Shown: one piece after another, positions 1 through 64,000 of the stretch
How the letters are laid out: each line of letters starts with the position of its first letter
Position numbering within the stretch: position 1 is the stretch's first letter
Assembly (NCBI RefSeq): GCF_036785885.1
Contig: NC_092329.1
Span: 5,766,001 to 5,830,000 of the forward strand
DNA: 64,000 nt
Source: Coffea arabica
Taxonomy: Eukaryota > Streptophyta > Magnoliopsida > Gentianales > Rubiaceae
Direction of reading: 5' to 3'
Position numbers and translations under genes: made by a program
Notes under the pieces: generated by a model
Told to the model about the DNA's origin: nothing
Database searches by the model: none
Seen by the model: the letters and a program-made list of their open reading frames with translations, nothing else

Positions 1-90
1 GGGCCTGGACTGACTCTGCCTAAGGCTCAACACTTAGTCGCCAATTGTCGAGCACGACCTGGAATCATGAGCCTTCTTTCTCAAATTTAG
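1..90 (+). CDS. CYP81 P450, 3' end of last exon (partial)
   Basis: These 90 bases encode the last 29 codons and the TAG stop of a CYP81-type P450 whose body lies left of the window. The reading matches the C-terminus of the complete gene at 18710-21370 with only scattered substitutions, and the 3' flank is homologous too. It shows that the array continues to the left. Confidence 0.8.
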   Translation, partial: GPGLTLPKAQHLVANCRARPGIMSLLSQI

Positions 91-821
91 ACTGCGACGA
101 GGATGTATCTTGACTCTTGAGAAAGGGTGGGCAGTATTTGCCTCGTCTCTTCTTCTTGTTTGAAGAAAAAATATGTACTAGTAAAAAAAAAAAAGTCTTG
201 TTTTATATATTTCACTTGTTTCTTTAAGGGAAAAAATGACGGAGTAATTTACTTTATAGTAGTTGCTATTTGATGACGCTAATTTTTGAATTTCCTTGTT
301 TTAAGTTGGAATTTTCACAGCACAATAATTATACCTTGCAACTCCTAACTGAAAACAACTCAAACCATATATTTATTCATTCTCCTAATGTCCACACTAA
401 GCAATATCTTAGTTGGCAACTTCTTGATCCGAAAGTTTTCTTTAGTGTTGATAATCAATGAGAGATAAAAAAAAATGAGTATCTAAAAATATAAAGGTCT
501 ATCTATTTGGACAACCGTTCTTAAGACATATTTCAGATAAAAAAATACAAGATTAATTAGAATAAATAAATATAAAGAGGGGCAGGAAAGATTAAATAGA
601 CAAACATATATAAGTACAAGGAAGGATAATAATTGTAGTAAATGTGTGTGTATATATATATATATAATAAATTAGATAAATTTTAAATGTATTAACGAGT
701 GTCTAGTAAACACCCGAAAAAATCCAAAATATGACGATTTTTTTCCGTAAGAAAACTCGAATATGAGACGTCTCAGTTGCACTTCGTCCCTAGAAACGCC
801 CAACCAATATCCCTTCCCTTC
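1..821 (+). repeat. segmental duplication, left copy
   Basis: This segment is homologous, in the same orientation, to 21281-22084. It covers the last codons of a CYP81 gene plus about 700 bases of 3' flank. In the first 190 bases I count roughly 13 differences, so identity is near 93%. Homology stops abruptly near 821, where the sequence turns into the middle of a CYP81 exon. In the right copy the corresponding point leads to unrelated DNA upstream of the glycosyltransferase gene. A short TG/TA microsatellite lies near 640-670. Confidence 0.85.
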
Positions 822-2121
822 TAAAGGCCGCTGCCGCTAGTGCTGATGACCAGGGCATGGTCGATATGAAATCAGCCTTCTTCGAACTCACACTGAACAT
901 TATGATTAGGATGATTGCTGGAAAACGGTATTCTGGTGATGGCTCAGGAAAAATAGGGGGAGTCGCGAGCTTTCAAGAGATGGTTAAAGAGAGTGTTAAA
1001 GTCAGCGGATCAACAAATGCTGCAGATTTTGTTCCGCTACTGAGGTGGATAGGGCAAAATAAGCTTGAAAGTCATCTGAAAACGTTGCAGATGAAGAGGG
1101 AAAAGTTCCTACAAGATTTGATTGAAAAGCACGGAAGCATCACCAGTCATCGTGAGAACAAGACACTGATTGATGTTCTCTTATCTCACCCAGAGACAGA
1201 ACCAGAGTACCATACGGATCAAATCATCAGAGGCTTGGTTCAGGTGAGTCAAGTTTTAAGGAGAATAGTAGATCGGTCCCTCGAAAGTGCCAACATTCCA
1301 TAAAATCAAGTATATTAACAACCTAAGAGAATCCACCTCAAGCGCTAGCTAGCTGTCATACTTGAAGGGTAGGATCATAAGTTCATAGCATTAACTTCCC
1401 TGCTTTTTCAGCTTTTAACAATCAGTCAAGATAACTCAAAAGCATGTATCATGTGTTATCCGGTATTGATAGAGATAATAAATCAAATTTCGTCTAATCT
1501 TAATAGCTGATAATGTTATCGGCGGGAAGTGACGCAACATCTGGAACTATGGAATGGGCACTGTCAGTTCTGCGGAACAACCCAGAGGCTTTAAAGAAAG
1601 CACAAGAAGAAATAGACTTTCAAATAGGCCAATCAAGGCTGATAACTGACTCCGACCTTGGCCAGCTTCCTTACCTTCAAGCAATAATAAACGAAACCTT
1701 TCGTATGTATCCTGTGTCCCCTTTTATCTCCCTGCATGAATCATCCGAAGAATGTACAGTTGAAGGCTTTGGTATCCCTCGTGGGACATTGCTCCTAGTG
1801 AACCTTTGGGCTATTAATTATGATCCTGAAATATGGGAAGAACCCACAAAATTCAAACCTGAAAGGTTCATGAACTTGGAAGATCAGAGATAGAGATTCG
1901 AGTTTATGCCATTCGGGCTTGGCCGAAGAGGATGTCCTGGAGAAAATTTTGCTCGACGAGTTGTGGGGTTGGCATTGGGTTCACTTATTCAATGCTTTGA
2001 GTGGGAAAGACCTGGGGAAGAATTGGTGGACATGAGTGAAGGAGCTGGGCATACTATGCCTAGAGCTCAACCGCTGCTGGCAAAGTATAGGCCACCCCCT
2101 GAAATGGTTAAGCTTCTTTGA
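822..2121 (+). pseudogene. CYP81 P450 pseudogene, 5'-truncated, with an in-frame stop
   Basis: This is a relic of a two-exon CYP81 monooxygenase gene. The exon 1 remnant (822-1243) lacks about the first 170 codons, including the membrane anchor and the proline-rich hinge, and ends at a GTGAGT donor. Exon 2 (about 1507-2121) has the I-helix segment AGSDATSGTMEW, the ETFR K-helix motif, the PERF motif and the haem-binding loop [14 protein letters not shown] at 1891-1893 interrupts exon 2 just before the haem loop; the paralogue at 12259-12879 has a glycine codon there. The exon 2 acceptor is poor: the nearest AG would add two residues compared with the paralogues. The loss of the 5' half coincides with the end of the segmental duplication at 821, so the breakpoint fell inside the exon. 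Confidence 0.85.
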
Positions 2122-2565
2122 GTTGTGATCTGAGTGTTTGACAATGTTTTCTTCCTACAACACCTAGACGACTGTGGAGAAACAAGTGAACAAGAAAACA
2201 GAGGATGTCTCTCTGTACGTGTTTGTTTTAACTTTTAATACTACTATTTTATCTCTTTCAACTTCGCTTTGTGTTGCTGCAAGAAAGTATAAAAAAGCAA
2301 AGGGTTTACTCTAGTTTCTTGCTTTCTCCAAAGATCCAGCATTTTCATGTGTGTTTCTATTATTTGTTAACCAATGGTTCAGAATTCAATCGACGGAGAA
2401 GCAAAATTTTGCCAAGCATGAGAAATTCCCAAAATTCTGATCAAATTTAAATTATTTGTAAGATGCTTTTGGTTGCATGTTGTACTTTAGAGGGTCCTCA
2501 CGTTCTGTAATTTAGAGCTTTCTTGCATTCTATAACTGCGAGGTAAGGTAAGCAAAATTTAAATT
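2122..2565. other. intergenic, 3' flank of the CYP81 pseudogene
   Basis: The first 100 bases resemble the 3' flank of the P450 fragment at 7192-7458 (an AGAAACAAGTGAAC-like stretch followed by AAAACAGAGGAT). The remainder is AT-rich spacer with no gene that I recognise. Confidence 0.6.
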
Positions 2566-2775
2566 GCCCCCAGGGCATATGGCGTAGCGGTTGAGGGGTC
2601 GGTCTTGAGTTGTTGACTTCTTCACTGATTGGGGTTCGATTTGTACCCGCTACGCTGCACATCCTGACTCACCCGGGAAAACTGTATGGAGCTATCGGCT
2701 TCCCTCCAATTTGGTATGCCGGCTCGGGTCCAAAGGGTTCGGATCGGGGCATGTTCCGAATTACCAAAAAAAAAC
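2566..2775 (+). repeat. tRNA-derived SINE
   Basis: A perfect RNA polymerase III A box (TGGCGTAGCGG, 2580-2590) is followed 42 bases later by a B-box-like motif (GGTTCGATTTG, 2633-2643). A tRNA-unrelated body follows and ends in a short poly(A) at 2766-2774. A seven-base direct repeat TTAAATT flanks the unit (2559-2565 and 2776-2782). The layout is that of a plant SINE. The short, A/T-only target-site duplication is weak evidence for the exact ends. Confidence 0.7.
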
Positions 2776-3300
2776 TTAAATTTTGATCAAGTTTATCTGC
2801 TTTGGAAAAACCCCATTCAACAGGAGGTTGCCCACTGCAAAAAAGCACCCCTATTGTACAATTTTTCAAACATCATCAAAATCTTGTTTTTGAGGTTTCA
2901 AAGCCGCTAAATTGAACATTAGCTCTGAATCGGATAATTATGTTCAATGGTGATGTTTTGCTGATAATTACTCTTTAGTTAGTCCAGTGCGCATGTACGC
3001 ATAGTCCATTCGATGCCCGTGGGAAACAGGTGTTACAAGGTCCATGCATTTTTCAACCAAAGATAAGTCAAAGAGCGAATTGCGCGAAATGTCACTAAAC
3101 TATTTCAAAGTGCCGGTTCTGATCATTAAACTTTTTTATTAGCGCGAAATGTCACTGAACTAGTAAATCTATACCGTTTTGGTCACTCCGTGTATTTGTG
3201 CCGTTAGGAGAGACGGAAATTAACTTTTTGAGGGGTAATTTCGTCTACACAATAGTTAAAAAATTTATGCCTTCATTCTTCTTCACCCACAACCATAGTG

Positions 3301-4570
3301 CTATACCATATTTACATTCCCAGCCTTCCCGTACGCATCAATCATCACAGAATAGGTAACCTCATCCGGTTCACACCCAAAAGACGGCATTTTTTCGAAC
3401 CACTGGACGGCTTTCTCAGGTAAAGAAGACAGCCTGGCGCAGCTAATTATGGTGGAAAGGAGGAGTATTGGACCAGCAATCAAAGAATCAAGAGATGAAT
3501 TCGCTGAAGAAGGGTTCTTTTCGTCCTCTGGGGCTGCTGCTTGGCCTTGTACCTGTCCCATATCTCATCGAGATTGGATGCTACGGAGATGAAGTAAGAG
3601 GAAAAGGCAACAGCAGCAACCAAAAAATTGGGATGGACGAGAATTTTGAAGTTGGAGTTGGGGTTGGGTGCTATCTGCAACCCATGTAAAGTTGTGGAGT
3701 GATTTGCGATTAATCTGTTAAATGTTATTGTGCCAACTGCCAACAGAATTGGAATGGACATCAAAGTCCAGTGTAGGCCGACGACGGACGGAGCTCTCTA
3801 TGCCCACCCACTTCTGCAACAAAACCACCGAACTTTACATTTAATTTCTCATTCTTTTCACTCTTTCCGCATCGTCATTTTCGCCACTCCCAACCCCAGA
3901 GGTATGTAAAGGTGACATTATCGGGCTTAACTCCTCTCTCAATCATATCCGTAAACAATTTCTCGGCTCTGTCCAAGTCTCTACATTTTCTAAACACCTT
4001 GAAGGTAACATTATACAAAATCACTTCTTTCTTCAACTTAAGCCTTTCCAGAAAGTAACTCAGCACCAAAGGCGCAGTTTCAGAGTTGGACATGTTATTG
4101 AGCACAACGGCAGCATCTTGCTCTACAACTTTGCCACCCAAATTAGCCAAAATACTAATAACGTCAGCTTCTACAGGGTCACACGAGTCCAATTGTTGGG
4201 AAGCTTGGACTAAAGAAGCATACCTGAAATCGTAGGAATTGCGCCTGAGCTTTGATGCCCTGGAGCTGTTGGGGTTGACCCAGATATAGCTTTTTGAGGA
4301 AGAAGAGATGGTTTTAGCATCTGGGCGGTGAGGAATTTGGGAAATTGAGGGGGATTGTTGTTGGGAAGCCGGTATAGAGAGGGAAGGTTTTGGATGGGGC
4401 TTGAGAGGAGGAAAAGCGAGGGCGTTATGGGGGATGATTCTGAGTTGGTGGAGGTGAGTGGGATAAAGAGAGTTACAGAAGAGGTGTGGGTGGCGAGAGA
4501 GATGAGACGGCGAATAGGCGGCGGCCACCATTCTTCTCTCTACTCTTCTTCCTTCCTTCTCAGTCGTCAC
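3301..4570 (-). pseudogene. captured SVR7-like PPR gene fragments inside the Pack-MULE
   Basis: On the minus strand, 4570-3875 reads a serine/proline-rich N-terminus like a chloroplast transit peptide. Next come the conserved block SKSYIWVNP and a stretch ending in a PPR motif (KLFTDMIERGVKPDNVTFT). A second piece (about 3525-3308) reads TIISCARLSS, then AVQWFEKMPSFGCEPDEVTY and AYGKAGNV, which is the next PPR repeat of the same family. From memory these match Arabidopsis SVR7 (At4g16390), a chloroplast PPR-SMR protein. About 340 bases of other DNA (3530-3875) separate the pieces, and the later PPR repeats and the SMR domain are absent. The captured part is therefore roughly the first third of the gene, rearranged and not functional as a PPR-SMR protein. 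Transcription as a short chimeric RNA is possible but cannot be judged here. Confidence 0.8.
3530..3875. other. unassigned insert within the Pack-MULE
   Basis: This stretch separates the two PPR pieces. It has a minus-strand open frame (3764-3480) with the residues FKILVHPNFLVAAVAF and SNLDEIWDRYKAK that I cannot assign. It may be a piece of a second captured gene or residual intron-like DNA. Confidence 0.4.
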
Positions 4571-4933
4571 TCACTCAGCAGAGCAGTCAGCAGCATTTGA
4601 ATTTTCTTCTTTTTTACAACTATGAAAAATTTCGCCTGCATTTTTTGGTTGAAGTTTGATGGTGCCGCCATTCAGATCAGCCATCTCCTTTATGTCTTTG
4701 CCGGATACGGAACCATTGATTATGTAAAAGCTTCAAGAAAAAGGCTGTGCTGACAAATTTGCCCCTCAAAAAGTTGATTTCCGTCTCTCCTAACGGCACA
4801 AATACACGGAGTGACTAAAACGGTATAGATTTACTAGTTCAGTGACATTTCGCGCTAATAAAAAAGTTTAGTGACCAGAACCGGCACTTTGAAATAGCTT
4901 AGTGACATTTCGCGCAATTCGCTCTAAGTCAAA

Positions 4934-5239
4934 AAAATATTTGTCTGCGGAGCGGAACTCCATTTTCATATAAAAAAAAATGCTGAAAGTCGCCATATCT
5001 GTTTCAGTACTACCACTCTACCAGTTCCATCTGACAGCTCACGACCGCAAGGGGGGGAAAAAAGACAAATAAAAACAAGGATCTATGTCAATCGCATGTT
5101 ATATGAAATCTTAACACAAGATTTAAGATTGCAAGATATCAGCTGATACAAGGTGGCCTAAGCTGAAGGCGTCTTGCTCCCTAGAAGCTATATCACTGAA
5201 ACAGCAGGGAATTGTTTAGAATATTACATTGGATAAGCA
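4934..5239. other. intergenic spacer
   Basis: The spacer between the right target-site duplication of the Pack-MULE and the poly(T) of the LINE tail shows no gene or repeat that I recognise. Confidence 0.5.
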
Positions 5240-5895
5240 TTTTTTTTTTTTTTTGGTAAATAAAGATGCATTAAAAATAAATCAAGTCAACAGAGTGCAA
5301 ATTAAGGTACAGTCATCCGTGGGGTGGAAACCCCCTTTAAGTCTTGCAAAAGTAAGGGAAGTACAAAATTAGGACATAATTCAAAAAAAGTGAAGTCTTG
5401 AGTGTTGCTTCTTCCCCAGTTGGCAAGGATGTCTGCACATTTGTTTGCTTCTCTATAATTATGGTGAAAACATACTTTCTGGAATGTAGTCAATAGCTCC
5501 CTGCAATCAAGAATAATAGGTGCAAGTTCATGAGAAATAAGATTATTTGACTTACACAAGGAGAATATAAAGGCAGAGTCCATCTCCACTTCGAGAGAGT
5601 GGATGTTGAGTTTTTTTGCAAGTTGTAAGCCTTCTCTAAGAGCCCAACATTCAGCAGAAGGAACTGAACAGAAGCCTAAATTTCTTGCAAAGCCCGCAAT
5701 CCATATCCCATTTGAGTCACGAATAATGCCGCCAGCTCCTGCCTGGTTTGTTGGTCCAGAGACTGAACCATCAGTGTTGAGCTTGGCGAAACCTATAGCA
5801 GGGGGGATCCATCTGATGAATTTTTCTTGTCTAGGGGATCTGGAGAAGTGAGAACCAGGCCCTAGTAGGCTTCTGTTCCAGATGCACGCCTCCGA
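5240..5895 (-). mobile_element. 5'-truncated LINE (L1 type), RNase H tail
   Basis: A poly(T) run at 5240-5254 marks the 3' poly(A) of a minus-strand insertion. Upstream on that strand an uninterrupted reading of about 195 codons (to 5302) encodes a plant-LINE RNase H domain. It has the motifs KLNTDGS, GAGGIIRDSNG, SAECWALREGL and EMDS, then REANKCADILANWG. The acidic catalytic residues (D, E, D, D) are all visible. The opening WIPPAIGFAK is the usual linker at the C-terminal end of L1 ORF2. The endonuclease and reverse transcriptase are missing, as expected for a 5'-truncated copy. The 5' end near 5895 is approximate, and I could not find a clear target-site duplication. Confidence 0.75.
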
Positions 5896-6350
5896 GCAAG
5901 GATGTAAATGAATCTAACCAAACTGAACACCCTAGTATTCAAGTTTATTTGATTATTTTAACAAGTTTGTAATTTTATTCAAATTTAATTTATTTATTTA
6001 TCGAACCAAGTTTGTTTGATTATTTTACCGAATTTGAACGAGCTATTTATTGAAGAGTGTGTTTGGATAGGAGATTATTTGAAATATTATTTAGAATAAT
6101 TACTGTAGCACTTTTTGTAATGTAATGTATGTAAAATAAAAAGATGATTGAGAAGATAAAAAGATGTGTTGGAAATTGTATTTGTGATGTAAGCAAATAA
6201 TTTCTAGCCATTATTTGGCTATCCAAACACACTGAATATAAAACGATATTCAATCTTAATTTGACTAGTTAGCAAATCAAACTCGAATGAACTCAAACCA
6301 AACTGAACTCGATTCAAATATCAAGTAGATTGATTTATCTTTCAACATTT
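5896..6350. repeat. AT-rich repeat interrupted by a MITE
   Basis: The sequence around the MITE at 6056-6233 is AT-rich and repetitive, with ACCAAACTGAAC-like words at both sides (5938 and 6297). It looks like an older non-coding repeat into which the MITE inserted. Its ends are not resolved. Confidence 0.35.
6056..6233. repeat. MITE with 15-base terminal inverted repeats
   Basis: The left end AGTGTGTTTGGATAG (6056-6070) is the exact reverse complement of the right end CTATCCAAACACACT (6219-6233). The 178-base body is AT-rich and non-coding. GTGTTTGGATAG-type ends are widespread in plant MITEs, probably hAT-related. I found no convincing target-site duplication. Confidence 0.7.
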
Positions 6351-7191
6351 CGGAGTTGTTATCCATGTGTTTGAGAATGTCATCCTCCTGTATTGTGTTT
6401 TGGTTTTTCAAGTCCCGAACGATGTTTTTTTGTTGCAGCAAAGGAGGAAAGTTTTAGAGAGCTTAGGATATTACAATAAAATAGCAGTCAGGAGTAGCGA
6501 AGGAGGAAACATATGATTCAGCCGAAAGGGGAACGAAAAGAAGAAGAAGAAGAAGAAGAAGAAGAGGAGAAGTTATGGTTTTAATTTATTTGAAGAATTG
6601 CCATATATATATATATATATATATGTATTTTAGGTAAAAGAAGATTATATACTAGTAGTAGTTTGGAAAAATAAGGAATGCGATCATAATAAGTAAATGC
6701 AAAAAAGTTTGCCGTAAACTCCTTTGAGTGTTTGTAGTTGTCAAAGCTCTTTGTCAGGCTGCCCCCAGTGGTTCGAAAATGTGCTGAGGACCTCTTTTGA
6801 ACTAATTTGTTACATGGATGGAAACCATACGCACACCAAAAGATTAGAAATTTTCATGCTATCCCTTGTTTCTACATTTAATAATAATAATAAAAAAAAG
6901 TGGATGAGGCGTTGATCTACAAAGTTGAGGTTTTAGAATTTGGAGATCTTGAATTCAATACTTATCAAAGTGTGAGTCTCTAAACTTTGTGTTAGTATTT
7001 ATCCCACCATATGTATGTAGATTAGTTGTAGTTCGAAATATTTGTAATCTCTTATATTAGTCCTATAGTTGTAGATTATACACGATATTATCGAAGAAAA
7101 TATTTAAAGAAGAAAAAAAATGCAATCTTAGTGCCCGATATGTAAAATTGGTAACCACGAAACAAATCTTGATGAATCCACGAAATTCACC
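6351..7191. other. intergenic spacer with microsatellites
   Basis: A GAA microsatellite runs at about 6537-6568 and a TA run at 6604-6624. The remainder is AT-rich and non-coding, with no gene seen. Confidence 0.6.
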
Positions 7192-7458
7192 ATGATCCCA
7201 ATATATGGGAAGAACCCACGAAATTTAAGCCTGAAACGTTTGGGGGATTCGTGTTTATGGCATTTGGGTATGGTCAAAGAGCATGTCTTGGTGAAAATTT
7301 AGCTAGACAAGTTGTGAGGTTGGCATTGGGCTCACTCATTCAATGCCTTAATTGGGAAAGAATTGGTGGAAATGAGCGAAGGAGCTGGGTTTACTATGCC
7401 AAGAGTTCAACCGCTGCTGGCAAAGTACAGGCCGCGCCCAGAAATGGCTTCTTTCTGA
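7192..7458 (+). pseudogene. CYP81 P450 3' fragment
   Basis: This is the last part of a CYP81 exon 2. It starts at the segment for DPNIWEEPTKF, continues through the haem loop (FGYGQRACLGENLA, with the cysteine kept) and ends at a TGA aligned with the end of the pseudogene at 822-2121. About 11 bases are missing near 7355 and change the frame before the C-terminus. There is no upstream exon 1 and no I-helix. Its 3' flank (to about 7530) is also homologous to that of the pseudogene, so this is a duplication remnant and not a retrocopy. Confidence 0.85.
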
Positions 7459-7945
7459 GTTGTGATCCTGGTGTTTTGGGAATGTTCTTTGCCACCTGCA
7501 CCACTGGGGAATCGACTGTACGAGGAAAACAGAGGATTTCCCACTGTAGTGCGTGCGTACCACGTTGGCTTACCACTACTTTTTATATTTTACCTTCACT
7601 TGGTCCATAATTTTTGCAGCTCAAGGATGTGAAAAAGTCCGTGCCGTCCTGATTCCATTGTAATGTAAGCTGGTCAAAGCTACAAGCCGGTTATATACGA
7701 CGCTACTCCAAGAAAGGAGAAAAATATAAGCAAAGCAAGGAGGCCGTAAAGGATGGATATCAGTAGCAGATCATTGACAGATAAGATACTAATATTCAAG
7801 AATGAGAGGGCCGTATCCCTTACGTCAAAGGAGTTTTGAATCTTGATTACTGATACATTCTTGAAATAACAATAATGAATTACTAGATAAAATAGGCATA
7901 CGGCATAAGTATCATTCCAACACTTTGGATTTAACCTCGATCTCT
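7459..7945. other. intergenic, putative promoter region of the next CYP81 gene
   Basis: The first 70 bases continue the homologous P450 3' flank. The remainder is spacer upstream of the ATG at 7946. I see no TATA box that I would assign with confidence. Confidence 0.5.
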
Positions 7946-10900
7946 ATGGATGCTTCATACTGCTACCTCCTGCTTTTTCCCTTCCTGTATTTACTTACCA
8001 ATCAAATCATCAAAAAGTTCCGGAATCTCCCACCAAGTCCACCTCTTTCCTTACCCATAATTGGCCATCTTCATCTCATCCAGAAACCACTCCACCGAGG
8101 ACTAGCTAAGATCTCCGATAAATATGGTCCAATACAGTTTCTTCATTTTGGTTCTCGGCCTGTCCTGCTTGTATCTTCACCCTCAGCTGCAGAAGAATGC
8201 TTCACCAAGAATGACATAATCTTCGCTAATCGGCCAAGATTTCTCGCCGGAAAACACCTTGGCTACAACTATACAACTCTGGGATGGGTCTCATATGGCC
8301 AACACTGGCGCAACTTGAGAAGAATAGCTACTGTGGAGATCTTATCTGCTACCCGAATTCAAGCTTACACGAGCATCCGTGTTAACGAGGTCCATTCATT
8401 GATCAAGTACCTTCTAATGGCCTCTAAAGCTAGTGACTCTAGCACGGTTGAGATGAAATCGGCCTTCTTTGGGCTGACACTTAACATCATGATGAGGATG
8501 ATTGCAGGAAAGCGATACTACGGCGATGATGCCCAGAACAAGGAGGAAGCCGCAAGGTTCAAAGAGATAGTTAAAGAGACTTTTCAACTCAGTGGGGCGA
8601 CAAACATAGCAGATTATATTCCATTATTGAAGTTTTTTGGGCAACAGAAGCTTGAAAGCAAGCTGAAGACTTTGCAGGCGAAGAGGGATCAATTCTTGCA
8701 AGATTTGATTGAAGAACACAGAAGAACCGTGAGGAGTTCCGACAGTGAGAAGGGCAACAAAACAATGATAGACGTTCTCTTGTCCCTCCAACAGACCGAG
8801 TCCGAATACTACACAGATGAGATCGTCAAAGGTATGATTGTGGTAAGTAACTATTTAATCCTCTCGATATCTTAATCCATCCGTCTGTTAAGCATACAGA
8901 AATTCTGATCTTTGTCTGGGATCAGTCCCATGAAGGATTGAGTCTGAAAATCTAAGTCAAAGCTAGTTTGATTGCACTAGTACCATCTCCGTGTTGCCTT
9001 GCATTTTTTATTGAGCTGTAATGCTATGTTTCCTACACGTAACAATTCTAGGGATAATTTCAGAAACCTCCCCTGAGATTTCTAACAGTTTCACTGCCCT
9101 TCTCCGAGGTTTCTAAAATATCAGAAACCTCCCCTACTAGGTCATTGGGGTCCAATTGTCACATCAATCATGGAAGAATGACTTAATTACCCATACAACT
9201 TAAGAGGTATTTCCCAATTATGTTCACATGATTAGTTAAACTGTTATTAACTAGATTTAACAGAAATGATGACAATTTATAAGTTTTTTTAAAAAATTTC
9301 TAACATGCCATTACAAAAAGGGGGCCATATATAGGCACCTTTCTATGATTGATAATTGATGTATGCGAGTAGAAGCAATGATTCAAACTTTAGTGTTTTT
9401 TGTGGAATAAGAGAAATAGAGCTTCTTTAGGTATATCTAAGGATTTAGGAGATTTGAAAAGGAGATTTGCTCTTAAATTTTTTTCAAAATTTTGGTGATT
9501 GTGAAAATTTCAAGATCAGCCTCTAAGATTTTTCTGCTATTAAATTTTGGAAATTTTTATTATTTGATTGCAGTTGTTAAGGTAATTCTTGATGGTGATG
9601 CTTAATAGTGACCCTACAAGTGAAAAAGAATAGTTTGGATCAAACAAAAAAAGGAAAATATGATTTTATGTAGTTTGTATTATGTTCGGTATGATCTGCT
9701 CCATTTGATGATTGGTATTTAATTATAGTGTTTTTTCTTTTTTATCCTAATTATTACTTTTATTGTCATCGAAATTAGGTGCTGGTTTTGTATGAAATAT
9801 ACGTAAAGATTGTTGGTTGTATGCTACTAAATTGAAAAACCTTTTAATTATGACAATTTTTTTCTTGTTTGTGATTATTCAACAAATGTTTTTTTTAAAT
9901 CGAAATGTTGGTTGTAATAGGATTCACATGCTTTGTTTCTCTTGTAGGAGATTATGCAATTGATGTGTTATAATAGATGTAATAGTATGATATTACACAT
10001 GCAATATGTAGATAAGATTTTGAGTTGCTAAACTTGTTGTAGAGTTAGTAAATTGATATTTTGTTTACGCTCTATGAATACGGTAACAATTACACCGTCT
10101 CAAATTTGATAAAGTTAAAATAGATATATATTGTTCGTAGGAAATTAACTATCTAATGCAAAACTTGAGGGTAGTTATGGAATTTGACAGGTGCCGAACT
10201 TGTGCAATAATAATTACTAAAAAGTCCTAATTACCATCACAATTAATTATAGAACGAATTCAAGTACTGGAGCAGGACCCTAGGTGAGCAATGGGTTACT
10301 TGATTCACCATGTTCCCAAAGAGTTTGCTTGATCCGATATACCAGAATTGTCTATAAAAATACTAAGTTTGCATACAATGGCAAGTAGGGTCGATTCCAC
10401 AAGGAACGGGTAGGAAGTTGTTTCCTTCCAAGTCAATAGAATAAAAAAGAGGGACAATTAATGGGATGAAACTAAAAATAAAATAAATAAAATTCAAGAG
10501 CTAACTCAACAACAATTTAGTAAAAATAGCAATTAATAAAATTCTACCCAAAGGATTAACTGCTCAGGCACGGTCCAATTAAATGATCATCGATGCAAAG
10601 ATATTTCATTCATCTGTCATTAGGTTGGTTATAGCTATCAACAAGCTTTGACAACCAGTTCTTCCTTACTTTTTCGACAGTCAAGGTACGACCATTGACT
10701 GTTTCTCTAACCAGAAAACAACTCTAGGTACGACCGTAAGAATTTAATTATCCAATTGGATTAAAACTAGAAGAACCCAACCCTGATCAATAAGCACGCT
10801 AAGAGGGTTTATTTAAATCAGATCTTACGTTTCTCCAACATAAAGCCAATTATGGTGGTTGTTACTAGTTGTCAACTAAACGAATAATTACGGATTCAAT

Positions 10901-12879
10901 TTAATTAACGTGGCAGTAGGCTATTATGTTAAATCAAATACCCGACCGTTGATATCCAATTAATAAAATACTCATGAACAATTAATTCAGGAAACGTACG
11001 AATAGCAATAAGTTGGAAGAAATAATGAAAATTCGATTAGATGTTACAGATATTATGAACCGTGCTTTCGCGTCGACCTTCGGGTAGAGGAGAAATCTAG
11101 CCGCTCCTTATCATATCCATCTCGCGTGATTTAATTGAAACCATTCAATTAATTCCCGAAAAATTGGGAAAGATGAAACAACGAGGAAAACGAATAAAAG
11201 GGCTTAAGTATCTCTTGGTCTCTGTGTTTGTACTGGAGCAAGAAAGTAAAAGTAAAGCACTAGAGAAAGTCGGCTGCCAAAAGACAAGAGCCAAGCCGCC
11301 CGTAAGAAATTGTCTAATAGGAAGAGACAAAAGCTACAACTATGAAGGTCGCGTGATTCTGGCTTCTTAATTGCTGCCGAAGAGAAAAAAAGGAAAAGAA
11401 AACGTCTGACACTAAAAAGCAAAAGCTAATCTAATTACAAAGACGTAAATCTGGCTTTTTTCCTCTCTTTTGTAGCGGCGCCAGGAGAAATCCACGAAAG
11501 GTCAGGAGCAAAGCTTTTCTTTTTGGGGTTTTAATCCCATGCCTCTCGTGGTTCACGTGGACCCAACCTCCTAATTGCTCACTTTTTGCTGCCACCAAGC
11601 TCGCGGGTCCGGCTTTAGATATATCTCCTCACTTTCTGGCGTGGGCACGTCATGAAACAAAGAGTCTTTTGGAAATTTTTCTCGCGCGATCACTTTTAAC
11701 ACCAATCACCTACAATTGATACAAATATGAAATATGAGCAAATTCTCAATTCTTAGCATCATGAGTAGCCAAAATTAGGACAGAATAATAGTGCAAAATA
11801 TGCCCAATAATTGCTCTATCAGAATTAAATTGTTTTCTCTCTTCTAATACCAATTTTATATTATTTTTGTATTTGAATTGGGCTGATTGTTACTAGCTAA
11901 TTAGCTTTAGGGGTGGTTTCCGATATTTTGAAAACCTCAGTGAGATTGTCAAAAACCTCAGGGGAGGTTTCTGAAATTATCCCATAATTCTATCTACGTC
12001 TAATACTATTTATACTAAGAGGGTTGCTCACGATAAATGTTCTAACATTATCATACACCTCCTCTTATCCCTTCATTTGTATTTCTATCTTATTTACAGA
12101 ATCAAGATAATAGTATAAAAAATTCAATCCCATTGTACTATTGAATCATGACGTGCAGGAAAAAAGGAAGAAGTAAAGATAAAACGAATGAGTAGCACAG
12201 TATTCACCTTTAATCCATGCTTTAGACTAGCAGAAAATAATGCAAATTTTGTCAACAGCAAATGTTATCAGCGGGAACCGACACATCATCCGGAACAATG
12301 GAATGGGCACTCTCCCTGCTGCTCAACAATCCACAAGTTCTAAAGAAAGCCCAGCAAGAAATTGACGCGTACGCTGGCCAATCAAGGCTTATCAATGACT
12401 CGGACTTGGGTCAGCTGCCTTATCTTCATGCAATTATTAGTGAAACACTTCGCATTTGCCCGGTGGCCCCTATTCTGGTGCCTCATGTGTCATCCCAAGA
12501 GTGTTGTGTTGGAGGCTACAATATCCCCGGTGGCACGTTGCTGTTAGTGAACTTATGGGCAATGCAAAATGATCCCAAGGTTTGGGAAGAACCCACAAAA
12601 TTTAGGCCTGAGAGGTTTATAAGTTTGGAAGGGCAAAGAGATGGATTTGTGTTCATGCCATTTGGGTTTGGCCGAAGGGGATGTCCTGGCGAAAATTTGG
12701 CCATGAGCGTTGTGGGGTTGACATTGGGGTTGCTTATTCAATGTTTTGAGTGGGAAAGAGTTGGGGAAGAGTTGGTGGATATGACTGAAGGGGCAGGGCT
12801 TACCATGCCAAGGGCTAAAGAATTGATGGCCAAGTGTAAACCACGGCAAGAAATGGTCAAACTTCTTTCTCAATCGTGA
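7946..12879 (+). CDS. CYP81-family cytochrome P450 (505 aa, two exons)
   Basis: This gene encodes a haem-thiolate monooxygenase that would oxidise small specialised metabolites with electrons from P450 reductase at the ER membrane. Exon 1 (7946-8842, donor GTAAGT) encodes an N-terminal hydrophobic anchor, the hinge NLPPSPPLSLPIIGHLH and the C-helix motif WRNLRR. Exon 2 (12259-12879, acceptor CAACAG) encodes the I-helix AGTDTSSGTMEW with D307-T308, the K-helix ETLR motif, PERF, and the haem loop FGFGRRGCPG with Cys441. The 505 residues are normal for the family. An in-frame TTG at 7925 is not needed as a start; the ATG at 7946 gives a normal anchor. An AATAAA polyadenylation signal lies at 12999-13004. 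The 3.4-kb intron is swollen by a MULE. The substrate cannot be told from sequence; CYP81 members act on isoflavonoids, lignans and related compounds. Confidence 0.88.
9051..11983. mobile_element. non-autonomous MULE inside the CYP81 intron
   Basis: Terminal inverted repeats of about 75 bases begin with GGGATAATTTCAGAAACCTC at both ends. They are flanked by a nine-base target-site duplication with one mismatch (ACAATTCTA at 9042-9050, ATAATTCTA at 11984-11992). This is the Mutator-like signature. The 2.9-kb interior has no transposase; its short open frames look random. Part of the interior (about 10300-11830), with motifs such as GGCAAGTAGGGTCGATTCCA, looks like a second non-coding repeat nested in the element. 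Confidence 0.8.
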
Positions 12880-13937
12880 TTGGGATTTCAGAAGTTGGTA
12901 CCTCTAAGAAAAAAACCCATCGCAGTGATGACAACATTGTGAACAAAGTGTGCTTGTTTTGCCATTATTTTTGTGATTCTATACCTTCTTGTATGTGGAA
13001 TAAAGGATTTGATTAAAAGTTTAAAATACGGTTAGAGACACCTTATTTTAATTTAGTACGTTTTATTGTAGGAATAGATGCATATGCATACCTTTTTATT
13101 TTGATAGGTGAAAATAAAACAACAAAAAAAAGACTTACAAATATGTTAGATCTTCAATGTTCATGAATAAAACTCTCTCTCTTTTTTTTTCACTTTTACT
13201 TCCTTTTGGAAAAGAATTAAAACTCTTCTTTTTTTTTTTTACAGTTTTTTATTTGTTCATGATGTGGGAGGTCTATGTTCATTTGAAATCAAGAGCTCAC
13301 CCCAACTTTTGTAGAAACTAGAGGGGAAGTTAGTGTAGTTTACCAACAAGATACGTGTCTACTTACTTGAATAACCAGTAATAAGATTTAAGGAAGAAAA
13401 ACTTGGGCTACTCCAGTTAGCAATGCCCAAGTATCAAAAAATGAAGAGCCCAAATTCATGTGAAAATGTATACATGTTCTTGGTTAATTTCACAATAAAC
13501 TTGTAATCCTTTTTTTTGGCAATTCAAATTAAATTCCATTTTGCCTTTGGATATAACCAAGAGTTATGTCCCTTTTAATGAATCTAGTATATTTTGGAGG
13601 GCTTTACTACTTCAAATTTTTTTTTAAAAATTTTATCAGTAGTAATCATGAAAAATAAATCATTTTCAACTATGTAGTACTGAAAGAAACATGCGACAGA
13701 AAAGAGTGGCATCTCCATATATTTTCTGAGCGTCAAAATAAAATTATAAACTTTCTACCACTAACTCTTTTATCTAAACCATGCAATTTTGCGTGCATCA
13801 AAATAGCGTAATTATTCAGTTTTCGTGTAAGGAAATGAAAATCTTAGGACTTGCTAGGAAAAACATGGCGGTCTGGCTTCAGTGAAATATTTTTGCTAGA
13901 AAATGTCGACTAACTTACCTACCTTTTAATTCTTATA
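12880..13937. other. intergenic, 3' flank of the CYP81 gene
   Basis: After the polyadenylation signal near 13000 the sequence is AT-rich with poly(T)/poly(A) runs. No gene is seen. Confidence 0.6.
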
Positions 13938-14198
13938 CTCTTTTCGTCCCATTGAAAGTGTTATACTTTTATTTTAGAATGTCTCAAAATATTTGTTCTG
14001 TTAATAAAGTCAAAATATATTTTAGTCTCTCTCTTCAACATAGTTCATCTCTCTAATCATATACACGTTACCATTCAAATTCAAATGTTGAATTTGTAGG
14101 AATAAAATTGAAAAGAGAAGCACAAACATCACAATCAAACCACTATTTTTAAAAAGTTTGATTTTTGAAACAGAACCAAATAATTAGGACGGAAGGAG
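13938..14198. repeat. Stowaway-type MITE
   Basis: The ends CTCTTTTCGTCCCA and, on the other strand, CTCCTTCCGTCCTA are inverted repeats of the Stowaway type (CTCCCTCCGTCCC consensus). The element lies between TA dinucleotides (13936-13937 and 14199-14200). The 261-base body is AT-rich and non-coding. Confidence 0.8.
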
Positions 14199-14843
14199 TA
14201 TAAACTAAAATGAAAAAGGAAGTCTAGTGATAATTGAACCGTCAAATATCATAAACCTTTTCATAAAATTGCTGGCTGATCAGTATAGCAAGTAGATGAT
14301 GATGCTTGTGTAGTTGCTATCATCCTTAGGTATGAAATTTTTCATGAAGACCCCTTAGTAATAAGTTTCTGAATAGCTTCCCACAAAAGTTTCCGGGAGG
14401 TAAATTAACAATCTTTTGCATTACTTTGGCCCCGGAGACATGACAATAATATCTTAGACGAAAGAACTTAGCCCCGACAAATATCATGAACTTATTGACA
14501 ATAGGTGGCTTAATTTGTAAGAAATAAAAAATTATTTAAAAATAAGAAAAAAAAATTATTTAACGAAATGCAAGTAACATCTTGAACGATTTTTCCTTAT
14601 TAACTCACAAAGTTAAGTTCCACTGTGGTACTTGCCAATGGAACAAAGTTGACAGCAAATCTTGTTGGTTGAATGAGTCTCCTGACACAGCGTATTAAGC
14701 AATAAGCATTCATTGGTATACCCAAACCTATTACTCTGTATAAGTGTACGTATCATATTCACCCGTACCGTACGTCTCTTTCTACATTTAGACACTCCCA
14801 TATTTCTATATTAATTTCACTTTTGCTAAAGGATTACTGGGTA
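14199..14843. other. intergenic spacer
   Basis: This is AT-rich spacer between the MITE and the P450 scar, with no gene seen. Confidence 0.5.
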
Positions 14844-14891
14844 AAGTGTAAAGCACGGCAAGAAATGGTTAAACTTCTTTCTCAATTGTGA
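14844..14891 (+). pseudogene. CYP81 C-terminal scar, 16 codons
   Basis: The sequence reads KCKARQEMVKLLSQL followed by TGA. It is nearly the same as the last codons (KCKPRQEMVKLLSQS, TGA) of the gene ending at 12879. Nothing of the gene upstream remains. This is the footprint of a further duplicated CYP81 copy that was almost wholly deleted. Confidence 0.75.
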
Positions 14892-17677
14892 TTTGTGGGA
14901 CTGTTTAACTGTCAAAATTAATGTGAAAACGTATGAGAAAGTAGAATCCTCGAAATCCTTTATTTTTTCAAAATTTAGTTTTTTAAATACTAAAAATTTT
15001 TAAAAATACTCTAAAAAGTAATCTAAATTTTTTTAATGTTTAAAAAATATTCCAAAATATATTTTAAAAACTCTACTACTCTTAAATATTTCAAAATATT
15101 TTCTAAAAATATTTCAAAATATACTCTAAAAACTCTGCTACAGTAAAGTTTTCAAAAAATATCTCAAAAAACAGCTAATCCAAACGGAGTAATTGATAAA
15201 CCCTAAGACATTTAGATGGTGAAGAAAAAGTAAAATTAACACCACTCTTTTAACTGTTGGAATACTTTCAAGGTACTAAATTATACCTTCTGAGTACCAC
15301 TCGAAAGAAAGAAAAACAAGCCTTGGAAAGAAATAGTATCTAGAATAAATCTACTGCACAATTTGGGAATTATTCATCATTCGATCAAGTGATGAATAAA
15401 TCATACGCAAGTTCATGTATTAGCAGATTAATTATTGAATCTATTCATAAATCAGAGGATTGCGACACAAGGAAACTTGCAGAATTGGACAACTATATGG
15501 TCCCGAAGAAAAGAAATTGACTTGCTTCAAGATTTCCACAAACTTGGAGCGGGGGGCGAGTGGTGACGGACGACTAAGGAACTCAAGAAAGTTAAAATAG
15601 CCAATTACGCAAAGTTTTGGATCCATTAGTTGATTGACTGACTTCTATTGCTAGCCGGTCAATGCCCCCTTTTATAAATCAACAAGAACTTTTCCATGGA
15701 AAATGTGTCTCTCATTTTGGCCAAAATTTCCGAATCAATACCTTCAGTCTCCGGTCAAATGAAGTCGTAACTTGATAAGCTTACAAGACTTTCGTTTTCC
15801 TTCTAGAAAAAAAAAAAGAATAAAATAATTCCCTTGCCCTTCAACAACCTCAACAATAAGGTTCACTATGAGAGAAATTTTTTTTCCATCTAACACACTT
15901 ACGTTACTCCTAATTCATTGCATAAATACGTACAATCACAGTTATTGAACTTAGTATATTTTAGCAATTTTTTAAATTAATTATCTTATTTTTAAAAAAT
16001 TAATACCTGAGACTCTTATTAACGAGTGTCGACTGAATACCTGATATCAAACCGATCGATGCTGTAGATAGAGAATGGTTGTTTGCATGGAAACCAAATC
16101 TTTTTTTTTTTTTTTTTATTTGCTCCTTCCCCTCTTATACAACCACCATATGTAGAAAGTTGAGTTCTTGGAATCCTCCAGTGACACAGGTATGCTGGTA
16201 AGCAAAGCACTTGAATATCTTCCAGAAGAAAGATATGTCGCGCAGCCTTAATTGACGAAGTAATCTCGTCAACTTTTTTTTTAAAAATTTTGTACTGTAT
16301 AGAAATTCCCCGGAGTTGGAGGGGCAGTTGCTTCTAATCAAAATATGCTTCACACTTCACGCCACACGCACACGGTTAGGACCAGAAGTCTCATATGCCC
16401 TTTTCGGTGCATTTCGTCTAAATTCTTTTGTAGCGTGAGAATTTATTTATTTATTTATTTTTTAAAAATGGCTACCTATTTTTATTGCTTAATTAACGAT
16501 GCTTTCGGTGCGTTTGAGTTTTCAAGAAAATGAATTTGAAGAGTAACAAACATTAAGATTATTTGAAATATATTATTTTTTTTAAAAATACTGTATGAGA
16601 TAAAAAGTTGATGCACTGACAGTATATACACTTTTATCATTATTAGATGCATGACACATAATTTGAATTTAAATTTGAAACTCAAATTTTGCATATGTGT
16701 CGTATATCCAACCGTAATAGTGTATACATCGTTAGTATACATAAGATTTACTCTTTGAAGTTTTAATCTATCCTTTGGTTTCCCATTCTCGTGACAAAAG
16801 CACAGCTGCGCGAATCAGTAAAATTGGACGTAGTAATTTGCTGTAATGTGCAAAACCGAACTTACCTCCATTTAGGGTTCTTGTCTATAGATTGACCATG
16901 TGGTTCGGCAACACTTTTAGTGCAAAAATTTTCAGCATGCAACAGTCGTCCATAGCTTAAGTGAGTTAGGCGCAGCACATTGTTTGGCCCCGTTCCATAT
17001 GACTTCATTTCGTTGCCAACTTTTCTTGGAGGACTGGAATCTCATTAAATAGATCCAGCACGATTGGTCCACGACAATTATTTGGTTCTGCTTTGCTGTC
17101 GTGAACTTGTGCATTGATTCTGTGCTTTAATTTCTCTTGATTTGTAGAAAATTTGCTAGTTTTTAACTGCAAGATTTTGTTACTCCGAAGATTTTTAATT
17201 TTTATGCAGGAAAAAAAAACGCACTTCCAAACTCTGGGTACAATATTTGAAAAAAAAAAAGGGTAGATGACAGGTAAGCTAAGTAGTGGTTTAGTGCCAC
17301 TATTGAAATGTAAAAACCTCCAACCCTACACTTTTCCGACCCATGCACCGCTCCCCGTGCCCGAACCCAAGAAGATTTGTACAAGAAAACAGAAAAACTT
17401 TGGTGGGGTCTTGCTCGCACTAATTTGTCACGATTAAATGTATTCTTGTTTAAAAAATTCATGCAGATGTGTAGTGCATTCGTCTGATCTGGTGGTGATT
17501 TAATCCTCTTCGAATTATTCTTGAACCTCTTCAGGTCCTATTCCTCCTCCATACTATAGGAAGTTATCGTATCGAAAAAAAAAAAAACAGAAAAATCTCA
17601 ACTCATTAGCCTTATTTAATTTGATTTGAAGCATAATTTTCTTGAAGAAGAGGGGCCGGGCCACACTGATTGTATTA
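14892..17677. other. AT-rich intergenic spacer
   Basis: At 14980-15200 the DNA is built of short A/T words ending in GCTAATCCAAACGG, like the end of a hAT-type MITE whose other end is not resolved. A TATT run lies near 16441. No coding region is supported, and the short open frames have no family resemblance. Confidence 0.5.
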
Positions 17678-18431
17678 GAGCATCCACAATACTATTACAC
17701 TTTGTGGAGTGTAATCCACATGCCACGTCAGCATTCCACTTTCTCCTCTTTTATTACACTTTCACTCACAATGGATTACACTCCACAAGGTGTAATAGCA
17801 TGGGTCCACAATTAATCAAATATTTATTTTAATAATGCATAACTCATATCCCATAAATAAATAAAGTAATTTTTAAAACTAATTTTGTTATTTTTAAAAA
17901 ATAAAGTACTAACTTTCGTTAAATTTTGTACATTTTGAATTTTTTTATTTTCTAAAAATGATATTATTAATTTTTAAGTTTGAATAATATATCTTTTTCT
18001 ATGTTTCAAAAATAATATATTGTTATTTTTTAAAAAATAATTATGTAGGAAATTAAACAAATATTTGATACTTCAAATGCGAAGATATCATAATAATTCA
18101 TACTTAATTAATAATTCGGAATGTAATTAGTTGAACTCCATAACATAATATTACATAAGTTAAATCAAATAAAATACAAATAATAACAAAATGAATACTA
18201 ATTTTCATTGTCATTGCCTTCGAATCGTTCCCAAATATGCTCGACCAAGTCTGATCGAAGTTGATCGAAGTCTGATCCCAAATATGCTTTGTGCTGGAAT
18301 TTTATCGTTGCCATAGGGCTCACATTCAATGGATTACACGCATCATACATGTGATGCGTGTAATCTCCATGACACGGCTCCAGCGGTGTAATGGCTCCCC
18401 ATTACTGATTACACCCCCATTGGAGCTGCCC
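17678..18431. mobile_element. non-autonomous PIF/Harbinger element
   Basis: The ends GAGCATCCACAAT and, reversed, GGGCAGCTCCAAT form imperfect terminal inverted repeats. They are flanked by the three-base target TTA (17675-17677 and 18432-18434), which is typical of PIF/Harbinger. On the minus strand near 18265-18198 the sequence reads QLRSDLVEHIWERFEGNDNE followed by N and a stop. That is the C-terminus of a Harbinger transposase, so this 754-base element derives from an autonomous copy by internal deletion. Internal GTGTAAT-containing repeats lie near both ends. Confidence 0.85.
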
Positions 18432-18434
18432 TTA

Positions 18435-18709
18435 TGTATAGTATAGCTCGTAATGGTTTTAATCTACTCATAACAAATTCACTCTCCCAAACTCAAAAGT
18501 CATCTTTGTATATAGAATTTAGCCAACGATTATAATTGCACATTTTAATAGGAAGTTTCATAGGCTGGCTGTCAATTGCAACCTTACAAGAAAACGAGAT
18601 GAAGACCACTCAGAGTCACAAGTCCAACAATAAATCCACTAACTCTCATTAATTAAACCCCATCCATCATTCAATCCCAAATAAACCAGCAAGAAATCCG
18701 CAACTATCC
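18435..18709. promoter_or_regulatory. upstream region of the CYP81 gene at 18710
   Basis: This is the 275-base spacer between the Harbinger element and the ATG. The element therefore sits in the putative promoter. No clear TATA box is seen. Confidence 0.35.
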
Positions 18710-21370
18710 ATGGAAGCCTTGTGTCTCTACCTTCCACTTTTCCTAGCATTATACATCTTCACCAAGCACTTCCTCAACAAAATCCGAAACCTTCCACCTA
18801 GTCCCATCCTTAATCTCCCCGTCCTCGGCCACCTCCTCCTCATCAAGAAGCCTCTTCACCGAGGCCTAGCCAAGATTTCCAACCGTCATGGCCCGGTCCT
18901 CCTCCTGGAATTCGGCTCACGCCCAGTCCTCCTTGTCTCCTCCCCTTCCGCAGCCGAAGAATGCCTCAACAAGCACGACATCGTTTTCGCCAACCGCCCG
19001 CGTCTGCTGGCTGGAAAACATCTGGGATACAATTATACCTCAATGGCATGGACGTCCTACGGGGATCACTGGAGAAATCTACGGCGGATAGCTTCACTGG
19101 AGATCTTGTCTTCCCACAGGCTTCAAACGCTTCACGGGATACGTGTTGATGAAGTAAAATTGATGCTGAAAAGGCTGCTTTCAGCTTCAGAAAACAAGAA
19201 AAGCGTGGATATGAAGGCCCTTTTCTTTGAGCTGATGTTGAACGTGATGATGAGGATGATTGCTGGGAAGAGGTACTATGGGGAGAATGTTGGGGAAGTT
19301 GAGGAGGCTAAGAGGTTCAGGGAGATTGTAGAGGAGACGATGAGAATTGGTGGAGCTTCGAATATGGGAGATTTCTTGCCGGTTTTGAGGTGGTTAAAAG
19401 TGGGAAAGACGGAGAAGGCCTTGAGGGTTTTGCAGGAGAATAGGGATCAATTCATGCAGGAGTTGATCAAGGGATTTAGGAGTGCAAAAGATGCAGAAAA
19501 TGGTGGCGGCGATGCAGGGGAAACAGGGGAAAAGAAGAAAACGTTGATTGAAGTTTTGTTGACCCTACAACAGAAGGAACCTGAGTATTACAAGGATGAA
19601 ATCATTAGAAGCCTAATGCTGGTATGGTTACTCTGATAAAATCCTTTCTGGTTCTTCTTCTTATTTTTTTTCCGGAAACGATAATGAATTATATTAACTT
19701 GTGTAAAAATTTACACCTAATGAGCAAAGGCTCAAGCTGCACTATACAAGTGTCTTCGACACTGAGGATTTAACCATTCCTCATCAAAAAATATGCTTAG
19801 CGCATAAAAACTGAGGTTAGCTAAGCTATTCGTCACTTCCCCCTAGCTAAAACAAATGAGCATTCCACAAACATTGAGCTTAAATCGTAGATGTCCTCAA
19901 TATGAGAATGAAGTCGAATGTCCGTAGCCCTTTTGGTTTCTATCATCTTCAAAAGCTGTCGCTGTGTGATTGCTACTTGAATTCTCCTCCATTGCTGCTC
20001 CCTTGCCTTTATCATTGCTAGCTTGATGGCCACTGCAGTATCCATGAGAATGTTCCCTGTGCTATATTCCTTTACTGCCCATGTAGCTAGCACTTGATCA
20101 TTTCCCCTCACTGCCACTATGCCTATTCCCATCTGACTTGCTTTTCTCTGAGTGTCAAAAGCTAGGCAAATGGTTATAGGACTTTCAGTACTTGTGGTTA
20201 CTGCCTGCTGCACTACAGCTTCTGTTGTTTTTGGAATGCTCATCTGGTTCTTCTTCTTATTAATGTACCTAATTTGTTATCATTTCTATGTTTCCCTAGA
20301 AAATGTCAAACTTCGATTAAGGACAAATTAATAGAAATTGAAAGTAATTCGAAGATTAAGTGACTAAATCTAGATGGCCAAAATCTGCTTTCTTTGAGTA
20401 TAATGCATAACATTACTTCAGTTGTCTTATAGTAATTGAATTGCTTTCATTATTGTGCAATAAGTTATGATGAATAAGAAAAATTCACTGGTACAGTCCA
20501 AGAATAGAGTTGACCGCATGGTGTGAACAGGAGTAGATCCCAACGTATTGGGCTGGGGGCCTACTTTTCTTCGGTGTTGGCATTTGACAGTGAAGCAGAA
20601 AGAAAGTATGATGTCTAGCCAACCGATGTCTAAAGTTGGTTGATGACTTTAGAAGCAAATGTCATTGATCATGCTCTTCATTCTAGCGTTTACCACTTTC
20701 TTCTTCTTTTCCCAAGTGCATTTCACCATTGACCACTTTCGTATTGCAGGTTTTACTAGCAGCAGGTACCGATACATCAGTGGGAACTATGGAGTGGGCA
20801 TTGTCACTAATGCTGAACAATCCATCAACTTTGGAGAAGGCACAAGCAGAAATTGACAGAATCATAGGAAAAGAACGTTTATTAGATGAATCAGATGTGG
20901 CTAATCTATCCTATCTCCGGTGCATAATTAGTGAAACATTGAGGATGTTTCCAGCAGGGCCTTTATTAATTCCCCACGAATCCTCCGAGGAATGTGTGGT
21001 TGGGGGTTACCGTGTCCCTGGGGGGACAATGTTGATGGTCAATTTGTGGGCTATCCAAAATGATTCCAAGAATTGGGAGGATCCAAGAAAATTCAAGCCT
21101 GAAAGATTTGAAGGGCTTGAAGGGACTAGAGATGGCTACAAATTAATGCCTTTTGGTTCTGGTAGAAGAGGTTGTCCTGGGGAGGGATTGGCCATGCGCA
21201 TGGTTGGATTTGCTTTGGGATCAATTATTCAGTGCTTTGATTGGAGCAGAATCAGCGAGGAGATGGTAGATTTAGCTGAGGGGCCTGGACTGACTATGCC
21301 TAAAGCTCAACCCTTAGTCGCCAACTGTCAAGCACGACCTGGAATGATCAGTCTTCTTTCTCAAATTTAG
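18710..21370 (+). CDS. CYP81-family cytochrome P450 (510 aa, two exons)
   Basis: This gene encodes an ER-anchored P450 monooxygenase. Exon 1 (18710-19621, donor GTATGG) encodes the anchor MEALCLYLPLFLALYIF, the hinge NLPPSPILNLPVLGH and WRNLRR. Exon 2 (20750-21370, acceptor TTGCAG) gives AAGTDTSVGTMEW with D312-T313, the ETLR motif, PERF and the haem loop FGSGRRGCPG with Cys446, ending in a TAG. All key P450 residues are present and the 510-residue length is normal. A glycine-rich loop (GGGDAGETG) near residue 265 differs from the paralogues. The 1.1-kb intron carries a LINE tail. The last codons and the 3' flank are duplicated at positions 1-821. The substrate is unknown; the closest sister in the window by eye is the gene at 7946-12879. 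Confidence 0.9.
19666..20242 (-). mobile_element. 5'-truncated LINE tail in the CYP81 intron
   Basis: A perfect 19-base target-site duplication (TCTGGTTCTTCTTCTTATT, 19647-19665 and 20243-20261) encloses a minus-strand insert. The insert has a short poly(T) at its left end, equivalent to a 3' poly(A). Its minus-strand frame (20243-19833) resembles the RNase H (RVT_3-like) tail of plant LINEs, with AFDTQRKASQMGIGIVAVRG and DTAVAIKLAMIKAREQQW. The enzymatic upstream parts are absent. The insertion lies well inside the intron and does not touch the splice sites. Confidence 0.85.
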
Positions 21371-22084
21371 ACTGCGACGAGGATGTATCTTGACTCTTGA
21401 GAAAGGGTGGGCACTATTTTCCGCGTCTAATTCTTGTTTGAAGAAAAAATATGTACTAGTAAAAAAAAATCTTGTTTTATATATTTCGCTTGTTTCTTTA
21501 AGGGAAAAAAATGATGGAGTAATTTACTTTATAGTAGTTGGTATTTGATGACGCCAATTTTTAAATTTCCTTGTTTTAAGTTGGAATTTTCACAGCACAA
21601 TAATTATACCTTGCAACTCCTAACCGAAAATGACTCAACCATATATTTATTCATTCCCCTAATGTCCACGCTAAGCAATATCTTAGTTGGCAACTTCTTG
21701 ATCGGAAAAGTCAAGTTTTCTCTAATGTTGATAATCAATGAGAGATAAAAAAAATGAGTATGTAAAAAGTCTATCTATTTGGACAACCCTTCTTAAGACA
21801 TATTTCAGATAAAAAATACAAGATTAATTAGAACAAATAAATATAAAGAAGGGCAGGTAAGATTAAATAGGCAAAAATATATAAATAAAAGGAAGAATAA
21901 TAATTATAGTATGTGTGTGTATATATATATAAAATAGATTAGATAAATTTAAATATGTTAACGAGTGCCTAATGAATACCCGAAGAAATCGAAAATATGA
22001 AGATTTTTTTCCGTAGAAAAACTCGAATATGAGACGTCTCAGTTGCACTCCGTCCCTATAACCGCCCAACCAATCCCTTCCCTT
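21281..22084 (+). repeat. segmental duplication, right copy
   Basis: This is homologous to 1-821 in the same orientation. It includes the last codons of the CYP81 gene and its 3' flank. The homology ends at CCCTTCCCTT in both copies (811-820 and 22075-22084), after which the two flanks are unrelated. Confidence 0.85.
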
Positions 22085-22396
22085 TAGTCCCTGATCACAA
22101 AGATTGCTAGATGGTAAAGCAGCAGCCTTATCCGAGTTGTTGAATCAATCAAGTCCGTGGACTCTATTTCTTCCTTTGAGAGTTGATGGAGATGTTGAGC
22201 CCCTGTTGTGAGTTGTCAACTTCATTTATTGTGACGCTTAAGTAGCACCAGCTGAGGTTTTATTTACTCCATTAGTTAGATTATAAAATTGTGTAAACCT
22301 TGAATCAAGAGTCCTGGATTCTGGTAACCATGATCATAGTTTAATTACTACCAAAGAGAGAACAGAGAATCAATTGTGTTTGCAAGAAACAGAGAA
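22085..22396. other. intergenic, upstream of the UGT
   Basis: This spacer precedes the glycosyltransferase start at 22397. I see no repeat or assignable promoter element. Confidence 0.5.
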
Positions 22397-23806
22397 ATGG
22401 CTCCTCCTCCTGATGTTTTGTTGTTTCCATTCATGTCCAAAGGCCACATGATTCCATCCTTGCACTTAGCTCAGCTCTTCCACCACCGCCACGGCGCTGT
22501 AATAACAATTGTAACCACCCCTGCAAACCATTCCATCATCTCTAATTTCTTCTCTAACTTCCACAACAAAATCTCCACAGTCATCCTCCCTTTCCCCTAG
22601 AACATCGACGGAATACCACCAGGCGTTGAAAGTACCGATAAACTTCCATCCATGTCTCTATTTATTTCCTTTCTTAAAGCCACCAAATTGATGAAACCCC
22701 ACTTCGAACAAACCTTAAACACACTCCCAAACCTCACATTCATGATAACCGATGGCTTCCTACATTGGACACTTGACTCTGCCCAGAAGTTCAGTATCCC
22801 AAGGCTTGTTTTCTATGGTACAGGCATTTATGCCACGACTTTGGTTCAAGTTGTAGGCCCGACTTCTCTGCTCCAACGAGGAAAATCAGACACTGAAGAA
22901 ATCAGTTTTCCTGGGGATGATTTTCCATGGATCAAGTTCACAAGAAATGACTTTGACCCAAAAATTGCCTATCCAGAACGTGATACTGAGTACTTCCAAC
23001 TTGTCTTGGAGCATGGCAGAGCAACAATGAATAGCTATGGCCTTCTCGTCAACAGCTTCTACGAGCTTGAGTCCATTTTCCTGGACTATTGGAACAAAAA
23101 ATGTGTCCCCAGAGCATGGTCAATTGGACCTCTCTGCCTAGCTGCCCAGCCGTCAAAATCAGCCGGCCAGAAACCTTCGTGGATTCAGTGGCTAGACGAA
23201 AAACTACCACAGAAGAATCCTGTTTTATACATTTCGTTTGGATCACAGGCAGAGATATCTAAGGAGCAATTGGAGGAGGTTAAAATCGCATTGGAGAAAT
23301 CAGGAGTGAACTTTTTGTGGATTGTTAGAGGAAATGATCAGTCAGACTCGAGTGATGGTTTTGAAAACAGAGTCAAAGACCGGGGAATAGTAGTAAAAGA
23401 GTGGATTGATCAGAGACAAATTCTTGATCACAAAAGTGTTCAGGGATTTCTAAGTCACTGTGGATGGAACTCCGTGATCGAGAGCATATGTGCAAAAGTT
23501 CCGATATTGGCTTGGCCAATGTTGGCGGAGCAGCCACTGAATGCAAAGATGGTGGTGGAGGAGATAAAGATTGGGATAGGGGTGAAGACTTGTGACGGGA
23601 CCTTGAATGGTTTGGTTAAATGGGAGACTTTGAAAATGGCTGTAAAAGAATTGATGGAAGAAGAGTCTGGAAAAGAGGTGAGGAAGAATGCGAAGGAAGT
23701 TGGTGAAATTGCCATCAAAGCTATGGAAGAGGGTGGATCATCTAGGAGCTCATTGAGTCAGGTCATGAATGAGTTGTCAGATTTGCAGGCAAAAAGAATT
23801 GCATGA
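22397..23806 (+). pseudogene. UDP-glycosyltransferase (UGT90A-like), one premature stop
   Basis: This is a plant family-1 glycosyltransferase that would transfer a sugar from a UDP-sugar to a small acceptor in the cytosol. The intronless frame spans 470 codons. The N-terminus has the catalytic histidine in MSKGHMIPS (His17) and the partner aspartate in ITDGF (Asp119). The PSPG donor-binding box starts at Trp336 (WIDQRQILDHKSVQGFLSHC) and ends with the EQPLNAK block; the usual Glu/Asp-Gln pair is present. One TAG at 22598-22600 (codon 68) breaks the frame in a PFP-stop-NIDGIPPGVES context. Related enzymes have glutamine or glutamate there, so a single C-to-T change of CAG would explain it. No other defect is visible, so the loss is recent, or else allelic or a sequence error. 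The UGT90A assignment is from memory of the FMSKGH and FP(Q/E)N patterns. Confidence 0.85.
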
Positions 23807-24115
23807 AAGAGAAGCTTCTTCCTACAAAATTTTTCTCTGAAATGGAGACACAAGGGGATTGGGTTGTCAGGGCAGCGCACTTGTACATTTCATGCTTGTT
23901 GCATAATGAGTTTTAACCATATAAGAAAATCGATTATCGTGCATGATTGGCTTTGTTTACAGGACATATGTAAGGTTTTGTTCGTTTATTTGCGTGAATT
24001 TAGTCACCAAAAGCACAAAGAAAGTTTCCGTAAACACACTAAACGCAAGTTAAATACAGGGTCATGGGCAACTTGCAGCTGCCCTTGTAGAAGCTGAGTT
24101 CTGCAATTTTGTTTT
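23807..24115. other. intergenic, 3' flank of the UGT
   Basis: This is spacer between the UGT stop and the target-site duplication of the LTR element. No gene is seen. Confidence 0.5.
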
Positions 24116-24120
24116 GGTGT

Positions 24121-24709
24121 TGAAGTGGTGAATTCGGACCGGCTAGGGTGAACCGTGAACTAGCAGTGCTACAGTTGAAGAGATCACAACGGTCTGGATC
24201 ACCTGCTTAGGTTACGAAAGGGGCTGAATCCCCCGGTAGAACTCCGAAACTTGAGTTAGTTCGGGATTGGGAAAATAATTTAATAGAGAGAATCAGTATA
24301 TGATTTTTACCAGGAAATTGGTCATCCCCATCTTCAATAGAAGTCTTGGGTATTTATAGAGGATGGACAGGAAAGAGGGACTACTAGCCCGGGTCCCTAG
24401 AGATCTGCCATGGGCAGAACATCAAATAGATGTGATGGGCTTCTGCGAAAAGGCGCGCCGGAACAGTTGTCAGGGTCTGGCGGCGCATGTCAGGGCAGCT
24501 TTATCAGAAGTGTCAGAGGTGTCAAAGATCATGTCCCACAACTTCGGTGGTCAAGTCCCTATACTTTACCTCGGCCTTATGATAGAAGACCTTGGCCGAG
24601 GTGATAGCTGAGCCGAAGTCACGGCCCCCGAGGGCCTGTCGAGGTGGAGGATCCAGGAGTGCTACAGGGCGAAACCCCGGCACTATCCGAGCTGGAAATA
24701 CCCTCCTCA
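24121..24709 (-). repeat. left LTR (3' LTR of the element)
   Basis: It starts TGAAGTGGTGAATTC and ends CCCTCCTCA, and is about 97.5% identical to the right LTR. It has an extra 18 bases near 24674 compared with the right copy. A TATA-like motif (TATAAATA on the minus strand) lies at about 24353-24360. Confidence 0.92.
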
Positions 24710-24989
24710 CTAAGCCCCCCAAGCCTTGGGAAGGGCGAAGTCGTTGCCTCCCGAGGTTGTTACTTCCCGAGACTGATAAGCGTGTAGGACACGGAACACA
24801 TCAAGTACACATCAGGACTGTGCGGATGGGACTGTGAAGGAGGTGAAATGATGGCTGTCAGCTTTATTAACAAATCCATGGATAGACGCGAAATAAACGG
24901 TCTGATGAATAGGACTTTCATTAATGAGGAAAGAGGTCGTGCCCTCGAGAATTCCAAAAGTTTCGCCTTTTCATCTTCCCCCTGTTGGC

Positions 24990-24998
24990 CTATAAATA
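24990..24998 (+). promoter_or_regulatory. TATA box for the antisense frame of the LTR element
   Basis: The motif CTATAAATAGGGG lies 140 bases upstream of the first ATG of the + strand frame, and is outside the LTR. It suggests an internal promoter serving the antisense gene. Confidence 0.55.
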
Positions 24999-25131
24999 GG
25001 GGTCCCCTTTTTTACCGTTTCACTCTTTACTGGAAATCAAAAATCACCTCAAAGCTCTGTTTCTCTGTTTTTTCACTTCGGCAATCCCTTGAACCACATC
25101 TTCTGAGTAAGTTCACTTCTCCCTCTTTAGT

Positions 25132-27334
25132 AATGGCTAGGACAGCGCGTATCCATAAAGAGACGGTGAGGCCTGACTTCACCGAGGCAGAGAGGCCCGA
25201 CCCGTCCGAGGAGAGGACTGCCGAGGAGAGGACCGCTTCTGCGGCCGGGGAAGGGGAGGCCGGAGCGTCTCACCAGACCGAGGTACTCCAAGAGGAAGAA
25301 GAGGAGATAGAGGTTGAAGCTGAGGTCCTTTATAACGACGACCTCGGCAACGAGGTTCCCAGGGATGAGGGTGTGCAAGAGCCGACCACCCCTCCGGATA
25401 TATCAGCCCTCAACTACGGCCAGATGCCTACGTTTGGCAGCGTCATGAACCAGACGCTGGTAGCCGAGGTGATTCGCCGGTATCCCTGGAGGAGGAATTA
25501 CAGCCTCTATCCGCCTCGGCCACATCAATCAGCCGCACTGCTACCAAGGGGTAGGGTGGCCATTTATGTGGATCAACTGGAGGCCGGGCTCAGAATGCCC
25601 ACTACGAGATTCCTCAGGGACTGCTTGAGGTATTGGGGGGTGAGAATCACTCAACTCACCCCCAACGCCATTCGCGTTCTCGTCGGCTTCCAACTGCTCT
25701 GCCGACATCAGGATATAGAACCCACCGCCAATCTCTTCCGCCGATGTTACTCGCTCAAAAACAGCGGAAGTGAAAAGGGATGGTTTTACTTCGGGAACAA
25801 GATCCCGAAGTTGGTGGTGGATGCCCCTACTTCGATAAAGGAGTGAAAGGGGAACTTCATTTTCGTCCCAGCTGAAGACTTCCCTAGAGGGTTCTGGTGG
25901 AGGCCTCCCACCCCGGTCAAAGAGACCTCTCCGGGTAAACTGGAGGAGGACAACTTCAAGAAACTGACGGGGTCGGGCCTCAGGATCAACTGTTGGGATT
26001 TTCCCGAGGCAGTTCTTGTTGACGGCGGGTTCAGCCGAGCTCTGATCAGCTCGGATCACCCCGTCTTCTTCTCCTCTAGGCTAAAGAAACCTTGTACTTT
26101 TCCATTCCCTACTCTGTTTGTTTTTCCATGATTCTAACTAACTCTCTTTTCGTACTTCGCAGTGACGAGGGTTTCTGACTTGATAACGTCCGGGACGGCA
26201 ACCGAGGTGGCCAAAAGACCGAAGAAACGCAAGGAAACTGCCGAGCCCTCCACCAGACCGGCCAAGAAGACTGCCGCGACAACGGCTAGCCGGACACCTC
26301 CCGTGGTGATTGTGGGGGAGGGCTCACGCACCTCAGCCACTCCTGGTGGATCCCAAGCCTCAGCCATTCCGGAGGGGGTCCCCATTCGAGGAGTGACTAT
26401 AGCTTCTCCACCCCGGGGTCAGGGTGTGACGACTTTTCCAACTCGCCCCGTCACGGGGTCTTCACTGTTCAACCTCCACCACGTACCTTCTCAAGAGGTC
26501 GGGGAGGACAAGAGGCACTCCGGAGCACAGTGGTGCCCGGAGTGGAGCATCAATGTCAACGACCGCTGCAAAAACCCTCTGGTCGTACAGGAGCTCCTTG
26601 TGCATTCAGTGCTGCCGCGAGACAACACTTATGCCAGGAAGCTCACCCCTGGCGAGCTAATGCAGAGTGCCTCAGTGTCCTGGGCATCCACCACGGCCTT
26701 TTTCGCCGAGATGATTCAGCATTACGGGAATTTAATGGAGAAATATGAGCCACCAGAAGAGCTTCAGAAGAAAATTACCGAACTGGAAGAGAGACTAAGG
26801 GCAACCGAGCTGGAGCGAGATAAAGCCGAAGCAGATAGAGACCGGGCCGAGGTGACAAAGAATTCCCTGATAACTGTCCTCGGTGAGGAAAAAGAGAGAA
26901 GAGCCCAAGAGGAGCAGTCATCCAAGAAAGCAATAGAGATGGCCGGGGTGTCAGCCTTGGAAGCCTTCCGCAAGTCGGAGTCTTTCAATCGCGACCTTAG
27001 TGAGCTGACACTGCCGAGCTTCATGTTCGGGTACACCACAGCTGTCAACGACGCGGCGCCTTTCCTCTCTTCTAAGCAGCTGGAATTTCTCCAATATGCG
27101 CCGAACTACAACGAGAATGCCAAAGAGCTGTGTGACCGCATGGCCGAAGGCATCAAAGCCGGAAGTAACCTAACCGAGGTCCGCGCCGAGTTCAACAAGT
27201 GGCTTAATGAGATCGACTTGGATGGCAATGATCTCGAAGGGGACCAGGCCGGCGGAGAGGCTGAAGGTCAGCAAGATGCCGGGGTAGGAGGAGAAATTAT
27301 GGGTGGAGAAGGGTCCGGAGCAGGGAACCCTTAG
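25132..27334 (+). mobile_element. antisense coding region of the Tat-lineage element
   Basis: This part lies between the integrase end and the 3' LTR and is open on the strand opposite to gag-pol. It has an acidic, Glu-rich N-terminal part and then a domain of the kind annotated as putative gypsy-type transposon protein (near TFGSVMNQTLVAEVIRRYPW and LRDCLRYWGVRITQL). A C-terminal coiled coil rich in Glu, Arg and Lys covers about 26750-26950. Antisense genes in this position are known from Grande and relatives; their function is unknown. A TATA box precedes it. The region is broken or spliced, and I cannot distinguish these by eye. Confidence 0.75.
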
Positions 27335-27565
27335 AAACATTCCCTTTTGTACCTAAATGCCGAGGTCGTGGATGCTTAGGAGCATTCCGGACCTCGGTCT
27401 TCTTTTTGCTCTTCAATATAACTTTGTATTTCTGCCTCTTTAATTGAACTCAGTTTTCTTCTCTTTATTTCTTCCATCTGCTGCTACTTGTCCCCTTATT
27501 TTTCGCTTGATGAAATGAGAATAAGTGAGAAATAACTCAAACTTATAATTTAAAGCATGCACCCT

Positions 27566-30500
27566 TTAAGGGTAATACAATCTAAGGTTCTCAGCATGCC
27601 ACGTTTGAGGCACCCGAGAACCATCCTGATAAGCTAATTTACAATATCCGTTTTGGCTGGACTCAACAACCCGGTAGGGTCCCTCCCACTTAGGGCTAAG
27701 TTTTCCTTGTGGTTCAGCTCGGCTGACCGAATTCTTCCGGAGCACTAGGTCTCCCGGACTGAACCGTAGGTGTTTGACCCGAGCGTTGAAGTTGCCAGTT
27801 AAGATATTTTTATAAAGGGCAACTTTGCCGGCTGCCATATCACGCTTCTCTTCGACGAGGTCGAGATCAACTCGCCGCTCTTCTTCATTAACTTCGGCAG
27901 CGTATGCGGGCATTCGTGGGTTCGGCGTGATGAACTCGGCTGGGACCACAGTTTCGGACCCATACGTTAAAGAGAACGGGGTCTCTTGTGTTGCCGACCT
28001 CGGGGTGGTCCTGTAAGACCACAAAACGCTGGGGAGTTCTTCCACACAAGACGATCCAACTCGGTGTAGTCTGGTTTTGAGACCATGAAGGAGAGTGCGG
28101 TTGAAATTTTTGGCCTGTCCGTTGGCCTGAGGGTGTCCGACCTAGGTGAAATGCTGTTTGATTCCCAGGTTTTCACACCATGCCTTGAAGGGGTTATCAG
28201 TAAACTGTCTTCCATTATCCGAGATGACCACCCGGGGTAGACCGAAGCGGCAAACTACGCTCTTCCAGAAGAACTTTTGAACCGCTAATCCGGTGATACT
28301 TCTCAAAGGCTCGGCCTCGACCCATTTGGTGAAGTAATCTACTGCCACCACCGCGTATGCAAAATTGCCTGGGGCTCTGAGGAATGGCCCGATTATATCA
28401 GTCCCCCATTGTTCGAATGACCATGGCGAGGTGATGAGAATCATGAGGTTCGTCGGCTGATGGTGCTCAGGGGCGTGGTGCTGGCAAGCAGGACAGCTAA
28501 AGACCATGATCTGGGCATCTACCCTCATGGTGGGCCAGAAATATCCTAGCAACAAAGCTTTTTTGACGAGCATCCTGTAGCCGACGTGAGCACCACAGAG
28601 TCCCTCGTGTATATCCTGAATGACCCTTTGGCCCTCTTCTGGTGTGATACACCGCAACCACGGGCCGAGGTATGACCTCTTGTACAGGAGATTGTCCCAG
28701 AGAACGTATCGAGCTGCTTTACGTTGCAGTTTTCTGGACTCAGCTTGGTCTTCGGGAAGTTCACCCTGGCAGAGAAATCGAACTAGCGGTCCCATTCAGG
28801 TGTCCCCTGGATAAATGGGATATACGACTTCCCCAATATATCCCGGCTCGGCTAAGACCTCCACAAGAACCGTTTTGTACAGGTCAGAAAAAGAGGTAGA
28901 AGCGAGCCGGGAGAGGGCATCTGCCCTCTTGTTCTGTGACCGCGGTATCCTTTGGATTTCGAAAGACTCGAAGTGTGCCACCAGCTGGAGGACTTTGGAG
29001 AGGTAGCGATGCATCACCTCTTCCTTGGCCTCGTATTCGCCTAGTATTTGGCACACGACGAGTTGGGAGTCACTATAGACCAAGATGTGCGCGGCACCGA
29101 GCTTACGAGCTAGCTGCAGGCCGGCAATAACAGCTTCGTATTCAGCTTCATTGTTGGAAGCAGCGAAGTCAAATCTCAGAGCATATGAACATATTTCTCC
29201 TTTGGGGTCTTCGAGGAGCAAACCTGCCCCACTGCCCTCGCTATTGGACGAACCGTCCACATGCAAGATCCAGCGTTGAAGCTCGGCAGTAACTGGGGTG
29301 GTAATCGGAGAGGCTTTATTTGTCTCATCAAAAGTGAGCTCAGCTAGAAAGTCTGCGAGAGCCTGAGCCTTGATTGCGGTACGAGGTTCGTAAGACAGGT
29401 CGTACTCTCCCAGTTCGATGGCCCACTTGGTGAGGCGTCCAGAAGCCTCTGGCCGTGATAAGACTTGCCGAAGTGGTTGGTCAGTTCTCAAGCAGATGTG
29501 GTGGGCTAAGAAGTAGGGCTTAAGCCTACGGGCTGCATGGATTAAGGCCAGCACGAGCTTCTCCGCCTGAGTATATCTGGTCTCCGGACCTCGGAGGACT
29601 CGGCTGACATAATAAACAGGTATTTGTACACCTTCTTCCCTTATCAACACGGCACTTACAGCTTCGGCTGCAGCAGATAAGTACAAGAATAACTTGTCCC
29701 CTGGACGAGGTGAGGTGAGTGTTGGGAGATGATGAAGGTATTCCTTCAGTTGTTCGAAGGCTTGTTGACATTCCTTGGTCCAGGAGAAGCTGTCCGCCTT
29801 TTTTAGGATCTTGAAAAATGGCAACGCCTTGGAAGCTGATTGCGATAAGAATCGATTCAGGGCGGCCAACCGCCCTGTCAGCCTCTGGACATCACGGATG
29901 CACCGAGGTGGAGACATTTCTTGAATTACTTTCACCTTGTCTGGGTTTGCTTCGATACCCCGTCTCGAGACGAGGTATCCCAGAAATTTCCCCGAAATGA
30001 CCCCGAAGACGCATTTCTTGGGGTTCAGCATCATCCGCGTCTTCCGGAGGACCTCAAAGACTTCTCTCAGGTCGGAGAGGAAGGACGAGGTCGTCTGGCT
30101 CTTGAGGAGGATGTCGTCCACGTAGATTTCGACATTTCGCCCGATCTGGACTTTGAAAGTTTGGTTGACCAAGCGTTGATACGTGGCCCCGGCATTCTTT
30201 AGCCCAAAGGGCATCGTGGTGTAGCAATAGGTGCCTTGGTCAGTGTAGAAGGCAGTCTTCTCCTGATCTTCCTGACTCATGCCTATCTGGTGATACCCCT
30301 TAAAGGCGTCAAGAAAACAGAGGATCTCATAACCCATAGCCGAGTCCACCAAGGTGTCGATTTTGGGCAATGGGTAGCAATCCTTGGGACAAGCTTTGTT
30401 GAGGTCGGTAAAGTCGACGCACATCCTCCAAGCCCCGGTGTCCTTCTTGACCATGACCGGGTTGGATAACCAGGTCGGATATTGGACCACCCGGATTATT

Positions 30501-31318
30501 TTTGCAGGTAGGAGCTTGTCCACTTCTTCACCGACAGCTCGGCTCCGTTCAGGGCCGATGTGTCTTCTTTTCTGTTTAATCGGGCGGATCTGGGGATCAA
30601 CGTTCAGCTCATGTATCATGAGGTGTTGTGGGACTCCTTGGACCACATCGGCGGCCCAGGCAAAGACGTTCCGGTATTCTTTGAGGATGTCCACCATCTC
30701 TTTTTTAATCGGACCGGGCAGTCCGGTGTCGACGCGGACCGTCTGATCAAGCTTCATGGGGTCCAGGGAAATTTCTTCCACCTCATCCCCAGCCTCCATC
30801 ATAGGGATCTTCCCAGCCTGCTGAGGATCGATGCAATCTATAGAGAGGATATTTGACCTCTTCTCGGGCCTCGCACTGGAGGTAGATGGGGAGGTTGCTT
30901 GTAGAGTGACGAGGTAGCACTCCTGGGCCGCACAAATATCGCTGCTGATCTCGGCAACCCCCGCGGGAGTAGGAAACTTAAAGTTCAGGTGGTAGGTGGA
31001 ATATACCGCCCGCAGAGCATTAAGCGTGGGCCGACCTAGGAGCAGGTTGTATGGGGAGTCGGTCTTAACCACTACGAAATTCACAGGGATAGTTCGGCAA
31101 CGGTGGTGACGCCCCACGGTCACCGTCAGGGCCACCATTCCCTCTGGATGCACAATGTGTCCCCCAAATCCTACAAGAGGGGTTCTCACCGGGGTCATGT
31201 GCTCTCTGGCCAACTTGAGGCTCTCGAATGTACGAAGGCACATAACATCCACTGAGCTCCCTGGGTCGATGTAAACCTTCTGGACGATATAGTTGTTGGT
31301 GAGCAATTCGATCACCAA
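27566..31318 (-). mobile_element. pol region of the Tat-lineage element
   Basis: The domain order on the minus strand begins with a retroviral-type aspartic protease (DPGSSVDVMC near the right end) and a reverse transcriptase with the YVDDILLKS catalytic motif. An RNase H and a second, plant-type RNase H (HVDGSSNSEGSGAGLLL, EAEYEAVIAGL, YSDSQLVV) follow. Integrase comes last, with an HHCC-like zinc region and catalytic core motifs (GTDIIGPF, ISDNGRQF). The dual RNase H assigns it to the Tat branch. It is a fossil with some breaks in its integrase part. Confidence 0.88.
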
Positions 31319-31499
31319 AGTTTCGTGGCTACTCGAAGCAGCTGGGACGGGGTCACTGGGTCCGTAAGTGATTACCTCGGATAGTCGAGAATTTGACTCG
31401 GCTTGTTTCGGGTTGGCCTGTCTATAGTTCCTCTTCCGGGAGTTCTGACTATCCCCTCCCGTCGGACCTCCTGCAATAGTATTAATTACTCCGGCAATG

Positions 31500-33020
31500 T
31501 TTGGCCCATATCCTAACCCCTGACCTGAAAATTCGTCTCGGGAGGCCTTTTTGTCTCCCTAGGATCCTCTGGGGGTCTACAACTGCTTCTCGATGTTCGC
31601 CTCTCGTCTCGGCGTTGGTCACCTCGTTTGTCACGTCGGTTCTCATCACGTCCACCTCGGCGGATGAACCGCTTTAGGTGCCCCTGTCTAATGAGGTTCT
31701 CGATCTCCCTTTTGAGATCGTTACAGTCCTCGGTTTCGTGCCCTATATCACGGTGATATAAGCAGTAGAGGTTCGAGTTCCTTTTGTCTCTGCTGCCGTA
31801 CATCTTAGGGGGGCCTTCCCGAGGTTGTTTTGTTCCATTACGGATAACACCCGAGACCGGGTGGTGTTCAGGGGAGTCAGTTCGGACTCAGGGATGGGTG
31901 ACTTCCCCTTGGAGATCCTGTCAAATACACTGCGGCGATCTCGGCCTGGACTCTGGAAGCCGCCTCCTGTTCCCGTTTCACTTCGGCCAAGCTCCTTCCC
32001 TCTTCGGGGGTCAGCCCTCGGATGGGCAGCTTGGACTTCTTTCTTCATGCGGTTGAGGTCCTCGGCCTGTATGCCCTTCTCGACCTTCAACCATAGTTCG
32101 TGGAGTGTGCGGGGATACTTCTTGTGGATCCCCGTGTTGAATACCCCGGACACAAGTCCATGGGTGAAAGCAGCAATGGTGACCTGCTCATTGGGGTCAG
32201 GTATCTGAACGCTTTCTTCATGGAACCTCTGAACATACGACCGAAGTGACTTTCCCGGGTTCTGCTGCATGTTCAGCAAGTAAGCCGAGGTCCTGGTCGT
32301 AGGTCGGGAGGAGATGAACCGATGGAGAAATCTTTCCACCAATTCCCCCAGGGTTGAGATGCTCCTAGGTTCTAATCCCCAGAACCATTTTCGAGCAGTC
32401 CCCTGGAGGAATACCGGAAAAGCTCGGCATATGACAGGGTCAGGGATGCAGTATAAATGGAAGGCCGAGATGAAAACATGGATGTGATCCTCGGGATCAC
32501 CTCGGCTGTCATAAGATGGTATAGAGGGGAGATTGAAATTGGGAGGAAGTCTTTCCTCGTTGATATCGTCGGTAAAAGGTGGAGCTCTCATGTAATTCAC
32601 CCCGGGCGTTCCCAACAATCGAGGTTCTTCCTCAGGTCGTCGCCCTAAAAGTCCTCGTGAGAATGCCTTGGTCAGGGAGGCTACCTTAGAAGTGGCCTTA
32701 GAGAATGCCCGCTTCGAAGCACTCCGGCTTAGGCGCCTCCCATCAGATTCCTCGTCAGATGAACCTTCAGGGGATCCATCTGACTTCCTTTTGGAGGACT
32801 CAGCTTTCTGCTTGCCCTGCTTTTTTAGGTACCTCCCCAATTCCTCAAAGATGTTGGGGTTCTCGGTTACAAACTCGGCCATACGTGTTATGGCTTCTTC
32901 GTTTGCGGGCTGAGTCCTTGGGGACTCCTGCCCTTCTGAAATATCTTCCTGTTGAGCTGCATTGCTTTGCTCAGCCCCAATAGTGAGAGCTTTTCTGCTC
33001 TTAGAACGCGTAGGCTTCAT
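31500..33020 (-). mobile_element. gag region of the Tat-lineage element
   Basis: The minus-strand start at 33020 follows the primer-binding site closely. The protein has a basic Ser-rich N-terminal part and a retrotransposon gag core (FPVFLQGTARKWFWGLEPRS and FISSRPTTRTSAYLLNMQQ). A zinc-knuckle-like Cys/His cluster (CLYHRDIGHETEDC) lies near its end, which would bind the element RNA. Confidence 0.85.
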
Positions 33021-33037
33021 ATTCTGATATCTTCACG

Positions 33038-33055
33038 TTCCCACAGACGGCGCCA
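33038..33055 (-). other. primer-binding site of the LTR element
   Basis: On the minus strand TGGCGCCGTCTGTGGGAA starts two bases inside the 5' LTR end. This is the position and style of a tRNA primer-binding site. I do not assign the tRNA. Confidence 0.7.
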
Positions 33056-33057
33056 AT

Positions 33058-33628
33058 TGAAGTGGTGAATTCGGACCGGCTAGGGTGAACCGTGAACTGG
33101 CAGTGCTACAGTTGAAGAGGTCACAACGGTCTGGATCACCTGCTTAGGTTACGAAAGGGGCTGAATCCCCCGGTAGAACTCCGAAACTTGAGTTAGTTCG
33201 GGATTGGGAAAATAATTTAATAGAGAGAATCAGTATATGATTTTTACCAGGAAATTGGTCATCCCCTTCTTCAATAGAAGTTTTGGGTATTTATAGAGTA
33301 TGGACAGGAAAGAGGGACTACTAGCCCGGGTCCCTAGAGATCTGCCATGGGCAGAACATCAAGTAGATGTGATGGGCTTCTGCGAAAAGGCGCGCCGGAA
33401 CAGTTGTCAGGGTCTGGCGGCGCATGTCAGGGCAGCTTTATCAGAAGTATCAGAGGTGTCAGAGGTCATGTCCCACAACTTCGGTGGTCAGGTCCCTATA
33501 CTTTACCTCGGCCTTATGATAGAAGATCTTGGCCGAGGTGATAGCTGGGCCGAAGTCACGGCCCCCGAGGGCCTGCCGAGGTGGAGGATCCAGGAGTGCT
33601 ACAGGGCGAGTTGGAAATACCCTCCTCA
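33058..33628 (-). repeat. right LTR (5' LTR of the element)
   Basis: It starts TGAAGTGGTG and ends CCCTCCTCA on the + strand and is 571 bases long. A minus-strand TATAAATA lies at about 33290-33297 and is the likely core promoter for genomic transcription. Confidence 0.92.
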
Positions 33629-33633
33629 GGTGT

Positions 33634-33863
33634 TAATCGAACTTTGATATTTCTTTGGTAGAAAACGGCGATCCATCCCTGGAATAAAAGTTAGAAAGAT
33701 AGATTTAAGGTTTTTTACTCTCTTTCTGAGAAACATCTTTCTTTTATATTTTTGTGAGCAGTTGAAACCGTTTGATCTTGGCATCCTATGTATTTCCAAG
33801 CCCTTGAGGTCGAGATCTTTTGATGAGGAGTCATGTTTATTCTTATTGCAGTGATCCATTGAA
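33634..33863. other. spacer, copy A of a local direct repeat
   Basis: About 33690-33860, together with 34035-34110, is homologous in the same orientation to about 34430-34740. Shared parts include CCAAG then TGAGGTCGAGATCTTT, and ATGTTTATTCTTATTG. The SINE at 33864-34034 interrupts this copy. Confidence 0.6.
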
Positions 33864-34034
33864 TTTTTTTTTTTTCAAATACAGGGAGTATTCCAACTTT
33901 GCCATAATAATCTCCCTACGCTTGTGCACCCTACCCCCCAAGAATACACAAGCGGTAGAGAAATGACTCGAACACACGATCTTTGGATCTAACTAGACTA
34001 CTCTGAAACCATTCGAGCCAACCCAAGGGGCTCG
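33864..34034 (-). repeat. tRNA-derived SINE
   Basis: On the minus strand there is an A-box-like motif (TGGCTCGAATGG, 34020-34009), then 33-36 bases later a B box (GTTCGAGTC, 33973-33965), and a poly(A) tail (33864-33875). A degenerate target-site duplication flanks it (GTGATCCATTGAAT at 33851 and GTGACCCACTGACT at 34035, 11 of 14 matching). The repeat copy at about 34650 has the uninterrupted site, which supports the boundaries. Confidence 0.75.
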
Positions 34035-35356
34035 GTGACCCACTGACTTGGTTTTGACATTTTTCATTGTTTGACATTCGTAAGACACGTATCAGCAACG
34101 ATTAGTGTGACAATGTTGGACAATTGTCCTTTCTGGAAAATTATATATTGACGCCAATATTTGCATGGTTGCTCAAGGGTTAGTACCAGTTCTTCGACAC
34201 AAGATTAACTTGCTTTCCGTTTGCATCTTAGCAGTGCAATCACAACAATCTACAAATTGGTTCTTCACTTGTTCGAATAACTAGTCGTTTCTAACTTTTC
34301 CCACTAAACTTTTCCCACGGATGGGCTGAAGCAATTCATTGTGGATCGGGTCTGTTACTCGACAAATGGCAGTAAACCTTCACAACCTCAGATCTGCTCC
34401 AAAATAAACTCCGACGATCAAGTTAAAGAGAGAGAGAAAAGAAGTTTATACTCTTTTTTTTTTCTAAAAAAAAGAAACGTGTGCATACATTCTTTCTGTT
34501 GTCACGTCATTCTTTTGAATCTTTGTAAGCGGTTAGTATCATATGCCACCATTTGATTTGGCATGCCACATGCTCCCAAGATCTCGAGATCGAGGTCTTT
34601 CAATGAGCTGTCACGTTGGGAACTTGTCCAACATGTTTATTGTTATTGTGGTGACTCACTGATGACTGTGTAACTTGGTTTCAGACTTTTTTTATCATTG
34701 TAAACACGTGCCAGTGACCGATAAAGACATGGAACATTTTTTTTTAGTGTCTTTTCTCATTTTCCAATTAACAAATCTAATCAAGCATATATGAGTGAGG
34801 TTCGAAGGTTCGCGCTTACTCGAGCCTCCTAAGTCCTATATTTATATAATTTTCTATATTTATTATTGTTTAGAATGCCTATTGTGTGTGTATATATATA
34901 TATAAACAATTACTTAAACTCAATTTAGCTCAATTAAATCGGATTCGTTGCACCTCTATTGGTTTTACATGAATATCGAATCAGACTCGAATTGAAGTCT
35001 TAAAGGCATGGCCAAGCTCGGACTCAACTCACATATTTTAGCTGGAGTCAATCTCAATTTGTTTCGGTTTTGTTTAGACGCCTTTTCGTTCACCAAAGAC
35101 GAACACAAAAGGTTAAAATAGAGGAAAATGTGCAGGCCGTTCTTCATTTATCGTACGTCATATTAAATGTTCCCAAAGGAGAGCGACAAGACGGTTGACG
35201 TGCCGTTGGATTCATTTATTAGCTTCATTCAACGCTGGACCATTTAATAAATTCCTAGTTATTTTTTACATCTCATTTGTCAGACTACTCTCTGCTGACT
35301 TCACATGGTTGGGCACTTAACCCTCAATAAATTAATTCTCACTAGTCGTGCTTATA
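34035..35356. other. AT-rich intergenic spacer, copy B of a local repeat
   Basis: It contains copy B (about 34430-34740) of the direct repeat and a GT/TA microsatellite near 34885-34905. No gene is supported. Confidence 0.5.
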
Positions 35357-36956
35357 TCTACCTATTAGTATATAAGAAAAAAGCCAAGTTACTATAGCAT
35401 TCCATCTTTTTGACACATGTATTGTACATATTTTTGACAAGTGGATTCTTGGTCATTTTAGCTAAATTTTTCCTTCCCTTTTTTTATTCAATTGGGCCAA
35501 AATAATTAAAATATTTTTTCTCCTTCAGAAAATCAACTGTGTCGCTTCTTCTTCTTCTTGCGGCAAGTGCTGTTATTTTTTATTTTTTAAAACTAATCTA
35601 ACTAAAATTGTTGCCATATTCTTTTTTTTTTCGTCGAGATGATTAGCTACTTAACAAAGAGAAGTTTTTAATATTTTTTTCCCATTTTACATTTTCTTTT
35701 CTTCCTTTTTTTTCTTCATGTCTAATCTCTCGTATTTGCTCTATTCTTCGATCATAATGTTATAGTCAACTGGCATTTGTTTGTTAAATTTATAGGATAA
35801 TGCTATTATTTGGTATTTTTCATGGATAAAAGGTGAAATATTAAAATATGTAAAAAGATCTTAGAATTCATTTTATACCAATGATCATTTTCTATGAAGA
35901 ATAGAACAATAATTTTTTCTTTTCTTTTCTCCTCCCACGATTTGATTTCTTACTTCACATTTTTTTCTTTTTCTTTGTTTTTTGGTTACATTTTGTAATT
36001 ATCTACAATTTTGTGTATTTTTTAAAGAGAAAAGATATATCATGTGATGCTTCCACCAAGATAAATCTAGTTAGGCATTCTTCTACCTCTGTGTTCTATA
36101 AAATTTTGTATATATTTAAACTAACGTTAATTTTTATTTGTTTTTTAATTATTCAGGTTTTGTAGTATCAATTGGGTTGGCATATAAAAATTGTAGTTGG
36201 TGGTAGAAGTCACAATTAAAAATTGTTAGAAAATTCAATTTTGATTAGGAAGATGTTTTTGCAATAAAAAAAATGGTTCAATTCTAATTTGTATATTTAG
36301 ATCCGGAAACGTAGCAATTCATATTTTTTATCTAACCTTGCTATTTATATTCTGGAGCTGCGGGATAATGTTGTCACCTTTAAACGGGATTTAAATAAAT
36401 AAAGAAAGAAAAATGTGAAACTTTAGAGTAAGTTATATTGATGTTGAAGATTGTGACATGTCTTAGTGGCTTTCTAAACTTTTTCTCATTATTAAAATAC
36501 TGGAAGCATTATGACTGCTTTTGATTTAGTTACAACTAAGACTATGCTGCTAATTAATACAGCAATGCACTTGTAGTGTATTGATTTTCTCTCTTTTTTG
36601 GGTATTATCATAATAATAGTTCAAAAATCTTTATTCAAATCACAATAAATAGGGGTATTAACTTCATAGATGGAATTTCTCTTCACAATAAATTTTGAGG
36701 GAAATTTTATTTATACTCCATATTTTATTAATTGTATTCCTACAATAAATAAAAACTATATGATAAAAATAATAGTGAAAATGTGATTAACAAAAATGAG
36801 AGTTCAAATAACATTTGTTAATTTTAATTGTTTTGAGGCCCAATTTTCTCCTATATTTCTATTGATTTATCATGTGCCAAAATAATTTGATGTTATCTGT
36901 TTGACTAAATTTCTAGGGGGCCCAAGCTGTGCTTTGCACAGCTCAAGTACCTCTAG
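35357..36956 (+). mobile_element. non-autonomous Helitron candidate
   Basis: The 5' end TCTACCTATTAGTATATAAG follows an A. The 3' end has a perfect hairpin AGCTGTGC-TTT-GCACAGCT (36925-36943) nine bases before a terminal CTAG (36953-36956), which is followed by a T. That is the plant Helitron layout (5' TC, hairpin, CTRR, insertion between A and T, no target duplication). The 1.6-kb interior is AT-rich with no Rep/helicase. The 3' end is convincing, while the 5' end is the best match and not proven. Confidence 0.65.
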
Positions 36957-38684
36957 TGTATATATATGTACCCTTCCTTTCTTCATCCAGTGTTGGGAAT
37001 ATTGCAACAAACTGGCAAATATTGTGACAAGAATTGGTTTCAAATCGTGATAGAATATCATTTTTTCTTTGGACTTTATTTGTTCGGTATAACATGCAAT
37101 AACTTTGGATAAATATCTTTTAGGATAAGATGAAATTTATTTGTCTTAAATTCTTATACAAAATAAGACAACCCCTCCTGAACTAAGGAGTGATTTTTGA
37201 GAGAATTCAAAATAGTAGGAAAGTAATTTTCTGCCACAAATCACTCTCTACTTGACCTCTTTATATAGAAGAGATTGTTTAAGAAATAAATGAACTTAAT
37301 AAATACTTATATGAATAGATTCAATGTATTGTATACAAATTCTTATATTCTAATTCATGCATCACATGATTCTATGATTAAATACATGAATCTATCCTTA
37401 CATTTAAGGATCCCTACATACATGAATATATTCATGAATGAATATACATTTATCATAATGTATGTACATCTTATAATCATTTGATTCGTAATACAATACA
37501 TGTATGTACATCATACAAATTTTGAAAATTTCCAACAATCCAAATGTTATATTTTGTCAAAATAGGAATGCAATTCAATATTTGTTAAAAAGCAAATTTT
37601 GATTTTTCCAATTCAAATTGTTACATTAAAAAAAATTATGTATCCAACTGTTGTAAAGCTGTTTTTAATAGATATTATAGTCACGAATATGTGAATGTGA
37701 GAAACAATAAGAATTTAACTAACTTAAGCACGTGGCCTGGACTAAAAGGGGTTCTAATGTATACTTATCAACCAGTATTCAAGAGACACACTAATATGTG
37801 TTTAACTAATAGAAAAAAATAGTTGTAACATATTTTGAGTATATTTATTGAAATCATTTTCAAAAAAAATTAGTTTTATATTTTCGCAATGCATATGTAA
37901 AAAATTTATTAAAGTAAAAGTTATAAAAAAATCAATTATTTGGTAGTTGTTCATAACCATAAAAGGTCGTTGCTAATTAAAATTAAAATTTACTAAATGA
38001 GTTGAAAAATAGAATATTAAAAAATACATAACACTTGGTAAGAAATTATAGTGGTAGTGGGTAGTTATTAAAGATTGATAGATTTTTTATTTATACCAAA
38101 AGGCCCCTCATCGTCAAGGATAGTTTAGAAAATATATAAAGTAACTGATTTTTATTTACCCCAACCCCCTTCCTCTCTCTCTCTTAAACTTTCAAAAACT
38201 GCTAGTTGTTCTTTGGATTCCGTTGGAAATTCTTTAGAACCTAATTCTATTAGAAAAAGGGGGTTATGAACAATGAGTGCTTGTGCTGCTAACGCCAGAT
38301 CCTTAAAAGGAGGAAGGTGCATTGAACTACAACTAAATTAGTCCAATCAAATCTATATTGTTCTCGCGTAATTTGCCTGTACTTGGACTTTTGTAAACAG
38401 CATTTACAGGATACTAATTAACAATAACAAGCTTTTGATTGTACACACCAAATTTTTTATTGTTGTTTTTACCTTTTAGATTTTAACAAAGCCTCGTATA
38501 AGATTAATTCAACGTTTATATTATTGTCTAAGGCATGCGATATTGACCTCAACAAAACTGAGCCTTGAAGACCATGCTTAAACCTAAATTGATTAATGTT
38601 AAACAAAAAGAAAAGGAGACTAGTATTCTCAGATAAAAGTTTTTATCAAACAAGCCTGTAGAATCATCAAGAAACTCCACTTCC
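36957..38684. other. AT-rich intergenic spacer
   Basis: No gene or clear element is seen. Several ATGAAT/TACAT words recur at 37270-37500. This is the upstream region of the CYP81 gene at 38685. Confidence 0.5.
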
Positions 38685-40600
38685 ATGTTTTCCATGGAAA
38701 CTCTGTATCTGTATCTGCCTCTTCTGATCTTAGCCCTTCAGATTTTGACCAACCGAATCCTTCACAAGATTCAAAATCTTCCACCATCCCCTTTTCCAGC
38801 CCTGCCATTTCTTGGCCATCTCTATTTACTCAAGAAACCTTTCCATAAATCTTTATCAGCGCTCTCTAGCCGCTATGGTCCAGTTCTTTCCCTCAGGCTA
38901 GGCTGTATCCCGGTTGTTCTCGTCTCATCTCCATTGGCAGCTGAAGAATGCTTAGCCAAAAATGATATCATTTTTGCAAATCGTCCCAACTTTCTCAATG
39001 GGAAATACTTTGGCTACAATTATACCAGCCTCCCCTGGTCCTCCTACGGTGAACATTGGAGGAACCTCCGCAAGATTTCATCTCTTGAAGTTTTGTCATC
39101 CCACAAACTACAGTTGTTGTCAGCTATTCGTGCTGATGAGGTCTTGTCTTTGATTCGGAAGCTGTTTCGAGTTTCCGTGGAAGATCCTGGTCAATTCGCT
39201 GATATGAGATCAGCTTGCTTTGATCTCACATTCAATGTTATGACTAGGATGATTACTGGAAATAGGTACTATGGAGAAAATATAGAGAACTCAGAAGAGG
39301 CTAGAATTTTCCATGAGATAACTTCTGAGGCAGCAAAGGTGAATCCCAAGGCCAATGTTCTTGATTTCTTGCCCTTCATGCGGTGGTTTGGATTGAGAGA
39401 CGTGGTGGAAAAGATGAGTGAAATACAGGAGAGAAGAGACAAGTTTATGCAGAACGTAATTGATGAACATCGTGCTCGTGCTGGTGCTTCAGGAGAGAAG
39501 AGAACCATGATCGGAGCTTTATTGGATTTGCATGAAAAGGAACCTGAGTACTACAGTGAGGAAACTATAAGAAACCTCATGTTGGTAAGTAGTAATCCAG
39601 ATCCAGTAGTTTTTCTTTCCCGTTTTCTTTATCTGGAATCTAATTTTCATTGGCCGTCAGTTTTCTACACTTCAATTGATCGTTCTGTTACAGTTTTTAC
39701 TAGTAGCTGCAGTAGGATTTCAGTAGGGAAGGCAAAAAATGAGTTGCAAACATGGTAGAAACTGATTGAACAAATTGTTGGCTCTTAGTGGAAAAGTCAG
39801 TTGGAAAGGCGAAGGAATAGTTGTGCTCTACAGGGCTCTCTAGCCTCATTAGCACTCTTCTGAAGTGTGCAAAAACTATTTGCTGCATAAGTATGGTCCC
39901 TACCTAATTTTCTGCTCGCCATTCCTAACATTATTTGAAACGAAAACTTAAACAGGTACTACTACAAGCAGGATCAGATACAACTGCCAGTACAATGGAG
40001 TGGGCAATGGCATACTTGCTGGACAATCCAGAGGTTTTAAAGAAGGCACAGGCTGAAATTGACCAAGAAGTGGGACAAGGGCGTTTCATTGCTGAATGTG
40101 ATCTGCCTCAACTTCCTTACCTCCGCTGCATAATAAATGAGACCCTGCGTTTGCAGCCTGTAACGCCACTTCTGATGCCTCACAAAGCTTCCCAAGATTG
40201 CATCGTTGGAGGCTATCGAGTTCCACGCGGAACCGTTCTGTTTGTGAATGCTTGGGACATACAACATAATTCCAGGTACTGGGATGATCCTGAGAAGTTC
40301 ATGCCTCAGAGATTTGAAGCATGGGTCGGAGGAAAAGAGGAGTTCAAGTTTATTCCCTTTGGCTCGGGGAGAAGAGGCTGTCCTGGAAATAACTTGGCAA
40401 TCCATGTTCTTGGATTGGCTTTGGGATCATTACTCCAGAGCTTCAACTGGGAAACCAGGGATGGTAAGAAGATGGACATGAGTGAAGGAATAGGAGTTCC
40501 TGTGCACAGGGTTCAGCCTTTGGTGGCTAAATGTTGTCCACGGCCAAACATGTTGAAACTTCTCTCCCAAATTTCAACCAAGTCCGCATGCTTGCACTGA
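38685..40600 (+). CDS. CYP81-family cytochrome P450 (514 aa, two exons)
   Basis: This gene encodes an ER-anchored monooxygenase. Exon 1 (38685-39584, donor GTAAGT) encodes a hydrophobic anchor, the hinge NLPPSPFPALPFLGHLY and the C-helix WRNLRK. Exon 2 (39956-40600, acceptor AAACAG) encodes QAGSDTTASTMEW with D308-T309, ETLR, and the haem loop FGSGRRGCPG with Cys442. The PERF motif reads PQRF here, so the usual glutamate of that segment is replaced by glutamine. The family partner residues in ETLR are intact. A second in-frame ATG at 38694 aligns better with the paralogue at 18710 and could be the true start. The 371-base intron has no insertion. The substrate is unknown. Confidence 0.9.
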
Positions 40601-42940
40601 TGCATGTACCACAAGCTATTGGCCAGCACTATGATTTATCCCAAAAAAAAAAGGGTTCCTATGATCTATTGGCCAGCACAGATGACAAATGAAAGATGTT
40701 CATAGAATTTAGGAATACTAATTATATTTACTAGACAAACTTGTTCAATACTTGATATACATTTAATTGGGCTCTGTCACTGACTTTCAACCCGCTACTC
40801 TGCATAGAATTACCCAATCTCTTATAGAGTTTTCAAATTTTAGCCCAACACTCTACATAGATCAGTCCAAATAAAAACTAAGTTATGACCATCCTCAAGA
40901 ATAGCCCAAGGGAGGGGGAGAGAGCGAATGCCCAATGGGCTGCTGAAATTTGTTGTGTTTGGAGAATATTTATTTGGAGGGAGAGACTTTCATACGCATA
41001 TACACTTTAGAGTAAATTTAAATGTTTATAATTTCTTTCAGGGTACAAAAAGATTTACTTATAAAGAATATAACTGTAAACTTTGAAAATATTAACAGAA
41101 AAATAGAACTTGGGTGCGGTGTCCCTCCTCGTCTCCCATAATTCTGTCCTTGTATTTGAATGGGAGGTTATGTGGAGAATTTCGTAAAATAATTACAGTA
41201 ACATTTTTTCGTCTGTGATAAACTATATTTTATTTGGAATAAAAATTTAGAATAATAAATTTAATACTTTTTCATAATGTAACGTTTGTGATAATTAAAA
41301 AAACTTATTTGTAATGCAAATAAAATTATTATTATTTTTCCAATTATCACGCATGCAAGCACAGATTCGCGGTGGACTGGAAACAAGCCGAGTGCTGGGC
41401 GCTGGCTCGCAAATTCCAGTGCAACATCACTACACTGCGCACTAGTACAGTGGATGATGCAAAGCAGGCTGAAGAAGTCAAAAAGATGATGGGTGAGTGA
41501 GAAGGGCAATAAACAGCCCCTTCATGCATGGATGGATATGGATGGTGCAAATGATTTTGACCATTTGAGAATGAGGAGGTGCATGCTTTACATTTGTGAT
41601 GCCATACATTTTCTTACATTTGTGATGCTACTACATTAAAGACATTTTATACTGGGACAAGATAAGCTCGATTGTTGCAATTGCTTTTTGCTGGGAAGTA
41701 CAGTACTATTTTGCTGAGAGTCTGGATCAGGGTCTCACAAGCAACTTTTTTGACCCGTTTAAATCAGTTCTTACAATTTTTTGGTGTAAAATTTGAGTGC
41801 AAATTTGAATTTGTGAAATCATACAATTAAGTTGGTGATTACATCAAAACTGTGCGAATTCATACCAAATACAATATAGTAATTATACAAATCGATTTGA
41901 AGTTAGCTTGTGAGAATCCTGACCCGCAACTTCCAGCTTTCTGTTCGGTCCAAGTCAAGAAGCCGCGTAGAGCTTCAAAAAGTCGTTTTCCTCTGTTTCT
42001 TTCTTGCGCTGTTGCCAATTCTTCAGAGAAACAGAGAAATTCCCTTGCTTCAATAATCTTGTCGGTATTCTTTATTCTTTGATTTGGGTCCATCGGTTCA
42101 ATGGAATCAAAATGGAGTGCCAATCTTTTTATCCAGTTTCTGTCAATTGGTACAGGCAAACAGGAATCAAGAATTTCCCTATTTGGATGAACATTTCTAG
42201 TCTAAGATCAAGTTACCATCCATTTGTATGCTTCATCTGCATCAGATCGAATATGGGGCAACACCACATTATCTGAACACTGATATTTTGCTGTCCCCTC
42301 AAAATTAAAAATAGGAGTCTTTGGTATGTGGTTAACTAAGAACTCTTCTATTTGCTAAAAAAAAAAAAAAAGGTTATGTTAGAATTCTGAATTTTCATTT
42401 CATTACGAATTCTAATTTAATTGGCATGTCTATTTTTGTTCTCTGTTCTCTCATTGAATACGCAGCAGATAGTTCCATTCCAGAACAAAAGGTATCCAAT
42501 TCCCCATTTACTTCTTTCTCCCTTCCTAACCATCCATTTTGGCAAAAGGGGAAAAAAAAAACCTTTTAAGTTCAGATTTATTTTGGTAAGGGAATTGCGG
42601 GTGCATGGTGAACCGACCACTGTAAATGTGCCACATTCCTTCTTAATTGCCACACAATTAGGTTGAAGTTACAAGCATAATAATATTCGGTATTAAGCAG
42701 GGGGTGAAAAATCGGATCATGCTGAATTACCATCATAACATACTTCTAATCTTTTAATAAATACCCCGCAATCCACATCTATATCTATATGTATTCAAGA
42801 AGGGGTTTTAGCAAAAACCTCTCAATGGCTTCTAAATTTCTCATTCTTTTTTCTAAATTTTTGTATTTATTTTAATACATAAAAAGTAGTGGGTCATAAC
42901 CCACCTTATCACCAATCAAATTTAAATTTAAAATATTTCC

Positions 42941-43136
42941 ACTATCTCTTAACTCATCCTATAACCACTTCTACAAATTCTCTAATCATCATCCCAAATT
43001 TCTCCCTACATTTCCTCCCACGTTTCCCACTCCAATTAAGAGTCCACTCCAACTATCTCTTAACTCATCCTACAACCGCTCCTATAAATCCTCTAATCAT
43101 CATCCCACGTTTCCCACTCCAATTAAGAGTCCACTC
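42941..43136. repeat. two-copy tandem repeat
   Basis: Two direct copies start with ACTATCTCTTAACTCATCCT (42941 and 43052) and end with CCAATTAAGAGTCCACTC. The second copy lacks about 25 bases. Confidence 0.8.
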
Positions 43137-45051
43137 TAATTAAGAGTCCTTCAATTTAAGAATTCCACCCCAATTAAAACTCCTCCAAAGAATTCCACCC
43201 CCAATTCCCCTCACCCTCTTTCTCAGTTTCTTATTTGTTTTTGGTTCTCTATTGATTTTGTAAATGTATTGATTTTGTTTCTTTTGTGAGCAGTTATGAA
43301 AGAGATTATGTGCAGAGACTTCAGCGGAAATCAACCTTCTTGTAGAGAATTGGAAGTATATTCTTGCCAGCTTAATTTTCCAGGTCTATCCCCTCTGCCC
43401 CTCTGCCTTTTAAGTATGTTTTGCTTTTGATTTGCTTTTTGTCATGAATGATATTGCATTGAATTTCTGATCATCCATTATTTCTGAAATTTGTTTACAA
43501 GATCCTATGCACGGTTGTTTGCTTATTGTTACACCGTAAAGTAAAGATACTCAACAGTGGGATAAAGTATAAACACAAAATCACAAGCACATGCTCCAAA
43601 AATACCCATTAAAGGCATGATTTATGCACCGACCGTGCTGTTGCTACTCAAATAGTAGCAATTCAGCGAAAATGGAAAGTGGAAACGACGTGTGTGAATA
43701 ACAAAATTGTAAAGTTTAGTTGCACTTATTGTTCATGATAAGACACAAACTCGAACCATCAGAGTAGGGCCTGTTAAACCTCTAATAATTAACCAACGTG
43801 ATCTTCTAGAATCTCAATTTTTAGGCCTGCAATAGCCTCGCTCATTAAAGCTACTTGGCAATGTACTTGAAGGCCCTGTTTTTTCAATCATATTTAAACT
43901 TCACTTGGAAGGATTAGAGATTACCTTGACCCAAAAGAAATAAAGAAAAACGGAATAGGAACACTATGGCGGTAGCTTTTAAATTCTAATAATCACATCA
44001 TCTATCCTATTCATAATCGGTAAATCCACAAGGGTCATTAGATGGGGAATTGAAGACGGTGACTAAAAAAAAATATGGTTTCTCTTGGTATTTGAAAAAT
44101 TCTGAATTCTAACTGAACTTAAACCAAAATAATAAATTAAAAATTATAGAGGCTGCCAAATTAAAAGACTATATTGAATTGGATATTAAAAGATGATTTA
44201 AACATAGTAGGAACTAAGAACCAAAATCTTTGAAAAACAATTCTATATCAAAAAAAAAAAACCTACAAGAACAAACTCATTTTCCCCAAAAAAAGAAAAA
44301 AAAAGAAGCCTATAAGAACATACGCCCTTTTCCAAATTTAATAATTTATCTACATTATGAACATTTTATAAACTAATGGATTCCTTTTTATTTAATATTA
44401 AAAATTGATTTTAAATATACAAGTGATAGCAGAGGGAATGAAGCAGTTAGCGGCATGTGAAAAAATCTAAAAAGACAAAAGCAATTAGAGGGAAAAAGTG
44501 AGCTACTCTACAGTCTCCTCGCCTCAGTGCTCATAATCGGACGCGTGGGATGGGGAGGTTCAGTAACGGGAAATTTTCAGTAGTTTCATTGGACTAAAAA
44601 TTTTCAAGTGCAATCGAAGTACAAGTCATTATTACAAAAATGCAAAGATAGTACATTTTCATTTGTAGTACGCACTCCACAAAATTTAACAAAGTTAATT
44701 AAATCACCAATTTTGCCATTCGTACTAAAAGTGGATTGGTGTGAAGAGTGTTCGCACCTTCAAGCAAGATTATCAAATCGAATGTTTAGTATTTGTACGT
44801 ATTTCATTTTAACAATATTCAATTACATTTATTTATAGAAATATATCATTCCCTTTTTTAATATAAATTTTTATTTTTTTTTCAGGATCCATCTTCCAAA
44901 AAAAGACAATTCTTGAATGATATACACATTCTATTATATTTCAAACTATTGTTAAACATATATTACATTTTAATTTTGTTGGTACAATTTTTTCACCTTT
45001 ATTTGTTCACCATTTTATTTTTATTTTTTATTTTTTTCAATAATGTCAGCA

Positions 45052-45079
45052 CCGTGCGTAGCACGGGTATTCACACTAG
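45052..45079 (+). mobile_element. Helitron 3' end
   Basis: The perfect hairpin CCGTGC-GTA-GCACGG (45052-45066) stands nine bases before CTAG (45076-45079), followed by T. This is a plant Helitron terminus; its stem differs from that of the element ending at 36956. The 5' end lies upstream and was not identified. Confidence 0.65.
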
Positions 45080-45108
45080 TGTGTAGGTATACATTCACTG
45101 TTACTTGA

Positions 45109-46032
45109 TAGGGTGTCGATTGGACCTTTTTTTAGTCGAGATTTAGCAAATCTAATCTCAACTCACAAATTATATAGATTTTCAGCTTTCGGGTCCGTAT
45201 TAAAAGGGTCAATCTCGACTCACACCATTATATGAGTTTCAAACTCAAATTCGGTTTTGCCCAAATTTATAATTAAATACATAATTATATATAATATATA
45301 TTTTATAAATATGAATATATTTATATTTATATATAAATTATTAACATTTTATGTTGCAATATGTATAATTATAAATTATAGATAGTATTCTACTTCCTCC
45401 ATCCCATTTTATATGTCATGATCAACTTTGCACATAGTTTAAGAAAAATAAATTTTGACTAAGACACATAAGCTACTAAAAGATGTCTTTTCATTATTAC
45501 CCTTCAATTAAACTTAAAATTTTGCAAGTTTAGTTTGAAATTTTAAAAGAGGCACAACTACCTGAACACAAAAATAATTTGTAGCATGATTTATCAAGAG
45601 AATATGACTTAAATGCTTTACCTTGGGACTTGTATTAAGTGTACAATAGAAAAGTTGGATTTCATTTATTTCCATTTTAAATCATGATAAGTAGTTTGGG
45701 ACATACCAAAATAGAAAACATGACATATAAAATAGGACGAAGGAAGTATATATTTTACATATATAAATTATACTCATATATGGACCGAATTTTAATCGGG
45801 TTTGAGTCTAGTATGATCCAATCTCAATTCACAATTAATTCGAGCCTACTATTTAAAATCAAACTCTGTCCGACCTCATTTTTTTTTTCAACAGCCTGAA
45901 TCAGACTTTTGTTGTTTTATAAACCTAATCCCAGAATTTTGTTGTCCGACCTCATTAAAACTTAAGTTTAGCGAACTTTTTTCCGATCGAACGTGTCAAA
46001 CTTGAGTTAACTCGATTTCATTGACTGTCCTA
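45109..46032. repeat. hAT-like MITE, split by a nested Stowaway
   Basis: The start TAGGGTGTCGAT and the reversed end TAGGACAGTCAA are imperfect inverted repeats. The flanking octamers TTACTTGA (45101) and TTTTTTGA (46033) match at six of eight positions. The interior resembles the better preserved hAT-like element at 57712-58204 in style. It is a degenerate and less certain call. Confidence 0.4.
45393..45746. repeat. Stowaway-type MITE
   Basis: The 28-base terminal inverted repeats start CTTCCTCCATCCCATTTTAT at the left and CTTCCTTCGTCCTATTTTAT at the right (reversed), with three mismatches in all. They are flanked by TA dinucleotides (45391-45392 and 45747-45748). Confidence 0.85.
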
Positions 46033-46370
46033 TTTTTTGACTACTTATACACTTCTTGCTATATTTCAAATTTGATTCGGGTGATGAAGTGACCCAATGT
46101 AAATCAAGGTTATTATGTGACTTAGGGATTTAACTCTGGTCATCCAAGTCTTGTTTTGCATGTCATTTGAGAATCAAAATTTGAGCACTAGATCGGTAGA
46201 TGTCAAAGTGTCTACACCTACTAAAGTAATACCACTTTAGCACGGAGGGACTAGGCTGGTGTTTAATCCTATGTGTCATAATTTGATTGGCTGAAATCAC
46301 ACTTTTGAACATCACCACACCACATAAGTAGACAGACATCGTATCAGATCCCCATCTCCAAAACAAATCC

Positions 46371-46378
46371 TATATATT
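46371..46378 (+). promoter_or_regulatory. possible TATA box of the first NRAMP gene
   Basis: TATATATT stands 138 bases upstream of the ATG at 46509. The placement fits a 5' leader of about 100 bases. The assignment is tentative. Confidence 0.35.
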
Positions 46379-46508
46379 TCACGAAACAATTGCTTGCACG
46401 AGAACGGCACAAGCACTGGACGAATCTAACTAATCCTCCGACAGCCAACACCAACCACCGCCACCGTCGGAGATCACCTTAATCTCCGCCAGCAGAGTTA
46501 ATAATACG

Positions 46509-49500
46509 ATGGGCTCAGTTTCACCTGAAGACCCAACACCTTCAAAAGACGAAGAAGCCTGCCATCTTCTATCCTCCTCCTCTCTACCCTCACCTTCACC
46601 GTCGCCGTTAGTTGACGCCAGCTTAAGAAAATGTCTACCTGAACAAGAAGAAGAAGAAGAAGTGGCATACGAATCCCGAGATAAAATTTTGGTCTTGGAT
46701 ATTGAATTAGACGGTGCAGATTACTCAACAGTGCCACCTTTCTCGTTCAAGAAATTATGGTTATTTACCGGTCCGGGTTTTCTAATGAGTATAGCGTTTC
46801 TAGATCCGGGTAATTTAGAAGGGGATTTACAAGCGGGTGCAATTGCGGGTTATTCTTTATTATGGTTGTTAATGTGGGCCACGGCAATGGGCCTACTGAT
46901 ACAGCTTTTGTCGGCGAGGATTGGTGTGGCGACCGGGAAACACTTGGCTGAGCTTTGCCGGGAAGAGTATCCGAATTGGGCTCGGATTTTGCTTTGGTTC
47001 ATGGCGGAGGTAGCTTTAATTGGAGCTGATATTCAGGAGGTTATTGGGAGTGCTATTGCTATTCAGATTCTTAGCCGGGGGGTTTTGCCCTTGTGGGCGG
47101 GAGTTTTGATTACTGCCTCTGACTGGTACTTTCCTTAACAAAAAAAAAAAAAAAGATTTTTTTGGGTGTTATTGCTGGTGGTTTTTTTTTTTAATTGAAT
47201 TTACTTGGTTTTGCTGGTATTCTGAGTTTAATGACTGCTTCTGGTTGGTAAATCTGAAAAAATTTATATATATATATATATATATTGTGTTTTTCTAGTT
47301 GAATTTTCTGAAATTTAGAAGTTTGTTCAGCTAGGATTGTTGGCTTTTAAGTGATGCTTACACATTGTTTTTTCTATTTTGTGATAAGTAAATTAGTATT
47401 GCTTGGGAAAATGATGCTTAAAAACGGTCTGTTTTAAGATCTTATTGGTCTTTAGTAGTCAATTTGCTTTAAAATTACTATTTGTGTTGGAAAAAGATTG
47501 TTGGAGGTGGAATTAGGTCTAATAGGTCCTTCTAACATGTTGTTTTCGTAATAATGATTTGGGTCCTGCAGAGGTTATTCCCTTGTTTTGCATCTAGGTG
47601 TTTTTGCTGAGATTGTTACGTGAAATACATTGGTTTTGCATCCTATCTGTTTCTGCACATTGTCATTTAATTGATATGCTGCATTTCGGCAGATTGAAAT
47701 TAGTGTTAGATTTTGTATGGGACTTTTATTAGCGTTAGTCTTTTTAGGGCTTTTGCTTTCTGCTTGGAGTGCTTAAATTGTTTTAATTTTATTATTGAAA
47801 GATAAGAATTTTGGTATGTTTGTTCTGAAACCAATTACGGCTGAGGTTTATAGCTCCATTGGCTGAAATACTTTTTAGTTCTTTTCATTCTAACTTGGAT
47901 TTTATTATTACAGTTTTATATTTTTGCTTGTTGAGAACTATGGAGTGAGGAAGTTGGAAGCTGTTTTTGCAGTTCTTATCTTGACCATGGCTATATCCTT
48001 TGCTTGGATGTTTGGTGACACAAAGCCCAGTAGAAATGAACTTCTAATAGGTCTTTTGGTACCAAAGCTCAGCTCAAGAACTATTCATCAGGCTGTTGGA
48101 GTAGTAGGTTGTGTTATAATGCCTCACAATGTTTTTTTGCATTCTGCTTTGGTACAATCAAGGAAAATTGACCCCAACAAGAAAGGGCAGGTTCGAGAAG
48201 CACTCACTTACTACTCAATTGAATCTTCAGTCGCCCTCCTTGTTTCCTTCATGATTAATGTATTTGTAACAACTGTTTTTGCCAAGGGGTTTTACGGTAG
48301 TAAACAAGCTGATAGTATAGGGTTAGTAAATGCTGGACAATATCTTCAAGAGAAATATGGTGGAGGATTGTTCCCCATTCTCTACATTTGGGGTATTGGA
48401 TTATTAGCAGCTGGACAAAGTAGCACCATAACTGGAACTTATGCTGGCCAGTTTATCATGGGAGGTTTTCTAAACCTTCGTCTGAAGAAATGGTTGAGGG
48501 CATTGATCACTCGTAGTTGTGCCATTTTGCCTACTGTTGTGGTAGCCCTTGTTTTCAACAGATCTGAGTCATCACTGGATGTTCTAAATGAATGGCTTAA
48601 TGTGCTTCAGTCCATACAGATACCTTTCGCTCTTATTCCACTTCTCACCTTGGTTTCGAAGGAACAGGTTATGGGAGTCTTTCGAATTGGGCCCACTCTG
48701 GAGGTAAATCAATGATTTCTCTGATTTATCATTTTAGTGCATACAGCTGTTTGTTTTGGAAATATACGTTTTCTAAGATGACAGAGATTCCTCATGACAG
48801 TTGAATACGTCATCCAGAGTTTGAACAAACTTAGTTTGCTTAAAATAATACGGTTTGGGGCTTGTAATGTCAGTTAATTTGGAAGCTTAAATCAAAATGA
48901 ATGGATTATGGAGAAAAATAATAATTTTCATGGCTCCACAGGTTTTAAGGCTGAAGTGATTGGAAAATTCTTCAATTTCTGAGTTGTTGCAATCTAAATG
49001 AGTAAATTTTGAGGAACATGTATGGGATGTCAAAGAGAGGGGACTGCCCTGATGCTCCAATTAGAGTGATAGACATATGATTTCTTTTTTTAAAGTTGCA
49101 TTTGGTTTCAATTTGTCCAATTGCTGCTCAACTGTGCTTTGCTTAAACTAAGCTTACTGTGGGATAACTCAGCTATATCTCCCTTTTCTTTTCTTTTCTT
49201 TTTCATTTTTGTTTTAAATCTTGGCAGCCATTATTGCAATTCTAAAGGTCAATATGATTTTAGTTGTTGGCAATTGGAGACTTATAACTACAGCTTGCAT
49301 CTGAAATTGAGCTGAGTAAGTGATGTAGTTGATTAAATATTTGGTCAGTGTAGTAGTACTACATGCTTGAATTCAGAATAAAGATTCATCTACATCAACT
49401 CTCATGTTTGGAAATTGTACATCCTTCATAGCACATGTTGTTTAACTTGTTTTGAGGATATGCTGTCATCCCCGATAACTTGTTTTGAGGATTTGCTGTT

Positions 49501-50475
49501 ATTCTCGATGATTGTTGCAAGTAAATATGTTAAATGGCTTTTAAACTGAAATTGCTGAACGATCAACTTCCTGGATAATTCCATGTTTTGAGATTCAGGT
49601 CTATAGAGTTTGTTGTCCATGTCATAAGAATGGATGTGGCATTTATTATACTTGTGCAATTCCTGTAATTATGTTCATCATCCTGACTTCCAGAGAATGT
49701 TTCACTCCATGAAATTCATGGAGTTGGCAAGGTTATGGTCTCTTTTACTGCCTTAGCCCTCCATCTTAATTGTACGTCACAAATTGACAGACTTGATCGA
49801 TCCTTGATTAGCTGATGGAAAGTTGCAGTATGCTTCTCACACTTGACCAGTCAAGTTATAAAATCCTTTCTTTTCTTGCTTGGAGCATGCCATCCCTTTT
49901 CTGCTTTGCATCTTTAAAAGTTGTTCTGATTTGGCAGCCAATTCTGTCGGGTTCAGTTTTCCATATCAGTTTTAAAGCAATAATGAAATCACTAACTTTT
50001 CAAGCCAAGTTTTCCTCCAAAATTTTGTTTATTGCTGAATAAGTAGATAACAAACTCAAGATTCAGTCTATTTTCTTCAGCAGCTTTGTAGTTAATTTGC
50101 CACTAGTCTACAGCTGCATATATTATTCCATTAGCTGTTTGCAGTTCTGGTGAATTTGGCGATCATTGGATATACAAGTCCCAACCATATTAATTGCCAA
50201 AACTAGCAATTTGATTCCCCATCTTCTTATGTTGTTTACTTGTGTTGCAGAAAGTAGCTTGGACCGTGGCTGCCCTGGTGATAGTGATTAATGGGTATCT
50301 TTTGCTAGACTTTTTCTCCTCTGAAGTTCATGGATTGCTCTTTGGTTTCCTGGTTTGTGCGGGAACTGTTGCATATCTAGCATTTATCTTATATCTGATA
50401 TCGCGTGGTGGTGGTCCTTTTTCAAATTGGATCAACATACCACTCTTCAAGGTGTTTACAACATCTGGAAATTAA
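46509..50475 (+). CDS. NRAMP metal transporter (543 aa, three exons)
   Basis: This gene encodes a proton-coupled divalent metal transporter of the plant NRAMP2/3/4 group, which moves Fe2+ and Mn2+ across an endomembrane. The exons are 46509-47125, 47914-48703 and 50251-50475. The N-terminus is hydrophilic, with an acidic dileucine-type signal (E16-ACH-L20-L21) like the tonoplast-sorting signal of Arabidopsis NRAMP3/4, followed by a glutamate run. Helix 1 has the metal-binding DPGN motif (Asp99), and helix 6 has the canonical [13 protein letters not shown] with Met275. The family transport signature [13 protein letters not shown] is present. The length is normal. Compared with the paralogue at 59161-62243, the intron after the LLIG codons is absent, so three exons do the work of four. 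Function from family: release or handling of vacuolar Fe/Mn. Confidence 0.92.
47126..47913 (+). other. first intron of the NRAMP gene
   Basis: This 788-base intron lies between GACTG and TTTTATA with a GT donor and a TTACAG acceptor. It contains a TA microsatellite at about 47264-47285 and nothing else of note. Confidence 0.8.
48704..50250 (+). other. second intron of the NRAMP gene
   Basis: This intron of 1.5 kb has a GTAAAT donor and a TTGCAG acceptor. It is T-rich and I see no repeat element in it. Confidence 0.75.
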
Positions 50476-52388
50476 GGCAAAAACTTCTTCTTTAGGTCAA
50501 GAATTAAAATTATCACAAAAAACGTTGAGCAATCACAGCCATGGGGCTGATGGAACATGACCCTGCACTTACTTGACCTGATACACGCTTTGACCAGGAT
50601 TTCCTCCCAATGGCGTTCTCTATTCACAATGACAATACAGTCTGAAAGTAAAATTTTGTGCATAAGTGTACAATTACAGTGAGTGCTTCAGAACGGATGA
50701 AATTTGTAAATCTATTGTTGGGGAGATGTACCTAATTCATTGAGATGGAACGGGGCTTTTACAGCTGGAGAAGGTGATCCTCTAATGCCGTTGACCAGAT
50801 ATTGAAAGGATCTTGTGAAAAGAATGGGACGTGTTCTCTGCATGATGAAGGTGATGCTCTGGCTTCGTTTGTGCAATTCTTGTTACGTGTCAATTATACT
50901 CGAATAGATAGATGTACATTTATCAAAAATTGCCCCATTTTTTTTTGTGTGTAAAGAACTGAGATATTTTATTTCCAGAAGACAATACCATTATTGGAAT
51001 AGACAGGAGGGACTAGCCTTTGGGATGACACTGCAAATTGCTATAGTGGACACCTCGGATCTTTGGATATCTTTTCTTTAAAAGAATTTGAGATCTTTTT
51101 CCTTGACCTTACTGATTTCTCTTTTTCCTTTTAGTCATTCTGCTTTTGGCTGGTTAACTGGAGAAAATCATGCTACCTGGGAATGGACATCTCTCATCTT
51201 TTCTTGTAAATAATTAGAGAATCTTTCCTTGACCTTACGGGTATCTCCATCTTCTTTGAATCATTCTGCTCTTGGCTGCTCAGCTAGAGAAAATCATGTT
51301 CACTTGGAAATGGCCATTTCTCATGTAAAAGTTCTGAGAATTATGCTTTTTCAAGTCTTTCTCCGTGTTTTGTATGACATGGACTGCAACCGTTAACATC
51401 ACTACATATCCTACTCTTCAAGTAGAGTTCTTTTTAATCATTCCGCAATCCCTTTAAGAATTTACATCCCTACTTTTCAAGAATTGGCTAAGGAAGAGAA
51501 AAAAATTTTAACAAAAAAGTAAGCTGTCGTACGTGTTTACCTTTCTTGATTTAGAGTATGCAAAGAATTGGTAGTTCGTAAATCCATAGTTGGTAACGTT
51601 ACCCATTTCCAAATCTTGCCAGAAAAAAGCAGGGGTAGTTGTTACATCCCTTTGCTTGCCCAATCCTTCCAGATTTTCGACGGATAACATCTCAGACCTT
51701 TTTTAAGCAGGTGGACATTTGACATGGACGCCAGGATACTTCTTGAGTAGGTGGGCTACCGACAAAGGGGACAGTATGATAGATGGGATCAGTTGTCAAT
51801 GGGGGGACCCAAGATTTCATTTACTCGCGTTAATAGTTAGAGGCTGTTTCCGTTGACAAACTACAAGACTGATGATCATATGATTGAATGACTGCTACAG
51901 TTCTAAATGAAATTCTGGATCTGTCTAGTTGATTTTACATCTTCTATATATCACATGATTCACATCCTCGACAATACTTTGTATACAATGCCCCCACAAA
52001 TAGGTTCCAGTCACTTATTGCCAATTATTGTCCTGGAAATCACCCTAAATCGTACTCTTTCTCCAATTATGGAGACAGCCCAACTATATCTTTGATTTCT
52101 TGAGATCTGTTTCACGATTTGATAAGTAACGTAGTATAGAATTTTGACATGCACGGATGGCATAAACATCATCATTCATGAACGACAAATCCAGGAACAG
52201 AACAAAAACAAGTATTGGAATTTAATTGAATCAATGACCAAGAGTACAAAAGTGGACATAATCAATCAATTCTAGGCAACAGAAAAGTTGCCTCTGGCAT
52301 GATTTCATCCATTCAACCGGAAAAAGAAGATAACAGAGACATTAATTGCATGATGACTTCTCCCCTAAGAAGCTATACCTATCATCTT
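50476..52388. other. intergenic spacer
   Basis: The first few hundred bases are probably the NRAMP 3' UTR. A tandem-like similarity (TTTCCTTGACCTTAC at 51100 and 51227, each followed by a TCATTCTGCT stretch) marks a small local duplication. No gene is seen. Confidence 0.5.
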
Positions 52389-52397
52389 CTATATATG
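52389..52397 (+). promoter_or_regulatory. possible TATA box of the CYP81 gene at 52451
   Basis: CTATATATG lies 54-62 bases upstream of the ATG, which leaves a leader of about 30 bases. The assignment is tentative. Confidence 0.35.
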
Positions 52398-52450
52398 CCC
52401 AGTATTGCTACGCACCTTTTGCCCCAGAAAGAGAGGTGACAGGAGAAACA

Positions 52451-54133
52451 ATGGAATTATCTAATTCCTGCATTACATTTCTTGCCATCTCCATTATATT
52501 CATCTTGAACTTACTCATAAGAAAACGGGCATTGCAGAAAAAGCAACCTCCAAGCCCACCTTCACTTCCTCTCATAGGCCACCTTCATCTTCTGAAAGAA
52601 CCACTCAATCAGACCCTACAATCACTTTGCACCAAGTATGGTGACATCTTGCTTCTCCGGCTAGGTGTCCGTAAGGTCCTTATTGTCACCTCACCTTCAG
52701 CAGCCGAAGAATGCTTCACCAAGAATGATATTATATTCGCTAACCGTCCAAAAACCATGTCGTCCAAACACTTCAGCTACAATTACACCACCATCAGTGT
52801 AGCCCCTTATGGAGATCATTGGCGCAACCTTCGCCGTTTAGCAGCACTGGAGATATTCTCTCCAGCTCGAATGGCCTCGTTTGCCAGCACGCGAAGGAAG
52901 GAACTAATGCTGCTGCTAAGTGAACTGATGCAAAAGTGTAGTGTTGGTGGAGGATCAGCAAAGGTGGACTTGACTTCCATGTCTGCTGAGATTACCTTCA
53001 ATATCCTGTCCATGACATTGGCCGGAAAGAGATATTATGGAGAGAATGCGGCGGATGATGAAGAGGCTAGGAAGACAAAGCTTCTGATAAAGGAGATGCT
53101 TGTGAATAGTGTAAGGTCAAATCTGGGGGATTATTTGCCTATCTTGAGGTGGATTAATTATAAGGGAGTGGAGCAAAAGTTCTCAACTTTGATGAAAAGG
53201 GTTGACAAATTTATACAGGATTTGGTAGATGAACGTAGGCTACGTTTATCATCTACCAGTTCTATAAATGTGAGCCGTGGACAGGCAGAGAAGACCACCT
53301 TGATTGATCACTTGCTCTCCTTACAAAAAGAGGAACCTGAATACTATACAGATCAGCTCATAAAAGGGATTGTAATGGTAAGTGCTGCATTCAAGTTGGG
53401 CTTCTATCATAGTGTTTACATTTATTTGTTAGATATATCAAGGAAAAAAGCATTATTTTGTCATGAGAAAGAAGGAATTGATCATTCATGCTTCTTCACT
53501 CTTGATATTTTACAGGTGTTGTTGATTGCTGCAACAGATACAGTATCAATAACCATGGAATGGGCCATGGCTCTGCTCCTAAACCATCCTGAGGCTATCA
53601 AGAAGATCAAAGCTGAAATAGATGATCATGTTCCGGATAACAGGCTACTAGAAGAGCAAGACTTGCCAAAGTTGGCTTACCTACAAAATGTAGTCAAGGA
53701 GACCCTGCGTTTGTATCCACCAATTCCATTTATGATCCCTCATGAAGCCTCTCAAGATTGTACAGTGGCAGGTTATTATGTATCAAAGGGTACAATGTTG
53801 CTGGTGAATTTGTGGGCTATTCATAGAGACCCCAAGCAGTGGGAGAATCCAACAAAGTTTATACCAGAGAGGCATGAAGGGAGGAGAGTGGATGAGTATA
53901 GTCTAATGCCATTTGGTGCCGGAAGGAGGGGTTGTCCGGGGGCAGGGCTGGGAACTAGGATTCTGGAATTGGTGTTGGGGACACTTGTTCAGGTATTTGA
54001 GTGGGAACGAACCAGTGGAGAGTTAGTGGACATGACTGAAGGTAAAGGGTTCAGCCTTCCAAAACTCAAGCCATTGGAAGCTATTTGCAGACCTCGACAA
54101 GCCGTAGTTCAGCACTCTCTTGTACGCTTTTGA
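52451..54133 (+). CDS. CYP81-family cytochrome P450 (514 aa, two exons)
   Basis: This gene encodes an ER-anchored monooxygenase. Exon 1 (52451-53377, donor GTAAGT) encodes the anchor, the hinge QPPSPPSLPLIGHLH and WRNLRR. Exon 2 (53516-54133, acceptor TTACAG) encodes the I-helix IAATDTVSITMEW, ETLR, PERH and the haem loop FGAGRRGCPG with Cys449. The I-helix has alanine (Ala315) where its paralogues and most P450s have glycine, while the oxygen-activating threonine is kept. PERF has become PERH. The intron is only 138 bases, a multiple of three, with no in-frame stop, so an unspliced message would read on as a protein of about 560 residues. It is the most diverged CYP81 here by eye, and closest in style to its neighbour at 55306. 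The substrate is unknown. Confidence 0.9.
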   Translation: MELSNSCITFLAISIIFILNLLIRKRALQKKQPPSPPSLPLIGHLHLLKEPLNQTLQSLCTKYGDILLLRLGVRKVLIVTSPSAAEECFTKNDIIFANRPKTMSSKHFSYNYTTISVAPYGDHWRNLRRLAALEIFSPARMASFASTRRKELMLLLSELMQKCSVGGGSAKVDLTSMSAEITFNILSMTLAGKRYYGENAADDEEARKTKLLIKEMLVNSVRSNLGDYLPILRWINYKGVEQKFSTLMKRVDKFIQDLVDERRLRLSSTSSINVSRGQAEKTTLIDHLLSLQKEEPEYYTDQLIKGIVMVSAAFKLGFYHSVYIYLLDISRKKALFCHEKEGIDHSCFFTLDILQVLLIAATDTVSITMEWAMALLLNHPEAIKKIKAEIDDHVPDNRLLEEQDLPKLAYLQNVVKETLRLYPPIPFMIPHEASQDCTVAGYYVSKGTMLLVNLWAIHRDPKQWENPTKFIPERHEGRRVDEYSLMPFGAGRRGCPGAGLGTRILELVLGTLVQVFEWERTSGELVDMTEGKGFSLPKLKPLEAICRPRQAVVQHSLVRF

Positions 54134-55235
54134 ATTTTGTCTGTTGAAATTAAAAGGTGAATCTTGGAATCAGAAATGATTGAATAAGGCAATTGTTTTA
54201 GCTTGTAACTAGCTCATCGGACGAATAAGATTTGATCCGTTCAAGGCCTTCGTCTATATTTTTATGATACGCTTGGGGGTTAAAATGAAAGATTAGATAG
54301 ATAAGGGACAATCCAAATCAAAATTTCAAAGTGTATTAGCATCACAAAAACAAGACTAAACACACATAAGGCCATTGTTCATGTTTGCAACCAGAGATGG
54401 ATTCTAGTTGTTCAATGACTACCATAAAGCTTTTCACTAGAAAATATCACCAAAACTTAAAATCTTATAAGATCCTAGGAATAACAGCTATAACTAGGGA
54501 GGGGATTGCTGGACTAAGTTGGAATCAACCTTTTTGTGTTGATGCTCATGGTAAGTATTGGAGATTAAAAGATGTGAATAGTTCTTAGGTAATCCAATCT
54601 TGCTCAATGGAGCCATAAAATTCCACATTTCTTCTCAGAAACTTATCTGACAGCCCTCCAACTATTCCAGAAAGAGCTTAACAGCTTCTAATGTTGCTTG
54701 CACTTGAAGTGGCAAGGAATATAAGGTAAGAAAGAGCAAAGTCTTTTCCTTTGTAATTGTGGGTTGGGCTCAAACTAAATTCTGCTTTGATGCTGGATGA
54801 CCTCAACGAAGGCATCCAAAAGTCCAATCACCGTTACAAATCCTCCTTCAGTTAAAGATATACATCATAGTCCATGTAAATGGACATATTGGAAGGTACT
54901 TGGACAGAGCAATTAAATGACGATACTAGCGGACAAATTCTCACATTTAAGTTAATGGGGGCGTTTTTTGTTGTTTTGGGGGGGATATTTTTTGGGGTGT
55001 GTGTGTGTGGTGGGGTGGGGGGGGGGGGGAATGGGCAATAGTCAAAGAACCTTTGCACAAGTAATGTTCCAGGAACAAGAGCATGGGCAATAGTCAAAGA
55101 TCACGAGCCGCAGCCATAGAAAGAGCTTCTTAGCAATCCAACCTAAGTTTTCTTGCCAAACAAGTACAATAAAAACAATGCCAATAGATTATTGGAAATT
55201 AAATGGTAGCCTGGTCCCTATCTCTGTTGGCTTTG
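54134..55235. other. intergenic spacer with a G-rich tract
   Basis: No gene is supported. A G-rich tract with GT repeats lies at 54955-55030. The phrase TGGGCAATAGTCAAAGA occurs twice (about 55032 and 55084) as a short local duplication. Confidence 0.55.
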
Positions 55236-55245
55236 TATATAAAAA
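55236..55245 (+). promoter_or_regulatory. TATA box of the CYP81 gene at 55306
   Basis: TATATAAAAA stands 61-70 bases upstream of the ATG. A start site about 30 bases downstream would leave a leader of about 35-40 bases. It is a good consensus match in a sensible place. Confidence 0.55.
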
Positions 55246-55305
55246 GGAAACTTGGACAAGGCAATTGTGCACTCAACCATTGCTTAACCTCATCCTCGTA
55301 AAATC

Positions 55306-57260
55306 ATGGAAGCGGAAATGTCCTGGTATTACTGCATTTCCCTACTATCCTTTTTCTTGCTAATTCTCACCCTGTCAAAACTCTTCCTCAGGAAAAGAAG
55401 GCAGTGCAACAATGTACCACCAGGCCCACCTTCATTCCCAATCATAGGGCATCTTCATCTGCTAAAAGAACCTTTGCACAAAAGGTTACAGCAACTTTCT
55501 CATAAATATGGTCACATATTTTCCTTAAAGCTGGGATACAGATCAGTGGTTGTCATATCTTCACCATCGGCTTTTGAGGAATGCTTCACAACTAATGACG
55601 TAGTTTTTGCCAATAGGCCTCGTTTTCTTGTTGGCAAGCACCTCAACTATAACTTCACCACAGTGGGAACAGCCCCGTATGGCCCTCTTTGGAGGAACCT
55701 TCGCCGCATTACTACCCTGGAGATCTTCTCAAGAGGTAGACTCAACATGTTCTTGAACATTCGGCAAGAAGAAGTGAAGTTACTAGTAAAAGATCTTTAT
55801 CAAAGATCAAGCCCAAGTTCTTCAAAGGTTGAGATGAAGTCTAGGTTCTCGGAGCTATCATTTAACATCATTATGAGGATGGTAACAAACAAGCGATACT
55901 TTGGAGCTGAAGTGCAGAACAATGAACAGGCTAAGCACTTCCGAGATATAATAAGGGAATTGTCTGAATTGAGTGGAGCATCAAATCCAGGGGACTTCCT
56001 GCCAATTTTGCAATGGATTGATTTTCAGCAGATTGAGAAGAAAATGCTGAAATTGCAGGAAAGTATGGATGAAGTCTTGCAGAGCCTGATAGACGATTGT
56101 CGAAATAAGTGTAGAGAATCTCAGACGGAACACAAAGTGGCAGGGAGAGATACAATCATTGACTCAATGCTTTCCATGCAAGAAGAAGAACCTGAGTACT
56201 ATACTGATGAAATCATCAAAGGCATTGTTCTGGTATGTTTCCTAACCATAACTTTCAGTCAGGGAAGATTGTTAACTCCAGTTTTCAGGTGTCCAACCAC
56301 ACTGTTGTATAGCAACATTGACACCAAGAACTAACAAATAACTAAAGGTTAAAACCCTCATTTGATCATCTCCTAAACCAAAGAACAATTAGATATTATC
56401 TAACCAGAATTTTCCTTTAAAGCTAAATGCTACTTCACGCTATATGGGTCTTCTGATTTGGAATTAATCTCAATTGAATTAATGTCAGACTAAAAGAACA
56501 ATTTCTTGAGCAAATAAAACAAAAAAAATTCCATTTGGTCACATGCTAGATATTGACAATTAGGGGCTGTTCTGTACTTCTGTTTCCTAATTTCCCTTTT
56601 ATTGCTACTCTGACTTCAATGTTTCTCAAATGCTCCAAGATACTGTTAATGGCTGGCACAGACACTTCAGCTGTAACAATGGAATGGGCCATGTCGCTTC
56701 TTCTCAATCATCCTGAGGTGTTGAGGAAGGCAAGAGTTGAGCTAGACAACTTTGTAGGTCAAGATCGTCTAGTAGATGAATCAGATCTTCCTAAGCTGAC
56801 TTATATCCAAGCCATTGTCAACGAAACATTACGATTGTTTCCAGCAGTGCCACTCCTATCACCGCATGAGTCGTCGGCTGAGTGCTCCATCGGAGGCTAT
56901 TATGTACCCTCTAACACAATGTTGCTTGTTAATGCCTGGGCCATTCACAGAGACCCTGAATTATGGGATGATCCCACCAGTTTCAAGCCAGAAAGATTCG
57001 AGGGGCTGGAAGCTGATACCTACAAGTTGAAGTTGATACCATTTGGCATGGGAAGGAGGGGCTGTCCTGGTGCTGGTCTTGCCAATCGCGTGGTGACATT
57101 GGCTCTGGGAGCATTGATCCAATGCTTTGACTGGGATAAGGTTAGCCAGGATTTGGAAGACATGACTGAAGGTTCAGGCCTCACAATGCCTAAAGCCAAG
57201 CCATTGGAGGCGATGTGCAGAGCTCGTGAAAAGATGACTAAAATCCTGAAAGAACTATGA
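55306..57260 (+). CDS. CYP81-family cytochrome P450 (515 aa, two exons)
   Basis: This gene encodes an ER-anchored monooxygenase. Exon 1 (55306-56232, donor GTATGT) encodes the anchor, the hinge [16 protein letters not shown] and WRNLRR. Exon 2 (56640-57260) encodes [14 protein letters not shown] with D317-T318, the ETLR motif, PERF and the haem loop [10 protein letters not shown] with Cys451. All P450 hallmarks are present. The acceptor at TCCAAG (56639) keeps the frame and the conserved spacing to the I-helix, but its polypyrimidine tract is modest. The sequence is close to that of typical CYP81 isoflavone hydroxylase-like enzymes; the substrate cannot be named. A second in-frame ATG at 55318 is possible but gives a shorter anchor. 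Confidence 0.9.
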
Positions 57261-57711
57261 GTTGCTAACTTATTCTCAAACTAGTGGATATATTAAAGGC
57301 AGTCGTATCAATTATCACCATGCAAATTAAACTTGGAGAAGCTTGTCAACTTTTCTCACTCGAAATGCAAATGTTCTGTCGATATTTGAACTGTGACTTA
57401 ATCGTTTTGAATAAAAAGAGCTGGTTCAGTTGCAAATTGTTAGGCTTTTATGGTATAAATTCTAAACTTGGTACATAAGTGAATTGAATCAATACTGACA
57501 ACATTGCTGATGCATCTAAAATAGCTTTAAAAAGATAACAAATTATCAATCTGACCTTGTAGAATTTTGGATGTTTCATGCTGAACTTGCTGTAGGCTGT
57601 AGTTTAATTTTTCGTAGTTGTATGCATTCAAGAGTGAGTTGGTAAACTTTATGATTGGATATGCATCCAATCCTATGCATTTATGCCTATGGCGCGGGGA
57701 AGGGTAGCGGA
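57261..57711. other. intergenic, 3' flank of the CYP81 gene
   Basis: This spacer lies between the P450 stop and the hAT-like element. No gene is seen. Confidence 0.5.
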
Positions 57712-58204
57712 TAGGGTTGTCAACGGTTTGGATTCAAGTCGAAATTGAAAATTTCGAACTTGGATCCGTTATAATGTACCAATTTTGGACCCAACCCGTA
57801 TATCCGACGGGTCTTGTACTTAGGGTTTCGGGTCGGGTTCGGCTCTATTCGAAAAAAATAAAATCCAACAAAATAATGTATTTATACATATTATTGTATT
57901 TAGAAATATTTATATTATTGTATTTAGAAATAACGTATCAGAAATAAGGCCCCAACAAGATTAGGATTTGTTAATTTGGTAAAAGAATTATTATTGTATT
58001 TAGAAATATTTATATTTTATAATTATTAATGTATTGCTCGAGTTCAGAGTTAGAATCCTATATTCCATATCCGACCCGTTTTTTTTTTGTAAGAATAAAC
58101 GAGTTCGGGTTCCAGAATTATTTCTTAATTTGTACCCAAAAAAAACTATCAAATTCGAGCCGGATCCAGATCCAAACCTGGCTCGTTGACAGTTGACAGC
58201 CCTA
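57712..58204. repeat. hAT-type MITE
   Basis: The terminal inverted repeats TAGGGTTGTCAAC and GTTGACAGCCCTA have a single mismatch. A perfect eight-base target-site duplication GTAGCGGA (57704-57711 and 58205-58212) flanks them. Eight-base duplications and TAGGG ends are hAT features. The 493-base body is AT-rich and non-coding. Confidence 0.85.
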
Positions 58205-58212
58205 GTAGCGGA

Positions 58213-59002
58213 AAAGGCGTGGTTTTGTGGTGGTGAAGAGTCGCACCTTAATGTGCTAGAGGTGTATTTATATATAGAAGAAAACAGGATGGGATCTAAG
58301 TGAACCTAATATAGCCATAACATTATACTATGAAAGTTCAGATTGATTTTTTTTTTTGGTATGAACTTGATATATACGTGAGCTTGGTATTATTCTTTAG
58401 CTAAAACGAAATTTACTTGATTTTTATCGTGATGTGCTCAAGCAATTTCATTCATAAAAATGTAAATTTCGACACAAATTTTAGGTGGGTTTAAAAATAT
58501 TAATAAGCACTAGCATACTGACACCGTTTAACCTTAATTTGATTAGTAAACAAATCATGCTCTTACTGGTTTGTTTATTGTGAACAAATCATGCATTCAA
58601 TCAAAGATTTAGCCTCATTATTATTCACCATGCTAGCTGGTAATTGGTACGATATGGTATAGGAATCTTTGTTACACCACGCGGAATCACCGCCACACAG
58701 TTTCTCGTACTTCTTTGCTCTGATTCATCTAATGAAAGTTTTCTTGTCCTTTATTGGCTGCAATTCCATGGTCAAAATTCTCCATTTCAGTCTGTTTCCT
58801 TGATTTTCCGTCACAACGCAGGCAGCAGCTGTGCCTTTGTCGGTCTCTGTGCTGCGTCCGTGCGCGTACATTTTTCATTTTGCCCACTAATCACGGCTTA
58901 AAACCAAACCCCAAAAACTGCAAAATGTTCCAACATGCAAGGGCCCCCCAAATCCAATACCTTCCTTTCCTCCCCCGCAAATCCCAAGGCCCCCGTACCC
59001 CC
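58213..59002. other. intergenic, upstream region of the second NRAMP gene
   Basis: No gene is supported. The stretch 58640-58990 is less AT-rich than its surroundings and is probably promoter sequence. Confidence 0.45.
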
Positions 59003-59010
59003 ATATAATA
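59003..59010 (+). promoter_or_regulatory. possible TATA box of the second NRAMP gene
   Basis: ATATAATA, in a CCCCATATAATATG context, lies about 150 bases upstream of the ATG at 59161. The assignment is tentative. Confidence 0.35.
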
Positions 59011-59160
59011 TGCAGATAAAGTGGGAAAACAAACAGACACAGTTCACAATACTTGCATTTGCCATTAAATTACGGCTATCTGCATTGCAATAAATTCTTT
59101 ATTTCTTTCATCAGGAAAACATCAGACCAACGAGAAATTCAGCTAACTACAGAAGGAGCA

Positions 59161-61908
59161 ATGATCCATGCAACCCCCAACAATCACCCAGAACAAGAAG
59201 AAGATCAAGAATCCAATATCCTTATTCCTTTGTCATCATCAACGGCTACCCATGATTACGTTGATGAAGCCCGTGAGAAAATCTTGGCTCTGGAAATTGA
59301 AACAGAGGAGCCATCATCATCCCATGGTAATTCCGACGAAGAAGAGGCAAAAGCACCAGCATTTTCCTGGAGGAAGCTATGGGAATTTACTGGGCCGGGC
59401 TTTCTAATGAGCGTGGCATTTCTTGATCCGGGAAACTTGGAGGGTGATCTGCAGGCTGGGGCTATTGCGGGCTACTCACTTTTGTGGTTGTTGATGTGGT
59501 CTACTGTGATGGGACTTTTGATCCAGCTCCTGTCTCTGAGGCTGGGTGTCGCCACGGGCCGGCACTTGGCTGAGCTGTGTAGGGAGGAGTACCCCTATTG
59601 GGCTGGGCTTTTGTTGTGGTTAATGGCTGAGCTGGCATTGATCGGAGCTGATATTCAGGAGGTGATTGGCAGTGCTATAGCCATAAACATTTTGAGTCAT
59701 GGGGTCTTTCCTCTTTGGGCTGGTGTCCTCATTACTGCTGCTGATTGGTGAGGTTTTGTCTTCCCCTTGTTGCTAATTAATTTTATGGCTAGGGATTTGA
59801 TTTGTAGAACTCAGCTTATTGGTTATAAAAGATCCATATGGGCATGATGTCCAGAGTTGTTAACTGTTTTAAGTAAATTAAGGAAAGCTCTGAACTTGGG
59901 GAAATGTGAATTAAGTTGAACTAGAACTCTAGAAGGTACTGAAGTATGTCTTTGCTTGTGGCTATGGCATAGAATGTGACTTTCAGGGGACTAAATGAAC
60001 TTCATCCTAATGTTACCATAAGCACATAAAAGTCGCTGTTCCTAAGGCATTGGTAGAAAGTTGCTTTAGAAAAACCAGTGAAGCACATTTTGTTGGCAGA
60101 GAAATTTGGAGGGCAAACCTCTACATCATTGACAGATACACATAACAGAGGGAAGCTTTTATAGACCCAAGGAGAAGATGGGGATTACTTGTGGAGACAA
60201 TAAAAATTGTGTCTTGTGTTGGCCTTGTAGCTCCTGAACTTAGATTGTACCATGCACATGAAATTTTGATGACCGAAATATATTTTTCTGGACAACGGTT
60301 GATTATTAGGTGAAGTTAATCCTATCAAAGGCCAAAGGATGTTGTTAATGCAATTTTTTTAGGTAAATGTTCATTGTTCAAAACTCTTGGCCCAGGAATT
60401 GAAAATTTTTCAATTTCTTTTGGTCTTTAACGAGTATCATTTTACAAATATTATTGCTTTGGATGATAAACTAATAACGTTACTTTAAAAAAATTCGTTT
60501 TGCCTAAACTTGCTCTAGCTTTATTATTAGTTCCGTTCACTTGGAGATACAAATATATGTGGCAGAGGTGACAGAATTTTCAATTCAAGTTCTTATTGCA
60601 CATATTTTTTTATTTTTTATCAAATATTATTGAGAACAGGATGAAGGAACAATTTGGTTGGTTATGTTCTTTTCTGGTGATAAGTTTCTTTACTGTCATT
60701 TGTCTCTCAACCATTAGACTTTTTCTTTACACGTTCTCATTGCATATATATGGCATTTTTTCTTGCCAATATATATATATATATCTTTATTAAGTTGTAA
60801 GTGAAGCATTTGGCTTTCAAATGTTCTTCTAAAAGGAATCTGATTTCCAACATCTTGCGTCCTATCTCGAAATCTTGGTGATTCCTCACGCTCAAGTTTT
60901 CATCATCAGTACCATACTTGAACCTGCTAAAATGCAACTTTGTTCTGTTATCTAATGTGTTTTTGCTGGCATGAACAGTTTCATCTTCTTGTTTCTTGAA
61001 AACTACGGAGTTAGAAAACTAGAAGCTGTTTTTGCTATCCTAATCACAACAATGGCACTATCTTTTGCCTGGATGTTTGCTGACACAAAGCCTAGCACTA
61101 AAGAACTCACACTAGGTTAGAATTTTGCTTTATTTGGCATGCCTTTTGTCCAATGGGATAAAATTCTTCTTTATCTTGTTCAATTAATTAAGATGTCATC
61201 CTTGTGCAGGTCTTTTAGTACCAAGACTGAGCTCGAAGACGATTCAGAAAGCAGTGGGAGTTGTCGGTTGTGTCATAACCCCTCACAATGTCTTTCTTTA
61301 TTCTGCTTTGGTGCAGTCAAGGAAGATTGATGCCAAAAATAAAGGGAAGGTCAAAGAGGCTCTCAATTACTACACCATTGAATCTTGCATTGCTGTTCTT
61401 GTCTCTTTCACTATTAATTTGTTTGTCACAGCAGTCTTTGCAAAAGGATTTTATGGCAGTTCACAAGCCAGTACTATAGGCCTGGTGAATGCAGGGCAAT
61501 ATCTTCAACAGAGGTATGGTGGAGGTTTGTTCCCTATTCTCTATATCTGGGGCATTGGGCTTCTGGCAGCTGGCCAAAGTAGCACCATGACTGGTACATA
61601 TGCTGGACAGTTCATAATGGGAGGTTTCCTCAACCTTCGTATGCAGAAATGGATGCGATCATTGATTACGAGAAGTTGTGCCATTGTACCAACCATAATT
61701 GTGGCAATTGTCTTCAATAGAACTGAAGATTCGTTGGATGTCTTGAACGAATGGCTTAACGTGCTTCAGGGTATGCAGATCCCATTTGCCCTCATTCCAC
61801 TGCTCACATTGGTATCGAACGAGCGTGTCATGGGAGTCTTCAAAATTGGAACTGCTATGGGGGTAAGGAAGGATTAAGACTCAGATTCTGGATTGGAACT
61901 TAAGATGC

Positions 61909-61939
<31 letters not shown>

Positions 61940-62243
61940 GCACACATTTGTTTCAGCGAACTCCTTAGTGCTTCAGCATGTCTAATTTCCTACTTCTTCC
62001 CGATCTGTGCTGTAGAGAACTGTCTGGACCGTGGCTGCCCTTGTGATAGTGATAAATGGATATGTTTTGCTGGACTTCTTTAAATCTGAAGTTGAAGGAC
62101 CATTATTGGGATTGGTGGTCTGTCTGGGGACATTAGCATATTTGGCTTTCATTTTATACCTCATCTCACATGGTGGTAGCCTGCCTATGACCAATCTGTT
62201 CAGCCACATGCACTCTACTGGATTTGCCCAGCTCAAGAGCTAA
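59161..62243 (+). CDS. NRAMP metal transporter with an altered helix-6 motif (534 aa, four exons)
   Basis: This gene is a paralogue of the one at 46509-50475. The exons are 59161-59747, 60979-61115, 61210-61862 and 62016-62243, all with GT-AG junctions. The N-terminus has a dileucine-type signal (E17-SNI-L21-I22), and helix 1 keeps DPGN (Asp89). Helix 6 reads [13 protein letters not shown]: the metal-coordinating methionine of the MPH motif is threonine here (Thr265, codon ACC at 61278-61280). Two bases differ from the ATG of the paralogue. The rest of the core is highly similar (about 86% in helices 1-5 by eye), and no frame damage is visible, so the gene looks functional. Loss of the soft sulphur ligand is expected to change metal preference. 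An AATAAA signal lies at 62267-62272. Confidence 0.92.
59748..60978 (+). other. first intron of the second NRAMP gene
   Basis: This 1.2-kb intron has a GTGAGG donor and a GAACAG acceptor. It contains a TA microsatellite near 60768-60784. No repeat element is recognised. Confidence 0.75.
61907..61945. repeat. CT/CA microsatellite in the third NRAMP intron
   Basis: A run of CT dinucleotides is followed by a run of CA dinucleotides within the 153-base intron between exons 3 and 4. Confidence 0.9.
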
Positions 62244-63167
62244 GCCAACGATCCTTTTGCCAGATGAATAAAATGGAACTCCATAACACCCATCACTGAA
62301 AAGCCTTGTTGCATTACAACAGTGCCAGGAAGCCTTTGTGAGAATTGGCTATGCCGTATCAGGTGACGTAAGTGCACATCAAGACTCAGGATTCAAGTGC
62401 GAGAGCTGAGAACTGCTCTATACTACTTTTGAGCATGTCCTGCTACAATCATGGTATAAAAGTTTGTTGACTAATTGAGAATCTTTACTGCGCTCTTGAG
62501 TTTTTGACTGGAGTCATTAAGTGCATGCATGACAAAGTGAATCTACTGCTGAAAATACAACGAAAAATCACTACTATGTTCAGAGGGTGTGGAGTAAGAA
62601 GAAGACATGCACGTGTTTGGAGGATAGTGTCGTTTAGTAATGGTTACGGGCAGTTTTACTCCATTGCCAGGGAACTAATATCTTGTTTGTTTGTTATTAT
62701 ATGTATAAAGCTAGTAGGAGTTAATTGATTATATTTGATACCTAAGAAGTTTAGAGATTTAACTGTCATGTCATTAGCATACAGCTGAATTGTATCTTTT
62801 GAGAAAATGAAATTTATGGTTTGCTTGAATCCATCAAATGCAAGTCACTTTTTTATGTCCAATGTGACTTTCAGAACTTGGCTTTTTTTACTTTAGAGAA
62901 TAAGGTCAATGAAGTTGCACAAGATAAAGTAAACTTTGCTGGTTTCTCAATGACTACAGCCTTCATCTGGCCTTGTGATATAGTAGTAGTATTAGGCATA
63001 AATCACGAGAACTGAGAAGAGGATGGGGGAACACAGAAAATACAGCAAGATGCAGATAAATGAACATATTGACCAGTGCCAAAATGATAGTAGTACCACT
63101 ATCTACAAATCCAGCAATTCAAGGTAACGCGTGAGTTCATCCAATAATACTCGGGGCAGTAATTTGC
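62244..63167. other. intergenic, 3' flank of the second NRAMP gene
   Basis: The polyadenylation signal near 62267 is followed by spacer. No gene is supported. Confidence 0.5.
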
Positions 63168-63179
63168 TTGGAAAATGCA

Positions 63180-63467
63180 GGCGTGGAAGATGACAGATTC
63201 ACTAATGCCATAATCCTTAAGCAGCTTCTAGACTTCGGGAACAGAAATGAATTGCTAGCCAAGGAAGCTCGATCTCAGTCCAAATTTTTGAGGGAAATCA
63301 GAAATTTCTTGAGTGGTCGTATTTGGAAGGATGACGAGGAATCGGAGTCAAAAGTAATTACCCGAAATGGAAAGAGACACGGTTTTGACTGTTCGAATGA
63401 CTTTGAGTCCAGTCAATATGGTTGGACTTCGGACTTGCCTAAGCATCACGCATGGCCAGACTCATGA
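63180..63467 (+). CDS. unrecognised exon-like open frame
   Basis: The frame starts right after an AAATGCAG acceptor-like sequence and runs for about 96 codons to a TGA. Residues include GVEDDRFTNAIILKQLLDFG, then KEARSQSKFLREIRNFLSG and a Trp-containing C-terminus. The composition (charged, helical, not low-complexity) looks protein-like, and the base composition is higher in G+C than the flanks. I recognise no family and see no upstream exon, so it may be a last exon, a decayed gene piece or chance. Confidence 0.3.
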   Translation, partial: GVEDDRFTNAIILKQLLDFGNRNELLAKEARSQSKFLREIRNFLSGRIWKDDEESESKVITRNGKRHGFDCSNDFESSQYGWTSDLPKHHAWPDS

Positions 63468-64000
63468 TTAGACCAAGGCTATTATTACATCGTCTCACAA
63501 ACTCATAAGCAAGTTGATTCTGCAAAAGCAGGTATCACCATGTTCGGGAGGATTTGATTGGATGGTAAATTGATAAGCATCACCTATTTATGAGATAATT
63601 TACTGTATTAGATCAAATTTACCAATAGAACATCTCATAAGCGAGTGGGATCCATATACGTAGCTAGATCTCAGCTCACAAGTTTCTTTTTGAACCCTTA
63701 TCACTATAAAAAATTCTGGAGCTGTCAACAATACGTATAATACTACAAGAATTAGAGATTATGTATTCAAGTCTGACTAAATACCAGTTTTGGCTAACTC
63801 TATATTTAGTTACCATTTAAAGTATTTAATCAATATGTCTACTACAAGGGCGGATCTAAGGTGGGGGCACTGTCCTTAAATTCCTATAATACTTATATAA
63901 TTTTAAGTGTGCCCCCAGAGTTTTTTTAAAAAGGATATGAAAGAATTACGTGATTTTTAAATTAGTTCATAAACTAAAATTCTAAAAAGATACGTGGGCA
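63468..64000. other. intergenic; possible transposon end at the right edge
   Basis: From about 63848 there is GGGCGGATCTAAGGTGGGGG, and later GTGTGCCCCCAG, a style common at plant repeat ends. The window edge prevents an assignment. No gene is seen. Confidence 0.35.

Follow-up and report, generated by a model that had tools for sequence, protein, structure and literature searches.

Gene B, one of two NRAMP genes in the window (the whole 64,000-nucleotide stretch of DNA that was analysed), carries threonine where the metal-binding methionine of helix 6 is expected and tyrosine where the second helix-6b histidine is expected, and both residues are retained in its neighbour, gene A. We tentatively propose, with somewhat less than even confidence, that gene B encodes a group II NRAMP whose function has diverged, in that its Fe and Mn transport is impaired, hard ions are kept out less strictly and the coupling to protons is altered, and that gene A is ordinary. 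Gene B probably no longer moves Fe and Mn normally. Work on the selectivity and proton coupling of NRAMPs has so far relied mostly on point mutants made in the laboratory, and genes A and B form a natural pair, with both residues changed in one copy and kept in the other, in which to approach the gain of ion preference and the basis of coupling. Plant handling of Cd and Al also depends on these residues. The exons and relevant codons of the two genes are as follows.

46509..47125, + strand: gene A (the canonical paralogue), exon 1
47914..48703, + strand: gene A, exon 2, equivalent to gene B exons 2 and 3 without an intron between them
48119..48121, + strand: gene A codon ATG, Met275
48140..48142, + strand: gene A codon CAT, His282
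50251..50475, + strand: gene A, exon 3 and stop
59161..59747, + strand: gene B, exon 1, N-terminus to helix 4 region; open reading frame with ATG and GT donor
59425..59436, + strand: gene B, canonical DPGN of helix 1 (D89-P90-G91-N92), from translation and residue mapping
60979..61115, + strand: gene B, exon 2; AG acceptor, GT donor, frame continuous
61210..61862, + strand: gene B, exon 3, helix 6 onward; AG acceptor, GT donor, frame continuous
61278..61280, + strand: gene B codon ACC, Thr265, where the metal-binding Met of helix 6 is expected
61284..61286, + strand: gene B codon CAC, His267, the first helix-6b histidine, retained
61299..61301, + strand: gene B codon TAT, Tyr272, where the second helix-6b histidine is expected
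62016..62243, + strand: gene B, exon 4 and stop

The original prediction described a threonine-for-methionine change in an otherwise intact tandem paralogue. The codons at 61278-61280 (ACC, gene B) and 48119-48121 (ATG, gene A) bear out the change, which gives VITPHN in helix 6 of gene B compared to VIMPHN in gene A, and the residue affected is the metal-coordinating methionine of NRAMPs, as had been stated. Gene B was also found to be intact, with four exons, GT-AG introns and 534 amino acids free of internal stops. The two genes, described as tandem, lie 8.7 kb apart on the forward strand with two P450 genes in between. Overlooked in the prediction was the second swap, His to Tyr at residue 272, seven residues after Thr265 (FLYSALV in gene B, FLHSALV in gene A). 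Five solved NRAMP chains were aligned with gene B, among them those named NRAMP2 and NRAMP1, which we take to be human, and all five have LHS where gene B has LYS. The other three chains were SiNRAT (8ONT) and two ScaDMT records (5M95, 5M94). The change from ATG to ACC takes two steps, via Thr (ACG) or Ile (ATC), so one of these residues may have been at position 265 for some time. The path ATG-ACG-ACC would consist of one amino-acid change and one silent change.

The gene B protein matched the Pfam Nramp profile PF01566 with E = 1.1e-110 (profile positions 2-356 of 357, protein residues 94-455) and the solved chain 9f6n, named NRAMP2, with E = 1.3e-135; 384 of 523 aligned residues (73%) are identical between A and B. 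Gene A encodes 543 amino acids in three exons and gene B 534 in four, with GT-AG ends at all five introns and no internal stop in either protein. Gene A is uninterrupted at 48050/48051, where gene B carries the intron 61116-61209, and AtNRAMP3 and AtNRAMP4 likewise differ in exon number, with four and three respectively (PMC6158261). Plant NRAMP group II, to which AtNRAMP2/3/4/5 belong (PMC9234761, PMC6158261, PMC9866697), has 3-4 exons compared to 12-13 in group I (PMC6158261, PMC9866697), and the peanut proteins have a pI of 4.9-5.4 in subfamily I and 8.6-8.9 in subfamily II (PMC9866697). The predicted pI of 5.54 for both A and B lies slightly above the first of these ranges and far from the second, and together with the exon numbers this places both genes in plant group II. 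Dileucine-type sorting motifs take the form [DE]xxxL[LI], which is present in the N-termini of both proteins; shuffled N-termini reached it in 547 of 2000 cases for A and 248 of 2000 for B, and it was dropped as support because of this frequency.

Three acidic residues of helix 3 (E157, D164, E167) and the arginine R396 of helix 9, which corresponds to AtNRAMP3 R379, are retained in gene B and identical in A; exon 3 alone does not include helix 1 of the metal site. Instead of the A/CxxM signature of helix 6 as defined in PMC8806188, gene B has C262-V-I-T265, and of the two conserved helix-6b histidines only H267 is kept, the second being Y272. Lack of A/CxxM means that the site cannot be called canonical for a transition-metal NRAMP, but it does not exclude gene B from the family at large, in which NRATs and NRMTs are included. 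In EIN2 proteins an extended C-terminal signalling domain comes after the NRAMP-like domain, and gene B, with only 534 amino acids and the Nramp profile at 94-455, was rejected as an EIN2. It was likewise rejected as an NRMT, the Mg2+ transporters with the signature DxxG and TxxA/T (PMC8806188), because it has DxxN and CxxT instead.

The closest functional comparison was with AtNRAMP3 and AtNRAMP4, group II proteins of vacuolar Fe/Mn retrieval which share with gene B the 3-4 exons, the acidic protein, DPGN and the stretch GQSSTxTGTYAGQ.... Point mutants that change transport are tabulated for 20 positions of AtNRAMP3 (Table 1 of PMC5983769). We mapped these by a constant offset (+27 in A, +17 in B), for which the check was gene A's own matches rather than the AtNRAMP3 sequence, and found that gene A matches at 20/20 positions and gene B at 18/20, the only mismatches being M248 (T265 in gene B) and H255 (Y272). 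In that study M248S and H255A each abolished Fe and Mn transport and left partial Cd transport, M248A lost Fe transport in the table (partly kept according to the text) with Mn partial, and M248T is absent from the mutant set as presented there (PMC5983769). Results with threonine itself are reported for OsNramp5 M235T, where uptake fell to 9.3 +/- 14.6% of wild type for Mn and 14.6 +/- 0.3% for Cd (PMC11614607), and for OsNramp3 M241T, which lost Mn transport and gained no Al transport (PMC5949535). EcoDMT M235A transported Ca2+ but not Mg2+ (PMC8806188). At the second histidine, rat DMT1 H272 has been assigned to Fe/H+ coupling, although the same source describes it as structurally inaccessible from the outside and its role as unsettled (PMC5533754). 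DraNramp H237Q lost H+ transport but also failed to sample the outward-open state, so the proton defect may be conformational (PMC6398981).

These mutant data lead to the prediction of a transporter in which the Met to Thr change would remove the soft sulfur ligand at the metal site and the second histidine would be replaced by tyrosine. Without both residues, gene B would be expected to move Fe2+, Mn2+ and Cd2+ poorly, to be less effective at excluding hard divalent ions (Ca2+, for example), and to have weakened or altered proton coupling, while gene A would keep the ordinary Fe/Mn role. The unsettled role of the DMT1 histidine and the possible conformational origin of the H237Q defect argue against this explanation. 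The Thr and Tyr pair occurred in no mutant found in the covered parts of the cited papers, and the mutant evidence consists of single changes in other proteins; paired changes of this kind can compensate each other.

As a control, we assembled a panel of prokaryotic proteins from a genome scan, represented by the best 80 of its 125 relatives, and from genome searches with PF01566, which gave matches in 6/6, 20/60 (17 over the cut-off), 9/39 and 22/40 (20 over the cut-off) genomes. The 158 loci yielded 137 frames of at least 300 amino acids that matched gene A at E <= 1e-5, and merging of identical sequences gave 131 proteins; shorter frames and weaker relatives lie outside the panel. Proteins with the helix-1 D and N present (DxxN) were classed as canonical. 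There were 97 of these, 78 from the one similarity-biased, Bacillota-dominated scan (best 80 of 125) and 19 from the genome searches. With the scan relatives thus restricted to the best 80 of 125, Met at the helix-6 column and the first helix-6b His were each present in 97/97 canonical proteins, so that the Thr of gene B is more than chance. The second His was present in 82/97, with Gly in 14, Asn in one and Tyr in none (same panel, best 80 of 125 included), and its replacement in 15/97 indicates that loss of this residue is tolerated in nature and need not abolish function. The 31 panel proteins that lack Met (Thr in four) kept the helix-1 D and N in 0/31 cases and the first His in 0/31, Tyr at the second-His column occurred in 1/131, in a protein without Met, and the gene B combination of DPGN, first His, Thr and Tyr had no match among the 131 proteins, again counting the best 80 of 125 scan relatives.

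Glycine at the second helix-6b histidine was seen in 15 of the 80 scan loci (the best 80 of 125), all of them lactobacilli with MPHDLYLGSS and a canonical metal motif (L043, L050, L055 and 12 further loci). In four prokaryotic NRAMP-related loci (L106, L140, L146, L147) IGPGTV stands in place of the LDPGNL of gene B, and helix 6 contains VPYNLFL(H/Y/G), which resembles the TPYNLFLH of NRAT; it is L146 that has Tyr at the second-His column. EleNRMT and the prokaryotic NRAMP-related proteins resemble gene B in that Met is replaced (by Ala, Ser, Thr or Val) and the second His often is, but they lose DxxN and the first His as well (31/31 of the panel proteins without Met, best 80 of 125 included), both of which gene B keeps. 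No relative came out of a scan of genome contigs for which the complete A/B alignment was the query.

Variation at the methionine has been printed for plants. The peanut helix-6 motif is given as M(/T)PHNV(/L)FLHSS(/A)LVQ(/L)SF, with the Thr option uncommented in the text covered (PMC9866697), so that, as in gene B, Thr stands for Met in a dicot with PHN kept; the peanut motif retains the second His (FLHS) where gene B has Tyr, and the Thr-bearing member is not named in that text. A cacao study with motif analysis of 170 NRAMPs reports the Met as 86% conserved among the NRAMPs identified and names the group II protein AtNRAMP5 as lacking it (PMC6158261), and the conserved tomato stretch is MPHNL(/V/F)F(/Y)LHS (PMC11311520). 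The peanut motif and AtNRAMP5 make the Thr of gene B less unique. A natural NRAMP with both Thr and Tyr was not found in the literature text searched, where string searches pass over bracketed motifs and figures and supplements fall outside the scope, and the covered text of tea and bean NRAMP papers did not contain the helix-6 motif. Thr at the Met site of a dicot NRAMP is thus already in print, and it is the combination with Tyr that was not found in the literature searched.

A possible, though doubtful, alternative is that gene B has remained a normal Mn/Fe transporter, its swaps lowering affinity or being tolerated, and that A and B differ in expression or location. DraNramp M230T still transports Mn2+ and Cd2+, with lower affinity (PMC6398981), and SiNRAT, which has Thr at the Met site, transports Mn2+ with a Km of about 14 uM (PMC10115441); these two proteins and the Gly or Asn at the second His of 15/97 canonical prokaryotic NRAMPs (panel including the best 80 of 125) favour ordinary transport and count against divergence. 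Poplar NRAMP3.1 and 3.2 are, like A and B, neighbouring group II paralogues, both constrained and diverged in function; these tandem copies both transport metals in yeast, Mn among them, and differ in localisation, but they are 88% identical (PMC9234761), whereas A and B have 73% identity and silent sites close to saturation. The single changes in plant proteins described above (AtNRAMP3 M248S and H255A, OsNramp5 M235T, OsNramp3 M241T), which abolish or strongly reduce Fe or Mn transport, speak against an ordinary transporter.

The A/B duplication is old. Silent divergence was near saturation, with dS of 1.8-1.9 (NG86), 1.4 (LWL85) and 2.0 (YN00, core only), 103/169 fourfold sites different and silent divergence undefined through saturation in 2/11 sliding windows; dN was 0.14-0.18. 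DNA comparison gave four matches of 133-659 bases at 75-77% identity, all exonic and with none in introns or flanks, and a recent segmental duplication was ruled out on this basis. The dN/dS of about 0.07-0.13 is an average over both genes and not a value for B alone. With the prokaryotic consensus (panel including the best 80 of 125) as an outgroup, the departures were even, 8 being confined to A and 9 to B among 293 columns. In the same panel, again with the best 80 of 125 included, the 167 columns conserved at 80% gave 3 for A and 6 for B, B's six including both swaps, and the 103 columns conserved at 95% gave 3 and 4.

This record of constraint weighs on a further explanation, which we consider rather unlikely, that the gene B protein is transport-dead and either retained for a different function (sensing of metals or binding of a partner) or starting to decay. 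Two residues needed in AtNRAMP3 are changed together in gene B, as such a loss would have it. However, DPGN, the first His and 18/20 functional positions are kept, departures in B are not in excess of those in A (9 compared to 8 of 293 columns; panel including the best 80 of 125), and there is no stop, frameshift or bad splice site. In a simulation of neutral point mutation at 0.7 substitutions per site, copies acquired a mean of 20 stops and a minimum of 7 in 500 runs, so with 0 stops gene B was rejected as an old pseudogene drifting since the split. With 0.02 substitutions per site, no stop had yet arisen in 28% of the 500 simulated copies, and a recent loss of constraint is thus compatible with their absence. 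The reading of gene B as a diverged transporter draws on both swaps, the match to AtNRAMP3 at 18/20 positions compared to 20/20 in gene A, the losses in point mutants, the constraint, and the prokaryotic columns with Met in 97/97 and Tyr in 0/97 (panel including the best 80 of 125). A more specific form of divergence seems to us unlikely. Here a dicot group II NRAMP would have exchanged the soft metal ligand of helix 6 for a hydroxyl and the coupling histidine for tyrosine, with DPGN, the first His and the acidic residues of helix 3 retained, and would have become, independently of NRAT and NRMT, a natural endomembrane transporter that either carries hard ions (Ca2+, Mg2+ or Al3+) or is uncoupled from protons.

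The original prediction drew a parallel with the plant aluminium transporters of the NRAT type, which do have Thr at the Met position according to PMC10115441 and PMC5949535. OsNRAT1 is given Ala there in PMC6158261 and Thr in PMC5949535 and PMC11614607; we followed the latter two. Thr at the helix-6 metal site is thus common to gene B and NRAT1/SiNRAT, but the remainder of the helix-1 and helix-6 comparison differs, and the NRAT-like interpretation of the swap fails on five other hallmarks of these proteins (PMC10115441, PMC5949535). Gene B has DPGN in helix 1 rather than DPSN, CVIT in helix 6 rather than AxxT (AIIT), with Thr present and Cys as the first residue, and H267 rather than the Tyr that NRATs have at the first helix-6b His (PMC10115441). 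In helix 3, A163 aligns with the SiNRAT Asp near the site, and in helix 10 gene B has N425 at the Gln/Asn position occupied by Ser in SiNRAT (our numbering is one residue off that of the paper). With all five of these features absent, gene B was rejected as a member of NRAT. An independent origin of aluminium transport in gene B, outside the grass NRAT clade, is very improbable as well. CVIT and AIIT both end in Ile-Thr, with Thr at the motif-B position, and NRAT and gene B each have one helix-6b His changed to Tyr, the first in NRAT and the second in gene B, a parallel that is interesting but may mean nothing. The missing DPSN, whole AIIT, helix-3 Asp, helix-10 Ser and Tyr of ITPY argue against it. 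So do the failure of OsNramp3 M241T to gain Al transport, a partial gain requiring the whole motif to be changed to AIIT (PMC5949535), and the loss of Ga3+ interaction in SiNRAT S68A (PMC10115441), at whose position gene B has Gly. Least credible is that one of the codons, or both, results from a mistake in sequencing or assembly, since Y272 is one base from the His codon of gene A but T265 is two bases from its counterpart, and two errors at functional codons are unlikely in a gene whose 534-codon frame and splice sites are otherwise clean.

P450 genes or gene fragments, presumably of the CYP81 family, form an array on the forward strand (794-1303, 7865-8875, 18653-19636, 38637-40600, 52346-54133 and 55288-57260), and the NRAMP pair is located within this array or on its border. 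The six share about 37-58% mutual identity, and the four whose first-exon frames were scanned all matched the Pfam p450 profile. The window also contains a UDP-glycosyltransferase gene at 22601-23806 on the forward strand (PF00201, E = 1.1e-19). On the reverse strand are a retrotransposon at 27566-33032 with gag, reverse transcriptase and RNase H domains, beside which the frame 27566-28141 looks integrase-like with no Pfam match, a reverse-transcriptase-like RNase H fragment at 5302-5913, and a frame with a PPR repeat at 3875-4570.
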